A stretch of DNA of 64,000 nucleotides, from assembly GCA_032622095.1 (NCBI GenBank), contig CP136069.1, positions 124,949,450 through 125,013,449 of the forward strand. Direction: 5' to 3'. The position numbers and the translations under genes are program-made. This stretch comes from Siphonodentalium dalli (Eukaryota > Mollusca > Scaphopoda > Gadilida > Siphonodentaliidae). Shown in pieces: positions 1 through 64,000 of the stretch. The notes under the pieces were generated by a model. It had not been told where the DNA came from. It worked only from the letters and a program-made list of their open reading frames with translations, and did no database searches. How positions within the stretch are numbered: the first letter of the stretch is position 1; each line of letters opens with the position of its first letter.

Positions 1-717
1 TTGGATTTCATTTCTGGCGACAAAACTATATCGTTTGTTTTCCTTTACGAAATTACTCCTAGTTACAACGGGTTACACGTTAGAGCCCTCTTCGTGGAAT
101 ATGCTTATACCAATAAGTGATGTCACCACGACTTTTTGGGCAAACTGCGAAAATCCCCATTGGTTTCAGTGTTAAATTTTGATCGCAACTGTACCCAACT
201 GACTGTCCAACACTCTTTGTCTGGTGACAAAATATGTCGCAGAGTAAGAATTACTGTATATACGAAATTTCAGGTTAATTGCGACATTTAATATTTGTTA
301 CGGTCACGAAAATTTAACGCTCTTTAATTTCTGAAACCCCATTAACAAATAAATAAATATATACGTATGTATGATCTAAACTATGAAAAACGATTTGGGC
401 CTATACGTGCATGCAGAGGTGGGAGATCCGGTTGAGCAATCACAAACGAATTTCGATTCGGGGTTCTAGTCCATCTGAAGCACGACATACAGATAGACAT
501 ACAGATTACAGAACAGCCATACGTTGATCATCAGATCATTTCAACGGGAAACGTACATATACGGTATACAAACTTTAGTTTGCACAGTAAGATGCTATAG
601 GAATTATACGTACCTGTATATAGCAAATATTCCCCATTGTTCCGTGCAGTTTGGGGCCATTCCGACCGAAATTTCCTATCATGAACCGTACGACAAATAA
701 AATAAATATAAGCAATA
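1..717. other. AT-rich intergenic DNA, no gene seen
   Basis: No credible coding region, RNA gene or repeat family with a second copy in the window was recognised here. Confidence 0.5.
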
Positions 718-1095
718 TTTAAAGGTACTCAATCCGATTAGTTGGTCCCCATATCATCATATTCCAACAACAATTTTTTTGAAATGCCGCTTCAGTTATC
801 AGAATCGATTAATTGCCCAAAAATAATGCTAACCACATTCAACTATAGTATAAATCCTGTTATTTATCAACATTTTGTTCAACGAAATTTTGCCGGTTTG
901 TCAAATATCTGACACAAATAACGCCACTTTTATTTTAGAGTTATCCATCTTCATGCGCAATTTGGTCCGAGACACTCTTCGCGTTGACTTTTACTGGGCC
1001 ACTAAATATTCCAGGTGGTGAAAAATAATACATTTGAAAAATCGACATCTGATCACTCTGAGCTTTGATGAGTGGGTTCCTCGACTCGAATCAAA
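718..1095. repeat. R1 MITE-like repeat, right end lost
   Basis: The left end reads TTAAAGGTACTCAATCCGAT and the body matches the R1 copies at 5988-6463, 25950-26575 and 29941-30830. Shared features are a CAACAACAA run, TTATCAGAATCGATTAATTG, and an inner segment ending GGGTTCCTCGACTCGAATC. The outer right terminus (GGATTGAGTACCTTTAA in other copies) is missing, so this copy is truncated. No coding capacity. Confidence 0.7.
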
Positions 1096-1179
1096 TTTTT
1101 TTTACCGGTGTGAGAAAATTTTGAAATCTGAACAAGAATATTGCAAAATCCTAGCATCTAGACTAGCCTCAAGCCTTCC

Positions 1180-1585
1180 CAGAGTTGGACATTTCAAACC
1201 TGACCAAACTGGGAAATTTCCAACTGATGACAAATCCAATGATAATTAATGCTGACCAAATGTATGACAATATTGTTTTCTTAAATTAACTAGCATTTAT
1301 TGACTGGCCATGGGGGAGGGACCATGACACAAGCTTTCCAAGTGTTGGAAATTTCCAACCTGTCACCCCCTAAGGTTGGAAAATTTCCAACTGATGACCA
1401 TTTTAGTCAAAAAATTTGACAAAAAATATACAAATATTGGTTGAAAAATAATTAATTCCCCCAATAAATTGTTTGAAAATCAACTACAAGAACATTTTCA
1501 ACCTATTGTTGGTGTGAAATTTCCAACTGATGTTTTGGCAGGTATGAAATTTCCAACTGTTGAAAATTTTGACCAACCCCCAATA
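1180..1585. repeat. R5 repeat rich in TTGGAAATTTCCAAC palindromes
   Basis: Many short inverted motifs of the TTGGAAATTTCCAAC type are spread over about 400 bp. An inverted-orientation relative lies at 18880-19200, sharing the blocks around CTGCCAAAACAT, CACCAACAATAGGTTGAAAA and TGGTCAACATT. This suggests a non-autonomous dispersed element. The short open frames here are by-products. Confidence 0.6.
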
Positions 1586-1589
1586 TACA

Positions 1590-3715
1590 CTGTTGTTATT
1601 GTGTATTCATATGTTATTTGTTCTCATGCGCCTTTCATTCTTTCTTCGAACCATTATCAACTGGTGTAAGAATAAACTGCTTTGGTCTGCTGATAATTGA
1701 TTTTTTTTTTGTCTGGCCTAAACTGACACGACTCATAGTGAATTGTCAATTACCAGAGTACTGCATGATGAGCGCGTGTTCATTATCAGTATTCATGTTG
1801 TGATCACAGTAATATGCGACACGTGACTTCACACAGATCTGCATGCAGATCTACATCAATGTAAACGTACCCTTACCTGTTTTGTCACAATAATCGCTTG
1901 TACCATATTTCACAAAGAAATTCCTGGCAGATTTCGAGAAAAATCCATTTTTAAATACTATAGGAAATTTGGGCAAAACGTGCGTCTGACCCTTAATTGT
2001 TATTCACCTAACGGATATCCCCTAAAACTTTACCGCGGATGCAGCTGACTGATGTGATAATAAATTATAAATAAAATTTATCTTAATTGATAGACATTTC
2101 GGACAGGTGTCCTCGATCTATTATTTTATACCCCAGATTATATATAAAACTCTATGGGAAGAGATACGCCATCTTTAAGTGCATTGCGTGGTCACACAAA
2201 CAAGGAAGTTGTTTGAATTGAGTCGTGCGTGCGGCTGAGGTATATGCCCCATGCATGATTTGATACATTCAAATATTTTTTTGAAATTTAACGCAGCGCG
2301 ACTTTGAATGAAAGCATGTAAGGCTTGCAATGGATCGAATGACAATTCAAGCCCGTATGGCTCAAGTGTAGTCGAAAGGCATGTTATATATAATATATAT
2401 ATGCGCTTAGAATGCGACTGATGACACATGATGATGTATGGGAAGTACAATGCTACACGTACGGTATAGGCCGTGTGAATATGGACTACATGTAGGCTAT
2501 GTGACCCTGTGTTCTACACTATTTGTTTAGTATTTCTACGTGCATAATGTGTCAGTTTCGTAGAATTCAACATTTCAAATGTAGCTGGTGCTCTGCATAT
2601 TTTCTCTTGGACATTTTGTTGGTTCTTATTCTTATTTTACCAAGTAAGTACCAACTAACCATTTCTATACTAAATGGATTCTCACATTCAGTTATAAAAG
2701 AACACAATGGAACCATCTATTTTTCATGTGGAGCGGTGTTCATGTAATAAAAGCAGACGACATATATACAGAACGAGAGGCCGATCACGGTCATCAGATG
2801 TTTACCCATCCCTTGGTGATAGTAAATTGCTATGATCGAAATAATTATCAAGAGTTTTGATGTGGAATTATAAGTATACTGTTGTGTACTAAAGTAGTAT
2901 ATACTGTAATAACACAACTTATTTGAATTTACGGGTCAAAATAGAAGAGTTAATTGGAATTTATGGATCAAAAGAGAAGGGTTAATATAACATCTATAAG
3001 CCTGTCACCACTACCATAATGTAAGCAGTTCTATTTATGTTGTAGAAAATGGTCATGGGACATATACAAACTAATATAGTTACTTAATAATGGAAAAGGT
3101 TGAAAGACACGGAATGGATAAAAGGGGTGAAATATCATATCTGGGCTCTCTTTGATTCAATACAAGTATAAGCATACAAAAGGACATAAGGCTATAGTAG
3201 AGCTCCACATATATAGTTGACTAAATTAACCTAGCTAAGTGGTGGAGGTGTTAAAAGAACACCATTAGACAAACAATAGTATCCATGCTCTGTGGAACCT
3301 TTGTTTATTCAATTGTCAGATAACATCAAATCTGACATATAATTTGGTCAGGAAATTAATTGTAGGTATTGTTCTCAAAACAAGATAAAAGTATAACTTT
3401 GACAAGGAATTGTGGTGCGGGTAGGAGGAGCGACAAGGGTAGGGAGGGGCATCGGAGGTGGTGGTAGGAGTGGTTAGAATGTGGGACTCCCAAGTGGAAG
3501 CCAAGGGTCACTTGGAAAGTGTGACACTAGCTCTGGTTCTTTTCGACAAGTGTGTCACATTTTAACAATCTGAATAACTAGGCCTACAGATTAATCAGCT
3601 TGATGGTTCACGAGAAGATGTTTAAATGCATGAGTTTCTTTCTTCTTCTTTTTTATAAATAATTTGTTTTTGTTTAATTGATCAAGAAGTTCAATCTAAA
3701 ATAGTTCAATTTTTT
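1590..3715. other. Repeat-poor AT-rich DNA, no gene seen
   Basis: Short open frames occur on both strands, but none has a recognisable domain or compositional support. No RNA gene was seen. Confidence 0.45.
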
Positions 3716-3915
3716 TCTTCGAAAAAGGGCCATAACTCCTTCAAAATAAATCAGATCAAACCCATATTCGAAATCGATCTGTATTTTGGGCTGAGACACC
3801 CATAAACCAAATTTGGTTCCAATCGGATAGAAAATGTTTGAGTTATCGAACCATGGGTAAAGTGTCTACGGACGATTAGACAGACGGACTGACGGACGAA
3901 CGACGAGTGGTCAAC
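3716..3915 (+). repeat. Interspersed repeat with GGGCCATAACTCC and GGAC/GACG tail
   Basis: The order is AAAGGGCCATAACTCC, then TTGGTTCCAATCGGATAG, GAGTTATCGAACC and an ACGGACGATTAGACAGACGG-type run. Repeats with this layout are common in invertebrate genomes. A diverged copy in the opposite orientation lies at about 27170-27340. Confidence 0.55.
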
Positions 3916-4254
3916 CCAGACGTCGACACCAGACAATACAAGATCAGAATGAATCATGCAGTTGTGGGAAAATTTAATTAGTTAATTAGATAATTAGTTC
4001 AACAACATTTGTGGAACTTATAATCTGAACATTTCCTAAGGGAACTACTCGTCAATAAGTATTTAGTATATAAAGTGTTAACCCTTTACCCAACAGAACG
4101 GCCCTGTAGGTCGCCTCGCATATATAAGAGAATGCATTGGCTTAACACATTAAAAATTATAAAATTGTTCAAGAAATGTAAGAAAAAATCGTAAAAAGTG
4201 TTAAAAAAAGATTTGTTTTAGGCCAATGCATTCTCTTATATATTCGAGGCGACC

Positions 4255-5254
4255 TAGATAGATAGATAGATAGATTTTATTTGTACAATAAACATAGCAT
4301 ATTACAGTTAAACTAAAGATACAAAATTAATGATATTGTACAGGGACTGCATGGCCAATACTGACCGTCTTCCTGCAGTCCCTTAAATAAATAACAAATT
4401 ATCCACTACCTGGCGGTAATTGTCAAATAATAAGTATATATATATATAATATATATAATATAATATGATAAAATTTAGAATAATATAATATCCGCAGACC
4501 AGATTCAATTGTACATGTAGGCATCGAATGTTGACTATATAGATTGAATGTAAATAAATAAATAAGGACAGAAAGTCAGTGAACGTTAATACTAGTCATA
4601 TTATAGTCATGGGCTATGTTCAATGGGTGTCATTATAGTAGCTGGTCACATCGAGTTCATTACGATATTTTTAAGTGATACGTGTGCAAATTGATTGAAC
4701 TTGTTATGACCAGACGGGTGAAATATCCAGAAAGAATGACATCAATATCAATAAGTATAATTATAATATTTAGTTATAGGATATAGTTATAATATTTAGT
4801 TATAACATTTAGTTCCCGGGGTTATTTTGTAATGAGCAACTGTAACAGTTTTTATTTTTGCAATCGACAATGTATTTGGATATTATTTGATGTGATAGAG
4901 TTTTCTTGAACGTAGCTCTAAATTTACATCCTCTTGATGTTTTATCAATTTGAATTCCAAATGTCTGGGAAGGAGTGTTTTGGGAGGGATGCTGAAAATG
5001 ATGATTTCGGTGTTATCAGACGTATATTATTCGCATTTCTCGTATTTTTCGCGAGAGAATAAGAGTAGCACGTTTTAAATGATTTCGGTAAGTTATTTCT
5101 AGTCCAATCATACATAAAGCAAGCTGCATTAACTCTAAATATGTCATTGAGGTTCAGGATTCCTTCTTGTTTGAACAGAGGTTCGGTGTGAGCTCTATAA
5201 CTGGCATTGCAAAAAATACGTATTGCCCTTTTCTGCTGTTTTAAAAGTGAATCC
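4255..5254 (-). mobile_element. 5'-truncated LINE inside the piggyBac-like MITE
   Basis: On the minus strand the insertion runs from a reverse-transcriptase C-terminal remnant through an AT-rich 3' untranslated region. It ends TTGTACAAATAAAATC followed by a (TATC)n tail, seen on the plus strand as TAGATAGATAGATAGA at 4255-4270. Such a microsatellite tail is typical of CR1/L2/Jockey-like non-LTR elements. The left and right flanks join to give the uninterrupted sequence of the second piggyBac copy. Confidence 0.8.
4945..5253 (-). pseudogene. C-terminal fragment of a LINE reverse transcriptase
   Basis: A frame of 103 codons (stop included) is open to its stop, has no start codon and is cut off at the 5' truncation point. 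It contains LLKQQKRAIRIF, YRAHTEPLFKQ, GILNLNDIF and LPKSF, the block order found downstream of the catalytic core in CR1/L2/Jockey-like proteins, and ends near FPDIWNSN. It lacks the palm domain and cannot be active. It is read opposite to the window. Confidence 0.75.
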
Positions 5255-5987
5255 TATGGTCGACTCGCATATATAAGAGAATGCATTGGCACATGGCATA
5301 ACTGTAACCATCACAATGTGATCAATGAGCCGGTTCCAATGATATCCATATTTGTATGGTTTTATTGAGACAGACCCAAGATAATTTAGGCTGTTGCAGC
5401 TTTATTTGGCCGTTTTTGGCCGGTTTGTTGGGTAAAGGGTTAATGCAGCATTATACATGCATGTAGACCCACGTATGCTCAACTATAGTGAACTACTATA
5501 CTTTTTTTTTTATTTGCCCTCACTTTTGGGTCGTCAGTGTTTGATAGATAATGGAGCTATACATGTATTATACTATATAACTATACATATAGTCACCATA
5601 TAAATGTCCCTTCGTCGATTGGTCCACCAATCGATTGTCGTCGCTCACCCATCTGTAGATCAATATTTCGTTTCACATCGGAATTAAAAGCCCAATAATA
5701 TACGGGGCATGCGGGAGGTGACAACTGACAAGTGAACTCTTTTTTCTTTTAATCTATTTATATATAACAAAATCTTATAAAAGTTATTTCGTTATATCAA
5801 AATATTATTTTCTTACAACGAAATAAGTTTTCGATATATCTACGACTAGTTGCGAACTATTTCCCACTCAAGTTTGTAACGGGAATCATTAGAAACACAC
5901 ATTCCTCGTGATGTATCGTACGTCACGGTGTTATGTTTCTTTTGGTATCGAGAGAAGTTTCACATTGCCGTTCGTATTGACATAAAT

Positions 5988-6463
5988 TTAAAGGTATTCA
6001 ATCCGATCAGACGCTCCTAAATTACTATTTATTTGGCTTCGGGGATAAAAAATATTTGATTCGAGTCGAGGAACCCACCCACCAAAGCTCAGAATGATCA
6101 GATATAGAGTTCTGAAGGTTGTTATGTCTCGAGATATGTAATAATATGTGGCCTAGAAACACGTGGTCAAACGGAGGGTCTGGGACAAAATTGTGGATGA
6201 AGATGGATAACTCTAAAATCAAGTGGTAATACGGTCATATTTCGTTATACTTTAGTGATAATACGGCCATATTTTGTTGAACAAAATGTTGATAAATAAC
6301 AAGTTTTGAGAATTTTATACCATAGTTGACAGTGTTAGCATTAATTTGTTGCAATAAATCGATTCTGATAACTAAAGCGTATTTTGAACAAACGTTGTTG
6401 TTGTTGTTGTATCTTGATGGTATGACCCGGGGACGTCTGATCGGATTGAGTACCTTTAACGTT
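5988..6463. repeat. R1 MITE-like repeat, near full length
   Basis: Both ends are present: TTTAAAGGTATTCAATCCGA on the left and the inverse CGGATTGAGTACCTTTAA on the right. The body contains GAGTCGAGGAACCCACCC and CTGATAACTAAAGCG. TTAA at the outer ends suggests a TTAA-type target site. No coding capacity. Confidence 0.7.
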
Positions 6464-6479
6464 CATGGCCCAATTATGG

Positions 6480-6666
6480 AAAACTATTAGGGCCACTTCC
6501 TAATGGCGCGCACCAAAAGCGACAAAAAGTGCGCCATTAGTAACGCGCCGAAAGCGACAAAATGTGCGCTAATATCGCACATTTTGTAACGCGCCGAAAG
6601 CGACAAACTGTGCACCATTAGCGTTATTTCGGCGCGTTATTAATGACGCACTTTTTGTCGCTTTCC
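6480..6666. repeat. Clustered GCGCCGAAAGCGACAAA inverted/tandem motifs
   Basis: The motif GCGCCGAAAGCGACAAA, followed by a TGTGCGC-like tail, recurs about four times in both orientations. One inverse copy ends GCGCACTTTTTGTCGC-like at 6640-6662. The segment can fold into alternative hairpins and is GC-richer than its surroundings. Confidence 0.6.
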
Positions 6667-6689
6667 AGTACTTATTTACTTGAAATTGG

Positions 6690-7118
6690 CCCAAAAAGGG
6701 GAATTAGGGGTCCCTGGGGGCTTGATTCCCTCATATGGTTTGCTTATTAAATTAAAATGTGGTAACCCCCCCATATTTTCATGTTATCAGCATCTCTGCC
6801 CCACGAATGTGTGTCTCCATCCCGGAGTTCTAGTAAAGTTTAGTAAGGGGATATCTCCTGCACAGATATTTAGCATTTCCATGGTAATAAAAAGGGAATT
6901 ATGAGTTATTGCAGGACTGCTTCCTGCATATAGTATTCGAAATTCGAATACAAGACATATTTCCAAATGAATATCAGCATCCGTGCCCCAGGAATGTGTC
7001 TCCACCCCGGAGTTCTAGTAAATTCTAGTAAATGGACATTTCTTGCACATATATATACAATTTTGATGGCCAGGGAAAGGGAATTAGGGGTCCCTGGGGC
7101 TTGCTTCCCTCATTTTGA
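6690..7118 (+). repeat. Imperfect direct duplication (~290-390 bp spacing)
   Basis: The block GGGAATTAGGGGTCCCTGGG occurs at about 6699 and again at about 7079. The block CCCCGGAGTTCTAGTAAA-like occurs at about 6822 and 7005. These blocks make two diverged copies of one unit. Small open frames here are shadows of the repeat. Confidence 0.55.
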
Positions 7119-7830
7119 GTCGAAAATGTGCTGTAAATTTGGAGCATTTTAGTCATATTATCGACTAACAATGAGGCACTTCTAGGCAGATTATGTGCGT
7201 ACAATGACAACAGTAAGCCAACTCACGAGTTTTCATGTGTCAGCTCTTTAATATGTGTTTTCACTATATCCCGCGCCATAAAACGAAATAACGGGTATTA
7301 AGTAGGCGATTTAGCAACTGACTTATGATAAATGTTTGAACAGCTCTATTAGGACATATAGTTTGGGATTTTTCTATGAACTAGTGGCGGCACAAGAAAA
7401 ATCCACAAGGAGAGCTTCGTGTCTGCTATGGTTCCGCGTAAAAGTGCGCTTATGCAACGAAAAATAGCATTTCCCCAGTATTTTGACACAACGAACGACA
7501 TACGACCAATGTTTTAAACAACTGGACGGTCACACATAATAGTGTTTGTAATTTTCAACATATTTTCGTACAAATTGGTTCACATTGGACCGAATTAATC
7601 ACATAGGTTTATTTTGAACTTATTTGATTCTCAAATTATACAGTTGAATGGCACGGGCCACAGTGAACACGCAATACAACGAACGTACACCTATAGTAAG
7701 TATTCTCTGCTTATAATATAATTGGTCTTAGTTAGATAATCTGCTTTGAATCGTCTCATTTTGAGTCGATAATAAACTGAAAATGAGAGCATTTTAGTCC
7801 TATTATCGACGCATGGCTTCATTACAGGTT
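7110..7830 (+). repeat. Left arm of a ~5 kb inverted-repeat structure
   Basis: Two blocks (7110-7520 and 7560-7830) recur in inverse orientation and mirrored order at 11690-12115 and 11270-11590. Shared landmarks are CCACAAGGAGAGCTTCGTG, AAAAGTGCGCTTATGC, AACTCACGAGTTTTCATGTG and TAGTTAGATAATCTGCTT. The arms enclose about 3.4 kb of other repeats. They may be long terminal inverted repeats of a large element or an old inverted duplication. No transposase frame is visible between them. Confidence 0.65.
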
Positions 7831-8530
7831 GCTTATGTGAGGAGAGTGAGGTAAATAAATCACCTTTTCTCCTCGGTGACGAGGACATACATGTAATCAC
7901 ACCATACATATATCAAGTATGGATAACTAGAGTAGTTTAGATGGCACAGTATATGGTAGAATTACTTGGTTGGCATTTACATGTATGGCAATCAGAAAAG
8001 GAAAGGAAATTTAATAGTGGAATGAGGAGTGCTGAATCTGATTGTAGTTACAAATAAGCGGAACAGGTCGTTGCTGGAGCAGTAATCACAGAACCATGCA
8101 GTATGCCTGTTTCTATAGGGTTGACAATTACTTCACAATTTCATATCTATTATCCAATTTTGTATATTGTTTAATCATAATAATGTTATAGTTTACAAAA
8201 AACCTTGTTAGATATGCAAATTCTTGAGATATGCAATCATTTCAAAATTTTTGATTCAATTTTTTTTTTTAAATCTTGATTTAAATCAATGATTTAAATC
8301 GCTTGATTTAAATCAGCCAACCCTGCTTTTCGGGTGTACGTTGTTTAAAGTATGCTTTCACTGTCGCCCGCGCCATAAAATGGAATAACGGATGAGTCCA
8401 TTATCTGCTTATTTCAGAATAAAATAATCAAATATGAATCAATTTGCACAATATAGGATGATTATGTGCGTATTTGCACGATGATATGTTGCAAAGTTTT
8501 GTAATTTTTAGATGGACTAGTGACTGCACA

Positions 8531-8833
8531 AAAAGAATCCACAAGGATAGCACCGTGGTTGCAGTGGTTATACCAACAGCAGATGTGCATATATAACTTT
8601 AGTTTAAAATATTCCATGCCAAATCGTAATTATCACAGATATATTGCTGACCAAAAATATTATTGCATGCCCTATTATATGAAAAGAATCCACAAGGATA
8701 GCACCGTGGTTGCAGTGGTTATACCAACAGCAGATGTGCATATATAACTTTAATTTAAAATATTCCATGCCAAATCGTAATTATCACAGATATATTGCTG
8801 ACCAAAAATATTATTGCATGCCCTATTATATGA
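8531..8833 (+). repeat. Two-copy tandem repeat, 151 bp period
   Basis: The unit begins AAAAGAATCCACAAGGATAG and repeats almost perfectly once at 8682. The unit itself resembles part of the flanking inverted-repeat arms (AATCCACAAGGA...). The 75-codon frame across it merely reflects the duplication. Confidence 0.85.
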
Positions 8834-9429
8834 CCTATATGCCGTATATGGACCATTACATTATATGAAATGATTGCTTCTAAAAGTTAGTTGAAACCTG
8901 TAAAACACGTAAAATTTAAGCTTAATGTAATATGTTCTCCTATGAATGAGAGGTGTAAGGCGAGTAAGACAGTGAGTAACACCACACACCACCCTATTAC
9001 AGATACATGTACGAATACACCCTTTCAATGATAGGCTTAATTAACTAAGATAATCCGTACAAATTCAAAATATGATAATATGTATCTATAGAGCAATAAT
9101 TGTAATCCGTATTCAATTAATGTATTTAAAAATGAATTGCTAGTGGTGGTGGGTGGTTTTAAGTACGCATGTGATGGCACTGGGCCCTACCTGATTATCA
9201 GCTGCCATGTGTCGCAACACGACACTGGAAGGGATAGTCAGTGGGGGCCCAGATCATTTTTTGGAAAGTCAGGATGCGTGGTGTGATCGTTATGGTGGCG
9301 CGTGCGTGATGTATATTGTATTTTGATTTTGTATTTTGTATTTTGTCTTGTATGTCATATATTTTCTTGACGAAGGCAATAAAACTATTGATATTGGTAA
9401 TTGTAGATGAACGATTTACGCCCATTGTT

Positions 9430-9886
9430 TTAACCCTTTACCCAACAGAACGGTCCTGTGCCAATGCATTCTCTTATATACGCGAGTCGCCATAGGTCGC
9501 CTCGCACACATAAGAGAATGCATCGGCTTAACACATATTAAAAATGATAAAATTGTCAAAGAATGTAGAAAAATATTATAAAAATTGTTAATAAATGTAA
9601 GAAAAAATTATAAAATTGTCAAAGAATGTATGTAAGAAAAAATGGTCAAAAGTGTTTTTTTTAGGCCAATGCATTCTCTTATATATGCGAGGCGACATAT
9701 GGTCGACTCGCATATATAAGAGATTGCATTGGCACAGGGCATAACTGTAACCATCACAATGTGGTCAATGAACCGGTTCCAATAATATCCATATTTGTAT
9801 AGTGTTATTGAGACAGACCGAAGATATTTTAGGCTGTTGAAGCTTTATTTGGCCGTTTTTGGCCGTTTTTTTGGGTAAAGGGTTAA
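9430..9886. mobile_element. piggyBac-like MITE copy 2 with TTAA duplication
   Basis: The ends are TTAACCCTTTACCCAACAG and the inverse TTTGGGTAAAGGGTTAA. Flanking DNA gives an empty-site check: the related sequence at 7512-7528 reads GTTTTAAACAACTGGACGG without the element, while here GTTTTAA precedes and TTAAACAGCTGGACGG follows it. That supports insertion into a single TTAA. The interior holds several AGAGAATGCATTGG/CCAATGCATTCTCT inverted motifs. It is non-autonomous. Confidence 0.85.
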
Positions 9887-9939
9887 ACAGCTGGACGGGT
9901 ATACATCACATTGTTTATAATTTTCAACATATACACGAG

Positions 9940-10082
9940 CAAATAGATTCATATTGGACCTAAATATTCATATAGGTTTACATTGGACTTAAATATTCAC
10001 GCAAGTTTATATTGGACTTAAATATCCACACAGGTTTATATTGGACTTAAATATTCACACAGGTTTATATTGGACTTATTCC
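9940..10082 (+). repeat. Short tandem array, ~27 bp unit
   Basis: The phrase TTATATTGGACTTAAATATT with a CACACAGG variant repeats about five times. Single related phrases occur at 7575 and 11490, so the unit comes from the surrounding inverted-repeat family and expanded locally. Confidence 0.7.
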
Positions 10083-10342
10083 GTTGGATGGCAAGGGCCA
10101 CAGTGAAAACGCCAAATATGAAACGTAAATCTACTAAGTCATGAGTTGGCTTCTTCTTGTTATTTTCCAGCGTGTTGCCGTGAACATGCCGGCTTATTTC
10201 ATATCTAAATAGTCTCATGTAGGGCTGTTTTGATAACCAGAGTAATTAGGCCCATATAGAATGCCAATATCAACTTATTTCACCCAATTAAATATAAGCT
10301 CATATTATGCTTATTTTCTCGAGATTTTCCATACTGTTCTCG

Positions 10343-11097
10343 GGGGGGGGGGGGGCGGGTGAAACAAAAATTCCGGCACGTATGCCGGGGTGGGTGGGTG
10401 TTCAAAGTTGTTCAAGTTGCGGAATATTTTGTTTGTCCTTGACCTAGACGTACCCGCCACGATAACGCGCTATTCTCGTGATAACCTTCATCCATATACA
10501 CCCACGCGGTGTGACCTGTAACCCCTGATAGCTCAGTATCAGGCGCTTAGGGTTTAGGCAGTCAAACCGTCTACTAGAATACGTAGACTATACTACTACC
10601 AACAAGCAATTTTTTTCAGCAACTAAAACAATTCCTGCTTGTTTTTTTAGTGTTTTGGCAATGAGTTGGGCTTCAAAACCACTTTGAATGAGAGAAATAA
10701 TGTAATTCTAACTGGTAAACTGACTGCAGTCAGTTATCGTGTTGTATTTTGTTGCAAATTTTGAAATCCAAGATGGCCGCTGGCAGCCATGTTTTTTTGG
10801 CCGAATGACCTCAAAATGACTCATTCCTATTTACATGTCCATGTTAACATCCATGATAAATAGTATGCACAGAAATTCATATACAGCTGTTTACAGTAAA
10901 TTTCCCCCCGCAAATCTGTTTTACTGTTAAAAGGGGGATGGGTGTCAAAAAATGGTCGGAAAAAACTGCCGAAAACGGAAAAAACATTTGGCGGTGGGGG
11001 GGTGGGTGGGTACAAAAAATGATCGAAAGGGAAAAAATGCCATACGTGCCTGAAATTTTTGTCCGACTCCCCCCCCCCCCCCCCCCCCCCCCCCCCG
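10343..11097. mobile_element. hAT-like non-autonomous element, copy A
   Basis: A 9 bp direct repeat CTGTTCTCG (10334-10342 and 11098-11106) flanks the element. The ends are G-rich on the left and C-rich on the right, expanded to homopolymer runs. From about 10600 to 11090 it matches copy B (12613-13136) closely, and about 210 bp (10390-10605) are absent from copy B. The predicted proteins here are homopolymer artefacts. Confidence 0.65.
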
Positions 11098-11269
11098 CTG
11101 TTCTCGTGAAAAAGGCACAATATATACGGGCTTATTTTTTATCTGTTTAGTACCATTTAGAACGTAAAATACGCTATGTGCCTAAAACGCGGCGTTCAGA
11201 ATAAGAACAATATGTACTTATTTCAATACGAAAATAAGCTCATACTGACACTATTTAATCTACTTGTTT

Positions 11270-12115
11270 TCATCCACTCGATTGACCGAATAATTATGAG
11301 TCGATAATATGACTAAACTGCTCTCATTTTCAGTTTATTATCGACTCGAAATGAGGCGATTCTAAGCAGATTATCTAACTAAGACCAATTATATTATAAG
11401 CAGATAATGTGGGGTTTTTTGGGGGAAAAGGGCTGCACTTGCTCCATCCAAAAATCTCCCATCGTGCCAATATGTTCAAATTGGGCCTATTTATTCACAC
11501 AGGTTGACATTGGACTTATTTTTTATGAAATAAGCCTATATTTAACTTGTACCCGTTGAATCGGGCGGGTCACACTGAAAATACATTACAGAAAAGCGCG
11601 CAAAAGTCGTTATCGATGGAAAAATAGATTAAATAGTGCCAATATGGGCTTACTTCATTTGAAATAACCATACCATGCTTATTTTGAACGCCGCCTTATT
11701 TAAAATATTGGTCGTAAGTCGTTCGTTTGGGTCAAAATACTGGGGAAAAATGCTATTTTTCGTCGCATAAGCGCACTTTTACGCGGAACCATAGCAGCCA
11801 CGAAGCTCTCCTTGTGGATTTTCCTTGTGCCGCCACTAGTTCATAGAAAAATCCCAAACTATATGCCCATAGAGCTGTTCAAACATTTATCATAAGTCAG
11901 TTGCTAAATCGCCTACTTAATACCCGTTATTTCGTTTGATTGTTGCGGGCTATAGTGAAAATACATATTAAAGAGCAGACACATGAAAACTCGTGAGTTG
12001 GCTTACTGTTGTCATTGTACGCACATAATCTGCCTAGAAGTGAGTCATTGTGAGTCGATAATGTGACTAAAACGCTCTAAATTTACAGCACATTTTCGAA
12101 TCAAAATGAGCTAGG
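11270..12115 (-). repeat. Right arm of the ~5 kb inverted-repeat structure
   Basis: Blocks 11270-11590 and 11690-12115 are the inverse, mirrored counterparts of 7560-7830 and 7110-7520. The order and orientation show one inverted duplication rather than unrelated repeats. Divergence is modest, with scattered substitutions and indels. Confidence 0.65.
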
Positions 12116-12612
12116 CAACTAGCAGATTAACTGGCTAAAACGTGTTCTAAGCTGATCATGTGTGGTTTTTGGGGAGAACAAGCTGAATAACCACAACAAC
12201 AAGCAACAACGGGTTTATCCTTGTGGATTCTTGTTATACCACTGTTCCATCTACAAAGTGCTCATTCATGCCCTTTCAGCTGTTCATAAATTGGGCGTAA
12301 GTATGTTTTATAACTAAATCGCATCTGTGTGCATACCCAATACAACCACGGTGCTATATAATGATTGTGTGATTCTTATTGTGCCACTAGTCCCATTTAA
12401 AAATCCTAACATATCGTCGTGCCAATAGGTTCAAATTGGACCTATATATATATATATAGGTACTCGCATTGATGAAATAAATTATTAGCCGACAAGAAAT
12501 CACTGAGCGCTAGATGTTTAGTTTATCGTTTGACGGATTTCAATTATAGTAAGCTGTATGGGTGGTGATCTCAGAGGAACATATCGGCCATTGCTCCTGA
12601 GTTCGATCAAAT

Positions 12613-13136
12613 CAGGGGGGGGTGAAAAAAAAAATCCGGCACATATGCCGGACAACAAGCAATTTTTTCCGCAACTAAAAAAAAAATTTCCTGCTTGATT
12701 TTTCAAGTAGTGTTTTGGCAATGAGTTGGGCTTCAAAACCACTTTGAATGAGAGAAATAATGTAATTCTAACTGGTAAACTGACTGCAGGCAGTTATCGT
12801 GTTGTATTTTGTTGCAAATTTTGAAATCCAAGATGGCCGCTGGCAGCCATGTTTTTTTGGCCGAATGACCTCAAAATGACTCATTCCTATTTACATGTCC
12901 ATGTTAACATCCATGATAAATAGTATGCACAGAAATTCATATACAGCTGTTTACAGTGAATTTCCCCCCGCAAATCTCTGTTTTAGTGTTAAAAGGGGGG
13001 GTGGGTGTCAAAAAATGGTCGGAAAAAACTGCCGAAAACGGAAAAACATTTGGCGGTGGGGGTGGGTGGGTACAAAAAATGATCGAAAGGGGAAAAATGC
13101 CATACGTGCCTGAATTTTTTTTCCGACCCACCCCTG
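12613..13136. mobile_element. hAT-like non-autonomous element, copy B
   Basis: It begins CAGGGGGGGGTGAAAAAAA and ends with the inverse TTTTTTCCGACCCACCCCTG. An approximate target duplication, ATCAAA, lies on both sides. CAGGGG ends with a duplication of about 8 bp are characteristic of hAT elements. The interior (CAACAAGCAATTTTTT to CATACGTGCC) is shared with copy A. No transposase is encoded. Confidence 0.65.
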
Positions 13137-13139
13137 ATC

Positions 13140-14880
13140 AAACTGGAAATTTACGCTGTCCTGAGACCATATTCGGTGGTAAATTTTTTTTATCAAATGC
13201 TATGGATATAAATGGTTCTGATGGGAGCTTGTGGTATTAATTGAAAGATGAATCCTTCGCCGACACATCCGTGGCAATATCGATAGCATTACTCGGATAA
13301 ATGGGCTAAAAACGGGGAAAAACTACAGTTCCCCTTGTCTCTATAATACTACCATTAACTTGAAGCAGGCGCGTATATATACCGTAGAAGCGGCGTATAT
13401 GGGCGGCACAAAAGGGGGGCGGACAGCGGAGCGCGTTACAGGCCCTGTGATTAGTGCCACTAAATGTGCACGATTGATGCGATCCTCACACAGTGAAAAT
13501 GTATTCCGAACAACCGGCACAGTATATACACAGTTAAAACGCAATTTTTGAGCCATCTAGGTGATAATTCGATTAGTTTTTCCATTCCCCTCATAAGCTA
13601 TATGGTCCCAAATAACGTAAACATAATGAAAATCCTATTGTGCGAGTAATAACAACGACGAAAACTGCGAATCGTGATATCTCGATCGGTTCTCTCCCGA
13701 TCGAGTCGGTTCTCTCCCAATTTAATCGGTTCGTCGGAGAAATACGATGACTATTATTTTACAGGATACGTGAAAATAACCAAGTGAACACAACGAAATA
13801 TCAATCATTTTGAATTTACACCACTTATGATCAATTTCTGTGAGTTACACTGCCTTCTTATATATAATTTTGCGTCAACAGTAGTAACAGAATCGTTCAC
13901 TTTATTGTGACGCAAAGCATGCAATTTGTCACGAATGGACAATGTGAACTGCGAAGACTGATTTTTCCTCCAACAATCCAATCATAATGGTCGACTGATT
14001 CAAAATGGCCGCCACGAGTATATCGCCACCAGTTATACACGCGGCGCGCGTAATAACTATATACCAATACAATTTCGATGGTGTCACGACATTTATTTTC
14101 ACGTTTATATCGCGCATGTTTTGCCATACACGATACCCGTTTCTTTTAACTCAGTTACCCGTATCGCGTTCAAACCCTGCCTGTTGTTGGTGGACAATGT
14201 ATACTGTTATAATTATATATAGAATTAGAAACACGGCCTTTGTTAAATTTACTTGCAGATCGTGTGTTTATATCAGGCATCCTTTTAAAATATGGAGCTG
14301 TGTTGTGATCATATCTCCCAATAAATATCATCCCTGTTGTCGGTTTAATTGTTGTAGTCGAGGCTGTCACAGTGGCGGCGGTATGTGTCACACAAACCAA
14401 GGGGTGGGGGGGGGGGTAAAAAGTTTCGGGTGTGTGCATGCCCAGAGGCCAACACAAGTATCCTCCTATAGTATATATATAGATCATGCAATTTTTATGC
14501 AAATAGTATATCTTACTTTGTGTTTAGTTTAAAACAGCTTGCAGATGTTCTAGTTTGTTCTATTGACTAGAAACGAAGCACTTAAAGGAGTTTTCACCCC
14601 CTGATTATAGGTGATATATATAACATTGGTGAAATCAACTAAAATCTAATGGTGAAAGGTGGTAGGACTGGTGTCTTTTTGTGAACGGAAAAACACATTA
14701 CTTGTGTATGTCCACAAAATGTTGACCTATACACGAAGCTCTTCCTAGCTGTAAACATGGTTATTCAAGATTTGTGAAGAATAATGTCATCAAATCTAGT
14801 TTATTTTAATAAAGACTAGATGCTGGTAGACTAGACAGACAATTGCATGTAACATGCAATGGTATTTAGTTTCATTATAC
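13140..14880. other. Intergenic DNA with one repeat segment
   Basis: The stretch 13363-13460 (GCGTATATATACCGTAGAAG; GCGCGTTACAGGCCCTGTG) recurs in inverse orientation in both Y blocks at about 38694-38790 and 48888-48985. A poly-G run lies near 14408. No gene was recognised; the 175-codon plus-strand and 110-codon minus-strand frames have no domain support and overlap each other. Confidence 0.45.
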
Positions 14881-14889
14881 ACATCAACG

Positions 14890-16870
14890 GTGAATACTTT
14901 ATCTTCAATATGCATATCTCGCAGGACAATACATTTGATGTTCGATCCGCATTTAGAAGCATTCTGGTGTGGTGAAACCTGTACTAATAAGCCGTAGTTG
15001 TTTGTAATAATTCGAAGGATTGGTTGTTTTAACGGAATTCTGAGGCGGTGAATTCATGTAACCAATATGTTTTATATTATAATGTGGTTATTTTGGGACG
15101 CGTTAAAGTTGTACTGCGACCCCGAGTCCGATAAAAGCTGTAGTTGGGATGTCCAAGTTCGTGGAAGTTCTATTGACTATGCCGATGACTTGAGAAGCTT
15201 TATTGTTTTAGGATATTGTAGAAAAGCTAATCTGACCATGTCAAATTGAGCTATAGCGATGGGGTATCTCGCAGGAAAACACATTTCGGGTTTTCGTGGG
15301 CGTGTGTATTCGCTAGATGTCTTAGAGTTGCAGTATATAAACCAGTATGACCGCGTTAATTGCTTTCGACGTTTAGGAATGAACAATGGCTGGGCCATGC
15401 ACTCTTGGCGGGAACACAATACCTCCGATGTTTGATCCGCATTTAGAAGCTTTCTGGTGTGGTGAAACCTGTAGTAATAAGCCGTAGTTTTTTTGTAATA
15501 ATTTGAAGGATTAGTTGTTTTAACGGAATTCTGAGGCGGTGCACTCATGTAACCAATATATTTTATAATTTATATTTATGGCTAATAATATGATCTTGGT
15601 GGTGTTACCATTTCTGACTATGGTTTTCTGTTACCACTTGATTTTAGAGTTATAAAATAATTGATTCTAGTCGAGGAACCTACCCATCAACGCTCAGAAT
15701 GATCAGATATCAATTTTTGAAGTTTTGTTATTTCTATTGTTTCTGGCCCATAAACACGCCGTCAAAAGGATGGTCTCAGTCAAAATTGCGTTATTATTAA
15801 CACCACAAGGTGTAATCTGTGGGCCAACTTATAAAATTCCGTGGTCCCATGCAAGTTTTATGGTTTTTCCGGTTTATTAGTTAAAAAGTCGAACTGCGCG
15901 ATCAGGAGGCCGGTCACCGGTTTATTAGTTTAAAAGTCGAACAGCGTGATCAGGAGTCCGGTCATCGGTAAACGGTGTAGTTGGGAATTTAAATTTCGTT
16001 TATTGGCCTTTACATTATTATGTCAGTAATGTTGATTTTTGGTTTGTGACAAGCTATGTCAATTACCAATAAAAGAAATTAAAAAGATAATTTGTAAGTC
16101 TTATATTTCAACTTTTATAGACATTTTTCGTTCAGCAGCCCACAGATGGTTGTGTTGTGGTGGTATTGTAGTTGCAGTATGTAATAATTATCACCGCGTT
16201 AATTGCTTTCGATCTTTAGGTATGAACAATGGCTGGACCATACACTCTTGGCGGGAACACACTCCCTCCGATTTTGTATCCGCATTTAGAAGCTTTCTGG
16301 TGTGGTGAATGAAAAACCTGCAGTAATAAGCCGTAGTTGTTTGTAGTAATTCGAAGGATTGGTTGTTTTAACGGAATTCTGAGGCGATGAATTCATGTAA
16401 CCAATATGTTTTATATTATAATGCGGTTATTTTGGGACGCGTTAAAGTTGTACTGCGACCCCGAGTCCGATAAAAGCTGTAGTTGGAATGTGCAAGTTCG
16501 TGGAAGTTCTATTGACTATGCCGATGATTTGAGAAGCTTTATTGTTTAGGATATTGTAGAAAAGCTAATCTGGCCGTGTCAAATTGAGCTATAGCGATGG
16601 GGTATCTCGCAGGACAACACATTTGATGTTTGATCCGCATTTAGAAACTTTCTGGTGTGGTGAAACCTGTAGTAATAAGCCGTAGTTTTTTTGTAATAAT
16701 TTGAAGGATTAGTTGTTTTAACGGAATTCTGAGGCGGTGCATTCATGTAACCAATATATTTTATAATTTATATTTATGGCTAATAATATGATATTGGTGG
16801 TGTTACCATTTCTGACTATGGTTTTCTTGTTACCACTTGATTTTAGAGTTATCCATCTTCGTCTGTTTGA
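14890..16870 (+). repeat. R4 repeat array
   Basis: Several imperfect copies of the same modules lie in tandem. Module one (GCGACCCCGAGTCCGATAAA) is at about 15117 and 16457. Module two (TGATCCGCATTTAGAAGC) is at about 14944, 15434, 16267 and 16630. Module three (AACGGAATTCTGAGGCGG) is at about 15031, 15524, 16371 and 16720. Related modules recur at 45740-46000 and 46990-47215. No coding function is evident. Confidence 0.7.
15640..15795 (-). repeat. R1 fragment
   Basis: It contains GAACCTACCCATCAACGCTC and AATGATCAGATATCAA, matching the R1 interior. Both outer ends are missing. Confidence 0.55.
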
Positions 16871-17073
16871 ATAAATTTTTCTGGGGGAAATTACAAACTT
16901 AGGGGCAATTATTAGTACACATCTCGAGAAAATTACAAACTTCAAAAATCAATATCTAATAACTCTGAGCTTTGATGGATGGGTTCCTCGACTCGAATCA
17001 AATATTGTTTACCCCTGAAGCCAAAGAAATAGAAATTTAGGGGTGCTTAATCGGATTGAGTACCTTTAATCAT
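16838..17073 (+). repeat. R1 right-half copy
   Basis: It matches the R1 interior from TGATTTTAGAGTTATCCATC and ends with the R1 terminus CGGATTGAGTACCTTTAA. It also carries TTCCTCGACTCGAATCAAAT. The left half is missing. Confidence 0.6.
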
Positions 17074-17589
17074 ACAGGGGTGAGGAAAACAATTCAGGAT
17101 ACAATGTTGATTTTTTTTTTTGGGACCCACCGCCCCGGGAACGCCCCGGATGAAATGCCAATCATAATCTCAATGAAAAGCTCCAGAAATCTCAGAAAAT
17201 CACAATATCTTGCTCTTCGTTGTTCACAAAACTTGTAAATAATGGTGTAATAATTTATAAATATTCTCTCCCAAGAAGGAGGTAATAATAAAGATTAATT
17301 TAGAGTCGAAACTTTATAGCTTTGGTTCGAACATCGGCTCAGGAATGTTGTCCTAGATGCGGCTTGTTTTGGGTATATAAAAGCCGAAAACTGTAGCTTG
17401 GTCGAACGTATGCATGATCTGATGTGGTGTATTTCATGCTTGAACGCAGGGTCTGATGTTGTGTATTTCATGATTGAACGCGGTTTCTCATGTGGGGTAT
17501 TTCACAATTGAAGTATAATATATTACTAAATTTTATCTTACAGAGATATTTGCACCAACAAATTAAAACCAAACTATTATATCTTGTAG

Positions 17590-17751
17590 ATGGTTCGGAG
17601 TCTTCTGTCATCGACTGTAACTTTGAAAATGGGATGTGTGGTTGGGAAAATGATCTACCGACCATATCAAAGCCTTGGGAAAAACAGCTAGGACCAACAG
17701 ATCCAACAGGAATAGGACCTAATAATGGGCACACATACCAACACAAATCAA
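17590..17751 (+). CDS. MAM receptor exon: N-terminal part of the MAM domain
   Basis: The acceptor is ATCTTGTAG and the donor is CAA|GTAAGG. The exon is 162 bp, phase 1 to phase 1. It reads DGSESSVIDCNFENGMCGWE, then the loop to NNGHTYQHK. The CxFEx(G)xCGW start is the MAM hallmark, its first two cysteines normally forming a disulfide. An alternative acceptor lies at 17541, but the one chosen preserves the usual phase 1 domain boundary. Confidence 0.8.
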
Positions 17752-20700
17752 GTAAGGACAAATTCGGATAATGTAGAAGTTAGAGTTAAATCTAACGTCG
17801 CCCGTAAATTTTACGCATACCATACATTAGAGCAGCTTTCCTTTATTCAAATATATCGATGTTTTTTTGTTGGTAGAGCTCGCTCAGTGTATTTCTTAAA
17901 GGGGTACTGTACGCCATTTTCAATATAATTTCCGGTGATAACAACCAACTATTATCTATAATATATAGAAACATAAGTAATTTGAGTCGAAGATGTATTC
18001 TGTAAACGCTCAGGTTAATGGGCTATCTTAAAATTTAATAATTTAAAAAATGGCGTAAATTAAAATACGATTTCCGTGTACAAAACGTAATCAAATTATA
18101 ATTGAGGGATACTGGAATAGTAAACCCATTGGACACACGATCGTTTGAAACATTATGCTGATACGGGGAGAAAACTCAAGCCACTCACTGACTAGTGACG
18201 ATACAATAACTTAAATGAGTATATGGGACTAGTATGCGTATAATATAACTTTTATTTGATTTATTTGGTTGAAAACTGTACAAATATTACTCGACAACGA
18301 CAATTTGTATTTTTGCATTCCGGTAAATTTGCCATCCATAACACTACTTCGTACTCAACAGACTTTCAAATAATGGAAAAAGTGTTACCATTTTCTCCGA
18401 CTCGGAGACTATAGAAACCAACAACAACATTTTGGGTACAGTATCCCTTTAAAGTGTTACAATTCAGCACAAAGCGGTGGTTCTCAAAATTATGATTGTA
18501 TCGGAAAAAGCACACTTTTTTTGCAATGACCTTGACCTTCACATATGACCTTGACCTTCCCAAGAAGTGAACCTCGTTTAAAAAGTTTTACAATGATGGG
18601 TGTTCATATAAACCAACATAACGTTTGAGATAATTGCAATATTTCTCGCCATGCACGCAATTTAATACCTAGTTTCCACAATCAGTTAAAATCACCCCTC
18701 GTTGCCATGGAAACAGAAATTTTGCTCTTTGTCCCAAATATTGTTCCATAAGATTTGAGTATATTGCATATATTGACTTACTCTATAATATATATGGTGG
18801 CACTTTGTCATTTGTGTTGCAATTAGTTCCGGGTTCAACCCAGAGACGTGGCGACAGGGGGGTGTCTTACCCCCAACTTTGGTAAAAATTTTCAAGTTGG
18901 AAATGTCATACCTGCCAAAACATTAGTTAGAAATTTCACACCAACAATAGGTTGAAAATGTTCTTGTTGTTTGATTTATTAGGGGGAATTAAATGGTTTT
19001 GGACCATTTTCAAACTGGGGGGGGGGGGTGACAGGTTGGACATTTTCAAAACTTGGAAAGCTTGTGTCCTGGACCTTCCCCCGTCGCCAGACAAAAACTG
19101 TTAGTTAATTTAAGAAATCAATATTGTCATACATTTGGTCAACATTGTCATTGGAATTGTCATCAGTTGGATATTTTCCAACCTAAGAAAACGCTTATGG
19201 CTCAAACGTAGTTGCCACAATGCTTTCCGGGAAGGCATTCTCGCGAGCACTCAGATGTCATTTCCTTGTAGACGGAGCCCTTACTAATAAGCTGTTGGAT
19301 GAATTGATCTCTGAGGATTCAAATGAAATTTAAAAGTCGACAGCCGATAACGCGGCATCAAACGCGACATCAGATACCGAATTATCGGCAAAATCAAATC
19401 TCGAAGTACCTTCAACGTTAAATATCGAAGTACCTTCCACATCAAATGTCGATGAATTGGCAATCGAAGGAATCGCTACAACTGGTACTGACAGTTTCGA
19501 ATGGGAGAAGCTTAGTCAGGCTGAAGTGAAAGCAATAATTGAGCTGTGTGAAAAAGTGTTCGATGGGTCCATCCCAGTTTCGGCTGTTTCCGTTTCAATA
19601 GAACTGCTCAAATTGAACGAACTTATGTTATATTACAAGACATACCTTGGCGAGAAATTCAGAACATCCAAACTTTTGTTACAGTATATGGAGAGTTTAG
19701 AAATGTTGACAGATTTTATTCGAGCTGAGAGAACAGGAGATTGGAATCTCCAGTTAGTAGTTGTTGGAAAAATGTTGAATTTGTTTGCCGCCACTGGGCA
19801 CGTGCACTATGCGAAGTGCTGTCGCTTGTTTTTGCAAATGATGTTTGACTTACCCAAGAAATATCCGTGGTTATACAAGTGTTTTATAGAGGATGGTGTT
19901 CATACTATTCGAAGGAGAAGTAGGTTTTTGGCATGGCTGTCATGTGACCTAGTTATTGAGCAAATCATGACGCGTTCCATCAAAAGTCGGGGTGGACTTA
20001 CGCGAGGAAGAGACATAACTAAATCTGTACGCCAGCAATGGGTTTATGATGAAACGATTAGAATCGTCTGCTCAACTGCAACATTTTTCCATAGAAATCA
20101 GCAATCGGGCTGCGTCAGCTTAAGTTGCCTAACATGTACGCGAGGCAGGTTCGAAGAATTTCATTCAAATGTACTCGGGCAAAGATGGAGAGTCCCTCGA
20201 TCATCTAAGATACGCGAAGTTCATGACCATGGTTTCCTCCGGCAGGTCTGCTATCGAACATCAGAAATTGCCACACAATTAAAGAGGGCAGCCTATATTT
20301 CCATAGTATTAGGGTTCACTTACATGTTTTAATCTGGGGATATCTCGGGGAAATAGATCCTTATCACAATAATGATTGACCAAGAACCAGCACCAGAAAT
20401 TCTTCTTAAATTCATTCGATGCAATTGAAAAATGTCAAGAAATCCTTGTGGCAGAAACCAATGTTCATGTCGGAAAAAAAGACTTAAGTGCCTCACTGCC
20501 TGTGGGGATTGTCGTGGGGAGATTTGCACGAATTTGTTCAACGGTTGTTGATCAGGAACTGGATTGAATGTGGCTTTATCGCCAGAAAGCAACATCAACA
20601 CTCAATAGATATATCTTTCGATTGGTTGGTGGATTCAAAGTAAATACATTCATAATGTGGAAAATTAGAGGAAAAATAAATAAAGACACATATTTTCCGG

Positions 20701-23700
20701 TTTTGGCCACCATGTTTAGGTATTTTACCCGGAAACAACACATTTTGTTCTGGAAATATATTGTATACACTACCAAAGGACTTTTGGTTATAAAAAGGGT
20801 TGATAGTTTTATATTGTGCGTCAAACAATAGACTTCTCGAAATTTTCAACTTTCAAGCGGCCATGTTGGACGCCATCTTGAATAAAATAAAAATCCCCAA
20901 TGCGGAATTTAGCGGATTTTGGATATGTTCAACAGGGGGTAATGCTGCATCGAATGACACCAAATTCAGCTTGTTAAGAATTTTGTTTTTCCGGGTTCAA
21001 CCCTTCAACATCCAGACTAAATTCGCCTGTACTAAAGATAAATACTCCGATTTGATACCCCTACATTACTATTTCTTCGGCTTCGAGGGTAAACAATATT
21101 TGATTTGAGACGAGGAACACACATATCAAAGCTCAGAGGGATATGATGCGGACGGGATGCACTGGAAATATATTACTGAAAATAGATTGCGTGCAGAGAG
21201 ATGATGCGGCGAGCTAAAGAGGAATTGAGAACGAGAGAGAGAGAGAGCGAGAGAGAGAGAGAGAGAGAGGGGGAGACAGAGAGAGAGAGGGGAGGAGAGA
21301 GGAGAGAGAGAGAGAGAGAGGAGAGGGGGGGGGAGAGATGTTAGGAACTTTAGGGTTCTCATGGATGCAGTTGGAACATTAGTATTGGAACCCCCACTCT
21401 CCCCACCAAATATAGACCATTAACTTTGGTCATGTTCCTGCTGGATATCACTTTCAAGAAGTATAACATCTTGAGTTTTGAATTGTAGATTACTATATTA
21501 ACACGCCCGTCGGAGTTTATGGCGAATTCATATTGTATAGTCCAGTGCTCTCCGTCACAACAGAATCCTGCCTCACCCTCTGGTATAATATGCATGGTAA
21601 CTACCCATCGAAGCTGTCAGTGAATCTGGAGACGGCTGCATTGAACACGACCACTCCGATCGACGACATCAGCGGAAATGGCACGACCGAATGGATCTGC
21701 GAAATGCTTGATGTTCCGGTAGTTTCTGAAACTCAGGTCAGTATATATTATTATTATATATTATTATTATTATATATAGTGATTCGCTAACATCATCTGG
21801 CGGCGAAATTATCTAACAGTAAGACGTTAAAGATAGGTATAATGTGAAGTTTTAATTCAGCCCATTAATTAAATTGGTCAGATTTTGAGTTTCGTGGGGA
21901 GGGGGGGGGGACACGTTCTGCCTTTCTGTTAAGCTAGCAAAAAATCCAATTGCCGTCTATGCGTTCGTTTCTCAGTGGCAGTATATATTCCAGAACATCA
22001 ACTGTGATCGTTTGTACTTGTTACAACGAAAAACCGAGTGATGGTTTTCTTGATTTACGCGATGCCTTCAGAAGTTCCATAAAAATTATGGGGTAAGCTG
22101 AATATTACCGCAGGAAAGTTTTACTAATTTTGTGTCAAATCGTACAGTGGCTCTTTAATTTAGACTTTCGCGGTTTCAGCATCATTATGGTGATGATGAT
22201 GATGATGATGATGATGAAGGTGACGATGGTGTCATGATGATGCCGCTGCTGCTGCTGATGATGATGATGATGACGACGATGATGATGGCGATGATGATAA
22301 TGATGATGATGGTGATGATGATGATGACTATTGTGATGCTGAGAGATGATGATGGTGATAATGACGACGATGATGACTACGATGATGCCGATGATGATGG
22401 CGATGATGATGATGATGACGGCGGTGATGATGGCGATGATGATGGCAGTGTAGTGATGCTGACCGGACCGAACCACCTTGGGTGGTCCGGTCCACTGCCA
22501 AGGCGGTCCAGTCCGGTCCGGTCCAGGCCATTCCGGTCCGGTACACATGCCTGGACCGGTCCAACACGGTCCGGTCCACCTATAATAGGCTATATGTTAA
22601 TGAATTCTCTGTTTTCTCAAAGTGTTTACTCTGTATAGTACAAAATATATAAGGTCACTGAGTTCAGTGCATTGCAATGAGTCCACATATGTTAAAACTT
22701 ACATTGTTTGTCGATTGTATGCATCATTGTCTGTCTCTGGTGGGATATTCTGGGAACGATGCACGATAATAGTATTTCTAGTAATGCGAACATGCACTAA
22801 TTAAATGTATTGGACAGATATATATATAGCTAGGGCCAGAATGTGTTATAACAAATCTAACATGGCACTCAACTGATCGTATGCATGATTCGTATCATAC
22901 TTATTTTCATTAAATTGAAATTTAAACGAAATGACTATACTGATGACAATTATATAAATGTGCAATAATATGACTACTACATTAATATTGGAGTCTTGGA
23001 GATTGTGATGGCTGATTGTATAGTTGTATAACAATTAGTTATATACCTATATAAAGTACAACTATTATTGGATTAATGTGACTGTCTTGTGAATGTACTA
23101 TGTAATGTGGTTTGCATCATGACACACTGGCACATTCATTATAAGGAAAGTGACATGTACAAAGTACATATATACATTGTTTTCGTGGCATCAAACGTTT
23201 AATAGATATTAACCACTTGAATGCGTCAATACATCGTTGCTAATTGATATATGACGGCGAATACGCACTAATATTCGCGATAGTTTATTATAACTGAAGT
23301 AAAATAGTGGACCGGACCGGAGAGTACCGGACTGGCGGCAAAAAGCGGTCCGGTCCGGTCCAGTGACACCCGGTCCGGACCGGACCGCGTCCACCCTGGA
23401 CCGCGGACCGGACCGGTCCAAATCGGTCCGGTCCGCATCACTATGGGAGTGATGATGACGACGACGATGCTGATGATGATGATACAATGATGATTATGAT
23501 CACAATACGATTATGATGATTATGGTGATTGTGGACGATTGCGCGATTGAGCGAGTGTACGATTGTGCGTGAAGATTCGCGTAATATTTCGAAAACCAGC
23601 GACCGGGATCCGGTGCGTGCCATTTCACTGCACAACGGAGAAACGCAGTCTGGCACGGATATCCGCATTGTGGCGCAAGTCGGCGAGTATGGCGGTACAT

Positions 23701-23917
23701 TTTATGTGTGTCTTGTTGGCATCAAACATCAAACAGAATGTTTACTCAATGACCAGTCTTGCCCTCAGTCTTATCAGTCTTATCACGCAACCCAACACTC
23801 CAATGTGGAATAGCTAAGGTGTCTTTCAGGCCTGTATTATATACGGACTAAACCACAACGTTATTGTTCTGTTTGTCAAAAATCGAACGTATGATAACGA
23901 TGATAAATGATGGCGTA

Positions 23918-23977
<60 letters not shown>

Positions 23978-26900
23978 GGTGGTGGTGGTGGTGAAGACGT
24001 TTGGGCGGTCGCTGTTTCGTTTTGTACATTTATGCTTCTATTCGTTCTTTCCATCTTTTTTAATATAATTTCGTTTCCTCAATACCTTATTAATTGGATC
24101 AGAGAATACAGCTATTATTGTTTTTATAGATTGTTCTGAGTGTCGACGTTGCTCAACCGACGATGACAGAAGTGGCGGTTGACGACATCAGTCTCCATCC
24201 GAATCCTTGCGATCAAAACAGTGAGTGTCTATTTGAAAATGGGTGTCAGTCATGTGCAATTTCAAGTTCCAATGCATGAACTTCAGTCTGACATCATGAC
24301 ATCCCACTATGCAAGAAAAATGAGTGGTGTATACTGGATTGACTTTATCCGTCTGTCCATCCGCTGTCCGACATTCTGTCTGTATGTCAGTCCGGGCATA
24401 TATCTCAGTCATGGTCGGGTTATGGGATTTGAATGAAATTTGGTATGGATGTTCGCCATCATGACTGCTTTCAAATAAGAAGCAAATGACAATGTTTTCA
24501 TTTTCCGTTCTAGCGTTATCTTCTTTGTTTATTTTAAATATGGGGCTCGTCCTGTCCATGATACAATGGCCTTTGGCGAGGTCCAGACCTAATTTACTGG
24601 ACGAGTTTTATAAATTCCTCTATAAACTTGGACGAGTTGCAGATTCTATTTATTACATGATCCAAAACCTCGACAAAACATACTTAAATCAACAAATGGG
24701 TCGCGAAACTAACATCGGTTTCAATAAGGCATGCGGTGATGTTTCACGTAACTTTGTGTTGTTTGCCCGCGTAAAGAAATAGTCCCTGATTAATAAAGAC
24801 TCTTTGGCATATTTAATGGCGTATATTTTATGACATAACTTTTAAAACTTTCCATTCATTATAGATTGTTAGAAAAATATTGGAAGCCAGAGTATTTTGA
24901 GACGTTGCGTGAGGAATGTAAACAAACTACAAACCGGAAGGCAAAGGTCACTTGGCACTATTTCCTGTTATTAAACGAACGTTTAATATCACAATTTGTA
25001 GCATGGGTTTATTGAATGGAATAAGGTTAGGATCATGTAATGAATTCGATTTTATTATCCTAAATTCATTTTATGATATAACTAATTCGAATTAGATATC
25101 ATATATTCATTTTGTGATATCAATAAATGCTAGTTATTTTATGATACAACTAATTCACGGACCCATGGGCGCCGTTCGTCCATTTATTACCTATTTTGTG
25201 ATATCAATAATTCATTTTGTGATATCATTAAATGAATATATGAGATCACAAAATCGAATATATAATATCATTAATATTAAATGGTATCTGAAATGATTTT
25301 ACGATATTACTAATTCCGAAAATATATCAATCTTGACATATAATTATCGATTGATCAAGTGTTGTATGAATTCAGCGTTTTTAATTGGCTAGCCACAACT
25401 GATCACGTACCGTGCATCTGTGGATGCACATGGGATTTATCTAGTTCTACTGTGGTGACATGGGGACTTGTTTAGTTTCGATCTCCGCGTTTCCTGTCTT
25501 CATAGTAGTGCACTTATAATATGATCAATAGGAATTATACATTGAGAGTATTGTTCAATTTTATGTCCTATTAAAAGTAAAAATGCCGCACAATTTAGTA
25601 ATTTTGAGCACTAATAAGGTGCATATAGTAATACGATACCTACAGTTTTTGTTTGATTGACTTCTAGCTCATTCGTATCTTTGAAGTTGCGAGCGAAAAT
25701 TCATATTTCTTTCCAGACACGAATGAGATATTTCGGTATTCATTCAAAAACTGTAGGTATTCTCTATTTGTTTATATATTTTGACTGAATACATGTTTCT
25801 ATCCAAAAAACAGTGTGCTCTGGGCGGCTTCCACCAGTCAAATCGACTCAGACTACAGTTCATGTTTCACAAACGACGAATGGGGTCACTTTAAGTTCTA
25901 CAACAAGCGAACCGGTGCGGGGAAATCAAGATGAGATACGTAAGCTAACATAAAGCTACTCAATCCGATTAGACGGTCCACATATCATCAAGAAACAAAA
26001 CAACAACAACATTTCTTCAAAATACGCTTAATTCAGTTATCAGAATCGGTTAATTGCAACAAAATAATGCTAACCACTGTCAACTATGGTATCAAATTTC
26101 CCAAAACGTGTTATTAATAAACAGTTGGTTCAACGAAATATGGCCGTATTATCACTTGAGTATTGGGAGCGTTAATTCGGATTATGCATCTTTAAAGATG
26201 CATTATCAGAATTACTATTTCTTTGGCTTCGGGGGTAAACAAATATGTGATTCGAGTCGATGAACCCACCCATCAAACCTCAGAGTGGTCAGATATCGAT
26301 TTTTTATGTTTGTTATTTTTCGAGATGTGCATTGGTTTGTGGCCCAGAAAAACGTCGTCAAACGGACGTTCTAGGACAAAAATACGGCCATATATCGTTG
26401 AACAACATGTTGATAAATAACACGTTTTGGGAAATGTTATACCATAGTAGACAGCGGTTAGCATTCATTTGTTGTAATTAATCGATTCTGATAACTAAAG
26501 CGTATTTTGAAGAAATGTTATTGTTGTTGTAACTTGATGATATGTGGACCGTCTGATCGGATTGAGTACATTTAACCCTTTCGTGACAGTAGCTGCATGC
26601 GACGATGCAGCATTAACGATCATGATGTGCCAGTGCATTCTGTTATATACGTGAGTCTCCCAGATGGAGACTCGCCTATATAAGAGAATGCACTGGCTTA
26701 CAAGGTATATGTACATATTGTTACGGTTTATGTAAATATTGTTAGGCCAATGCATTCTTCTATACATATATATGTGAGGCTCCCTATGGGAAACTCGCAT
26801 ATATAAGATAATTTATTGACACAGGGTTTTCGCAAAATTTCAGGAAGCTCCAGTCATGAAAGGTTAAACGAACAAGGCTCATTTCAACCTCGATAATGTT

Positions 26901-28615
26901 ATACAAGCCTTGAAATATTGTGTCTGTCGTTTGCAGAATGAGATCCACAGAGGGTGAATTTAGTTACATTATCCCGCGCTGTGGGCTAGGATCACCAAAT
27001 TAACCATCTGGGAACCTCATTCTGGACATTCTGCTGAGGCATCAACTGCTATGGGAGACATAATTATGATCAGATCGAAGTTTTGATATTAAGATAACCT
27101 GAACTTTTACAGAAGACATCTTCGACTCAAATGAAATATTTCGTTTTGAAGAAAAAAATGGGACATATTATGTTATTGGTCCGTCGGGGTGTGCGTATGT
27201 CTAGTCGTCTGTCCGCGCGTCCGTAATTCACTGACTAGAATGTGAGCTAACTGAGCTTACTAGCCCAAAATACAGGTAAAGTTCGAATTTGGGTTCCGCA
27301 CGCCAATTTTCACTAGAGTTATGGCCCTTTGTTGAAATTACCACGATCCGCATAGGCCTATATATATATTTTGGCTCGCCCTAGCGATGCTCTTTTTATA
27401 TACATTATCGATATTAGATCGTTGTTATTACTGGGAATATATTTAAATTGGGGTACATTCTCCCTTTATAATATATGTATTATTTAAATATAATAATAGA
27501 ACATACCAATCAAAAACATGATTCTTTAGGGTGTTATGGTTTATTATTACCACTTTAGAGGGCGTTCTATAGTAGATTAACAGAATTTTGCCCTCATGAT
27601 AAGAATGCATAATTTTGAGGCGAAGTTGACCGGAAGCTTGCGGCGGGCGTTAACGAATTACGCTTTGTTTCATTAACGCCCACCACCCGCTCCCGGTTGT
27701 CACAGATCACACACGAGACTAGAGTGGCAATACTAGTAATAACATGGTTTTGTCCGGCGTCATGGTTTATTAACGGCCCTCCAGGAATGATTAACAGCCC
27801 TCGGGCCTATTAGCGGCCATCTATACTGCGTCTCGGTCCTCTAATAGGCACTCGGGCTGTTAATCATTCCTGTCGGGCCGTTAATAAACCACAACGCCTT
27901 CAAAAATCATTTATTGGTATATTGACGGTCCGATAGAAATGATTAATAATTTAATAGCCCGATGGCATATTAGGTTATTATTACCACTCCGTCCTCGTGT
28001 GATAACGTGACCATTGAACTAACCGGAAGCGGGTGGCGGACGTTAATGGAAACAAAGCTTCGCTAACGCCCGCCGCCCGCTTCCGGTCAACTTTGCCTGA
28101 ATTAAAGTATGGAATCTTATTGTGCGGGTAAAATGTTGTTAATATAGCAGAGAACGCCCTCTAAAGTGGTATTGCTAGATGGTATTAAAATATACCAATT
28201 TATGTTTCATATAAACAGAGTTATTTTGTCGTTTTCAGTGTCCATATTACCTTACCTTGTGGCCATTCCGGCAGGATTAATTATCTTGGCCATCATCGGG
28301 ATCTGCATATATTACCGAAAATTCCGGAAGCAGGATGATATCATAATGAATGCGAGGGAGTCACGGGAACGGAAGAACCGAAAACACAGCGAGCACAATA
28401 ATGTGTACTTGGGTCCAGTGGAAAGTGTGTACGCCGAGGCAAAGGACGTTCCGGAGGTGTATAACGAGATCGATGACAGCAGAGTGTATACTGACTCACA
28501 ATTACGCGCAAAATCTGCGCCCAATCCTTATTTAGAATTGACTGATAATGGCCCAACACCAAGTGCGCAAGTCAACGGTGGATATCTTGAGTTAATAGAT
28601 GTTCCGCGAGTTTAA
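17590..28615 (+). CDS. MAM-domain single-pass membrane receptor (3' part, five exons)
   Basis: Five exons join without a frame conflict: 17590-17751, 21489-21736, 24130-24220, 25814-25939 and 28239-28615. They give about 334 residues after an unseen upstream part. Intron phases between them are 1, 0, 1 and 1, and a phase 1 intron precedes the first. The product has an extracellular MAM fold (beginning CNFENGMCGW, ending VDDISLHPNPC), a Thr/Ser-rich stalk, one hydrophobic helix with a basic stop-transfer RKFRK, and a tail with six tyrosine motifs. MAM domains mediate adhesion or receptor dimerisation. The tail suggests tyrosine phosphorylation and SH2/PTB recruitment, but no kinase or phosphatase domain is present. 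The signal peptide and earlier exons were not found, so the full architecture is unknown. Confidence 0.8.
18880..19200 (-). repeat. R5 repeat, inverted copy within intron 1
   Basis: It carries the inverse of the 1180-1585 repeat, with AACAATAGGTTGAAAATGTT, a poly-G run at 19018-19028 and TCAGTTGGATATTTTCCAAC. It lies directly upstream of the decayed gene at 19219 and may mark where that gene was cut. Confidence 0.6.
19219..20562 (+). pseudogene. Decayed TE-associated gene with GGLTRGR motif and Cys-rich C terminus
   Basis: The remnant starts at MLSGKAFSRALRCHFLVDGA and hits an in-frame stop at about 19330. It then runs open (19457-20090) through LLQYMESLEMLTDFIRAERT, the HYAKCC segment, a VIEQIMTRSIKSRGGLTRGR block and a WVYDE segment. 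Around 20095-20160 the matching frame shifts: another frame holds DHLRYAKFMTMVSSG and then PEILLKFIRC, followed by a Cys-rich end (CGRNQCSCRKKRLKC, ACGDCRG) to about 20555. I recognise this block order from large multicopy genes of unknown function in mollusc, cnidarian and lancelet genomes. This copy has frameshifts and stops, lacks the usual long N-terminal part and lies in an intron, so it should be non-functional. Confidence 0.7.
21030..21145 (-). repeat. R1 fragment
   Basis: It contains CTATTTCTTCGGCTTCGAGG, TTTGAGACGAGGAACACAC and ATCAAAGCTCAGA, matching the R1 interior. The outer ends are missing. Confidence 0.5.
21228..21338 (+). repeat. (GA)n microsatellite
   Basis: A nearly pure purine GAGA tract, with a few GGG interruptions, lies about 150 bp before the second MAM exon. 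The Leu/Ser-rich minus-strand frame over it is an artefact. Confidence 0.9.
21489..21736 (+). CDS. MAM receptor exon: central MAM domain
   Basis: The acceptor is AATTGTAG and the donor is ACTCAG|GTCAGT. The exon is 248 bp and passes from phase 1 to phase 0. Joining it to the previous exon completes an Asn codon. It encodes YYINTPVGVYGEFILYSP, then CLTLWYNMHG with a central MAM cysteine, and WICEMLDVPV. The L.FWY.M.G block is a MAM landmark. Confidence 0.8.
22190..22452 (+). repeat. (GATGAT)n-rich microsatellite
   Basis: A degenerate GAT/GAC trinucleotide tract within intron 2. Both strands give long artefactual frames (Met/Asp on plus, His on minus). Confidence 0.9.
22455..22582 (+). repeat. 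GGTCCGGTCC island, left
   Basis: Dense GGACCGG/CCGGTCC words in both orientations, including CTTGGGTGGTCCGGTCC and ACCGGTCCAACACGGTCC. The island directly abuts the GAT tract on its left. A partner in mirrored arrangement lies at 23305-23440. Confidence 0.8.
22583..23304. other. Intronic AT-rich DNA between two GGTCCG islands
   Basis: No gene or second-copy repeat was seen. It is notable only for being bracketed by mirrored GAT + GGTCCG modules. Confidence 0.45.
23305..23520 (+). repeat. GGTCCG island, right, followed by GAT/GAC tract
   Basis: Positions 23305-23440 are dense in GGACCGGACC and GGTCCGGTCC words. Positions 23441-23520 are a GATGATGACGACG-type tract. The order is the mirror image of 22190-22582. 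Confidence 0.8.
23917..23994 (+). repeat. (GAT)n(GGT)n microsatellite
   Basis: About 14 GAT units followed by about 10 GGT units in intron 2. The Asp-run and His-run frames are artefacts. Confidence 0.95.
24130..24220 (+). CDS. MAM receptor exon: C-terminal MAM segment
   Basis: The acceptor is TTTTTATAG and the donor is AAAACA|GTGAGT. The exon is 91 bp, phase 0 to phase 1. It encodes IVLSVDVAQPTMTEVAVDDI and then SLHPNPC, the typical final MAM strand (a hydrophobic run, then VDDI.L and the last cysteine). Confidence 0.8.
24221..25813. other. Intron 3 of the MAM gene
   Basis: It contains a CCGTCTGTCCATCCG/GTCTGTATGTCAG repeat tail (about 24345-24430) and an AT-rich stretch rich in TTTTGTGATATC/GATATCA words (25070-25280). 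No gene was seen; the 123- and 98-codon frames lack support. Confidence 0.45.
25814..25939 (+). CDS. MAM receptor exon: Thr/Ser-rich stalk
   Basis: The acceptor is AAAAAACAG and the donor is GATAC|GTAAGC. The exon is 126 bp, phase 1 to phase 1, so it could be skipped without a frame change. It encodes CSGRLPPVKSTQTTVHVSQT followed by TNGVTLSSTTSEP, a likely O-glycosylated juxtamembrane stalk. Confidence 0.7.
25953..26575. mobile_element. R1 copy with ~210 bp inverted arms
   Basis: The left arm (from CTCAATCCGATTAGACGGTC) and the right arm (to GACCGTCTGATCGGATTGAG) are inverse over about 210 bp, including AAAATACGC...TTCAG, TTATCAGAATCGGTTAATTG and ATATGGCCGTATT. A short palindrome (GATTATGCATCTTTAAAGAT) lies at about 26178. 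This is the clearest fold-back member of R1. It abuts the TTAA of the next element. Confidence 0.75.
26572..26867. mobile_element. piggyBac-like MITE of a second subfamily
   Basis: Bounded by TTAA, with ends CCCTTTCGTGACAG and the inverse CAGTCATGAAAGG. The interior carries AAGAGAATGCACTGGC and CCAATGCATTC motifs like those of the 4078 and 9430 elements, so the families are related. It used the terminal TTAA of the adjacent R1 copy as its target. Confidence 0.7.
27170..27340 (-). repeat. Interspersed repeat with GGGCCATAACTC, opposite orientation
   Basis: The plus strand shows CGTCTGTCCGCGCGTCCG and GAGTTATGGCCCTTTGTTG, the inverse of the 3716-3915 layout. It is strongly diverged. Confidence 0.5.
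27548..28171. mobile_element. Nested inverted-repeat element in the last MAM intron
   Basis: The ends TACCACTTTAGAGGGCGTTC and the inverse GAACGCCCTCTAAAGTGGTA are perfect. Inner arms share AAGTTGACCGGAAGC, GCGTTAACG-type and CGGGTGG...CGG blocks. The centre (27766-27893) is itself a hairpin. A TA dinucleotide at each end would fit a Tc1/mariner-type site, but no transposase is present. The right end lies 67 bp before exon 5, so the element covers the likely branch-point region. Confidence 0.75.
27766..27893. repeat. Long hairpin, arms ~50-55 bp
   Basis: The left arm (GGTTTATTAACGGCCCTCCA; GGAATGATTAACAGCCC; TCGGGCCTATTAG) and right arm (CTAATAGGCACTCGGGC; TGTTAATCATTCC; GGGCCGTTAATAAACC) are nearly perfectly inverse around a short loop. 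The motif partly recurs at 27920-27975. Confidence 0.8.
28239..28615 (+). CDS. MAM receptor last exon: transmembrane helix and tyrosine-rich tail
   Basis: The acceptor is GTCGTTTTCAG and the stop is TAA. A helix (YLVAIPAGLIILAIIGICIY) is followed by a basic RKFRKQ anchor and then about 95 tail residues. Tyrosine motifs are VYLGPV, VYAEAK, VYNEI, VYTDSQL, PYLEL and GYLELIDV. YLEL and YNEI resemble SH2-binding or ITIM/ITAM-like half sites. The two YLEL repeats suggest paired docking sites. The carboxy end is VPRV. Confidence 0.8.
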
Positions 28616-29330
28616 GAAGCCAATACTTTCTACTAAATAGCCTATACTCTCGTGACGATAAACAATTCCTCCAAAAGTTATGAGTTCAATAACGTATGTC
28701 ACGCTTTTTTTTTCAGCACCTCTTTTTCGTTTTAACAATATTGTAGAATCAAGCTTCCCAAGGGTATGTGCCTTACTCCACAACCCCCTTAGGAAATGTT
28801 CAGATAATAAGATTAAAAATGATTCATTTGTTGAACTAATTATTTGAACATTTACCACCAATGGATATGAATCCTTCTGCAATTGTATTATATGTCCGGC
28901 TGTCTGTCGTCTGCTCATATTTCCTGAACATACCTCCAGATGAATAATATACCAGTCCAATTTATATGTTTACAACTGAATGGGAGAATCCATTAAGTAA
29001 AGGAATTAAGGGTTATAACCCATTGATTGAATAAAAATCAATACGAATCTAAAGCGTCATTTTGGAATATCATTTTGTTTGTTTGTTAGATTCTGTCGTC
29101 ACCACTGTGTTGACTAATATCCCTGAGATGATTATAAGCCTCTTGTGTTGGTCCTCTGCATGGCACCCCTCCCATGAATCATGAATACCAGTTAACAGAG
29201 GGGGTGAATCCCGCGTATACCGTTTAAGAAAATATATTCATGGTTAATTATTTCACACCAATGTGATAATTTTCACACTTAAATTTAGCTGAAGTGATCT
29301 CCTTAACTTCAACATATCAATATGTATGAT
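28616..29330. other. 3' flank of the MAM gene
   Basis: Contains the presumed 3' untranslated region. ATTGAATAAAAATC at about 29028 includes an AATAAA-type polyadenylation signal. No further gene was seen. Confidence 0.4.
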
Positions 29331-29344
29331 ACTGAATGAGTGAG

Positions 29345-29535
29345 ATCACCGAGTCGCTACCATATCCATCCAGCCCCCACTCCGCGGTTTAAGTGCTACA
29401 GGTCGTTCCATATATTGAATTCATGAATATCCAAAAGCTCCATATATGGAATGCTACTCCAGAACTTTGACCTGTAGCACTAAATGCGCGGAACGGGTAT
29501 GTATGAATCCAATATGGTAGCGACTCAGTGATATC
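29345..29535. mobile_element. GAGTCGC MITE, copy 1
   Basis: An inverted-repeat element with outer arms CACCGAGTCGCTACCATAT and the inverse ATATGGTAGCGACTCAGTG. Inner arms contain TTTAAGTGCTACAGGTCG-like and AACTTTGACCTGTAGCAC. Close relatives are at 36448-36645 and 42828-43025. Non-coding. Confidence 0.7.
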
Positions 29536-29940
29536 GCTTATATATGAGACTGAATTGCATCATAATATGCCAGTCTGGCTAATAAATAATCCAAATGTCA
29601 ACTGTGATGCAATAGAAGCTGTGTATATATACCAGCCTTGTTGTTGAATCCTGAATGCCGGTTAAAATGGTCATATTAATCCCGAGTACAAGTTAACAGA
29701 GGGATGCGAATTCAGCACTTCAAAATCACCCGCATTGATCCCGCGCACAGAAGGGGGTGAGTTTGATGGGGGTGGTGACACCCTCATTATATCTGCTGTT
29801 GTATCAATAATAATGTAATGCTGAATTTAGAATTTAGAATAGCTCATTGTTCACACAGGAATGAGAGATGGATTATGTCCAAATAAAATATTTATATCAC
29901 AATAAAATGAAATGAAATTTAATGAGTTTGTGGACAACGC

Positions 29941-30830
29941 TTAAAGGTATTCAATCCGATTCGATGGTCCCCATATAATCAGAGGTAGCGGGGTAATGTC
30001 TCAAATCGACTCCACCCACCTGCCACCCACCCCGCATTTGCAATTTGACATATATCAAGATGTTCCACCCACTGTCTGTTCTAGAAACCACCCGAAAGAG
30101 ACCCGGTAATTAGTTGAATATAGCGTACCAATTCGGAGCTGAAGGTCGAGTATAGCTCTTGCGACATTACCCCTACCATAATCAGATTCCAACAACAACA
30201 ACATTTTTTAGAAATGCCGCTTCAATTATCAGAATCGATTAATTGTCCAAAAATAATGCTAACAACTGTCAATTATAGTATAAAATTGCCCGAAACGTGT
30301 TATTTATCAATATGTTGTTCAACGAAATTTGGCCTTATATATAACAGAAAGCCTCTTGATTTTAGAGTTACACATCTTCATCCTCAATTTTGTCCGAAAC
30401 CGTCGGTTCGACGACTTTTAACTTGGACTCGTTCCTAGCGCCCAGCCGCCTCTAAGCTGAGGCGTTGCAGTTCCGACATGGAGCGTTACCAATCGCAACT
30501 TCTCGGGTATCGTTCTTGCAGTAAATTATTTGCGTACGGAAATCACCGAGGTTTGCCGATTGGTAGCGTTACGTCGTGGAGTTGGAAGGAACAGTGAGCG
30601 GAGTGCTTGAGCCAGGTACGAGACTACTTTTTACTGGGCCACGAATAAATCTCGATGGTGAAAAATAATAGGTTTCAAACATCGATATTGAATAACTCGA
30701 TTCGAGCTTCGGTGGGCAGGTTCCTCGAATCAAGTAGTTTTTACCCCCGAATCCAAATAAATAGTAATTGAGGGGCGCTTAATGGGATTATGCATCTTTA
30801 AAGGCCCACTTAAGTTTCGAGTCACCGATT
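29941..30830. mobile_element. R1 copy carrying two nested insertions
   Basis: The R1 left end (TTAAAGGTATTCAATCCGAT) and interior are interrupted twice. The first insertion (about 29994-30172) has ends GGTAGCGGGGTAATGTC and the inverse GACATTACCCCTACC, flanked by the 8-9 bp direct repeat ATAATCAG. The second (about 30430-30612) begins TTGGACTCGTTCCTAGCGCC and ends near GAGCCAGGTACGAGACTA, with CTTTTAAC/CTTTTTAC at its flanks, like a hAT-type MITE. Confidence 0.65.
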
Positions 30831-31240
30831 ATTTTGTATAGTTCCTTGATATACGTTTTTATTAACAATCTATAACATAAAATATAATTAAAATACTGTA
30901 ATTCATCACCATTAAATTTTGGAGAGTCTGCGTCTCAGAAGGTGCCTATAGAGTAATAGGAAATAGCTGAAATCATAGAAACATTTCCCCCTCTCGCTCC
31001 CAGAATGCAACATAATTCAAACTAAGATATAGAGTTATTCCCCTTCCATTGACAATTATAGACTTTGCAGCACAAACCAGATGAAACTTAAGAATAACAA
31101 CACGTCGGTACCCCAACACAAACAACATGTTCAAAGTTTATTACACCGGATAAGTTGATAATACAAAGTTTCGCAGCTTCCTCTTTCAAGTGTTATATAA
31201 TATGGAATATATTTTATATAATGTGATCTGGGTGTGATGA
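30831..31240. other. Intergenic DNA, nothing recognised
   Basis: No gene, RNA or repeat with a second copy was identified. Confidence 0.4.
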
Positions 31241-31249
31241 TATCGCCCC

Positions 31250-31990
31250 AGTTATAATTAGCATAAGCTGACGTAACGAAAAAGTACATGACCTATTTGT
31301 TCTGCAGTACCCCAGTTGGGGGGTAATTAGCATAATGAACGTATTAGCGTATGAGGTCACCTATGTGTTCTGCTGTATTCCCGTTGGGGATAATTAGCAT
31401 AATCCGAGATCACTAAAAAGTACACGACCTATTCTGCAGTACTCCAGTTGGGGGATAATTAGCATAATCTGAGGTCACGAAAAGTACATGACCTAATTAT
31501 ATGTTCGTGTATTATCGTGCATAATCTGAGGTCACGAAATGTACATGACCTAATATGTTCGTGTATTACGTGATGACCCCGCTGAACGATGTCACTCCCT
31601 ATGAACGGTATATTATCTATATGTATATCACGTGATGACCTCGCTGAACGAGGGGTAGCTTCAGCCTTGAATATTAAAGGGAGACAATGTGCACGCGTAT
31701 GAGGTCACCTATTTGTTCTGCTGTATTCCCGTTGGGGATAATTAGCATAATCGAGATCACGAAAAAGTACACGACCTATTCTGCAGTACTCCAGTTGGGG
31801 GATAATTAGCATAATCTGAGGTCACGAAAAGTACATGACCTAATTATATGTTCGTGTATTTCGTGATGACCCCACTGAACGATGTCGCTCCCTATGAACG
31901 GTGTATTATCTACATGTATATCACGTGATGACCTCGCTGAACGATGGGTAGCTTCCGCCCTGAATATTAAATAGAGACAATGCGCTCGCG
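31250..31990 (+). repeat. Tandem array, ~345 bp higher-order unit
   Basis: Two higher-order copies (about 31345-31690 and 31695-31985) share GCGTATGAGGTCACCTAT, CCCGTTGGGGATAATTAGCA and ATCACGTGATGACCTCGCTG. Within each, 60-85 bp sub-units containing GGTCACGAAAAGTACATGAC repeat. The structure is satellite-like and lacks the short identical repeat plus unique spacer layout of CRISPR. Confidence 0.8.
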
Positions 31991-32235
31991 ATGTTAAAAA
32001 GAGGACACTCTCGGTATGTGAATTTTAAAGGGACACGAGGCGCTCTGTGTGAATGTTGAGGGGATGTGATGCAATCTCGGCGCGTGAATGTTAAAGTGAC
32101 ACGAGGTAATCTCGATGTGTGAATATTAATGGGAGACAATGCGCTAGCAATGCATGTTAAAGGGACGTGATGCAATCTCGGTGTATGAATATTAAAGGCA
32201 CACAATGCACTCTAAAGCGACAGGCTACACTCACT
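31991..32235 (+). repeat. Degenerate minisatellite, ~40-50 bp unit
   Basis: GAATGTTAAAGGGAC and TGATGCAATCTCGG phrases recur about six times with heavy divergence. The 94-codon minus frame is a repeat artefact. Confidence 0.65.
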
Positions 32236-32433
32236 GTGGATGAATGTTAAAGGGACCCCCGTCACTCGAACTTTCAATATTAAAAAAAAAAAAAACAATT
32301 CAAAACTTCGAAAACTTAAAAAAAATTAACAAAATTAAAAAAAAAAAATCAAATTTTTCAAAAATTAAAATTAAAATTTTTTCAAAAATTAAAATTAAAT
32401 AAACTTCAATTATTTCAAGAATTAAGCATAAAT

Positions 32434-32760
32434 TTATTTATTTATTTTTAGGAGTTTCTTGAATTTTCTCATTGCTTCATCCGAAGCCCATTCATTATAA
32501 TATCCGAGTTTGGTCAGCTTGAGCATTTTCCTCATGATAGTGTTATGTATGGGGGATGTTTTCAAGCGATGCTGGTATTCTATCAATCGTATGTAACTTT
32601 TGAGAAAGAGTTCAAACTCTGTGTCGCTCCATTCTCGTTGAGCTTTTTCCTCAGCCACTTCTTCCAGCATGCTCTCTTCTTTCATTAGTTGATCAACCTT
32701 ATCTGACCACACTGCCACCGCTGCAACATACTTTTGAATGTGTCCATCTCGTCGACACAT
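32434..32760 (-). CDS. Unassigned small helical protein, probably a gene remnant
   Basis: The frame of 108 codons starts MCRRDGHIQKYVAAVAVW and continues through an acidic/basic helical run (EESMLEEVAEEKAQREWSDT, FELFLKSYIRLIEYQHRL) to a lysine-rich end. Composition is protein-like, unlike the surrounding poly-A DNA. Upstream on the same strand other frames carry acidic runs (DIDSDEDERE, SDSEDDS) broken by stops and frame changes, so the visible ORF may be the 3' part of a decayed gene. I do not recognise a family. No neighbour supports a function. Confidence 0.4.
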   Translation of the reverse strand: MCRRDGHIQKYVAAVAVWSDKVDQLMKEESMLEEVAEEKAQREWSDTEFELFLKSYIRLIEYQHRLKTSPIHNTIMRKMLKLTKLGYYNEWASDEAMRKFKKLLKINK

Positions 32761-33216
32761 TATGCAGCTTTCTTACAGCCGATTGCCGCGCTACTACCGG
32801 CGACGCTATCATCCTCCGAATCTGATATATCGTTTCCCGTTCATCTTCGTCCGAATCTATATCCGTTTCTTGGTCATACGCGGACTACACAGTATCTTCG
32901 TATCAATCAAATATCTCGTTCTTCGACGGTGTTCCTGACATAACTCCGTGTCTACTATTCTTATGTATTTGTAGATTGTAGTTCGTCGATGATATCTCCG
33001 CATAAATGGCACCCGTGCATTATCTCGAATTATGGGAAGAACGACCGTTCTTATATGAGCGAAAAGAGAGAATATGGTGTGGTATTATAAACTCGCCCCG
33101 TTCGTACGTTTATTTTCTTTTAGAGTTATAGTTCTTAGGTAAAACAAAAGGTGCGCACGTGTCCCCGTCCCCTCCTTTTTTAGTCGGGGGGGGGGGGGTT
33201 GTATGGGGGATCGTGC

Positions 33217-33680
33217 ATCGAAAAAAAAACGAGAAAAGAGCAAATCAGCGATAAAGAAGAGGAGAAAAAGATCAAATGAGAAGAGTGGAGAGGGAAAACA
33301 GCAACTGAGCAAATGGGGAGAGGGGAAAGGAGCAAATGAGCAATAGATGAAAAGGGTAAAGAGCAAATGTGCATTCAAGGAGAGGAAAAAAGAACAAATG
33401 AGCAAGAGGGGAGAGGTAAAAAGCATCTGAGCAAAATGGGAGTGGGGAAAAGAGCAAATGAGCAAGAGGGGAGAGTGAAAAGAGCAATTGAGCAAATGGG
33501 GAGAGGGGAAAAGAGCAAATGATCAATAGATGAGAAGGGAAAAGAGCATATACGCATTTGAGGAGAGTTGAAAAGAACAAATGAGCGATAGCGGAGAGGA
33601 GAAAAAAGAGCAAATGAGGAATAGATGAGAAGTGAAAAGAGCAAATTAGCGATATATAAAAAAGAGCAACTGAGCTTATC
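33217..33680 (+). repeat. Purine-rich minisatellite, ~35-60 bp unit
   Basis: Variants of AGAGCAAATGAGCAA followed by GGGGAGAGGGAAAAG repeat about twelve times. The long minus-strand Leu/Phe/Ser-rich frames are artefacts. A poly-G run lies just before it (33187-33198). Confidence 0.85.
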
Positions 33681-34329
33681 TTGCAAATTTTTACTGCAGA
33701 ACTATCTCATGTATTAAACAATTTCTCCTCCAATGGTATCAGAAAACAGTTATATGCTGGTATCTCACTCATCTCATTTGCATCTTTTTCAAAGTCGAGG
33801 TAATGACTAGTTGTAATTTTTTAAAGTGCATACAAAGCGTTGCGATCACCAATATACATGTTTGTACATGTCATGACATCACGAGGTACAAATCTGCGTT
33901 CTACTGGTAGACAATGACCAATTTAGTCATAATAATCTAAACTAAGTTACCAAGCACCTTCTCGTGAATTGTATGCTCCGGTGTTTTTTTTTCGGTTTCC
34001 GGTCAAACTGAGTTGTTGTCCGGTTGGGGTAGATTTGATTTTTCTGGGGGGGGGGGGCAATGGTCAGTGGAAAAAACTGCAGTTTTTGCTGGGTTTTTTT
34101 GGAGGGGGGGGGGTACCCAAACCGAAGAAAACAGTTTTTTTCCACCCTGTGTCTGCAGTTTTTTCCGCCCCCCCCCCGGTCAGGATGGTGTTAATGGCCA
34201 TGAAACGTCACCGGAGTGTATATTTGATGGTTCTAGATACACAGGATGAAGTTACTTCGCATGATCACCTTCAAAATCGATTGAATTTACCTCAATACAA
34301 ACAACCAGTTTTGGCGGTGCAGATGAATG

Positions 34330-35280
34330 TTTATGACGGTGTAGAATGTTGGGTGTCAGACCGGTTTTCCGAAGACCTATTACTACGAAGGCCCACAACT
34401 CCGAAGACCCGATTCTCCGACGGCCCACAATTCCGAAGACCCGATTCTCCGACGGCCCATAACTCCGAAGACCCGATTCTCCGACGGCCCATAACTCCGA
34501 AGATCCGATTCTCCGAAAGCCCATAACTCCGAAGGGCCGATTCTCCGAAGACCTATAACTCCGAAGACCTATAACTCCGAAGGCCCGATTCTCCGACGGC
34601 CCATAACTCCGAAGGTCCGATTCTCCGAAGATCCGATTCTCCGAAGATTTTGTTTTATCGGGGTATTATCGTTTACTAAATAGTGTACAGTCTAGTGGCG
34701 AAGCCAAGGGAATGTGTGGGGGATATATCATGCATATGATATGCCGAAAGCATATCACGAAGGCCTGATTTGGGGAGCGCATACATGGGAGGGGTCGCCC
34801 CCAATCGTTGGTCCGGGGGCTCCCCTGGGCAGGAACACTGTGAATATTTGAATGCCTAGGAGGGATTTCCTGACGTTTACATGACATTTGACACGTTTTT
34901 TGGGGGCGGTCTTCCCTAGGGCCCCATTGACTCCGCCACTGGACTGTACACTATTTAATAAGAGATAAAACATGATCTTCGGAGAATCGGACCTTCGGAG
35001 AATCGGACCTTCGGAGAATCGGCCCTTCGGAGTTATAGACCTTCGAGTTATGGGCGTTCGGAGTTATAGGCCTTCGGAGTTATGGGCTTTCGGAGTTATG
35101 GGTCTTCGGAGTTATGGGATTTCGGAGAATCGGGACTTCGGAGTTATGGGCTTTCGGAGAATCGGGGCGTCGGAGAATCGGACCTTCGGAGAATCGGACC
35201 TTCTGAGTTATGGGTCTTCGGAAAAACGCTACGTAACCAGAATGTTGTCTGGTTACCGCGAATAGCAATAAGTAATGATG
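34330..35280. mobile_element. 951 bp fold-back insertion with tandem-repeat arms
   Basis: X2 and X3 read GCAGATGAATGGGGTAGATG straight through, while X1 has 951 bp between ATGAATG and GGGTAGATG, so it is a clean insertion or excision polymorphism. The arms (about 34365-34660 and 34973-35225) are inverse arrays of CCGATTCTCCGA and CATAACTCCGAAG variants on the left, and CGGAGTTATGGG and TTCGGAGAATCGG variants on the right. The target repeat is at most ATG. This matches fold-back elements with internally repetitive terminal inverted repeats; no transposase is present. Confidence 0.8.
34680..34963. mobile_element. hAT-like MITE nested between the fold-back arms
   Basis: Outer arms TAGTGTACAGTCTAGTGGCG and the inverse CGCCACTGGACTGTACACTA enclose AGCCAAGGG on the left and CCCTAGGGCCCCATTGACTC on the right. 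CAG..GTGGCG.AGCC ends are common in hAT MITEs. Both small ORFs across it are artefacts. Confidence 0.6.
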
Positions 35281-36064
35281 GGGTAGATGAAATACACGAT
35301 GATGGTGTATATGAATCTAGACTTGGTGGTGTCGAGGAACGTCGTGATATACTAATACAAATGGCCATAATCGAAAGCTGTCATCTTCATCCAGTTCTCA
35401 AGACATAGCAGATGTACTAGATGTATCTGCGATCCGGCTCAATTATGGACATGGATGTCGTGTCTTATCAGAATTCTACACCACAGTAGCTATTCCCGCC
35501 TGTCTAATATTAATGGCGTGATGTCACTTGCCTAATAATGACCACTAATTTGGAGAACACGAAAAATATCTTTTCTTTTATATTCTGGTAAATAAATTGA
35601 GAGAGAAAATTGTTCATTTGGATGGATACCAGATATATCATGTTTCGGAAAACTAAAAACCCATAATATACGTTAGTATTGGAATAGGTTTGAAATTGAA
35701 ATAGTGAAACAAGCAGAAAACCAAATTATATAATTGCCTCATAAGAAGTCATATTTGACCCCGACATTGAGACAATCTACAGGGGAATGCGTGGTACAAT
35801 AGGTAGATATAATATTATTTCATGAAAAATTACCGGTTAATGCTCGATTAGATATGCATAATAAGCCACTCTAAACACCACAAGGATGTGTGATCTTAAT
35901 GTAAATATAAACTCCACACTAAGATATTTTGGTCCCAAATTGGTAATGTTCCATGATAATGTATGTTTTGTGAATCAACTGAAGCTCTAGTCGAATGTCA
36001 CATGGTATTCTTCCTAAAAATGATGCCTTAGCTACAATTAATAGACATATTGTATAATTAAAGC

Positions 36065-36277
36065 ATGGTTATGACACTCCATTGCAGGGGTAATCAATTC
36101 GATTTAGGAGAGCGCACACATCTCAAACGAAAACTTAAAAGTGGAAAAGTGTCACAGCCAGAGGGGCCAGCGAGAAACCCATTTCCTGTGAGAAAATTTC
36201 ACCGTGTCCATGCAGGAATGAAAAATATTTGCAGACATCAGGCGGGGATTAAACTTTCAGATATATATAAAGAATAA
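36065..36277 (+). CDS. 70-codon ORF conserved in all X blocks (copy 1)
   Basis: A short basic frame (MVMTLHCRGNQFDLGERTHL ... HAGMKNICRHQAGIKLSDIY). It is unchanged at 42448-42660 and 52676-52888, but the surrounding DNA is almost equally identical, so conservation only reflects recent duplication. No domain is recognised. It may be an exon of a decayed gene or a chance frame. Confidence 0.25.
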   Translation: MVMTLHCRGNQFDLGERTHLKRKLKSGKVSQPEGPARNPFPVRKFHRVHAGMKNICRHQAGIKLSDIYKE

Positions 36278-36447
36278 ACACACGATAGGTATAATATCTG
36301 TTGCCCTTCCTGTTTACCCCAACTCGTCGGAAAGAATGGTTATATACTCTGCATTTCGTGAATTCTTCTAAGGCTTATTTCGTTCCCCGTAAGGCATGCA
36401 ATATTAACAATGCTGTACATTGATATATACAATAAGCCTTGGTACTG

Positions 36448-36645
36448 CATGAGTCGCGGCCATATTGGATCCACCCAGCCCCGTTCCGTTTAGTGCTACG
36501 TACAATGTCAAAGTTCTGGAGCAGCATGCCGTCTGAATGTTCATGAATTCCATATATGGAATGCTACTCCAGAACTTTGACATGTAGCACTAAAACAACA
36601 GAACGGGTCTGGATTGATGGTCTCGACTCAGTGACAAAGCTTATA
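36448..36645. mobile_element. GAGTCGC MITE, copy 2 (in X1)
   Basis: Inverted arms include GTTCCGTTTAGTGCTAC / GTAGCACTAAAACAACAGAAC and GTCAAAGTTCTGGAG / CTCCAGAACTTTGAC around CCATATATGG. It resembles 29345-29535. Confidence 0.7.
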
Positions 36646-36852
36646 CAATTACAGGCTATGGTATTTTTGTGACAACTTCCCTGTTATTGAATAAAGATCT
36701 ACCATCGAAGTATAAACAAAGTAGACCCTGTCTCGTTATTCAGTAACGCACAACATATATACATGTCATACATAACATATAATGATGACGATGTAGAGTA
36801 AAATATTTATGATGGTGTAGATTATTTTCTAAATTAAATACCTGGATGTGTA

Positions 36853-37024
36853 ATTATAAGCAACCAACGTCGTTTGTGATGTCATTTCGGGCGTAGACCT
36901 AACTATCAATGTCAGGCATTATAGGCATACGGTATAGGCTATTTTGTACGGCAATTTCGGCTTCTGACACCTACCATTGGCCTATGCATACATGACATGG
37001 CAAACGACGTTGATTCCATAATTA
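36853..37024. mobile_element. Small inverted-repeat element at the X1/Y1 junction
   Basis: The left arm TAATTATAAGCAACCAACG plus TCGTTTGTGATGTCAT and the right arm ATGGCAAACGACGTTG plus ATTCCATAATTATA are inverse. X2 (43240 on) lacks the first 44 bp of it, while Y1 begins right after its right arm, so the element marks a duplication breakpoint. Confidence 0.65.
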
Positions 37025-37059
37025 TATTGTATAGCGCAGGAAATTCACTCATGATATGA

Positions 37060-37550
37060 CCTCTCATAAGGATTAATGAAAATACATGTATGGTTCCATG
37101 AGGGTAAATTAAAATATGGTCACACCCAGAGAGGGTTAATTGAAATATGGTCCGATGAGGGTAAATTAAAATATCACATCACGGTTTTAAAAAATATGGT
37201 CCTATGGGGGTTAATTGATATATGGTCTAATGGGGTTAATAAAAAATATGGTCACATGATGGTTAATTAAAATTGTACCCTGATTCTTAATTAAAATACG
37301 GTCCCATGAGGGTTAATAAAAATATGGACCCATGGGGGGGGGGGGGGGTAATTGAAATATGGTCCCATTGTGAGGGTTAATTAAAATTCAAGTATGATGT
37401 CATCGGTGTTTATTAAACTACGGTCCCACTGGGGTGAAATACAATATAGTCCCATGAGGGTCAATTAAAAATGGTCCAATGAGGACTAATTATAATAAGC
37501 ACAGGGCTCCCCCATGAGGATCAATTAAAACATGGTCCCAGAAGGGGGGG
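37060..37550 (+). repeat. Minisatellite, ~30 bp unit
   Basis: GGGTTAATTAAAATATGGTC and variants (GGTCCCATGAGG) recur about 15 times, with poly-G runs at 37336 and 37545. The same array is at 47250-47747 in Y2. Confidence 0.85.
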
Positions 37551-38107
37551 GGGTAATTTCTGAACATTCTTCAATTCATATAGCATTCTTATATACCCCC
37601 AGTACACATAAATAAAAATGTTGTTTATAATTAGGCCACATTGTATATTAAACAACCAATGTGAAGTGTTAGTGTTGGAACTTTTCTTATTAACATCTCT
37701 ATGCATAGCTCCGATATATTCCGCATACAAAGAAATGAAAAGTCAATATTTACAAACAGCACGAAGGAGTAACGTGGGAATTGGTTAATAAATACCATCC
37801 CAATTCATTTGGAATATAACATGCCGATATTTGTCTCGTATAACTAAATGAAAAAGTTCACTAAAACGATATTAAATAACATTTTAAACACCGATATAAA
37901 CACACACCGTCTAGGATTCATGTTCGAATTAAAGTTCTTATACAATCATCAAATCCCCGTGCAGTATAATAGTAGATAGCATTCCGATTTAATTCCGATT
38001 TAATTCACGCGAATTCCCGTTAGAATTAATCGGCTCGCACTTCTTGGCATGCTAATAACAAACCATGTGTCAATCATGCATGTCTCGAGAGACGCCCGCT
38101 GCATGAA

Positions 38108-38990
38108 ATAATAATGTAAACGACAATAAACGAAATTGAAATTCCCAACTACACCTTTTACCGGACTCGGCCTCGGGGGGTCGCACTACAACTTTTAATG
38201 TGTCATAAAAATCCCCATTTCTATAAATAAAACGCCCATGCGTCCTTTGAATACCAAGAAACAGTAGCTCTGATTATACACCCGGATGGCGAAATAGCGT
38301 TATTTAAGGTGCACACACCACTCCGGATCGGACAGCATATACTGCACCAACGACAACATGCCTGGACAAATGTTGTAATGTGCCGGGGAAGTCGGCATTT
38401 GGCATTCAGTGGTTTCGAATGAGACTTTTCAGCCTGACAATCTTGGTATCTGAGAGTGTGGCACGGTGGACCATGGGGCCACGGTGGATTATTGGCTTTA
38501 AAAAAAAATCAGTTTGGAGGATATCCCTATATATGATGTCATCGGTGGGCCCCTATGTGTTGGTATCTGGATTTATAAGTCGGCTCCGCGCGAAGTCGGC
38601 CCCATATGAAGATGGCCCTGAGCACGAGGTGGGAGTTGAATGAAGACTTAATGCGGCTTAATTTGACTGAGTTCTGATTTATGTTAGAATACCCACAGGG
38701 GCCTGTAACGCGCTCCGCTGCCATCCCCATTTTGCACTGCCCATATATACGCAGCCTCTATACGCGCCTGCTTCACGTTTATGGTCCTTATTAACACCAC
38801 CGGTGTATGCTGTGCTTGAGATTTTAGAAAGCTGTGGGCGCTGACATTAACAGTGGGTGTTTTATTTATAGAATGGGAAATTTCGGTTTATTTAAAAGTC
38901 GAACTACGCGACCAGGAGGCCGAGTCCGGTAAAAGGTGTAGTTGGGAATTTCAATTTCGTTTATTGTCCTTTACATTATTATGTGACAAG
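38108..38990. repeat. Inverted-repeat segment, ~140 bp arms, in Y1
   Basis: The left arm (38108-38243, CCCAACTACACCTTTTACCGG) and right arm (38848-38990, CCGGTAAAAGGTGTAGTTGG) are inverse. The right-arm sequence also occurs at 15880-16010 and around 45750, next to R4 modules. The loop contains an inverse copy of the 13363-13460 segment. This is probably a non-autonomous element. Y2 carries the same structure at about 48302-49184. Confidence 0.65.
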
Positions 38991-39870
38991 CTATGTCAAT
39001 TACCAATAAAAAAATTTAAAAGATAATTTGTAAGTCTTATATTTCAACTTTTATATATATTTTTCGTTCTGCAGCCCACTGATGGTTGTGGTCGGAGACG
39101 GCCGATTCGGCCGCCGTTTCGTTAATTAGGTGCTGTTTGTTATTTCGGCCAATTTGGCCGTTTACTTCATGTCTGTTTTTCATCTGACGTGTGTGTCGAA
39201 TAAATGATGTGGAGGATTTATGTAAATGTTAGCCCAAACTACATTTCCAAGTAACGATGGTTTTGTTGTTTATTTTGAGGACTAATACCGCGTCAGATGA
39301 ATTCAGCCCAAATATGTTAACAGTTGTCGTGTAAAACATTCGGCAGTAGGTTAGCGTTATTTAGTATTTGTGGATGTCCTTTAACATGGGGAAAATAGAC
39401 TACTGCGCTTGAACGAGCATGTGAATTTGTCGTTTTTAATGTATAGCAACTTGATAATCAATAACAGAGGCATTCTCTGTCAAATATGGTCGCTCTATTT
39501 ACGGTATTAATTGCGGAACTTTCTAAAGTAAACTACGCGTAAACGGATACATACGGTAAATTATAGAAGGTGCCGGAATCGGCCTAATCGCCCCAGGGCC
39601 AACTCGCCCCAGTCGACGTGTGTCAATTCGGTACCTACTATAACATGTACCCGAGGATGAGTCCGGCTCGGAATAAAATATGTATACGGGTGTTATATAG
39701 CGTTTTGTCCGTTGTTTCTCAATGAATATTATTGAAATTTGGTGTATATGTCCGGGCTGGGACATGGAATACAACAACGTTTGAATTGTTTTTAAATTTA
39801 CAAATTTGTTGATTTTATTAAAAAAAAAATTCGTTCTGAAAACACACTATAAAGTGTATATAATATAATA

Positions 39871-40165
39871 ACGAACACGAGACATACATAATTTATAAAC
39901 TGTTAACAAAAGATATCAAATTCAATACATGACAAAGATGACTCAGTGGAGTTTATAAAGTGAACATAAAAACATTGAGGTAAGAATCTTTTTAAGGAAT
40001 GCAACTTTATTTAATGATAATAAACACATAAATTAAAATAACAAACATGAGACATACATAATTTATAAACTGTTAACAAAAGATATCAAACTCAATACAT
40101 GACAAAGATGACTCAGTGAAGTTTATAAAGTGAACATAAAAATATTAAGGTAAGAATCTTTTTAA
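39871..40165 (+). repeat. Two-copy tandem repeat, ~170 bp unit (Y1)
   Basis: The unit containing GAGACATACATAATTTATAA and GACAAAGATGACTCAGTG repeats once. The same array is at 50089-50383 in Y2. Confidence 0.85.
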
Positions 40166-41523
40166 GCATTACCAAACCGTTTAGCACAGACTACAGTCCA
40201 CTTCACTCATCCGATCATCACCAAACTTCATATTTATCTTGATATTGATCTATCAGATGAGAGCTATCAAATATTTTTTTAATTTCATAGGAAAAAATGG
40301 TCGCCAGCGGCCATATTGCATTTACGTTATATGTTATCGCGTTATGTCGATATCTAGTATTACTTAGAAATTTCACCTTTCCAGATTCATAATTGCTCCA
40401 TTGACTGTAACAGATGAAATTATTCCCCTCTTCGGATAGAGTGTCACTGAAACTTTATTTTGTCAGACTGTCTGTATAATCACTGATTATATATGGCAAT
40501 AATCTGTAATAAGATGTAGCACTATTTTATTTTATATTTACACGCATGCTGTTTTTATACAACAATTCGAATCCCCCCTAGATCATCATGTGATCGACCA
40601 TACATCGCGCGAGGACCTGGTTGAATGAAGGGGGGTTTTATGGATCACTTCTGTCCTCAAGCTAGATTATACTTATGACATTTAATGGCATTTTTCCTAA
40701 CGTGGAGGGTTAGATATGCTTGAGAAACCACCACTCTTTAATTCACACCAAGTTCTCAGCTGTCATGAACCCATAGCCATGATATATGGTTTATTTTATG
40801 TATACTAGTAATATAGTTATTTTCAGTACCTTTATATACCAGTACTGTGTATAACAATGCATATAAATTAATCAATGTATACATGTATATTGATTCAACG
40901 GATTCAGTGGTTTTGTCCATCAGTCTATCAAATTTGCGGGGAAAACATGGCCACAAGCAGTACACCCTGCTAAATTTCGAATTTGAATCAATTGGCGCAC
41001 CCTGCAGCCAGCTTTTATTGGAGAACTTTTTCTCATGTGGATATTTTGGGTCACCGCTAGATGTGAGCCATATTTTGTTCTCAAACTGTCCTTGTGAAGA
41101 CATCACTGCCAGCGGTGATCTTCAATTTTACTATTTTTATGGCTAAATAATTTGGTTGATCCTACAGACGACACCCCTTGTCCGATCGTCACCATATTCC
41201 ACAATGATCTTCTGGATAACCAGCGTGAGAGTAATCTAATTTTCCCGAATTTCGTTAAAAAACATTACCACAGGCAGCAATTTGGTATCTTACTCTTTGA
41301 TCCTCTTTTGCATGACTGAATTGTTTAGCAACTGTACAGACATATCCCTCATCTGATAGTCACCAAACTTCATATTGATCTTCGGGCTGACAACTAGATG
41401 GGAGCTATCGAATGCTTTGATTTTTTTTTTTGGAGGGGGGGGGTACCCAAACCGAAGAAAACAGTTTTTTTCCACCCTGTGTCTGCAGTTTTTTCCGCCC
41501 CCCCCCCGGTCAGGATGGTGTTA

Positions 41524-41787
41524 ATGGCCATGAAACGTCACCGGAGTGTATATTTGATGGTTCTAGATACACAGGATGAAGTTACTTCGCATGATCACCT
41601 TCAAAATCGGTTGAATTTACCTCAATACAAACAACCAGTTTTGGCGGTGCAGATGAATGGGGTAGATGAAATACACGATGATGGTGTATATGAATCTAGA
41701 CTTGGTGGTGTCGAGGAACGTCGTGATATACTAATACAAATGGCCATAATCGAAAGCTGTCATCTTCATCCAGTTCTCAAGACATAG
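41524..41787 (+). CDS. Uncharacterised ORF restored in X2 (also X3)
   Basis: From the in-frame methionine after the poly-C run, the frame reads MAMKRHRSVYLMVLDTQDEV and ends in CHLHPVLKT. In X1 the same frame is broken by the fold-back insertion after VLAVQMN. X3 carries it at 51752-52015. No domain is recognised. Its neighbours are repeats, so it may be a retained exon or a chance frame. Confidence 0.25.
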   Translation: MAMKRHRSVYLMVLDTQDEVTSHDHLQNRLNLPQYKQPVLAVQMNGVDEIHDDGVYESRLGGVEERRDILIQMAIIESCHLHPVLKT

Positions 41788-42447
41788 CAGATGTACTAGA
41801 TGTATCTGCGATCCGGCTCAATTATGGACATGGATGTCGTGTCTTATCAGAATTCTACACCACAGTAGCTATTCCCGCCTGTCTAATATTAATGACGTGA
41901 TGTCACTTGCCTAATAATGACCACTAATTTGGAGAACACGAAAAATATCTTTTCTTTTATATTCTGGTAAATAAATTGAGAGAGAAAATTGTTCATTTGG
42001 ATGGATACCAGATATATCATGTTTCGGAAAACCAAAAACCCATAATATACGTTAGTATTGGAATAGGTTTGAAATTGAAATAATGAAACAAGCAGAAAAC
42101 CAAATTATATAATTGCCTCATAAGAAGTCATATTTGACCCCGACGTTGAGACAATCTACAGGGGAATGCGTGGTACAATAGGTATATAGATATAATATTA
42201 TTTCATGAAAAATGACCGGTTAATGCTCGATTAGATATGCATAATAAGCCACTCTAAACACCACAAGGATGTGTGATCTTAATGTAAATATAAACTCCAC
42301 ACTAAGATATTTTGGTCCTAAATTGGTAATGTTCCATGATAATGTATGTTTTGTGAATCAACTGAAGCTCTAGTCGAATGTCACATGGTATTCTTCTTAA
42401 AAATGATGCCTTAGCTACAATTAATAGACATATTGTATAATTAAAGC

Positions 42448-42660
42448 ATGGTTATGACACTCCATTGCAGGGGCAATCAATTCGATTTAGGAGAGCGCAC
42501 ACATCTCAAACGAAAACTTAAAAGTGGAAAAGTGTCACAGCCAGAGGGGCCAGCGAGAAACCCATTTCCTGTGAGAAAATTTCACCGTGTCCATGCAGGA
42601 ATGAAAAATATTTGCAGACATCAGGCGGGGATTAAACTTTCAGATATATATAAAGAATAA
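42448..42660 (+). CDS. 70-codon ORF, copy 2
   Basis: The same frame as at 36065, within X2. No recognised domain. Confidence 0.22.
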   Translation: MVMTLHCRGNQFDLGERTHLKRKLKSGKVSQPEGPARNPFPVRKFHRVHAGMKNICRHQAGIKLSDIYKE

Positions 42661-42827
42661 ACACACGATAGGTATAATATCTATTGCCCTTCCTGTTTAC
42701 CCCAACTCGTCGGAAAGAATGGTTATATACTCTGCATTTCGTGAATTCTTCTAAGGCTTATTTCGTTCCCCGTAAGGCATGCAATATTTCCAATGCTGTA
42801 CATTGATATATACAATAAGCCTTGGTA

Positions 42828-43025
42828 CTGCATGAGTCGCGGCCATATTGGATCCACCCAGCCCCGTTCCGTTTAGTGCTACGTACAATGTCAAAGTTCT
42901 GGAGCAGCATGCCGTCTGAATGTTCATGAATTCCATATATGGAATGCTACTCCAGAACTTTGACATGTAGCACTAAAACAACAGAACGGGTCTGGATTGA
43001 TGGTCTCGACTCAGTGACAAAGCTT
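42828..43025. mobile_element. GAGTCGC MITE, copy 3 (in X2)
   Basis: Near-identical to the 36448 copy because it was duplicated along with block X. Confidence 0.7.
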
Positions 43026-44237
43026 ATACAATTACAGGCTATGGTATTTTTGTGACAACTTCCCTGTTATTGAATAAAGATCTACCATCGAAGTATAAAC
43101 AAAGTAGACCCTGTCTCGTTATTCAGTAACGCACAACATATATACATGTCATACATAACATATAATGATGACGATGTAGAGTAAAATATTTATGATGGTA
43201 TAGATTATTTTCTAAATTAAATACCTGGATGTGTAATTATAACTATCAATGTCAGGCATTATAGGCATACGGTATAGGCTATTTTGTACGGCAATTTCGG
43301 CTTCTGACACCTACATTGGCCTATGCATACACATGGCAAACGACGTTGATTCCATAATTATTACGCCACCTAGTGTGGTGTTACTTGCATTTGGTTTTTT
43401 TATATCGCATGGAGTACAGGGCGAATGTATTCTTGGAGATTGTTTGTACCTTACTCAATCGTACCGATATAATCACGTAGATGCCGAAATTGTAAAGTTA
43501 ACGCCAGCGGTGTATAATACGTTTATGAAAATATGATAAATCCTATCGATAGAGTCAGGACAGGCTCAAATTGTAAACTTAAAGTCACCGGTGTAATAAT
43601 ATGTTGTTGAAAATATAAATAATCTGATAGCCTGAAAATATTGTATAACCTATTGGGAGCCCATAATAAATGGGAATAACCTATTGGGAGCCCCTTCTGT
43701 ATTTTATGGAGATTGTTTGTACCTTACTGAATCGTACCGATATAATCACGTAGATGCCGAAGTTGTAAAGTTAACGCCACTGGTGTATAATATGTTTATG
43801 ATAAATCGTATCGATAGAGTGAGGACAGGCTCAAATTGTAAACTTAAAGTCGAAAATATAAATAATCTGATAGCCTGAAAACATTGTATAACCTGTTGGG
43901 AGCCCCCTGGTGTAGTGAACTGAATTATGGGTAATTTTACTTGGAGTGCGCATGTCTGTTTTTTTTGTAGTAACGGCCATCTTTTATTTTCTGCATGCGC
44001 AGTCTATATGCGTTCTTTTGGGGAAATTCGCTATTTTGGTTAAGTGAAACAATGGTATGAGTTCAATGTTTGTTTGTATATAAGAAAGTATATTGAATTT
44101 TGGAGGCCGACAATTGTATCTATTTGAAGATTAAAAGTTGCTTGTGTGTATTTAGCTGTGCATGGTTCGTTAATTAGGCCAGCCTATTGTCATATTAGAA
44201 CGTCTCCAATAACATACAACCTCTCTGCAGTTAACAT

Positions 44238-44303
44238 TGTGAATTTGGCAACAGTCCAAGCAGGCCCTCTAATGGAGCACTGTGAATTTGGCAACAGTCC
44301 AAG
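44238..44303 (+). repeat. Short direct repeat beside a hairpin
   Basis: TGTGAATTTGGCAACAGTCC occurs at 44238 and again at 44281, 43 bp apart, immediately left of the hairpin. Confidence 0.85.
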
Positions 44304-44322
44304 ACACGTGGGGTATATATAG

Positions 44323-44465
44323 AATACACACGTAGTGTTTCTGAATACCAAATTTACACCACGAGTGGGATTGATGGTTTACCACACGAGCTTTAGCGAG
44401 TGTGGTAAATCATCAATCCCACGAGTGGTGTAAATTTGGTATTCAGAAACACTACGTGTGTATTT
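44323..44465. repeat. Near-perfect 143 bp palindrome (hairpin)
   Basis: The left arm AATACACACGTAGTGTTTCT, then GAATACCAAATTTACACC and ACGAGTGGGATTGATG, is mirrored almost perfectly by the right arm ending AGAAACACTACGTGTGTATT. The loop is about 8-10 nt around GCTTTAG. Arm identity this high implies a recent origin or active maintenance. Confidence 0.9.
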
Positions 44466-45739
44466 TGTTTATACCATGACCGGTACAGGAGCAACAACTG
44501 CTATGAAATCGAAATAAACCCACTTAAATTAAGATGATTCTGTCGCACCATTCACAATCATCCCCGTTGTGTTCCCCACACTTGGCCGTACATCGACGTA
44601 CACTATCACAGCTGATCAGGCGTATTGATACATTGAATTAGGTCAACATTCAATTGTACGAATATGGTATCATTGTAGCCAATTCACAATAAACTGTAAT
44701 CATGATGAAACCGCCATAAATAAACAACATGAATATATATATGGGAATACGAATTTAATGAATATAAATATAACACATTGCGGGAACTTTTTTTTCTCCG
44801 CCGTACAGTGAACAGGAAACCACGAAAGTCATTTTGAAATCCACCGTTTGTTGTTCGAGTTTTTTACGTCTATTTCTTGAAATATATGTTCAATTTGTTG
44901 ATCTGGATGTGATTTCCACGGAAATAACTGTTCGTTTTTATCGCATTAGTGAGTATAATATTCAATTGAATCGAAAGTATCAAATTGTTTTCATCGCGAG
45001 GCGCTACATTTTAAAAATAGAGTGATTTTGATCGAGGTCATGGAAGGTTAATGAAAGGTCAACTCGGATGTAGTTCTACTATGGGTATAAACTTTAACCA
45101 TTGAAATGCCATTAAAACGTGTTACCCACAGTAGAAACGTGTTACCCACGGTCGGACTCCTGTTCACACACAGTAGGGTGTACAGCACAAATATATTATA
45201 TAGCATGTTTGTACACAGTACAATAGGGAGTCATGGTATAAAATAACTGAACACCTGTGGCCAACTTGATCTCCAGAATGTTTTTAAGTGGAAGGGACAG
45301 TGTAGTGGGGTGGGGGTGGAAGTTAGATTTTGAGTGTGTATGATTCACAACTTTTGTAAAAAAAAGTTAATGCACATGTAGTTGGAAATTTCATACATTA
45401 TTACACTACAACATAAAGGTTAAAATACATGGTTACCATTGCCTGGTATCCCAACTAGTAATTATTGTCCCCATTATGATGGGGACGGGGATCGAATGAT
45501 GGAGGTATTTTGAGGGGGTGGGAGTCACAACTGTTATAAAGAATTTTAACAGTTGGAAATTTCATACATGATTACACTAACTTTTTGTCCCCATTTATTT
45601 TACTGCTGTCTTGTTTGTTACTGTATTCCTGATATGGAAATAATAAAGAGCATTTATTACGCCACCTGTGGTGTATCTAGCTGCTGAGATTTTGATATTG
45701 CGTGGTGGACAGGGCGAATGCATTGTGGGGCTTTTATTT

Positions 45740-46010
45740 ATAGAGTTGGAAATTCCGTTTATTTAAAAGTCGGAACTACGCGACCAGTAGCCCAAGTCCA
45801 GTAAAACGGTTCGTTATAGGTGCTGGTTGTTATTGTTATTTTAACGGAATTCTGAGTTGGTCATTCGCGAAACCAATATATTTTATATTCTATAATTAAA
45901 ACCGTGGGTATATAATATATGATCCTCTTTATGGATATTGTAGGAAGGTAAATTTAGCTAAAGCGGTGGGATATCTTGCAAGACAACACATTTCGGTTTG
46001 CGCTATAACT
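45740..46010 (+). repeat. R4-related modules in the spacer
   Basis: It contains TTTATTTAAAAGTCGGAACT, AACGGAATTCTGAG and AGCTAAAGCGGTGGGATATC, diverged forms of the R4 modules at 15-16.8 kb. Confidence 0.55.
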
Positions 46011-46697
46011 GCTCAATGTTTTAAGGTGTTACACAACGTCTGATAAAAAGAGTTCTATCGGGAATATTCACACTATTTTTTCAGAGAACATGCATAGAGT
46101 AAACATAGTCCTATCGGACTATCGTAAAGTAGTTCCGTTTAATTCGGGATTAATTAACCCTCAGACTGCCGAAACTGCCGACAATAAATTCGCTTGTTCG
46201 TGTCCGCCGAAAATCAAACTTGCCTGTTTAGAGGTCCCATTTTCGTGGCTAATGGTGATAGAATCACAATTTCAGTCAAATTCATGGATAAATTACATTA
46301 CACTTAATCGGCTTATGTCCGCGGCCATAAACCTGCGTTTTGATAACAATTTATTTGAGACAAACTGTTGCGCGGGTATCAGTCGGCGCTTATCGGTTGA
46401 AGTTATTATGATCGTGCAGCCTGCGCGTGCAACAAGTGTTCAAATACAACAGAAGAAACAAATACTATGTCAAATAAATAACGTCATCAATGGACAGACA
46501 AGTTTCATTTCCGCGGGACACGAAAAAGCGAATTTAATGTCGTCAGTTTCGGCAGTCTGAGGGGTTTAATTAATCTCCTTTACGATATCCCGATAGGACT
46601 ATATTTACACTATGTTCTCTGAAAAAAAATGGTGTGAATATTCCCGATAGAACTATTTTTATCAGACGTTTTGTAACACATTAAAACATTGAGCATT
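46011..46697. mobile_element. Inverted-repeat element with ~170 bp arms
   Basis: The left arm starts GCTCAATGTTTTAAGGTG and contains TCTATCGGGAATATTCACAC and CAGACTGCCGAAACTG. The right arm is the inverse (CAGTTTCGGCAGTCTGAG; GTGTGAATATTCCCGATAGA; TTAAAACATTGAGC). The internal ~340 bp is unrelated to other window repeats. The 156-codon frame at 46090-46560 crosses both arms and is not a credible gene. Confidence 0.8.
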
Positions 46698-46984
46698 TGG
46701 CGCAATTTTCTGGAATTTCGGACTATTTCGTCTATAAAAATACGATGAGCAACTGAAAATGTTTTTCAACATTCTGGAAGGGGTAGATGTCCAGGTATAT
46801 ATGTTTAAAATTTCACGCATAAACTATGACAGATAACAAAGTTATAATTAGTTTTATAGGCCCACCATAAATCCCCTATAATAAACGCATGCCCCCGTAA
46901 GCACATGGCTTTGCTGTGGATGCTTTCGTTCCCAGCATGCATCATTCTCGCTATCTGTAAAATGTCTATGAACAATGGCTGTGC

Positions 46985-47214
46985 CACGCACTCTTAGCTT
47001 TGATCCGCATTTAGAAGCATTCTGGTGTGGCGAATGAGAAACCTGCAGTAATTTATAAGCCGTAGTTCATTGTAATAATTTGAAGAATTACTTATCTTAA
47101 CGGAATTCTGAGGCGGTCCATTCATGTAACCAATATATTTTATATTATGATTTATATTTATGGCTAATAATACGATCTTGGTGGCGTTACCATTTCTGAC
47201 TATGGTTTTCTTGT
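46985..47214 (+). repeat. R4 repeat fragment at the Y2 junction
   Basis: Carries TTTGATCCGCATTTAGAAGC, AACGGAATTCTGAGGCGG and TTTCTGACTATGGTTTTC, as at 15-16.8 kb. Y2 begins immediately after it, so an R4 copy borders the duplication breakpoint. Confidence 0.65.
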
Positions 47215-50200
47215 ATTGTATAGCGCAGGAAATTCACTCATGATATGACCTCTCATAAGGATTTATGAAAATACATGTATGGTTCCATGAGGGTAAATTA
47301 AAATATGGTCACACCCAGAGAGGGTTAATTGAAATATGGTCCGATGAGGGTAAATTAAAATATCACATCACGGTTTTAAAAAATATGGTCCTATGAGGGT
47401 TAATTGATATATGGTCTAATGGGGGATAATAAAAAATATGGTCACATGATGGTTAATTAAAATTGTACCCTGATTCTTAATTAAAATATGGTCACATGAG
47501 GGTTAATAAAAATATGGACCCATGGGGGGGGGGGGGGGGTAATTGAAATATGGTCCCATTGTGAGGGTTAATTAAAATTCAAGTATGATGTCATCGGTGT
47601 TTATTAAACTACGGTCCCACTGGGGTGAAATACAATATAGTCCCATGAGGGTCAATTAAAAATGGTCCAATGAGGACTAATTATAATAAGCACAGGGCTC
47701 CCCCATGAGGATCAATTAAAACATGGTCCCAGAAGGGGGGGGGGGGGTAATTTCTGAACATTCTTCAATTCATATAGCATTCTTATATACCCCCAGTACA
47801 CATAAATAAAAATGTTGTTTATAATTAGGCCACATTGTATATTAAACAACCAATGTGAAGTGTTAGTGTTGGAACTTTTCTTATTAACATCTCTATGCAT
47901 AGCTCCGATATATTCCGCATACAAAGAAATGAAAAGTCAATATTTACAAACAGCACGAAGGAGTAACGTGGGAATTGGTTAATAAATACCATCCCAATTC
48001 ATTTGGAATATAACATGCCGATATTTGTCTCGTATAACTAAATGAAAAAGTTCACTAAAACGATATTAAATAACATTTTAAACACCGATATAAACACACA
48101 CCGTCTAGGATTCATGTTCGAATTAAAGTTCTTATACAATCATCAAATCCCCGTGCAGTATAATAGTAGATAGCATTCCGATTTAATTCCGATTTAATTC
48201 ACGCGAATTCCCGTTAGAATTAATCGGCTCGCACTTCTTGGCATGCTAATAACAAACCATGTGTCAATCATGCATGTCTCGAGAGACGCCCGCTGCATGA
48301 AATAATAATGTAAACGACAATAAACGAAATTGAAATTCCCAACTACACCTTTTACCGGACTCGGCCTCGGGGGGTCGCACTACAACTTTTAATGTGTCAT
48401 AAAAATCCCCATTTCTATAAATAAAACGCCCATGCGTCCTTTGAATACCAAGAAACAGTAGCTCTGATTATACACCCGGATGGCGAAATAGCGTTATTTA
48501 AGGTGCACACACCACTCCGGATCGGACAGCATATACTGCACCAACGACAACATGCCTGGACAAATGTTGTAATGTGCCGGGGAAGTCGGCATTTGGCATT
48601 CAGTGGTTTCGAATGAGACTTTTCAGCCTGACAATCTTGGTATCTGAGAGTGTGGCACGGTGGACCATGGGGCCACGGTGGATTATTGGCTTTAAAAAAA
48701 AATCAGTTTGGAGGATATCCCTATATATGATGTCATCGGTGGGCCCCTATGTGTTGGTATCTGGATTTATAAGTCGGCTCCGCGCGAAGTCGGCCCCATA
48801 TGAAGATGGCCCTGAGCACGAGGTGGGAGTTGAATGAAGACTTAATGCGGCTTAATTTGACTGAGTTCTGATTTATGTTAGAATACCCACAGGGGCCTGT
48901 AACGCGCTCCGCTGCCATCCCCATTTTGCACTGCCCATATATACGCAGCCTCTATACGCGCCTGCTTCACGTTTATGGTCCTTATTAACACCACCGGTGT
49001 ATGCTGTGCTTGAGATTTTAGAAAGCTGTGGGCGCTGACATTAACAGTGGGTGTTTTATTTATAGAATGGGAAATTTCGGTTTATTTAAAAGTCGAACTA
49101 CGCGACCAGGAGGCCGAGTCCGGTAAAAGGTGTAGTTGGGAATTTCAATTTCGTTTATTGTCCTTTACATTATTATGTCAATAATGTTGAGTTTTGGTTT
49201 GTGACAAGCTATGTCAATTACCAATAAAAAAATTTAAAAGATAATTTGTAAGTCTTATATTTCAACTTTTATATATATTTTTCGTTCTGCAGCCCACTGA
49301 TGGTTGTGGTCGGAGACGGCCGATTCGGCCGCCGTTTCGTTAATTAGGTGCTGTTTGTTATTTCGGCCAATTTGGCCGTTTACTTCATGTCTGTTTTTCA
49401 TCTGACGTGTGTGTCGAATAAATGATGTGGAGGATTTATGTAAATGTTAGCCCAAACTACATTTCCAAGTAACGATGGTTTTGTTGTTTATTTTGAGGAC
49501 TAATACCGCGTCAGATGAATTCAGCCCAAATATGTTAACAGTTGTCGTGTAAAACATTCGGCAGTAGGTTAGCGTTATTTAGTATTTGTGGATGTCCTTT
49601 AACATGGGGAAAATAGACTACTGCGCTTGAACGAGCATGTGAATTTGTCGTTTTTAATGTATAGCAACTTGATAATCAATAACAGAGGCATTCTCTGTCA
49701 AATATGGTCGCTCTATTTACGGTATTAATTGCGGAACTTTCTAAAGTAAACTACGCGTAAACGGATACATACGGTAAATTATAGAAGGTGCCGGAATCGG
49801 CCTAATCGCCCCAGGGCCAACTCGCCCCAGTCGACGTGTGTCAATTCGGTACCTACTATAACATGTACCCGAGGATGAGTCCGGCTCGGAATAAAATATG
49901 TATACGGGTGTTATATAGCGTTTTGTCCGTTGTTTCTCAATGAATATTATTGAAATTTGGTGTATATGTCCGGGCTGGGACATGGAATACAACAACGTTT
50001 GAATTGTTTTTAAATTTACAAATTTGTTGATTTTATTAAAAAAAAAATTCGTTCTGAAAACACACTATAAAGTGTATATAATATAATAACGAACACGAGA
50101 CATACATAATTTATAAACTGTTAACAAAAGATATCAAATTCAATACATGACAAAGATGACTCAGTGGAGTTTATAAAGTGAACATAAAAACATTGAGGTA

Positions 50201-51631
50201 AGAATCTTTTTAAGGAATGCAACTTTATTTAATGATAATAAACACATAAATTAAAATAACAAACATGAGACATACATAATTTATAAACTGTTAACAAAAG
50301 ATATCAAACTCAATACATGACAAAGATGACTCAGTGAAGTTTATAAAGTGAACATAAAAATATTAAGGTAAGAATCTTTTTAAGCATTACCAAACCGTTT
50401 AGCACAGACTACAGTCCACTTCACTCATCCGATCATCACCAAACTTCATATTTATCTTGATATTGATCTATCAGATGAGAGCTATCAAATATTTTTTTAA
50501 TTTCATAGGAAAAAATGGTCGCCAGCGGCCATATTGCATTTACGTTATATGTTATCGCGTTATGTCGATATCTAGTATTACTTAGAAATTTCACCTTTCC
50601 AGATTCATAATTGCTCCATTGACTGTAACAGATGAAATTATTCCCCTCTTCGGATAGAGTGTCACTGAAACTTTATTTTGTCAGACTGTCTGTATAATCA
50701 CTGATTATATATGGCAATAATCTGTAATAAGATGTAGCACTATTTTATTTTATATTTACACGCATGCTGTTTTTATACAACAATTCGAATCCCCCCTAGA
50801 TCATCATGTGATCGACCATACATCGCGCGAGGACCTGGTTGAATGAAGGGGGGTTTTATGGATCACTTCTGTCCTCAAGCTAGATTATACTTATGACATT
50901 TAATGGCATTTTTCCTAACGTGGAGGGTTAGATATGCTTGAGAAACCACCACTCTTTAATTCACACCAAGTTCTCAGCTGTCATGAACCCATAGCCATGA
51001 TATATGGTTTATTTTATGTATACTAGTAATATAGTTATTTTCAGTACCTTTATATACCAGTACTGTGTATAACAATGCATATAAATTAATCAATGTATAC
51101 ATGTATATTGATTCAACGGATTCAGTGGTTTTGTCCATCAGTCTATCAAATTTGCGGGGAAAACATGGCCACAAGCAGTACACCCTGCTAAATTTCGAAT
51201 TTGAATCAATTGGCGCACCCTGCAGCCAGCTTTTATTGGAGAACTTTTTCTCATGTGGATATTTTGGGTCACCGCTAGATGTGAGCCATATTTTGTTCTC
51301 AAACTGTCCTTGTGAAGACATCACTGCCAGCGGTGATCTTCAATTTTACTATTTTTATGGCTAAATAATTTGGTTGATCCTACAGACGACACCCCTTGTC
51401 CGATCGTCACCATATTCCACAATGATCTTCTGGATAACCAGCGTGAGAGTAATCTAATTTTCCCGAATTTCGTTAAAAAACATTACCACAGGCAGCAATT
51501 TGGTATCTTACTCTTTGATCCTCTTTTGCATGACTGAATTGTTTAGCAACTGTACAGACATATCCCTCATCTGATAGTCACCAAACTTCATATTGATCTT
51601 CGGGCTGACAACTAGATGGGAGCTATCGAAT
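47215..51631 (+). repeat. Segmental duplication block Y, copy 2
   Basis: Near-identical to Y1 at an offset of about 10.2 kb. It keeps 24 bp (TCAATAATGTTGAGTTTTGG region, about 49177) missing from Y1 and has longer G-runs. It contains the same minisatellite, inverted-repeat segment and tandem pair. No confident gene. Confidence 0.85.
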
Positions 51632-52957
51632 GCTTTGATTTTTTTTTTTGGAGGGGGGGGGGGGGGGGGTACCCAAACCGAAGAAAACAGTTTTTTTCCA
51701 CCCTGTGTCTGCAGTTTTTTCCGCCCCCCCCCCCCGGTCAGGATGGTGTTAATGGCCATGAAACGTCACCGGAGTGTATATTTGATGGTTCTAGATACAC
51801 AGGATGAAGTTACTTCGCATGATCACCTTCAAAATCGGTTGAATTTACCTCAATACAAACAACCAGTTTTGGCGGTGCAGATGAATGGGGTAGATGAAAT
51901 ACACGATGATGGTGTATATGAATCTAGACTTGGTGGTGTCGAGGAACGTCGTGATATACTAATACAAATGGCCATAATCGAAAGCTGTCATCTTCATCCA
52001 GTTCTCAAGACATAGCAGATGTACTAGATGTATCTGCGATCCGGCTCAATTATGGACATGGATGTCGTGTCTTATCAGAATTCTACACCACAGTAGCTAT
52101 TCCCGCCTGTCTAATATTAATGACGTGATGTCACTTGCCTAATAATGACCACTAATTTGGAGAACACGAAAAATATCTTTTCTTTTATATTCTGGTAAAT
52201 AAATTGAGAGAGAAAATTGTTCATTTGGATGGATACCAGATATATCATGTTTCGGAAAACCAAAAACCCATAATATACGTTAGTATTGGAATAGGTTCGA
52301 AATTGAAATAATGAAACAAGCAGAAAACCAAATTATATAATTGCCTCATAAGAAGTCATATTTGACCCCGACATTGAGACAATCTACAGGGGAATGCGTG
52401 GTACAATAGGTATATAGATATAATATTATTTCATGAAAAATGACCGGTTAATGCTCGATTAGATATGCATAATAAGCCACTCTAAACACCACAAGGATGT
52501 GTGATCTTAATGTAAATATAAACTCCACACTAAGATATTTTGGTCCCAAATTGGTAATGTTCCATGATAATGTATGTTTTGTGAATCAACTGAAGCTCTA
52601 GTCGAATGTCACATGGTATTCTTCTTAAAAATGATGCCTTAGCTACAATTAATAGACATATTGTATAATTAAAGCATGGTTATGACACTCCATTGCAGGG
52701 GCAATCAATTCGATTTAGGAGAGCGCACACATCTCAAACGAAAACTTAAAAGTGGAAAAGTGTCACAGCCAGAGGGGCCAGCGAGAAACCCATTTCCTGT
52801 GAGAAAATTTCACCGTGTCCATGCAGGAATGAAAAATATTTGCAGACATCAGGCGGGGATTAAACTTTCAGATATATATAAAGAATAAACACACGATAGG
52901 TATAATATCTATTGCCCTTCCTGTTTACCCCAACTCGTCGGAAAGAATGGTTATATG
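51632..52957 (+). repeat. Segmental duplication block X, copy 3, truncated
   Basis: Near-identical to X2 until GAATGGTTATAT, after which X2 continues ACTCTGCATTTCG while this copy switches to GCTGCATAACGGCTGG. The switch marks either the left boundary of the Polinton-like element or a duplication breakpoint. Confidence 0.85.
52676..52888 (+). CDS. 70-codon ORF, copy 3
   Basis: The same frame as at 36065 and 42448, here only about 70 bp before the X3 break. No recognised domain. Confidence 0.22.
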   Translation: MVMTLHCRGNQFDLGERTHLKRKLKSGKVSQPEGPARNPFPVRKFHRVHAGMKNICRHQAGIKLSDIYKE

Positions 52958-53082
52958 CTGCATAACGGCTGGTTTGGGGGGTAAAGGTACATTATAGAAG
53001 TACATTGGAAGTATGGGTACATATTCTACTGCCCTATTGTCTTCCGACATCAAAGGAGATCAAAGGAAAGTACCCCGCCCCC

Positions 53083-53214
53083 GCACCGTATGACGTAACG
53101 ACGTTGTATGTAAACAAAGATCAAAGTACCACCGCCCCCGCACCGTATGACGTAACGACGTTGTATGTAAACAAAGATCAAAGTACCACCGCCCCCGCAC
53201 CGTATGACGTAGCG
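53083..53214 (+). promoter_or_regulatory. 2.5-copy tandem repeat with CRE- and TCF-like motifs
   Basis: A 54 bp unit repeats from about 53083. Each unit contains CGTATGACGTAACGACG, with a TGACGTAA core resembling CREB/ATF sites, and AGATCAAAG, resembling TCF/LEF sites, plus a CCGCCCCCGCACC GC box-like block. It lies about 300 bp upstream of the first plus-strand gene. An enhancer/promoter role is inference; the repeats could also be part of the terminal repeat. Confidence 0.55.
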
Positions 53215-53518
53215 ACGCGTGGGTGTTTGAGTATACGCGTGTGTGTATTTGTATACGTCACGGTTGTGTGGGGGGTCCTTCTGTATATGGATGTGTACTT
53301 CGTGGGTGTGGCTATTTGACAATGGTCGTATACGCTTTCGGGCCCTTGAGAACTGTACAATGGGCAATCGTATACTTCCGTCATCGAAGTACGTCGTGTA
53401 TACTGTTCATCAGGTACGAAGTATATTTGACAATGATGGTGTACCCCCGCGGGTGTATCCCTCAGGTGTGCTTATCAAGAATTAATAAGGATGATCCAAG
53501 TACCTCTGCGTTATAACC
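53215..53518 (+). promoter_or_regulatory. 5' region of the plus-strand cluster
   Basis: Rich in GTATAC words and two TATTTGACAATGRTSGT-like copies (about 53312 and 53428). It probably holds the start region for the membrane-protein/TBP/integrase genes. No protein-coding frame here is convincing. Confidence 0.4.
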
Positions 53519-53755
53519 ATGGACAGTGATCATACTTCGGAAAAGTGGCAGTTAATGGGTCACAAAGTCCCCAGATCCGAAATAGTTTATTTCTGTCAAA
53601 TTATCATTCTGTACACCATCATAATCACGTCTATCGTCAATTTATCTATAGGACACGAGGCATCGACATTATGGACTAGTCTCCTTTCGTCATCGGCGGG
53701 GTATCTATTACCAGCTCCTTATATACGTAAAAGCGTCACATCTGCGGCGGTATAA
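53519..53755 (+). CDS. Small membrane protein of the Polinton
   Basis: 78 residues: MDSDHTSEKWQLMGHKVPRS, a hydrophobic helix (about 24-46, IVYFCQIIILYTIIITSIV) and a second apolar stretch (about 52-68, WTSLLSSSAGYLLPAPYI). It has no signal peptide. The pattern (MGHKVPRSEIVYFCQ ... LLSS..GYLLP.P) resembles small membrane proteins I recall beside F54H12.2-type capsid genes in invertebrate elements. A role in membrane association or particle assembly is only a guess. It ends 35 bp before the TBP-like gene. Confidence 0.65.
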   Translation: MDSDHTSEKWQLMGHKVPRSEIVYFCQIIILYTIIITSIVNLSIGHEASTLWTSLLSSSAGYLLPAPYIRKSVTSAAV

Positions 53756-53790
53756 AGAAAGAATGTGATACAGCTTCGTGTCATTTATCA

Positions 53791-54306
53791 ATGATGGTAC
53801 GTATAACGAACATCGTGTGTTCCAGCCACTTAGGTTATGCTGTCAACATAGTTGGCTTAGCGGAGTCATTGTGTAATGTGATATATCAGAGAGGATTCAT
53901 AATGTGGAAGCACCGTTCCATAGGTGGTTGCTGTTGGATTTATAACACGGGAAAAATAATGTGTATGGGTGCAGCATCGCACGTCCAGGACGGTAGGAAT
54001 AGACTGAGAAAGTACGCCAGAATCATTCAAAAAATGGGTCATCATGTGCGATTGTCACAAGTGCGAATAGTGACAATGTCTGCGGTACACAAGTGCGGTA
54101 AATTATCAGCAGAGGCCATCGTGCGATACATGGACGGTAAATACCATCCGGAAATCTTTCCGGCAGTCACCTTCTATGAACGAGGCATCCACTTCGCTTG
54201 CCACATGAGCGGCACAGTGCTAATAACGGGCATTAAGAAACCGTGTCAGCTTAATAACATCGTGCATCCGAAAATATTGGAGTTGGAGTGCTGTTGCCAT
54301 GGATGA
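53791..54306 (+). CDS. TATA-binding-protein-like transcription factor
   Basis: 171 residues with the two pseudo-symmetric halves of the TBP saddle. Half one has ITNIVCSSHLG (5-15), TGKIMCMGAAS (53-63) and RKYARIIQKMG (73-83), counterparts of TBP's SGK.V.TGAKS and RKYAR..QK.G blocks. Half two has VRIVTMSAV (91-99), YHPEIFPAV (118-126) and SGTVLITGIKK (140-150), matching YEPELFPG and SGK.VLTGAK. Length fits the ~180-residue core. TBP bends TATA DNA and nucleates transcription initiation. By eye, the four DNA-intercalating phenylalanines appear replaced (Tyr, His, His, Val), so DNA recognition may differ. The start could also be Met2. Its last 8 bases overlap the integrase start. A host TBP paralogue captured by the element is the simplest origin. 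Confidence 0.8.
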   Translation: MMVRITNIVCSSHLGYAVNIVGLAESLCNVIYQRGFIMWKHRSIGGCCWIYNTGKIMCMGAASHVQDGRNRLRKYARIIQKMGHHVRLSQVRIVTMSAVHKCGKLSAEAIVRYMDGKYHPEIFPAVTFYERGIHFACHMSGTVLITGIKKPCQLNNIVHPKILELECCCHG

Positions 54307-55372
54307 ATATCTGCAATCGTTATATTATGATCCGGGCAAGCCGGGGAGTTTCGGAGGAGTCGAAAAGCTGTACGAGGCTGTCAAAGCGGAGGGAACACGC
54401 TCTATAAGCCGCAAACAAATTCGTGAATGGTTAAGCTCGCAAGAAACTTACTCGCTGGTTAGACCAGCCAGGCGTAAATTCCCCAGGAGCAGAGTGATCG
54501 TCGAGGGAATCGATTCAATGTGGGATGCCGATTTGGCAGATATGACGGCTTCTGGTAGTCGTTACAAATATATTTTGGTTATTATCGACGTATTTTCAAG
54601 ATTCGCTTGGTGTCGCTCGTTGTTAAAGAAAGATGCCAAACACGTCGGTGAGGCATTCTCAGACGTGTTCGGAGCACAAAGCCGTAAACCGAAAATTCTA
54701 CGAACTGATAAGGGGACAGATTTTAACTCTAGACCCGTGCAAAGAATACTTAAAGAACGAGGAATCAAATACTTATCAACGGAGAACGAAACTAAAGCGA
54801 ACTACGCAGAGAGACTGATAAAGACTTTGAAAACCAAGATATACAGATACCTAGTTCACAACAACGTACTCGATTATTCCGAGGTTTTGCAGGCTGTGGT
54901 AAATAGCTACAATAATACTGTTCACAGATCCACCGGTTTCACACCCGTATCGGTTAGCACGGACAACGAATCGGAAGTGCGTTATGAACAGAAAAGACTT
55001 CTAGGGCATAAACAACCAAAGTTGAAAAAGTATAAGTTGAAAGTCGGCGACAGGGTGCGAATATCCCACGTTAAAGACGTGTATGACAGAGAATTCTACA
55101 AGAAGTGGACTGGTGAAATTTTCGCGATAGTTCGGCGATACAGAAGAGGTGGTGTCAACGTTTACAAGTTGTCTGATTGGAACGAAGAAGATGTGACAGG
55201 CTCATTTTATGAACAAGAATTACAGTTGGCGACGATCAACTCTGACACTTTATACAGAATAGAGAAAGTTCTAAGGAAAAACAGAGGGAAGGTACTCGTT
55301 AGGTGGCTTAATTGGGGGCCAAAATACGATTCTTGGATACCCGAAATTGACCTAGTTAAATACGGACAATGA
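54299..55372 (+). CDS. Polinton integrase with C-terminal chromodomain
   Basis: 357 residues. An N-terminal helical region (1-60) is followed by an RNase H-like DDE core: Asp78 in WDADLADM, Asp137 in LRTDKGTDF and Glu171 in KANYAERLIKTLK. Then comes an SH3-like basic region (KLKVGDRVRIS, about 255-266) and a chromodomain-like tail (YRIEKVL, KVLVRWLNWGPKYDSWIPE). The enzyme would insert the linear element into host DNA; the chromodomain would bias it towards modified histones. The ATG lies within the TBP-like frame, and the stop codon shares ATGA with the next gene. All catalytic residues are present and the frame is intact. Confidence 0.93.
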   Translation: MDEYLQSLYYDPGKPGSFGGVEKLYEAVKAEGTRSISRKQIREWLSSQETYSLVRPARRKFPRSRVIVEGIDSMWDADLADMTASGSRYKYILVIIDVFSRFAWCRSLLKKDAKHVGEAFSDVFGAQSRKPKILRTDKGTDFNSRPVQRILKERGIKYLSTENETKANYAERLIKTLKTKIYRYLVHNNVLDYSEVLQAVVNSYNNTVHRSTGFTPVSVSTDNESEVRYEQKRLLGHKQPKLKKYKLKVGDRVRISHVKDVYDREFYKKWTGEIFAIVRRYRRGGVNVYKLSDWNEEDVTGSFYEQELQLATINSDTLYRIEKVLRKNRGKVLVRWLNWGPKYDSWIPEIDLVKYGQ

Positions 55373-55758
55373 GGCTATATATTTCCAGTGATAAATATCA
55401 AGTATATTTTCCAGACAATGAGGCCGGTGATTTTACTTTACCTCTACCATCGAACTTGCATTTGAATAGCGAATGGACCGTCACCTTGGAACAAATATCT
55501 ATGAAACCAAAACCACATAACAGAATAATTTACGTATGCTGCGATATTTGTCAAGATTCTAGACTGCCAACACACTCATTGCAGGTCCTAAGGGCTATAT
55601 ACGAGGATGTCGCGGGAGATTTCACCGGAGGTATCCCAATCCCTGTCGCAGGAGGACCTTCAAACTTTATAAGGATCTATCTGCTGGATGAGAATTTGAG
55701 AAGAATAGAAATTGATTCATTGGATTGTTGCTTGTTACTCAGCGATGGTCGGGACTAG
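55369..55758 (+). CDS. Penton-like minor capsid protein candidate
   Basis: 129 residues, beta-rich: LYISSDKYQVYFPDN, FTLPLPSNLHLNSEWTVTLE, IIYVCCDICQDS and SNFIRIYLLD. This layout (short N terminus, LP..L.L...W.V.L, YVCC.IC.DS, late I.IYL) is what I recall of the single-jelly-roll minor capsid candidates next to F54H12.2-type capsid genes. Start and preceding stop overlap as ATGA. The 3' end overlaps the start of the basic-protein frame. It is shorter than many pentons, so a partial fold is possible. Confidence 0.65.
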   Translation: MRLYISSDKYQVYFPDNEAGDFTLPLPSNLHLNSEWTVTLEQISMKPKPHNRIIYVCCDICQDSRLPTHSLQVLRAIYEDVAGDFTGGIPIPVAGGPSNFIRIYLLDENLRRIEIDSLDCCLLLSDGRD

Positions 55759-56032
55759 ATATTATTACGATACGGTGCACAGAGTGTATCTGCCGATGGT
55801 GTCCAGCAAAAAGGGTGTGACAAAAGTGAAACCTAATCTTCGGAAAAGTAAGGTCACTAAGAAGAAAATAAAACCTAAAAAAGGTGGAAAAATGAACAAA
55901 TCTCTGAAGCGCGAAAAAAAAAACCACAACCAACCAGGGCGGTTCATGAAGAAGTCAAAAGTTATAAGGGGAAACAGACCCCCGGATGTTTTTGATAAAA
56001 ATGGAAAAGCTACCCATATTCGGAGAAGTTGA
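55745..56032 (+). CDS. Lys/Arg-rich basic protein, possible core protein
   Basis: 95 residues from MVGTRYYYDTVHRVYLPMV, then a long lysine-rich tract (KKKIKPKKGGKMNKSLKREK) and KSKVIRGNRPPD. About 30% Lys+Arg. It overlaps the minor-capsid frame by 14 bp and the major-capsid frame by up to 47 bp. Charge and position suggest a DNA-condensing core protein analogous to small basic core proteins of adenoviruses; sequence similarity is not claimed. An upstream start at 55712 is possible but lies deeper in the other gene. Confidence 0.55.
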   Translation: MVGTRYYYDTVHRVYLPMVSSKKGVTKVKPNLRKSKVTKKKIKPKKGGKMNKSLKREKKNHNQPGRFMKKSKVIRGNRPPDVFDKNGKATHIRRS

Positions 56033-57221
56033 AGAAGACTGGCACGCGCATAAAGAATGGATGGAGTTCAACCCCACAACAGCCATTACAGAAAACTCGC
56101 CCATAGAATTTTATATACCAGGGACATCTAATGATTATGTCGATTTAAGAAGCAGTACTCTCAGTGTCAAAATCAAAATAGTTAATGATGACGGAACGGC
56201 ATTGGCTTCAGCATCGAAAGTCGGTCCTATTAATATGCCTCTTTCGTCCATATTTAGTTCCGTCAATATGGAATTACAGCATACACCCGTTGGATCCCTA
56301 GGTCCTTATTATCCGTATAAGGCATATCTCGACACGTTACTGGAGTCAACAGAGACGCAACTACGCCATACCTTTTCCGAACGGATATTTGAAAAGGACA
56401 GAGCAGAACATATGGATTCAACTATACTAAATTTGGGCCTAATAACGAGAAAAGAGTATTTCGAGGACAACGCTATCGTGTCAATGTCAGGACCGATCAG
56501 CCATGACTTGTGTCAACAGGGACGCTACATGTTGAATGGAGTTCCAGTCAAAATAACATTATGGCCTGGTAAAAATGACTTTTGTTTAATGAGTGCTGAC
56601 ACTACTCCCAAATACAAAATGAAGATAACCGAAGCTAAATTTAAAGCGTGTTTCGTCAAAATAGAAAATGGGACTGATGTGGAAAGAAAACTCACTACAA
56701 AAGACGCTATCTACCCGTACAGAAAGTCGGTCATTAAAGCTTTCTCTGTTTCCAAAGGGGCATTCAACTTCACAGCGACTAATGTGTTCCAGAATGATGT
56801 TCCACAAAGGGTTCTTATAGTAATTACAGAGGCTGAGGCGTTGAATGGCAGCTACACCAAGAATCCGTTCAATTTTAAACATTATAATTGCAGTCATCTG
56901 GCATTTACGGTGGATGGTCAATCTGTACCTAGTCGACCCCTAAATATGAACTTTAAAAAGGACGACTATATGGAAGCATACCACAACTTGACAAGTGCCT
57001 TCCCCCACTTATCTATCAATAGAGAATCTTATAAAGAAGGTTTCACCATATTCTGCATCGAGCCTTACGGAGAAAATGTTGCGTCTGTCAATAAAGGATT
57101 AGTGCAACTAGACATGAGGTTCAGTGAAGCTCTGCCAGAAACTGCAGTCATCTTAGTTTACGGAACTTTTCCAGCACATTTGACGGTCGATAAAGACAGA
57201 AATGTATTTCTTCCAATGTAA
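55986..57221 (+). CDS. Major capsid protein candidate (F54H12.2-like)
   Basis: 411 residues from the first ATG, or 406 from a second at 56001. Conserved blocks are HKEWMEFNPTTAITENSPIE, FYIPGTSNDYVDLRSSTLSV, INMPLSSIFSSVNMELQHTP and YYPYKAYLDTLLE, the typical order of invertebrate proteins named after C. elegans F54H12.2. Those are found in Maverick elements and interpreted as double-jelly-roll major capsid proteins. It is shorter than many Polinton capsid proteins but complete in this family. A polyadenylation-like AATAAA lies at about 57268. It is the last gene of the plus cluster. Confidence 0.8.
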   Translation: MFLIKMEKLPIFGEVEEDWHAHKEWMEFNPTTAITENSPIEFYIPGTSNDYVDLRSSTLSVKIKIVNDDGTALASASKVGPINMPLSSIFSSVNMELQHTPVGSLGPYYPYKAYLDTLLESTETQLRHTFSERIFEKDRAEHMDSTILNLGLITRKEYFEDNAIVSMSGPISHDLCQQGRYMLNGVPVKITLWPGKNDFCLMSADTTPKYKMKITEAKFKACFVKIENGTDVERKLTTKDAIYPYRKSVIKAFSVSKGAFNFTATNVFQNDVPQRVLIVITEAEALNGSYTKNPFNFKHYNCSHLAFTVDGQSVPSRPLNMNFKKDDYMEAYHNLTSAFPHLSINRESYKEGFTIFCIEPYGENVASVNKGLVQLDMRFSEALPETAVILVYGTFPAHLTVDKDRNVFLPM

Positions 57222-57612
57222 CAGTTGTGAAATGTTTTTTCATTGTTTTGTGCATGTTTCTTTTGTAAATAAACTATTGTAAATATTGTAAACAATCTTT
57301 GAGTTATTTCAAATCACCAACTGAGCACTATCAACACCCTCCAACGTATCACTCATTTCTAGATGGCGTAACTCGAACGTAAATGGCGTTTGAAATGTGT
57401 AATGGGGGATTCAAACCAAAATAACAACGTTTTATCATACAGATATTTATTAACACAGATGGATACATATATCAAACAATGGACAATGAAATAGACAACG
57501 CAAATTTTTACATAAATGATAAAAAAAAACTATCAGACATTGATTATGGTGCTGTATAGATAACCATACATATACATTTAAAAAAACATTGACAGAGAAC
57601 ACATTTCATTAG
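57222..57612. terminator. Convergent intergenic region with polyadenylation-type signals
   Basis: AATAAA on the plus strand at about 57268 follows the capsid gene. TTTATT (AATAAA on minus) at about 57446 serves the opposite cluster. No coding frame is supported. This is the meeting point of the two transcription directions. Confidence 0.5.
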
Positions 57613-57798
57613 TCATTTGGGAAGTTGCAGCCATTTGGACTTTATGAGTCCTCTTCTTATTCCGGGCGGAGAAGGTGGCCTATTCACAGTTTCTTCCTGA
57701 GGCGGTTCACTTTCGACTTTCGAATCCTCTCCACATTTTTTCACCAAATTTTGATATTTCTCTAATGGTATCAGAATATTTTTGCCGAAAGTGGCCAT
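57613..57798 (-). CDS. Small conserved-type Polinton protein, 61 aa
   Basis: It starts MATFGKNILIPLEKYQNLVK and continues with an acidic/Pro-rich middle (ESEPPQEETVNRPPSPP) and a basic end (GIRRGLIKSKWLQLPK). The I.IP.EKY..L beginning recalls small proteins downstream of the ATPase in invertebrate elements. Its start overlaps the previous stop as TAATG. Function unknown. Confidence 0.55.
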   Translation of the reverse strand: MATFGKNILIPLEKYQNLVKKCGEDSKVESEPPQEETVNRPPSPPGIRRGLIKSKWLQLPK

Positions 57799-58106
57799 TA
57801 TAGTTCTCGCAATGGAAGATTTTTCAACAATGCAGTCACTGCCTCCGGTCTTCTTTGCAACAGTTGCTTCTTTCTACGAACACCTATTTCTGAACTAGAT
57901 AATCCTCTATACACGTCTTTGTAGGGTTCCAAACTTTCAATATTTGAAACTGGTAACACATCAAACAGAAAGTTTAAACAAATTTCGGCGATGCTTCTAA
58001 CTTGATCATAAGTCACGGAACGTAATATAGCTGACACTTGGTTTTTAGTCTTACTGGAAGACAATATAAACATAAAATCAATGTTTCGTTTGACGAGTTC
58101 GCTCAT
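57798..58106 (-). CDS. Small helical basic Polinton protein, 102 aa
   Basis: A helical frame: FILSSSKTKNQVSAILRSVT, RSIAEICLNFLFDVLPVS, YRGLSSSEIGVRRKKQLLQR and AVTALLKNLPL. I recall the pattern (a leucine-rich start, a middle ..CLN.L.., and a basic K..LLQR end) from proteins encoded beside Polinton ATPase genes across invertebrates. The start lies 2 bp after the ATPase stop and the end overlaps the next start. Function unknown; a virion or assembly role fits the location only. Confidence 0.6.
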   Translation of the reverse strand: MSELVKRNIDFMFILSSSKTKNQVSAILRSVTYDQVRSIAEICLNFLFDVLPVSNIESLEPYKDVYRGLSSSEIGVRRKKQLLQRRPEAVTALLKNLPLREL

Positions 58107-58108
58107 CC

Positions 58109-58759
58109 TTATAATTTTTTGTATATGATGGGATATTCTCCGGGAAAAATGTCAGTTCTCACACGGAGTTCTTGTTCCGTATTAGGAGTTGTGTCAACAA
58201 CTAAATAACCGTACTGTCTGTCCAAAACTGCATCCTTATAACTATCACTCAGAAAATGAGATTTTCCTGGAAAGAGTTGCTGTCCCAAATATTTCACCTG
58301 ATTGGCATCTCGAACGTTCTTCAAAAGAATGAGATATGAACTGTTCAAAGCTATAGTTCTAGCGTGACGTCCTTTCTGAAATTGGTTTTGAGTTAAAAAT
58401 AAAGTTGTTAGGCGACGATGGTGACAGCCTTGCGTAAACAAACATTCCATTTCTGAACTGTCTAGCACCTTATGGGCTAGATCATCCAGAATAATCATAG
58501 AGGGTGTCCCGTCTGCAAACACATCCAAGGTTTCTACCATAGGTAGCCCTTTGTGAAAAGTTATATTCGGAATAACTCGCTCCATTTCGTGGAACAGCCG
58601 TTGATCGACACCGTAACAATACAAAATTTTCTGAGGGTATTCTCCCGAAATCATTTGTTGTAAATTTTGCAAGAATCGAAATGTCCATCGCGTTTTTCCA
58701 GATTTGGTGGCACCGGACACCATGTAGCTAGAATCCGGTTCAAAAGGTATTAGTGACAT
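58109..58759 (-). CDS. FtsK/HerA-type genome-packaging ATPase
   Basis: 216 residues with Walker A GATKSGKT (16-23), Walker B SMIILDDL (Asp92-Asp93) and a downstream TTLFLTQNQFQKG sensor-like segment, as in A32-type packaging ATPases of Polintons and related dsDNA viruses. It would pump the element's DNA into capsids. All nucleotide-binding residues are present and length is normal for Polinton ATPases. It sits 70 bp downstream of the polymerase stop and 2 bp upstream of the next gene. Confidence 0.9.
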   Translation of the reverse strand: MSLIPFEPDSSYMVSGATKSGKTRWTFRFLQNLQQMISGEYPQKILYCYGVDQRLFHEMERVIPNITFHKGLPMVETLDVFADGTPSMIILDDLAHKVLDSSEMECLFTQGCHHRRLTTLFLTQNQFQKGRHARTIALNSSYLILLKNVRDANQVKYLGQQLFPGKSHFLSDSYKDAVLDRQYGYLVVDTTPNTEQELRVRTDIFPGEYPIIYKKL

Positions 58760-58829
58760 GACTGATGTGAATTTGAGAATTTTACATCCTTATAACTATC
58801 AACGAAATTTGTTCCGGAGGTATACAATC

Positions 58830-59248
58830 TTAAAAACCGAAGGGTAATGTGTCAAGGTTTTCTTGTAAAACACGTTTCGTATACACGATGCTGTACTCCT
58901 TGTCCTGTTTCTGATTATATAGTAAGGGCCTGCGGCGACTTCTATTGATTTTATTTTCAGTGATGTACACTTTGCAGTGGTCGTTTAGATCATTCTCAGC
59001 CTTCCTTTTTCTGTTAATCAAAGTGTCCATCACCGAAAAGTTTATCTTCGTCGCGTTCACGTGGTTCAGAGTAAACCCTCTGACCTTACACACTTCCTTG
59101 TTGTTAGTGGTCTGATAGGCATAGTTTTTAGGACCACCACTCCGGAATTTTGTTATGGAATGTCCATCGAGCTCGTCCGTCAGATCACCGAGGTAGTCAC
59201 CAGTCTGAACGGTAGGGCCTCCCGGTCTTTCCACGTAGATGACAGAAT
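58830..59248 (-). CDS. POLB exon 8: DS of motif C to C terminus
   Basis: Acceptor TACATTGCAG, phase 1. Completes the second Asp of motif C and encodes SVIYVERPGGPTVQTGDYLG, FRSGGPKNYAYQT, VCKVRGFTLNH and the end VLQENLDTLPFGF. Confidence 0.9.
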
Positions 59249-60602
59249 CTGCAATGTAAGCATATAATATAAGCTTCGACATAGCCACAATGTATTTAGC
59301 GTTAACATAAGCTTCGACATAACCACAATGTATTTAGCGTTAACCTTCGTCGCCCCGTGATGTACTTAATTGATTACTCACCAGTGTCAAAGTAAAGAAC
59401 GTTTTCTCCAAGGTGTTCCAGAACGTCGTACAATTTGAGACGAGCCCAAGCAGTCGTTAGACTCGCTATAAATACGTTCGTCTTGTCATCAGAGGGAATG
59501 AAGTGTCGGTCGTATACGTATGACAGCTGAATGTGGGTGTCGTTGATGATGTGAAAGTCTTTCACGTGTTTTGTGGAGTCCGAAATCAAACTGAAAAACT
59601 TTTCTGGCTCACTGTCGTGTATGATATCACTTTGAGACATGTTCAACCTCTCTCCGAATTTTCCCCTGAAATATGAAACATAAAATATAATATCACATCA
59701 TTTTTTTTAAAATTTTATTTTTCTCGTTTTTTTATATACGAAAACTTACTTACCAAAGGACATTTAGCATCATTTTTGAAGTGGCTCTTAGTGCGGGTGC
59801 TTTCCTTACGCTGGCAGGATCCAGCTGTATACCTTCCACACTAGCGTAGTCCGCTACGTAACGCTCCTTGTCACTTTCGGTTTCGACCCAAGCTGGCCAA
59901 CCACTCGCTTCCTGTTTCAACTTTAAGAACCTGTAATGAGAAATAATGAATAATATTGTGATAATGTATGAGCCCCCCGCTAACCCGAACCTAATAAAAC
60001 CCTCGTACAAAAAAAGGGAGGGAGGGGGGCGCGCGCGCGCTTTTTGGTTTAATTTTTTTTTTAAAACTAACCTATTGACGTATCCGGAGAAGAGACCTCC
60101 ACTTTTGCTTTCTTTGTCGTATTGGGTGGTTTCTTCCCAGTTGTATACTTCATATATTTTCACCACAGCGTATCCTTTGTCGAGAGCTTTGACTATTTCG
60201 CATGTGGTCCAACAGCCAGTGAGTGAACGATCTGTGTCATCGTGCTTACAAACAGTCTGTAACCTTTCATCCACACAACTCCGACACAAAGGGAACGTGA
60301 GCTTGCCACCTGAACGGTACGGTAATACACCGTGGTACAGTCCACGAGGAGGCAACACTTTCACCGACGCTAGCCCGAAATATTCACGAATATCGCTGAA
60401 GTCACTGGTGATGATTTGAGGATGTTTGGAAACCATCTTGGCTGTCTTATTGATAAAGGGGTATAATGATGTAAAGTCAACATATTTCACCTTCTCCCCC
60501 GGCTGCACATCATACGCCAATTTGCAGGCGTTAGTTCTACCTGAAATAATTTTATTTGAATTTTATTTTGAATTTATTTTGAATTATTTTGAATAATTTA
60601 AA

Positions 60603-60633
<31 letters not shown>

Positions 60634-63600
60634 TTTTGGAGACAAATTATACTCACAACTTATATATTTCCTACTTGAAAACATATCTTTTTAATTGTTT
60701 TTGAATTATTTTGAATTAATTTTGAATTAATTGAATTAATTTTGAATTATTTTTTATTTTGATAAAAATGTGAAAATTCATACTCACCACCGAAAAATGA
60801 GTCACGTGGCTTCAGACGCGGTTGTACGTCCAGGCTCTCCACATAATCCCTCACATCAATGTCATCTTTCAATAGCTTGTCAAACGTGTGTTCCCAGATG
60901 CATACGTACTTGAACCCTGCTTCTTTCAAGAAATTTCGCTTCTTTATAGTTAAAGCGTGCAATTCACTCAGGGACTGTTTAGTGAGTGGATGTTTCGTGG
61001 TGTCACGGTTCAGAGGATGGCACGTAGGGCACGCGTGATAAAAGCAACCTAAAAATAGAAAGGAGTGAATATGTATTCGTGTAAAACCAAAAAATGTTGT
61101 GTGACAACAAAAATAAATGAAATAAATATACATACCGTGGAATTCAAAGCAAGTGTTGGTGTTGTGACAGAATCCATCCACTTTGTATCGACTGTTTGGT
61201 ATCTTGTACTCTCCATTGTGCAGAGCGTGATCTATTTCCAAGCCTTTTTTGTGTGACAGCCAGCATAGCCATTGAATTGATTTTTGGGAATACTGGTCAG
61301 ATTCACGATCTGAATCCACTTTAGCTATGGGTGTGCTGACAAACTTCCCTTCAGATATCTTCATCCCACGAGCATTCAGGAAAGCTTTAGTAACCCACGC
61401 ACCGTCATACAGTATGCTGCACACACCATTTACTTTCTTCATGGGTACATCTTTCAACACCGTAGCGTCTTTCTTTTCGATGGATATTTTATATGTTTCC
61501 TCCAAGAACAACGTTTTATAGGCGTTCATACATGCCGAGCTTATGGTAACAGACTTGAAAGGATCGACTGCACCTTCAGTCACCTCCATGAATAACGCTC
61601 GAAATTTTAAACAAGCCTGTCTGAGAATGTCCACATCGGAGATGCAATAAGCACGAATTTCTTTTCTAAAATTGAAAATTTCTTCAGATTTTCCAGCGTG
61701 CCATTGCAGGAATTTTTCTCTCTCCGAAGGTGACATCGTATCTGGGCCATAATACGCGGCATCGGGGTAGCGTCCCACATAATCTTGGTTGGCTGCGGTG
61801 TTGAAAAAGTGGCAAAAATACCCTGCAAAATAAATTAGACATATACATACGGCGTAAATATGAAAAATATCTTACAACAAAACCCACCTTTATGTAACTT
61901 ACGCAAATCAAAGGATTTCGAGAGTGTGGTCAGTAGCATAGACAATAAGTTGAAGCTGCGCAGCACTCAGAATTCCGAAATGGGGTTTTAAATACATTAT
62001 TTTGGACCTTGAATTTATTTCCCCCCTATAAATATGAAACATATCTTACACCAAAACTCACCTTTATGCAACTCACGCAAATCAAAGGCTTTCGGGAGTG
62101 CAGCCAGTCGCATCGCCAAGAAGTTGAAGCTGTCCATCACCCGAATTCCGAAATGGGTTTTTAAATACATTATTTTGGATCCTGAATACAGGATCCTCGT
62201 TGGTCGTACACCTTGGAACACCAAATATTCGAGCAGCAGGATGGAATCGTACGCCTTGCCATTATGGCTCATGACTGTGTAATACTTGTGAGCGTCCGTA
62301 AACAACCAAAGTCCAAATGTATTCAATGTATGCGTTCCACTGGCTATAAACTGGCGACGTCCGCATCCGTCACAAGGTGCATTCTTGAAAGAACCTTGCT
62401 TGTTCCTGGCATCACAAGCGTTACAACGACTTCCACAATTAGCACATTGCGAATCGGCATCCACAGGTTCCTTGGAACAGGACTCACAGGCCGAATGTGC
62501 GACAACCAGATTAGGGGTGTGTCTATTTAACCCGCACTGTGGAAGCTTGCAGTCTATACATCTGCAATGAAAATCGAAGTGATACATAAATGCCTAATAA
62601 CGTTAATGTCACTTAATACATTATAATGCGCCTGAAGAATCATCAATGATAAACACAACGCCATTCCATAGTTGTTTCCTAAAAAAATGTTAAAAAAAAA
62701 CAACCTTACCTGCGACATTTTGAACATCTTTCATCTTCTGAACAAGTATCCCGGCACGGTGGACCCCTTTTGTAGCCTGTGTCACATTGGAAAAGTTCAT
62801 TCTGCGTGCACTCGAAATCAAAGAATATAAATTTGTGGTCGCTGGGTGTAGGTCGTACACAGGGTCTCAAATAACACAGATGTTGTCCCGTCACCAATTC
62901 GCCGCATGAAGAACACATCCATTCACCGCAAATATGTGGATGTTTTTCCATATTTCGTTTGATGATGTTTATAACTTTTTTACAGGTGATACATTTGTGG
63001 TAAGTATCACATTGTGAATTGCCATTTTGAGGAGTCATTCGATGTCTGTTGAAACACTCGAGACCGCGGCATGTAATGTGGCATTTTTTGCATGACAGTT
63101 CATCAGCCACTTTGCAACCTGCGGTCTTACAATTTATGCAATAGTCATCGCAAGAATGATCCTCTCTGTTATTGTAAGGCTTTAGACAGGTTTCACAGAA
63201 ATAACTTTGACGAAAGAATCCGCAGATAGATACAATAGGGGTGAAATGAGTTTGTTCTTGATAATACACGTAAATATTCCTTTCATACTTGTTGCTGCTT
63301 CTCACTATTTTATTTCCAACTTCCGCACTAATTAGTACCAGATTAATATTGAAATACTCTTCAAAAAGTGGAATGTCACTCAAATCACCGGGCCTATTTG
63401 TTGGTATATTCAGTTCTCTCAAAACTCGGTAGGTGGTGGTTCGTTGAGTACTTCTTTCTGACTTTGTCAGCTCCTTGTAGTTGCAACGTGTGATTTTGTG
63501 ATGTTCTAAAAAAATGTCAGCCGCACTTTGATGAGGATATTGAAGTTTTAAATCCTCATCTGCTATAAATAGTTTAGCTGCGGCTATCACTATGGATCTC

Positions 63601-63995
63601 GCCAAACAGGTGTTGTCCTTGTTCTTTATATAGACCATAGATTTTTTCTTTAGAACATCATTATCACATAGTATGGGTCGCGTGCCACCCCCTGAGCCTC
63701 TCGGTTTACGTATAGATCCTACTGTAACGTTAAATGTTCTATCCAACGATAAACTTTCTTGAGAACTCAGGACGTTGGCTACACGATCCATAACCATCGT
63801 GGGAGTGAGATGTTTCCACTCTGTTAGTTCTACCACGATGGGTCTGTTCAGTTGAACCGTTTGTATAACAACCCGGCCGAGATCTTCATCATCCCTATCG
63901 CCTCTGGCTTTATACAGCACATCTGCGAACATTCGTTCCAACTCCTCCCGTAAGTCTGAAAGTCTCTCAGTATACCACCGCTCATTAAAGGTCAC
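58830..63995 (-). CDS. Polinton family-B DNA polymerase, eight exons
   Basis: Exons: 62710-63995, 62062-62561, 61136-61822, 60788-61048, 60072-60540, 59754-59930, 59382-59665 and 58830-59248. All seven introns are GT-AG and every junction keeps frame, giving about 1,360 residues. Residues 1-380 hold an N-terminal domain and Cys-rich Zn-binding region. Exonuclease motifs: FFDFECTQNE (~391-400), SHNGKAYDS (~528) and YCISDVDIL (~655). Polymerase motifs: A, YVDFTSLYP (~931); B, SKMMLNVLWGKFGE (~1119); C, YFDTDS (~1218). It should replicate the element, probably by protein priming as in other Polintons. The first ATG is 5 bases from the window edge, so the true start may lie outside. Confidence 0.92.
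59270..59345 (-). repeat. 40 bp tandem duplication in POLB intron 7
   Basis: AGCTTCGACATARCCACAATG-type units ending TTTAGCGTTAAC occur twice, directly beside the exon 8 acceptor. Confidence 0.8.
59382..59665 (-). CDS. POLB exon 7: from GKFGE to the DT of motif C
   Basis: Acceptor CATATTTCAG, donor GACACTG|GTGAGT, phase 2 to 1. Encodes GKFGERLNMSQSDI through ENVLYFDT. Confidence 0.88.
59754..59930 (-). CDS. POLB exon 6: palm motif B, first part
   Basis: Acceptor TCATTACAG, donor TTTG|GTAAGT, phase 2 to 2. Encodes FLKLKQEASGWPAW to KMMLNVL; the intron splits the Trp codon before GKFGE. Confidence 0.88.
60072..60540 (-). CDS. POLB exon 5: palm motif A
   Basis: Acceptor TTATTTCAG, donor AATAG|GTTAGT, phase 1 to 2. 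Encodes RTNACKLAYDV, YVDFTSLYPFINKTAK and FPLCRSCVDERLQTVCKHD. Reading through the donor gives artefactual extra residues. Confidence 0.88.
60601..60634. repeat. (A)n(TA)n tract in POLB intron 4
   Basis: A poly-A run followed by about twelve TA units, in an intron rich in TTTTGAATTA repeats. Confidence 0.9.
60788..61048 (-). CDS. POLB exon 4
   Basis: Acceptor CTATTTTTAG, donor GGTG|GTGAGT, phase 1 to 1. Encodes CFYHACPTCHPLNRDTTKHP to RLKPRDSFFGG, a Cys/His pair region preceding the palm. Confidence 0.85.
61136..61822 (-). CDS. POLB exon 3: exonuclease motif III and linker
   Basis: Acceptor TATTTTGCAG, donor CACG|GTATGT, phase 1 to 1. Begins YFCHFFNTAANQDYVGRYPD, includes YCISDVDIL and DGAWVTKAFLNARGMKISE, and ends FCHNTNTCFEFH. 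Confidence 0.88.
61875..62005 (-). pseudogene. Decayed duplicate of the POLB exon 2 end, inside intron 2
   Basis: CACGCAAATCAAAGGCTTTC in exon 2 reappears as TACGCAAATCAAAGGATTTC about 170 bp away, followed by diverged versions of the exon's last ~130 bp, including AATTCCGAAATGGGGTTTTA and CATTATTTTGGACC. It has substitutions and no matching splice frame, so it appears to be a dead tandem copy left in the intron. Confidence 0.75.
62062..62561 (-). CDS. POLB exon 2: zinc-ribbon pairs and exonuclease motif II
   Basis: Acceptor TTCATTGCAG, donor AAAG|GTGAGT, phase 2 to 1. Contains CANCGSRCNACD, PCDGCGRRQF, then SHNGKAYDSILLLEYL and MDSFNFLAMRLAALPKAFDL. Confidence 0.88.
62710..63995 (-). CDS. 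POLB exon 1: N-terminal and Cys-rich domains, exonuclease motif I
   Basis: Donor CGCAG|GTAAGG, phase 2. Contains DNTCLARSIVIAAAKL, FTPIVSICGFFRQSYFCETC and many paired cysteines, ending soon after FDFECTQNE. The 5' side may extend beyond the window. Confidence 0.88.
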
Positions 63996-64000
63996 ATCGT

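Follow-up and report, generated by a model that had tools for sequence, protein, structure and literature searches.

A TATA-binding protein gene in a Polinton lineage of the scaphopod Siphonodentalium dalli, and a candidate TATAAGG promoter motif in the same elements

The stretch of DNA analyzed here, hereafter the window, comprises 64,000 nucleotides of contig CP136069.1 of Siphonodentalium dalli, and contains a Polinton-type element inserted in duplicated host DNA. Positions 37022–42731 and 47211–52959 form a 5.7-kb duplication that is 99.1% identical, with the element interrupting the second copy. The left edge of the element was placed at about 52956: element copies of the same family elsewhere in the genome (F1, as defined below) start matching at 52955–52956 in five of seven cases (the remaining two start at 52950 and 53123), and at 52959 the window departs from two copies of the host repeat that are themselves uninterrupted. 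A tandem repeat (57 bp, 2.7 copies) occupies 53067–53217, near this left end. The right end was not found, and the left 1.1 kb showed no terminal-repeat match in the 5.7 kb starting just inside the window end. The features are listed below; the names MEM78, ORF129, ORF95, ORF411, and ORF102 were coined in this analysis.

52950..52969, no strand: left element edge (about 52956), from the starts of F1 copies and the divergence of the host repeat
53484..53490, plus: AATAAGG, a one-base variant of TATAAGG, about 35 bp upstream of the 78-aa ORF (sequence)
53519..53755, plus: MEM78, a small ORF of 78 aa, putative membrane protein by name (ORF list; homologues in other families)
53751..53756, plus: TATAAA box, 40 bp upstream of the TBP start codon (sequence)
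53791..54306, plus: TATA-binding protein (TBP) homologue, 171 aa (PF00352 profile, phmmer, AlphaFold model, structure matches)
54299..55372, plus: retroviral-type integrase, INT (rve, E=7.2e-13; chromodomain match below cut-off)
55369..55758, plus: ORF129, with homologues in F1–F6 (ORF list, locus maps)
55668..55674, plus: TATAAGG within ORF129 (codons identical in six F1–F5 representatives)
55745..56032, plus: ORF95 (ORF list)
55963..55969, plus: TATAAGG, 23 bp upstream of the first ATG of ORF411 (sequence)
55986..57221, plus: ORF411, a conserved large ORF, presumed capsid protein (locus maps; "F54H12.2-type" is the label of the first-pass annotation)
57798..58106, minus: ORF102, conserved (ORF list, locus maps)
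58107..58113, minus: TATAAGG directly adjoining the ORF102 start codon (sequence)
58109..58759, minus: packaging-ATPase-like P-loop protein (all Pfam matches fall below cut-off, as they do for the F2 and F6 homologues)
58788..58794, minus: TATAAGG, 35 bp upstream of the ATPase start codon (sequence)
58830..63932, minus: family-B DNA polymerase (PolB), split over several ORFs, either broken or with introns, running beyond the window end (DNA_pol_B_2)

The hallmark gene pair of Polintons/Mavericks was found, namely rve (7.2e-13) and DNA_pol_B_2 (2.1e-07 in the window and 2.9e-41 in family F6). An adenovirus-type protease match, just under the Pfam cut-off, was obtained in F6 only, and a search of the PDB with a profile of ORF411, the presumed capsid protein, returned no relative.

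The first-pass annotation of this DNA had read both halves of a TBP saddle in one intact frame, and this reading was borne out. The 171-codon frame at 53791–54306 is uninterrupted and matches PF00352 with E=7.6e-17 and 61.4 bits (cut-off 22.9), in two stretches covering both repeats; the same profile was matched by all 12 element TBPs examined. Human TBP chains were matched at 1.1e-10 in plain phmmer, with identities to human and yeast TBP of 24–27%. The AlphaFold (AF2) model, built on a 26-sequence alignment that included archaeal and viral TBPs, is a pseudo-symmetric saddle with a pLDDT of 94.5—single-sequence prediction reached 39.6 only—and its top 44 PDB matches are all TBPs. With Foldseek and VIA, the best structural matches were again TBPs, over 169–170 aligned residues. 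Profile and structure searches, both proposed in the annotation as checks, thus gave significant TBP matches, and it is near certain that the frame encodes a two-lobed TBP-fold protein. It lies, as had been described, between the small ORF, which ends at 53755, and the integrase, which starts at 54299 and overlaps it by 8 bp. A chance frame is ruled out by the PF00352 match, the human TBP matches, and the genome-wide recurrence at 100–41% identity.

This recurrence was established by searching the host genome (2.23 Gb in nine contigs), in which 150 of 433 candidates scored as matches to the TBP query; 141 of the 150, some of them partial, lack an in-frame stop. The copies were assigned to six families—a grouping of our own, by identity to the window copy—comprising F1 (92–100%, including the window), F2 with F2b and F2c (about 58–65%), F3 (53–55%), F4 (46%), F5 (41–43%), and F6 (45–47%). 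The gene sought in related elements is accordingly present in all six families, so that neither of the outcomes named in the annotation as refuting it, namely a lack of TBP matches by profile or structure, or absence of the frame from related elements with stops in other copies, was observed. Across 16 mapped loci, some of them truncated or decayed copies, TBP, INT, ORF129, and ORF411 share one strand in F1–F5. MEM78 precedes TBP in the F1, F2, F4, and F5 loci, and no homologue of it was found in the F2b locus (L101) or the F3 loci (L106, L107); ORF95 occurs in some loci only, and ORF102 with the ATPase wherever the stretch extends that far. In F4 and F5 elements, MEM78 is preceded by an IAP-like ORF with BIR and RING domains (L108:5022–5645, L110:3544–4014), which has a TATAAGG at −36 in the F4 case. 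Several F2 and F5 elements form inverted, palindrome-like pairs about 6–11 kb apart (C3:112391282/112402712, C6:8204940/8215326, C6:118372411/118379618, L104, L111).

A search with the integrase gave 114 matches out of 3557 candidates, 106 of the F1–F5 type (54–100%) and eight of the F6 type (46–47%). A TBP lies just upstream at 103 of the 106 F1–F5-type matches, a count that leaves out the fragments C6:86405845 and C4:12502209: for 90, the coordinates place a listed TBP no more than 144 bp upstream, and 13 more were read directly, with a TBP found in all 13, several of them decayed or partial. The INT start lies 4 bp inside the end of the TBP match in 69 of these 90 pairs. Beyond the 103, the integrase fragment at C6:86420802 has a TBP 0.9 kb upstream. 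The arrangement in F6 is different, with a PC4 gene (PF02229, 9.3e-15) on one side of TBP, a protease-like gene on the other, and INT elsewhere; for four of the eight F6-type integrases, an F6-type TBP is listed at a distance of up to about 5 kb, and for a fifth, at C7:173926484, at 3.2 kb. A PC4 gene is also found upstream in F3 (2.7e-18). These PC4-type coactivator ORFs (L112:3600–4211 in F6, beside TBP; L106:3881–4387 in F3, near TBP) represent a second captured transcription factor. At one locus (L114, C2:85769500–85778500), the F6 TBP block is present three times head to tail, at a spacing of about 2.77 kb. With human TBP as query, at least 149 F6-like matches were obtained (32–34% identical to human TBP), 148 of 149 without an in-frame stop, which points to recent amplification. 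Outside the host, no relative of the element was found in a viral contig collection, in which cellular TBPs as queries picked out 12 TBP loci; on inspection, most of these appear archaeal-like and one eukaryote-like (L002; L008 shows the same match figures). A tblastn search of phages gave no match, and PHROGs had none for the TBP.

In a midpoint-rooted tree with long branches, run against cellular TBPs as the annotation had suggested, the eight element TBPs included form a single clade (100/100) with F6 as the first branch (99/94), apart from the partial host TBP, which falls with the human and yeast proteins. The host has its TBP gene elsewhere, on C6, with at least three exons, over which it is 89–92% identical to human TBP. 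Most simply, the TBP gene was acquired once, prior to the split of F6 from F1–F5, and then retained. A closer relation to TBPL1 than to TBP, as bit scores would have it (58.9 vs. 57.4 and 51.6 bits), is unsupported by the tree, where a long branch leads to TBPL1 from within the cellular TBPs; in the host search for TBPL1, the matches listed were taken up by F6-like copies. The element TBPs are under purifying selection: dN/dS (Nei–Gojobori) was 0.16–0.32 in all 15 pairs of F1 TBPs and 0.13–0.35 in the 13 of 28 between-family pairs with unsaturated dS, of which the most reliable, F4–F5, gave 0.25 at a dS of 1.03. Young pairs within the other families, with very few changes, gave scattered values from 1 or below to above it (maximum, 3.0). 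Profile, structure, synteny, and selection thus agree on what had been claimed at first pass—that is, a Polinton-type element with its own TBP homologue—and the gene is an old, selected one of a Polinton lineage.

The DNA-contacting side of the protein has changed in most families. At the positions of the four intercalating phenylalanines, which we take to follow yeast TBP numbering, as for E188, the window copy has lost F99 in a three-residue deletion, carries Tyr for F116 and His for F207, and retains F190. The loss of these residues had been proposed from the window sequence, and holds there for three of the four; it does not extend to F190, or to F6, the most distant family, which has Phe at all four positions. 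Throughout F1–F5, the deletion in the first stirrup removes F99, F116 is Tyr (Phe in F3), F190 is Phe (Ile in F3), and F207 is His or Tyr. The glutamate at yeast E188 (E121 in the alignment) is invariant across 12 aligned members, and helix 2, RKYARIIQK, is the same in the window copy and yeast TBP. The faces concerned bind TFIIB and other cofactors, with helix 2 as the TFIIIB/TFIIA/NC2 face; in F1–F5, the DNA side is thus altered and the cofactor faces are retained. Fewer phenylalanines argue for lower binding of canonical TATA, and not against homology, because profile and fold are what define the TBP family. Altered DNA recognition by the window protein is plausible, with three of four phenylalanines changed and with a TATAAGG motif class present in the elements.

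This motif class emerged from a survey of 150-bp windows upstream of genes in one representative each of F1, F2, F2b, F3, F4, and F5. TATAAGG was the commonest 7-mer, occurring in 21 of 41 windows upstream of genes other than TBP, with 0.67 expected from dinucleotide shuffles; over 200 shuffles, the most frequent 7-mer reached 11. It was found within 150 bp in 19 of 22 windows of the ATPase, ORF411, ORF102, MEM78, and IAP genes, in none of the 16 windows of TBP, INT, PolB, and PC4, and in two of nine of ORF129 and ORF95; within 75 bp, it occurred in 15 of the 22 (0.21 expected; best 7-mer in 1000 shuffles, seven), the shuffle and Fisher significance of these counts being overstated because the families are related rather than independent trials and because the genes were grouped post hoc, with the hits already known. 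F2b had no TATAAGG within 75 bp in its two windows, and the ORF102 sites at −134 to −140 fall within ATPase codons. In the window, the density of TATAAGG is 6.3 per 10 kb within the element (seven sites, two of them not in front of any gene) vs. 0.57 in 53 kb of host DNA (three sites). Furthermore, the ORF129 codons TTT ATA AGG are identical in six F1–F5 representatives and make up three of only four identical-codon columns among the 29 in ORF129 with a constant amino acid (7 of 128 in INT), a sign that selection acts on the DNA sequence as such. These patterns suggest that TATAAGG is a promoter-like motif marking the ATPase gene, the presumed capsid gene, and others.

The TBP gene itself is preceded by TATAAA at −36 to −44 in all six representatives, and TATAAA at −30 to −60 is found in none of the 22 windows of the ATPase, ORF411, ORF102, MEM78, and IAP genes. 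This difference between the two gene classes is not a clean early/late split, because four of the five F5 TBP loci carry TATAAGA and only one TATAAA; a decayed F1 copy (L100/L116) is also without the TATAAA box. In F6, no TATAAGG was found in the four loci examined and no TATAAA within 150 bp upstream of TBP, and the top 6-mer, ATAAGA, lies upstream of 6 of 10 genes, a count within the shuffled range (best shuffled 6-mer, maximum 7). Since TATAAGG differs from TATAAAA at its 3′ end, which the first TBP lobe faces, the first-lobe deletion in F1–F5 is suggestive. The loss of phenylalanines is not simply mapped onto the motif, however, because F6 keeps all four and yet lacks TATAAGG, having ATAAGA instead.

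Recruitment of host RNA polymerase to the promoters of the element, as the first-pass annotation had suggested, appears to be the best-supported mechanism. Under this mechanism, the host's TBP and RNA polymerase II would switch on the element TBP gene through its canonical TATAAA; the element TBP, with its altered DNA saddle and kept cofactor surface, would then bind TATAAGG ahead of the ATPase gene, the presumed capsid gene, and others, and would there seat host TFIIB and polymerase to produce a late phase of expression. The account as a whole, with the element TBP as an early product directing host Pol II to TATAAGG late promoters, is judged slightly better than an even proposition. Its more specific two-phase form, in which host TBP would drive the element TBP through TATAAA and the remodeled element TBP would in turn drive a separate class of late capsid and packaging promoters through TATAAGG with host polymerase II, is offered tentatively, as a little on the doubtful side of balanced.

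An alternative is that TBP and TATAAGG are unrelated, with TATAAGG being an initiator-like start read by another factor and the element TBP only replacing or boosting host TBP at ordinary TATA boxes. The late start motif of baculoviruses is TAAG, and the spacing of the sites bears on both readings: of the 15 within 75 bp, six lie at −7 to −23 from the annotated ATG, fitting a start site and too near for a −30 box unless a later ATG is used, but eight lie at −34 to −56, near the spacing of TATAAA at the TBP gene (one is at −66). An F6 protein with four phenylalanines could read normal TATA, and the prevalence of TATAAGA at F5 TBP genes also fits; against this, the scanned subset of ORFs yielded PC4 in F3 and F6 but no other promoter factor and no polymerase subunit. 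On this evidence, we regard separate roles for the protein and the motif as unlikely. It is still less probable that the protein tethers the integrase to host promoters, or ties up TFIIB, TFIIA, or TAFs of the host. Ty3 uses TFIIIB, the TBP and INT frames overlap, and helix 2 is nearly unchanged; however, insertion beside tRNA genes is unsupported (no tRNA gene in the window and 23 loci, some with little flank, by ARAGORN in its bacterial setting), the window copy is inserted in a repeat, and F6 retains its TBP gene despite the distance from INT. Animals do have TBP paralogues, but a host paralogue or processed host copy lying in the element by chance is refuted, with virtually no probability left to it, by the separate multi-exon host gene on C6, its position outside the 100/100 element clade, and the 103 sites at which the element TBP recurs immediately ahead of INT.

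Returning to an element TBP directing host polymerase to TATAAGG, the elements would, if this reading is true, run a private gene-expression program, and a further DNA virus lineage would be using its own TBP, apparently separately from the herpesviruses. To our knowledge, whether and how Polintons form virus particles is open, and their gene expression is little known; the conserved TBP and the accompanying motif class provide a direct handle on the latter, since the box is only 7 bp long and the protein has 171 residues. The families also constitute a natural experiment in the change of TBP specificity, since F6 keeps the four DNA-wedging phenylalanines and F1–F5 do not. No report of a Polinton TBP gene was found in the titles, abstract openings, and passages of open-access papers, and the first-pass statement that no such description was known holds to that extent; a word search for TATA and TBP in Polinton-like virus and Maverick papers was also negative, and among the listed papers on TATAAGG and promoters, none concerns Polintons by title. 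The nearest report, in the passages available, is an algal genome paper in which TATA-binding proteins are sporadic in elements of putative mirusvirus origin.

Several known systems can be compared with the present one. Cellular TBP (PF00352; human and yeast) shares with the element protein the two-lobed saddle, helix 2 RKYARIIQK, and the E188 position, but the window copy has a first stirrup three residues shorter, F99 lost, F116 changed to Tyr, and F207 to His, and its gene is one uninterrupted frame carried on mobile elements. With Polintons, Mavericks, and adintoviruses, the lineage has in common the rve integrase, the family-B polymerase, the putative packaging-ATPase-like gene, and, in F6, the adenovirus-type protease match just under the cut-off. 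Nucleocytoviruses generally encode their own RNA polymerase. Virus-borne TBPs also occur in nucleocytoviruses and mirusviruses, and structural matches to the element TBP in BFVD carry names such as Heterosigma akashiwo virus and Terrestrivirus. At E≤0.001 there are 35 BFVD matches, which are 6–21% identical to it and are mostly longer proteins. According to a passage of one report, 59% of mirusviruses have a TBP gene cluster, compared with 0% of Nucleocytoviricota (PMC10132985).

The beta- and gammaherpesviruses, whose UL87/ORF24/BcRF1 proteins act at late genes, likewise combine a virus-encoded TBP fold with host Pol II. In the accessible passages of the respective reports, KSHV ORF24 is a TBP mimic reading TATTWAA at late promoters, keeps and needs four Phe residues, is without the TFIIB glutamates, and forms part of a six-protein complex (PMC12529657), and HCMV UL87 binds TATT and Pol II (PMC8360532). 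Set against ORF24 as described there, the F1–F5 TBPs consist of the TBP core alone, and their phenylalanines and glutamates follow almost the opposite pattern. In fold, the herpesvirus mimic is only a weak match to the element TBP (BFVD rank 49, E=4.5e-3), and the two are likened by their working mode: each would pair a TBP with a variant late box, TATT in herpesviruses and, if the present reading is right, TATAAGG in the element. If the two-phase program is true, a viral TBP/late-box pair would have arisen here apart from the herpesvirus one.
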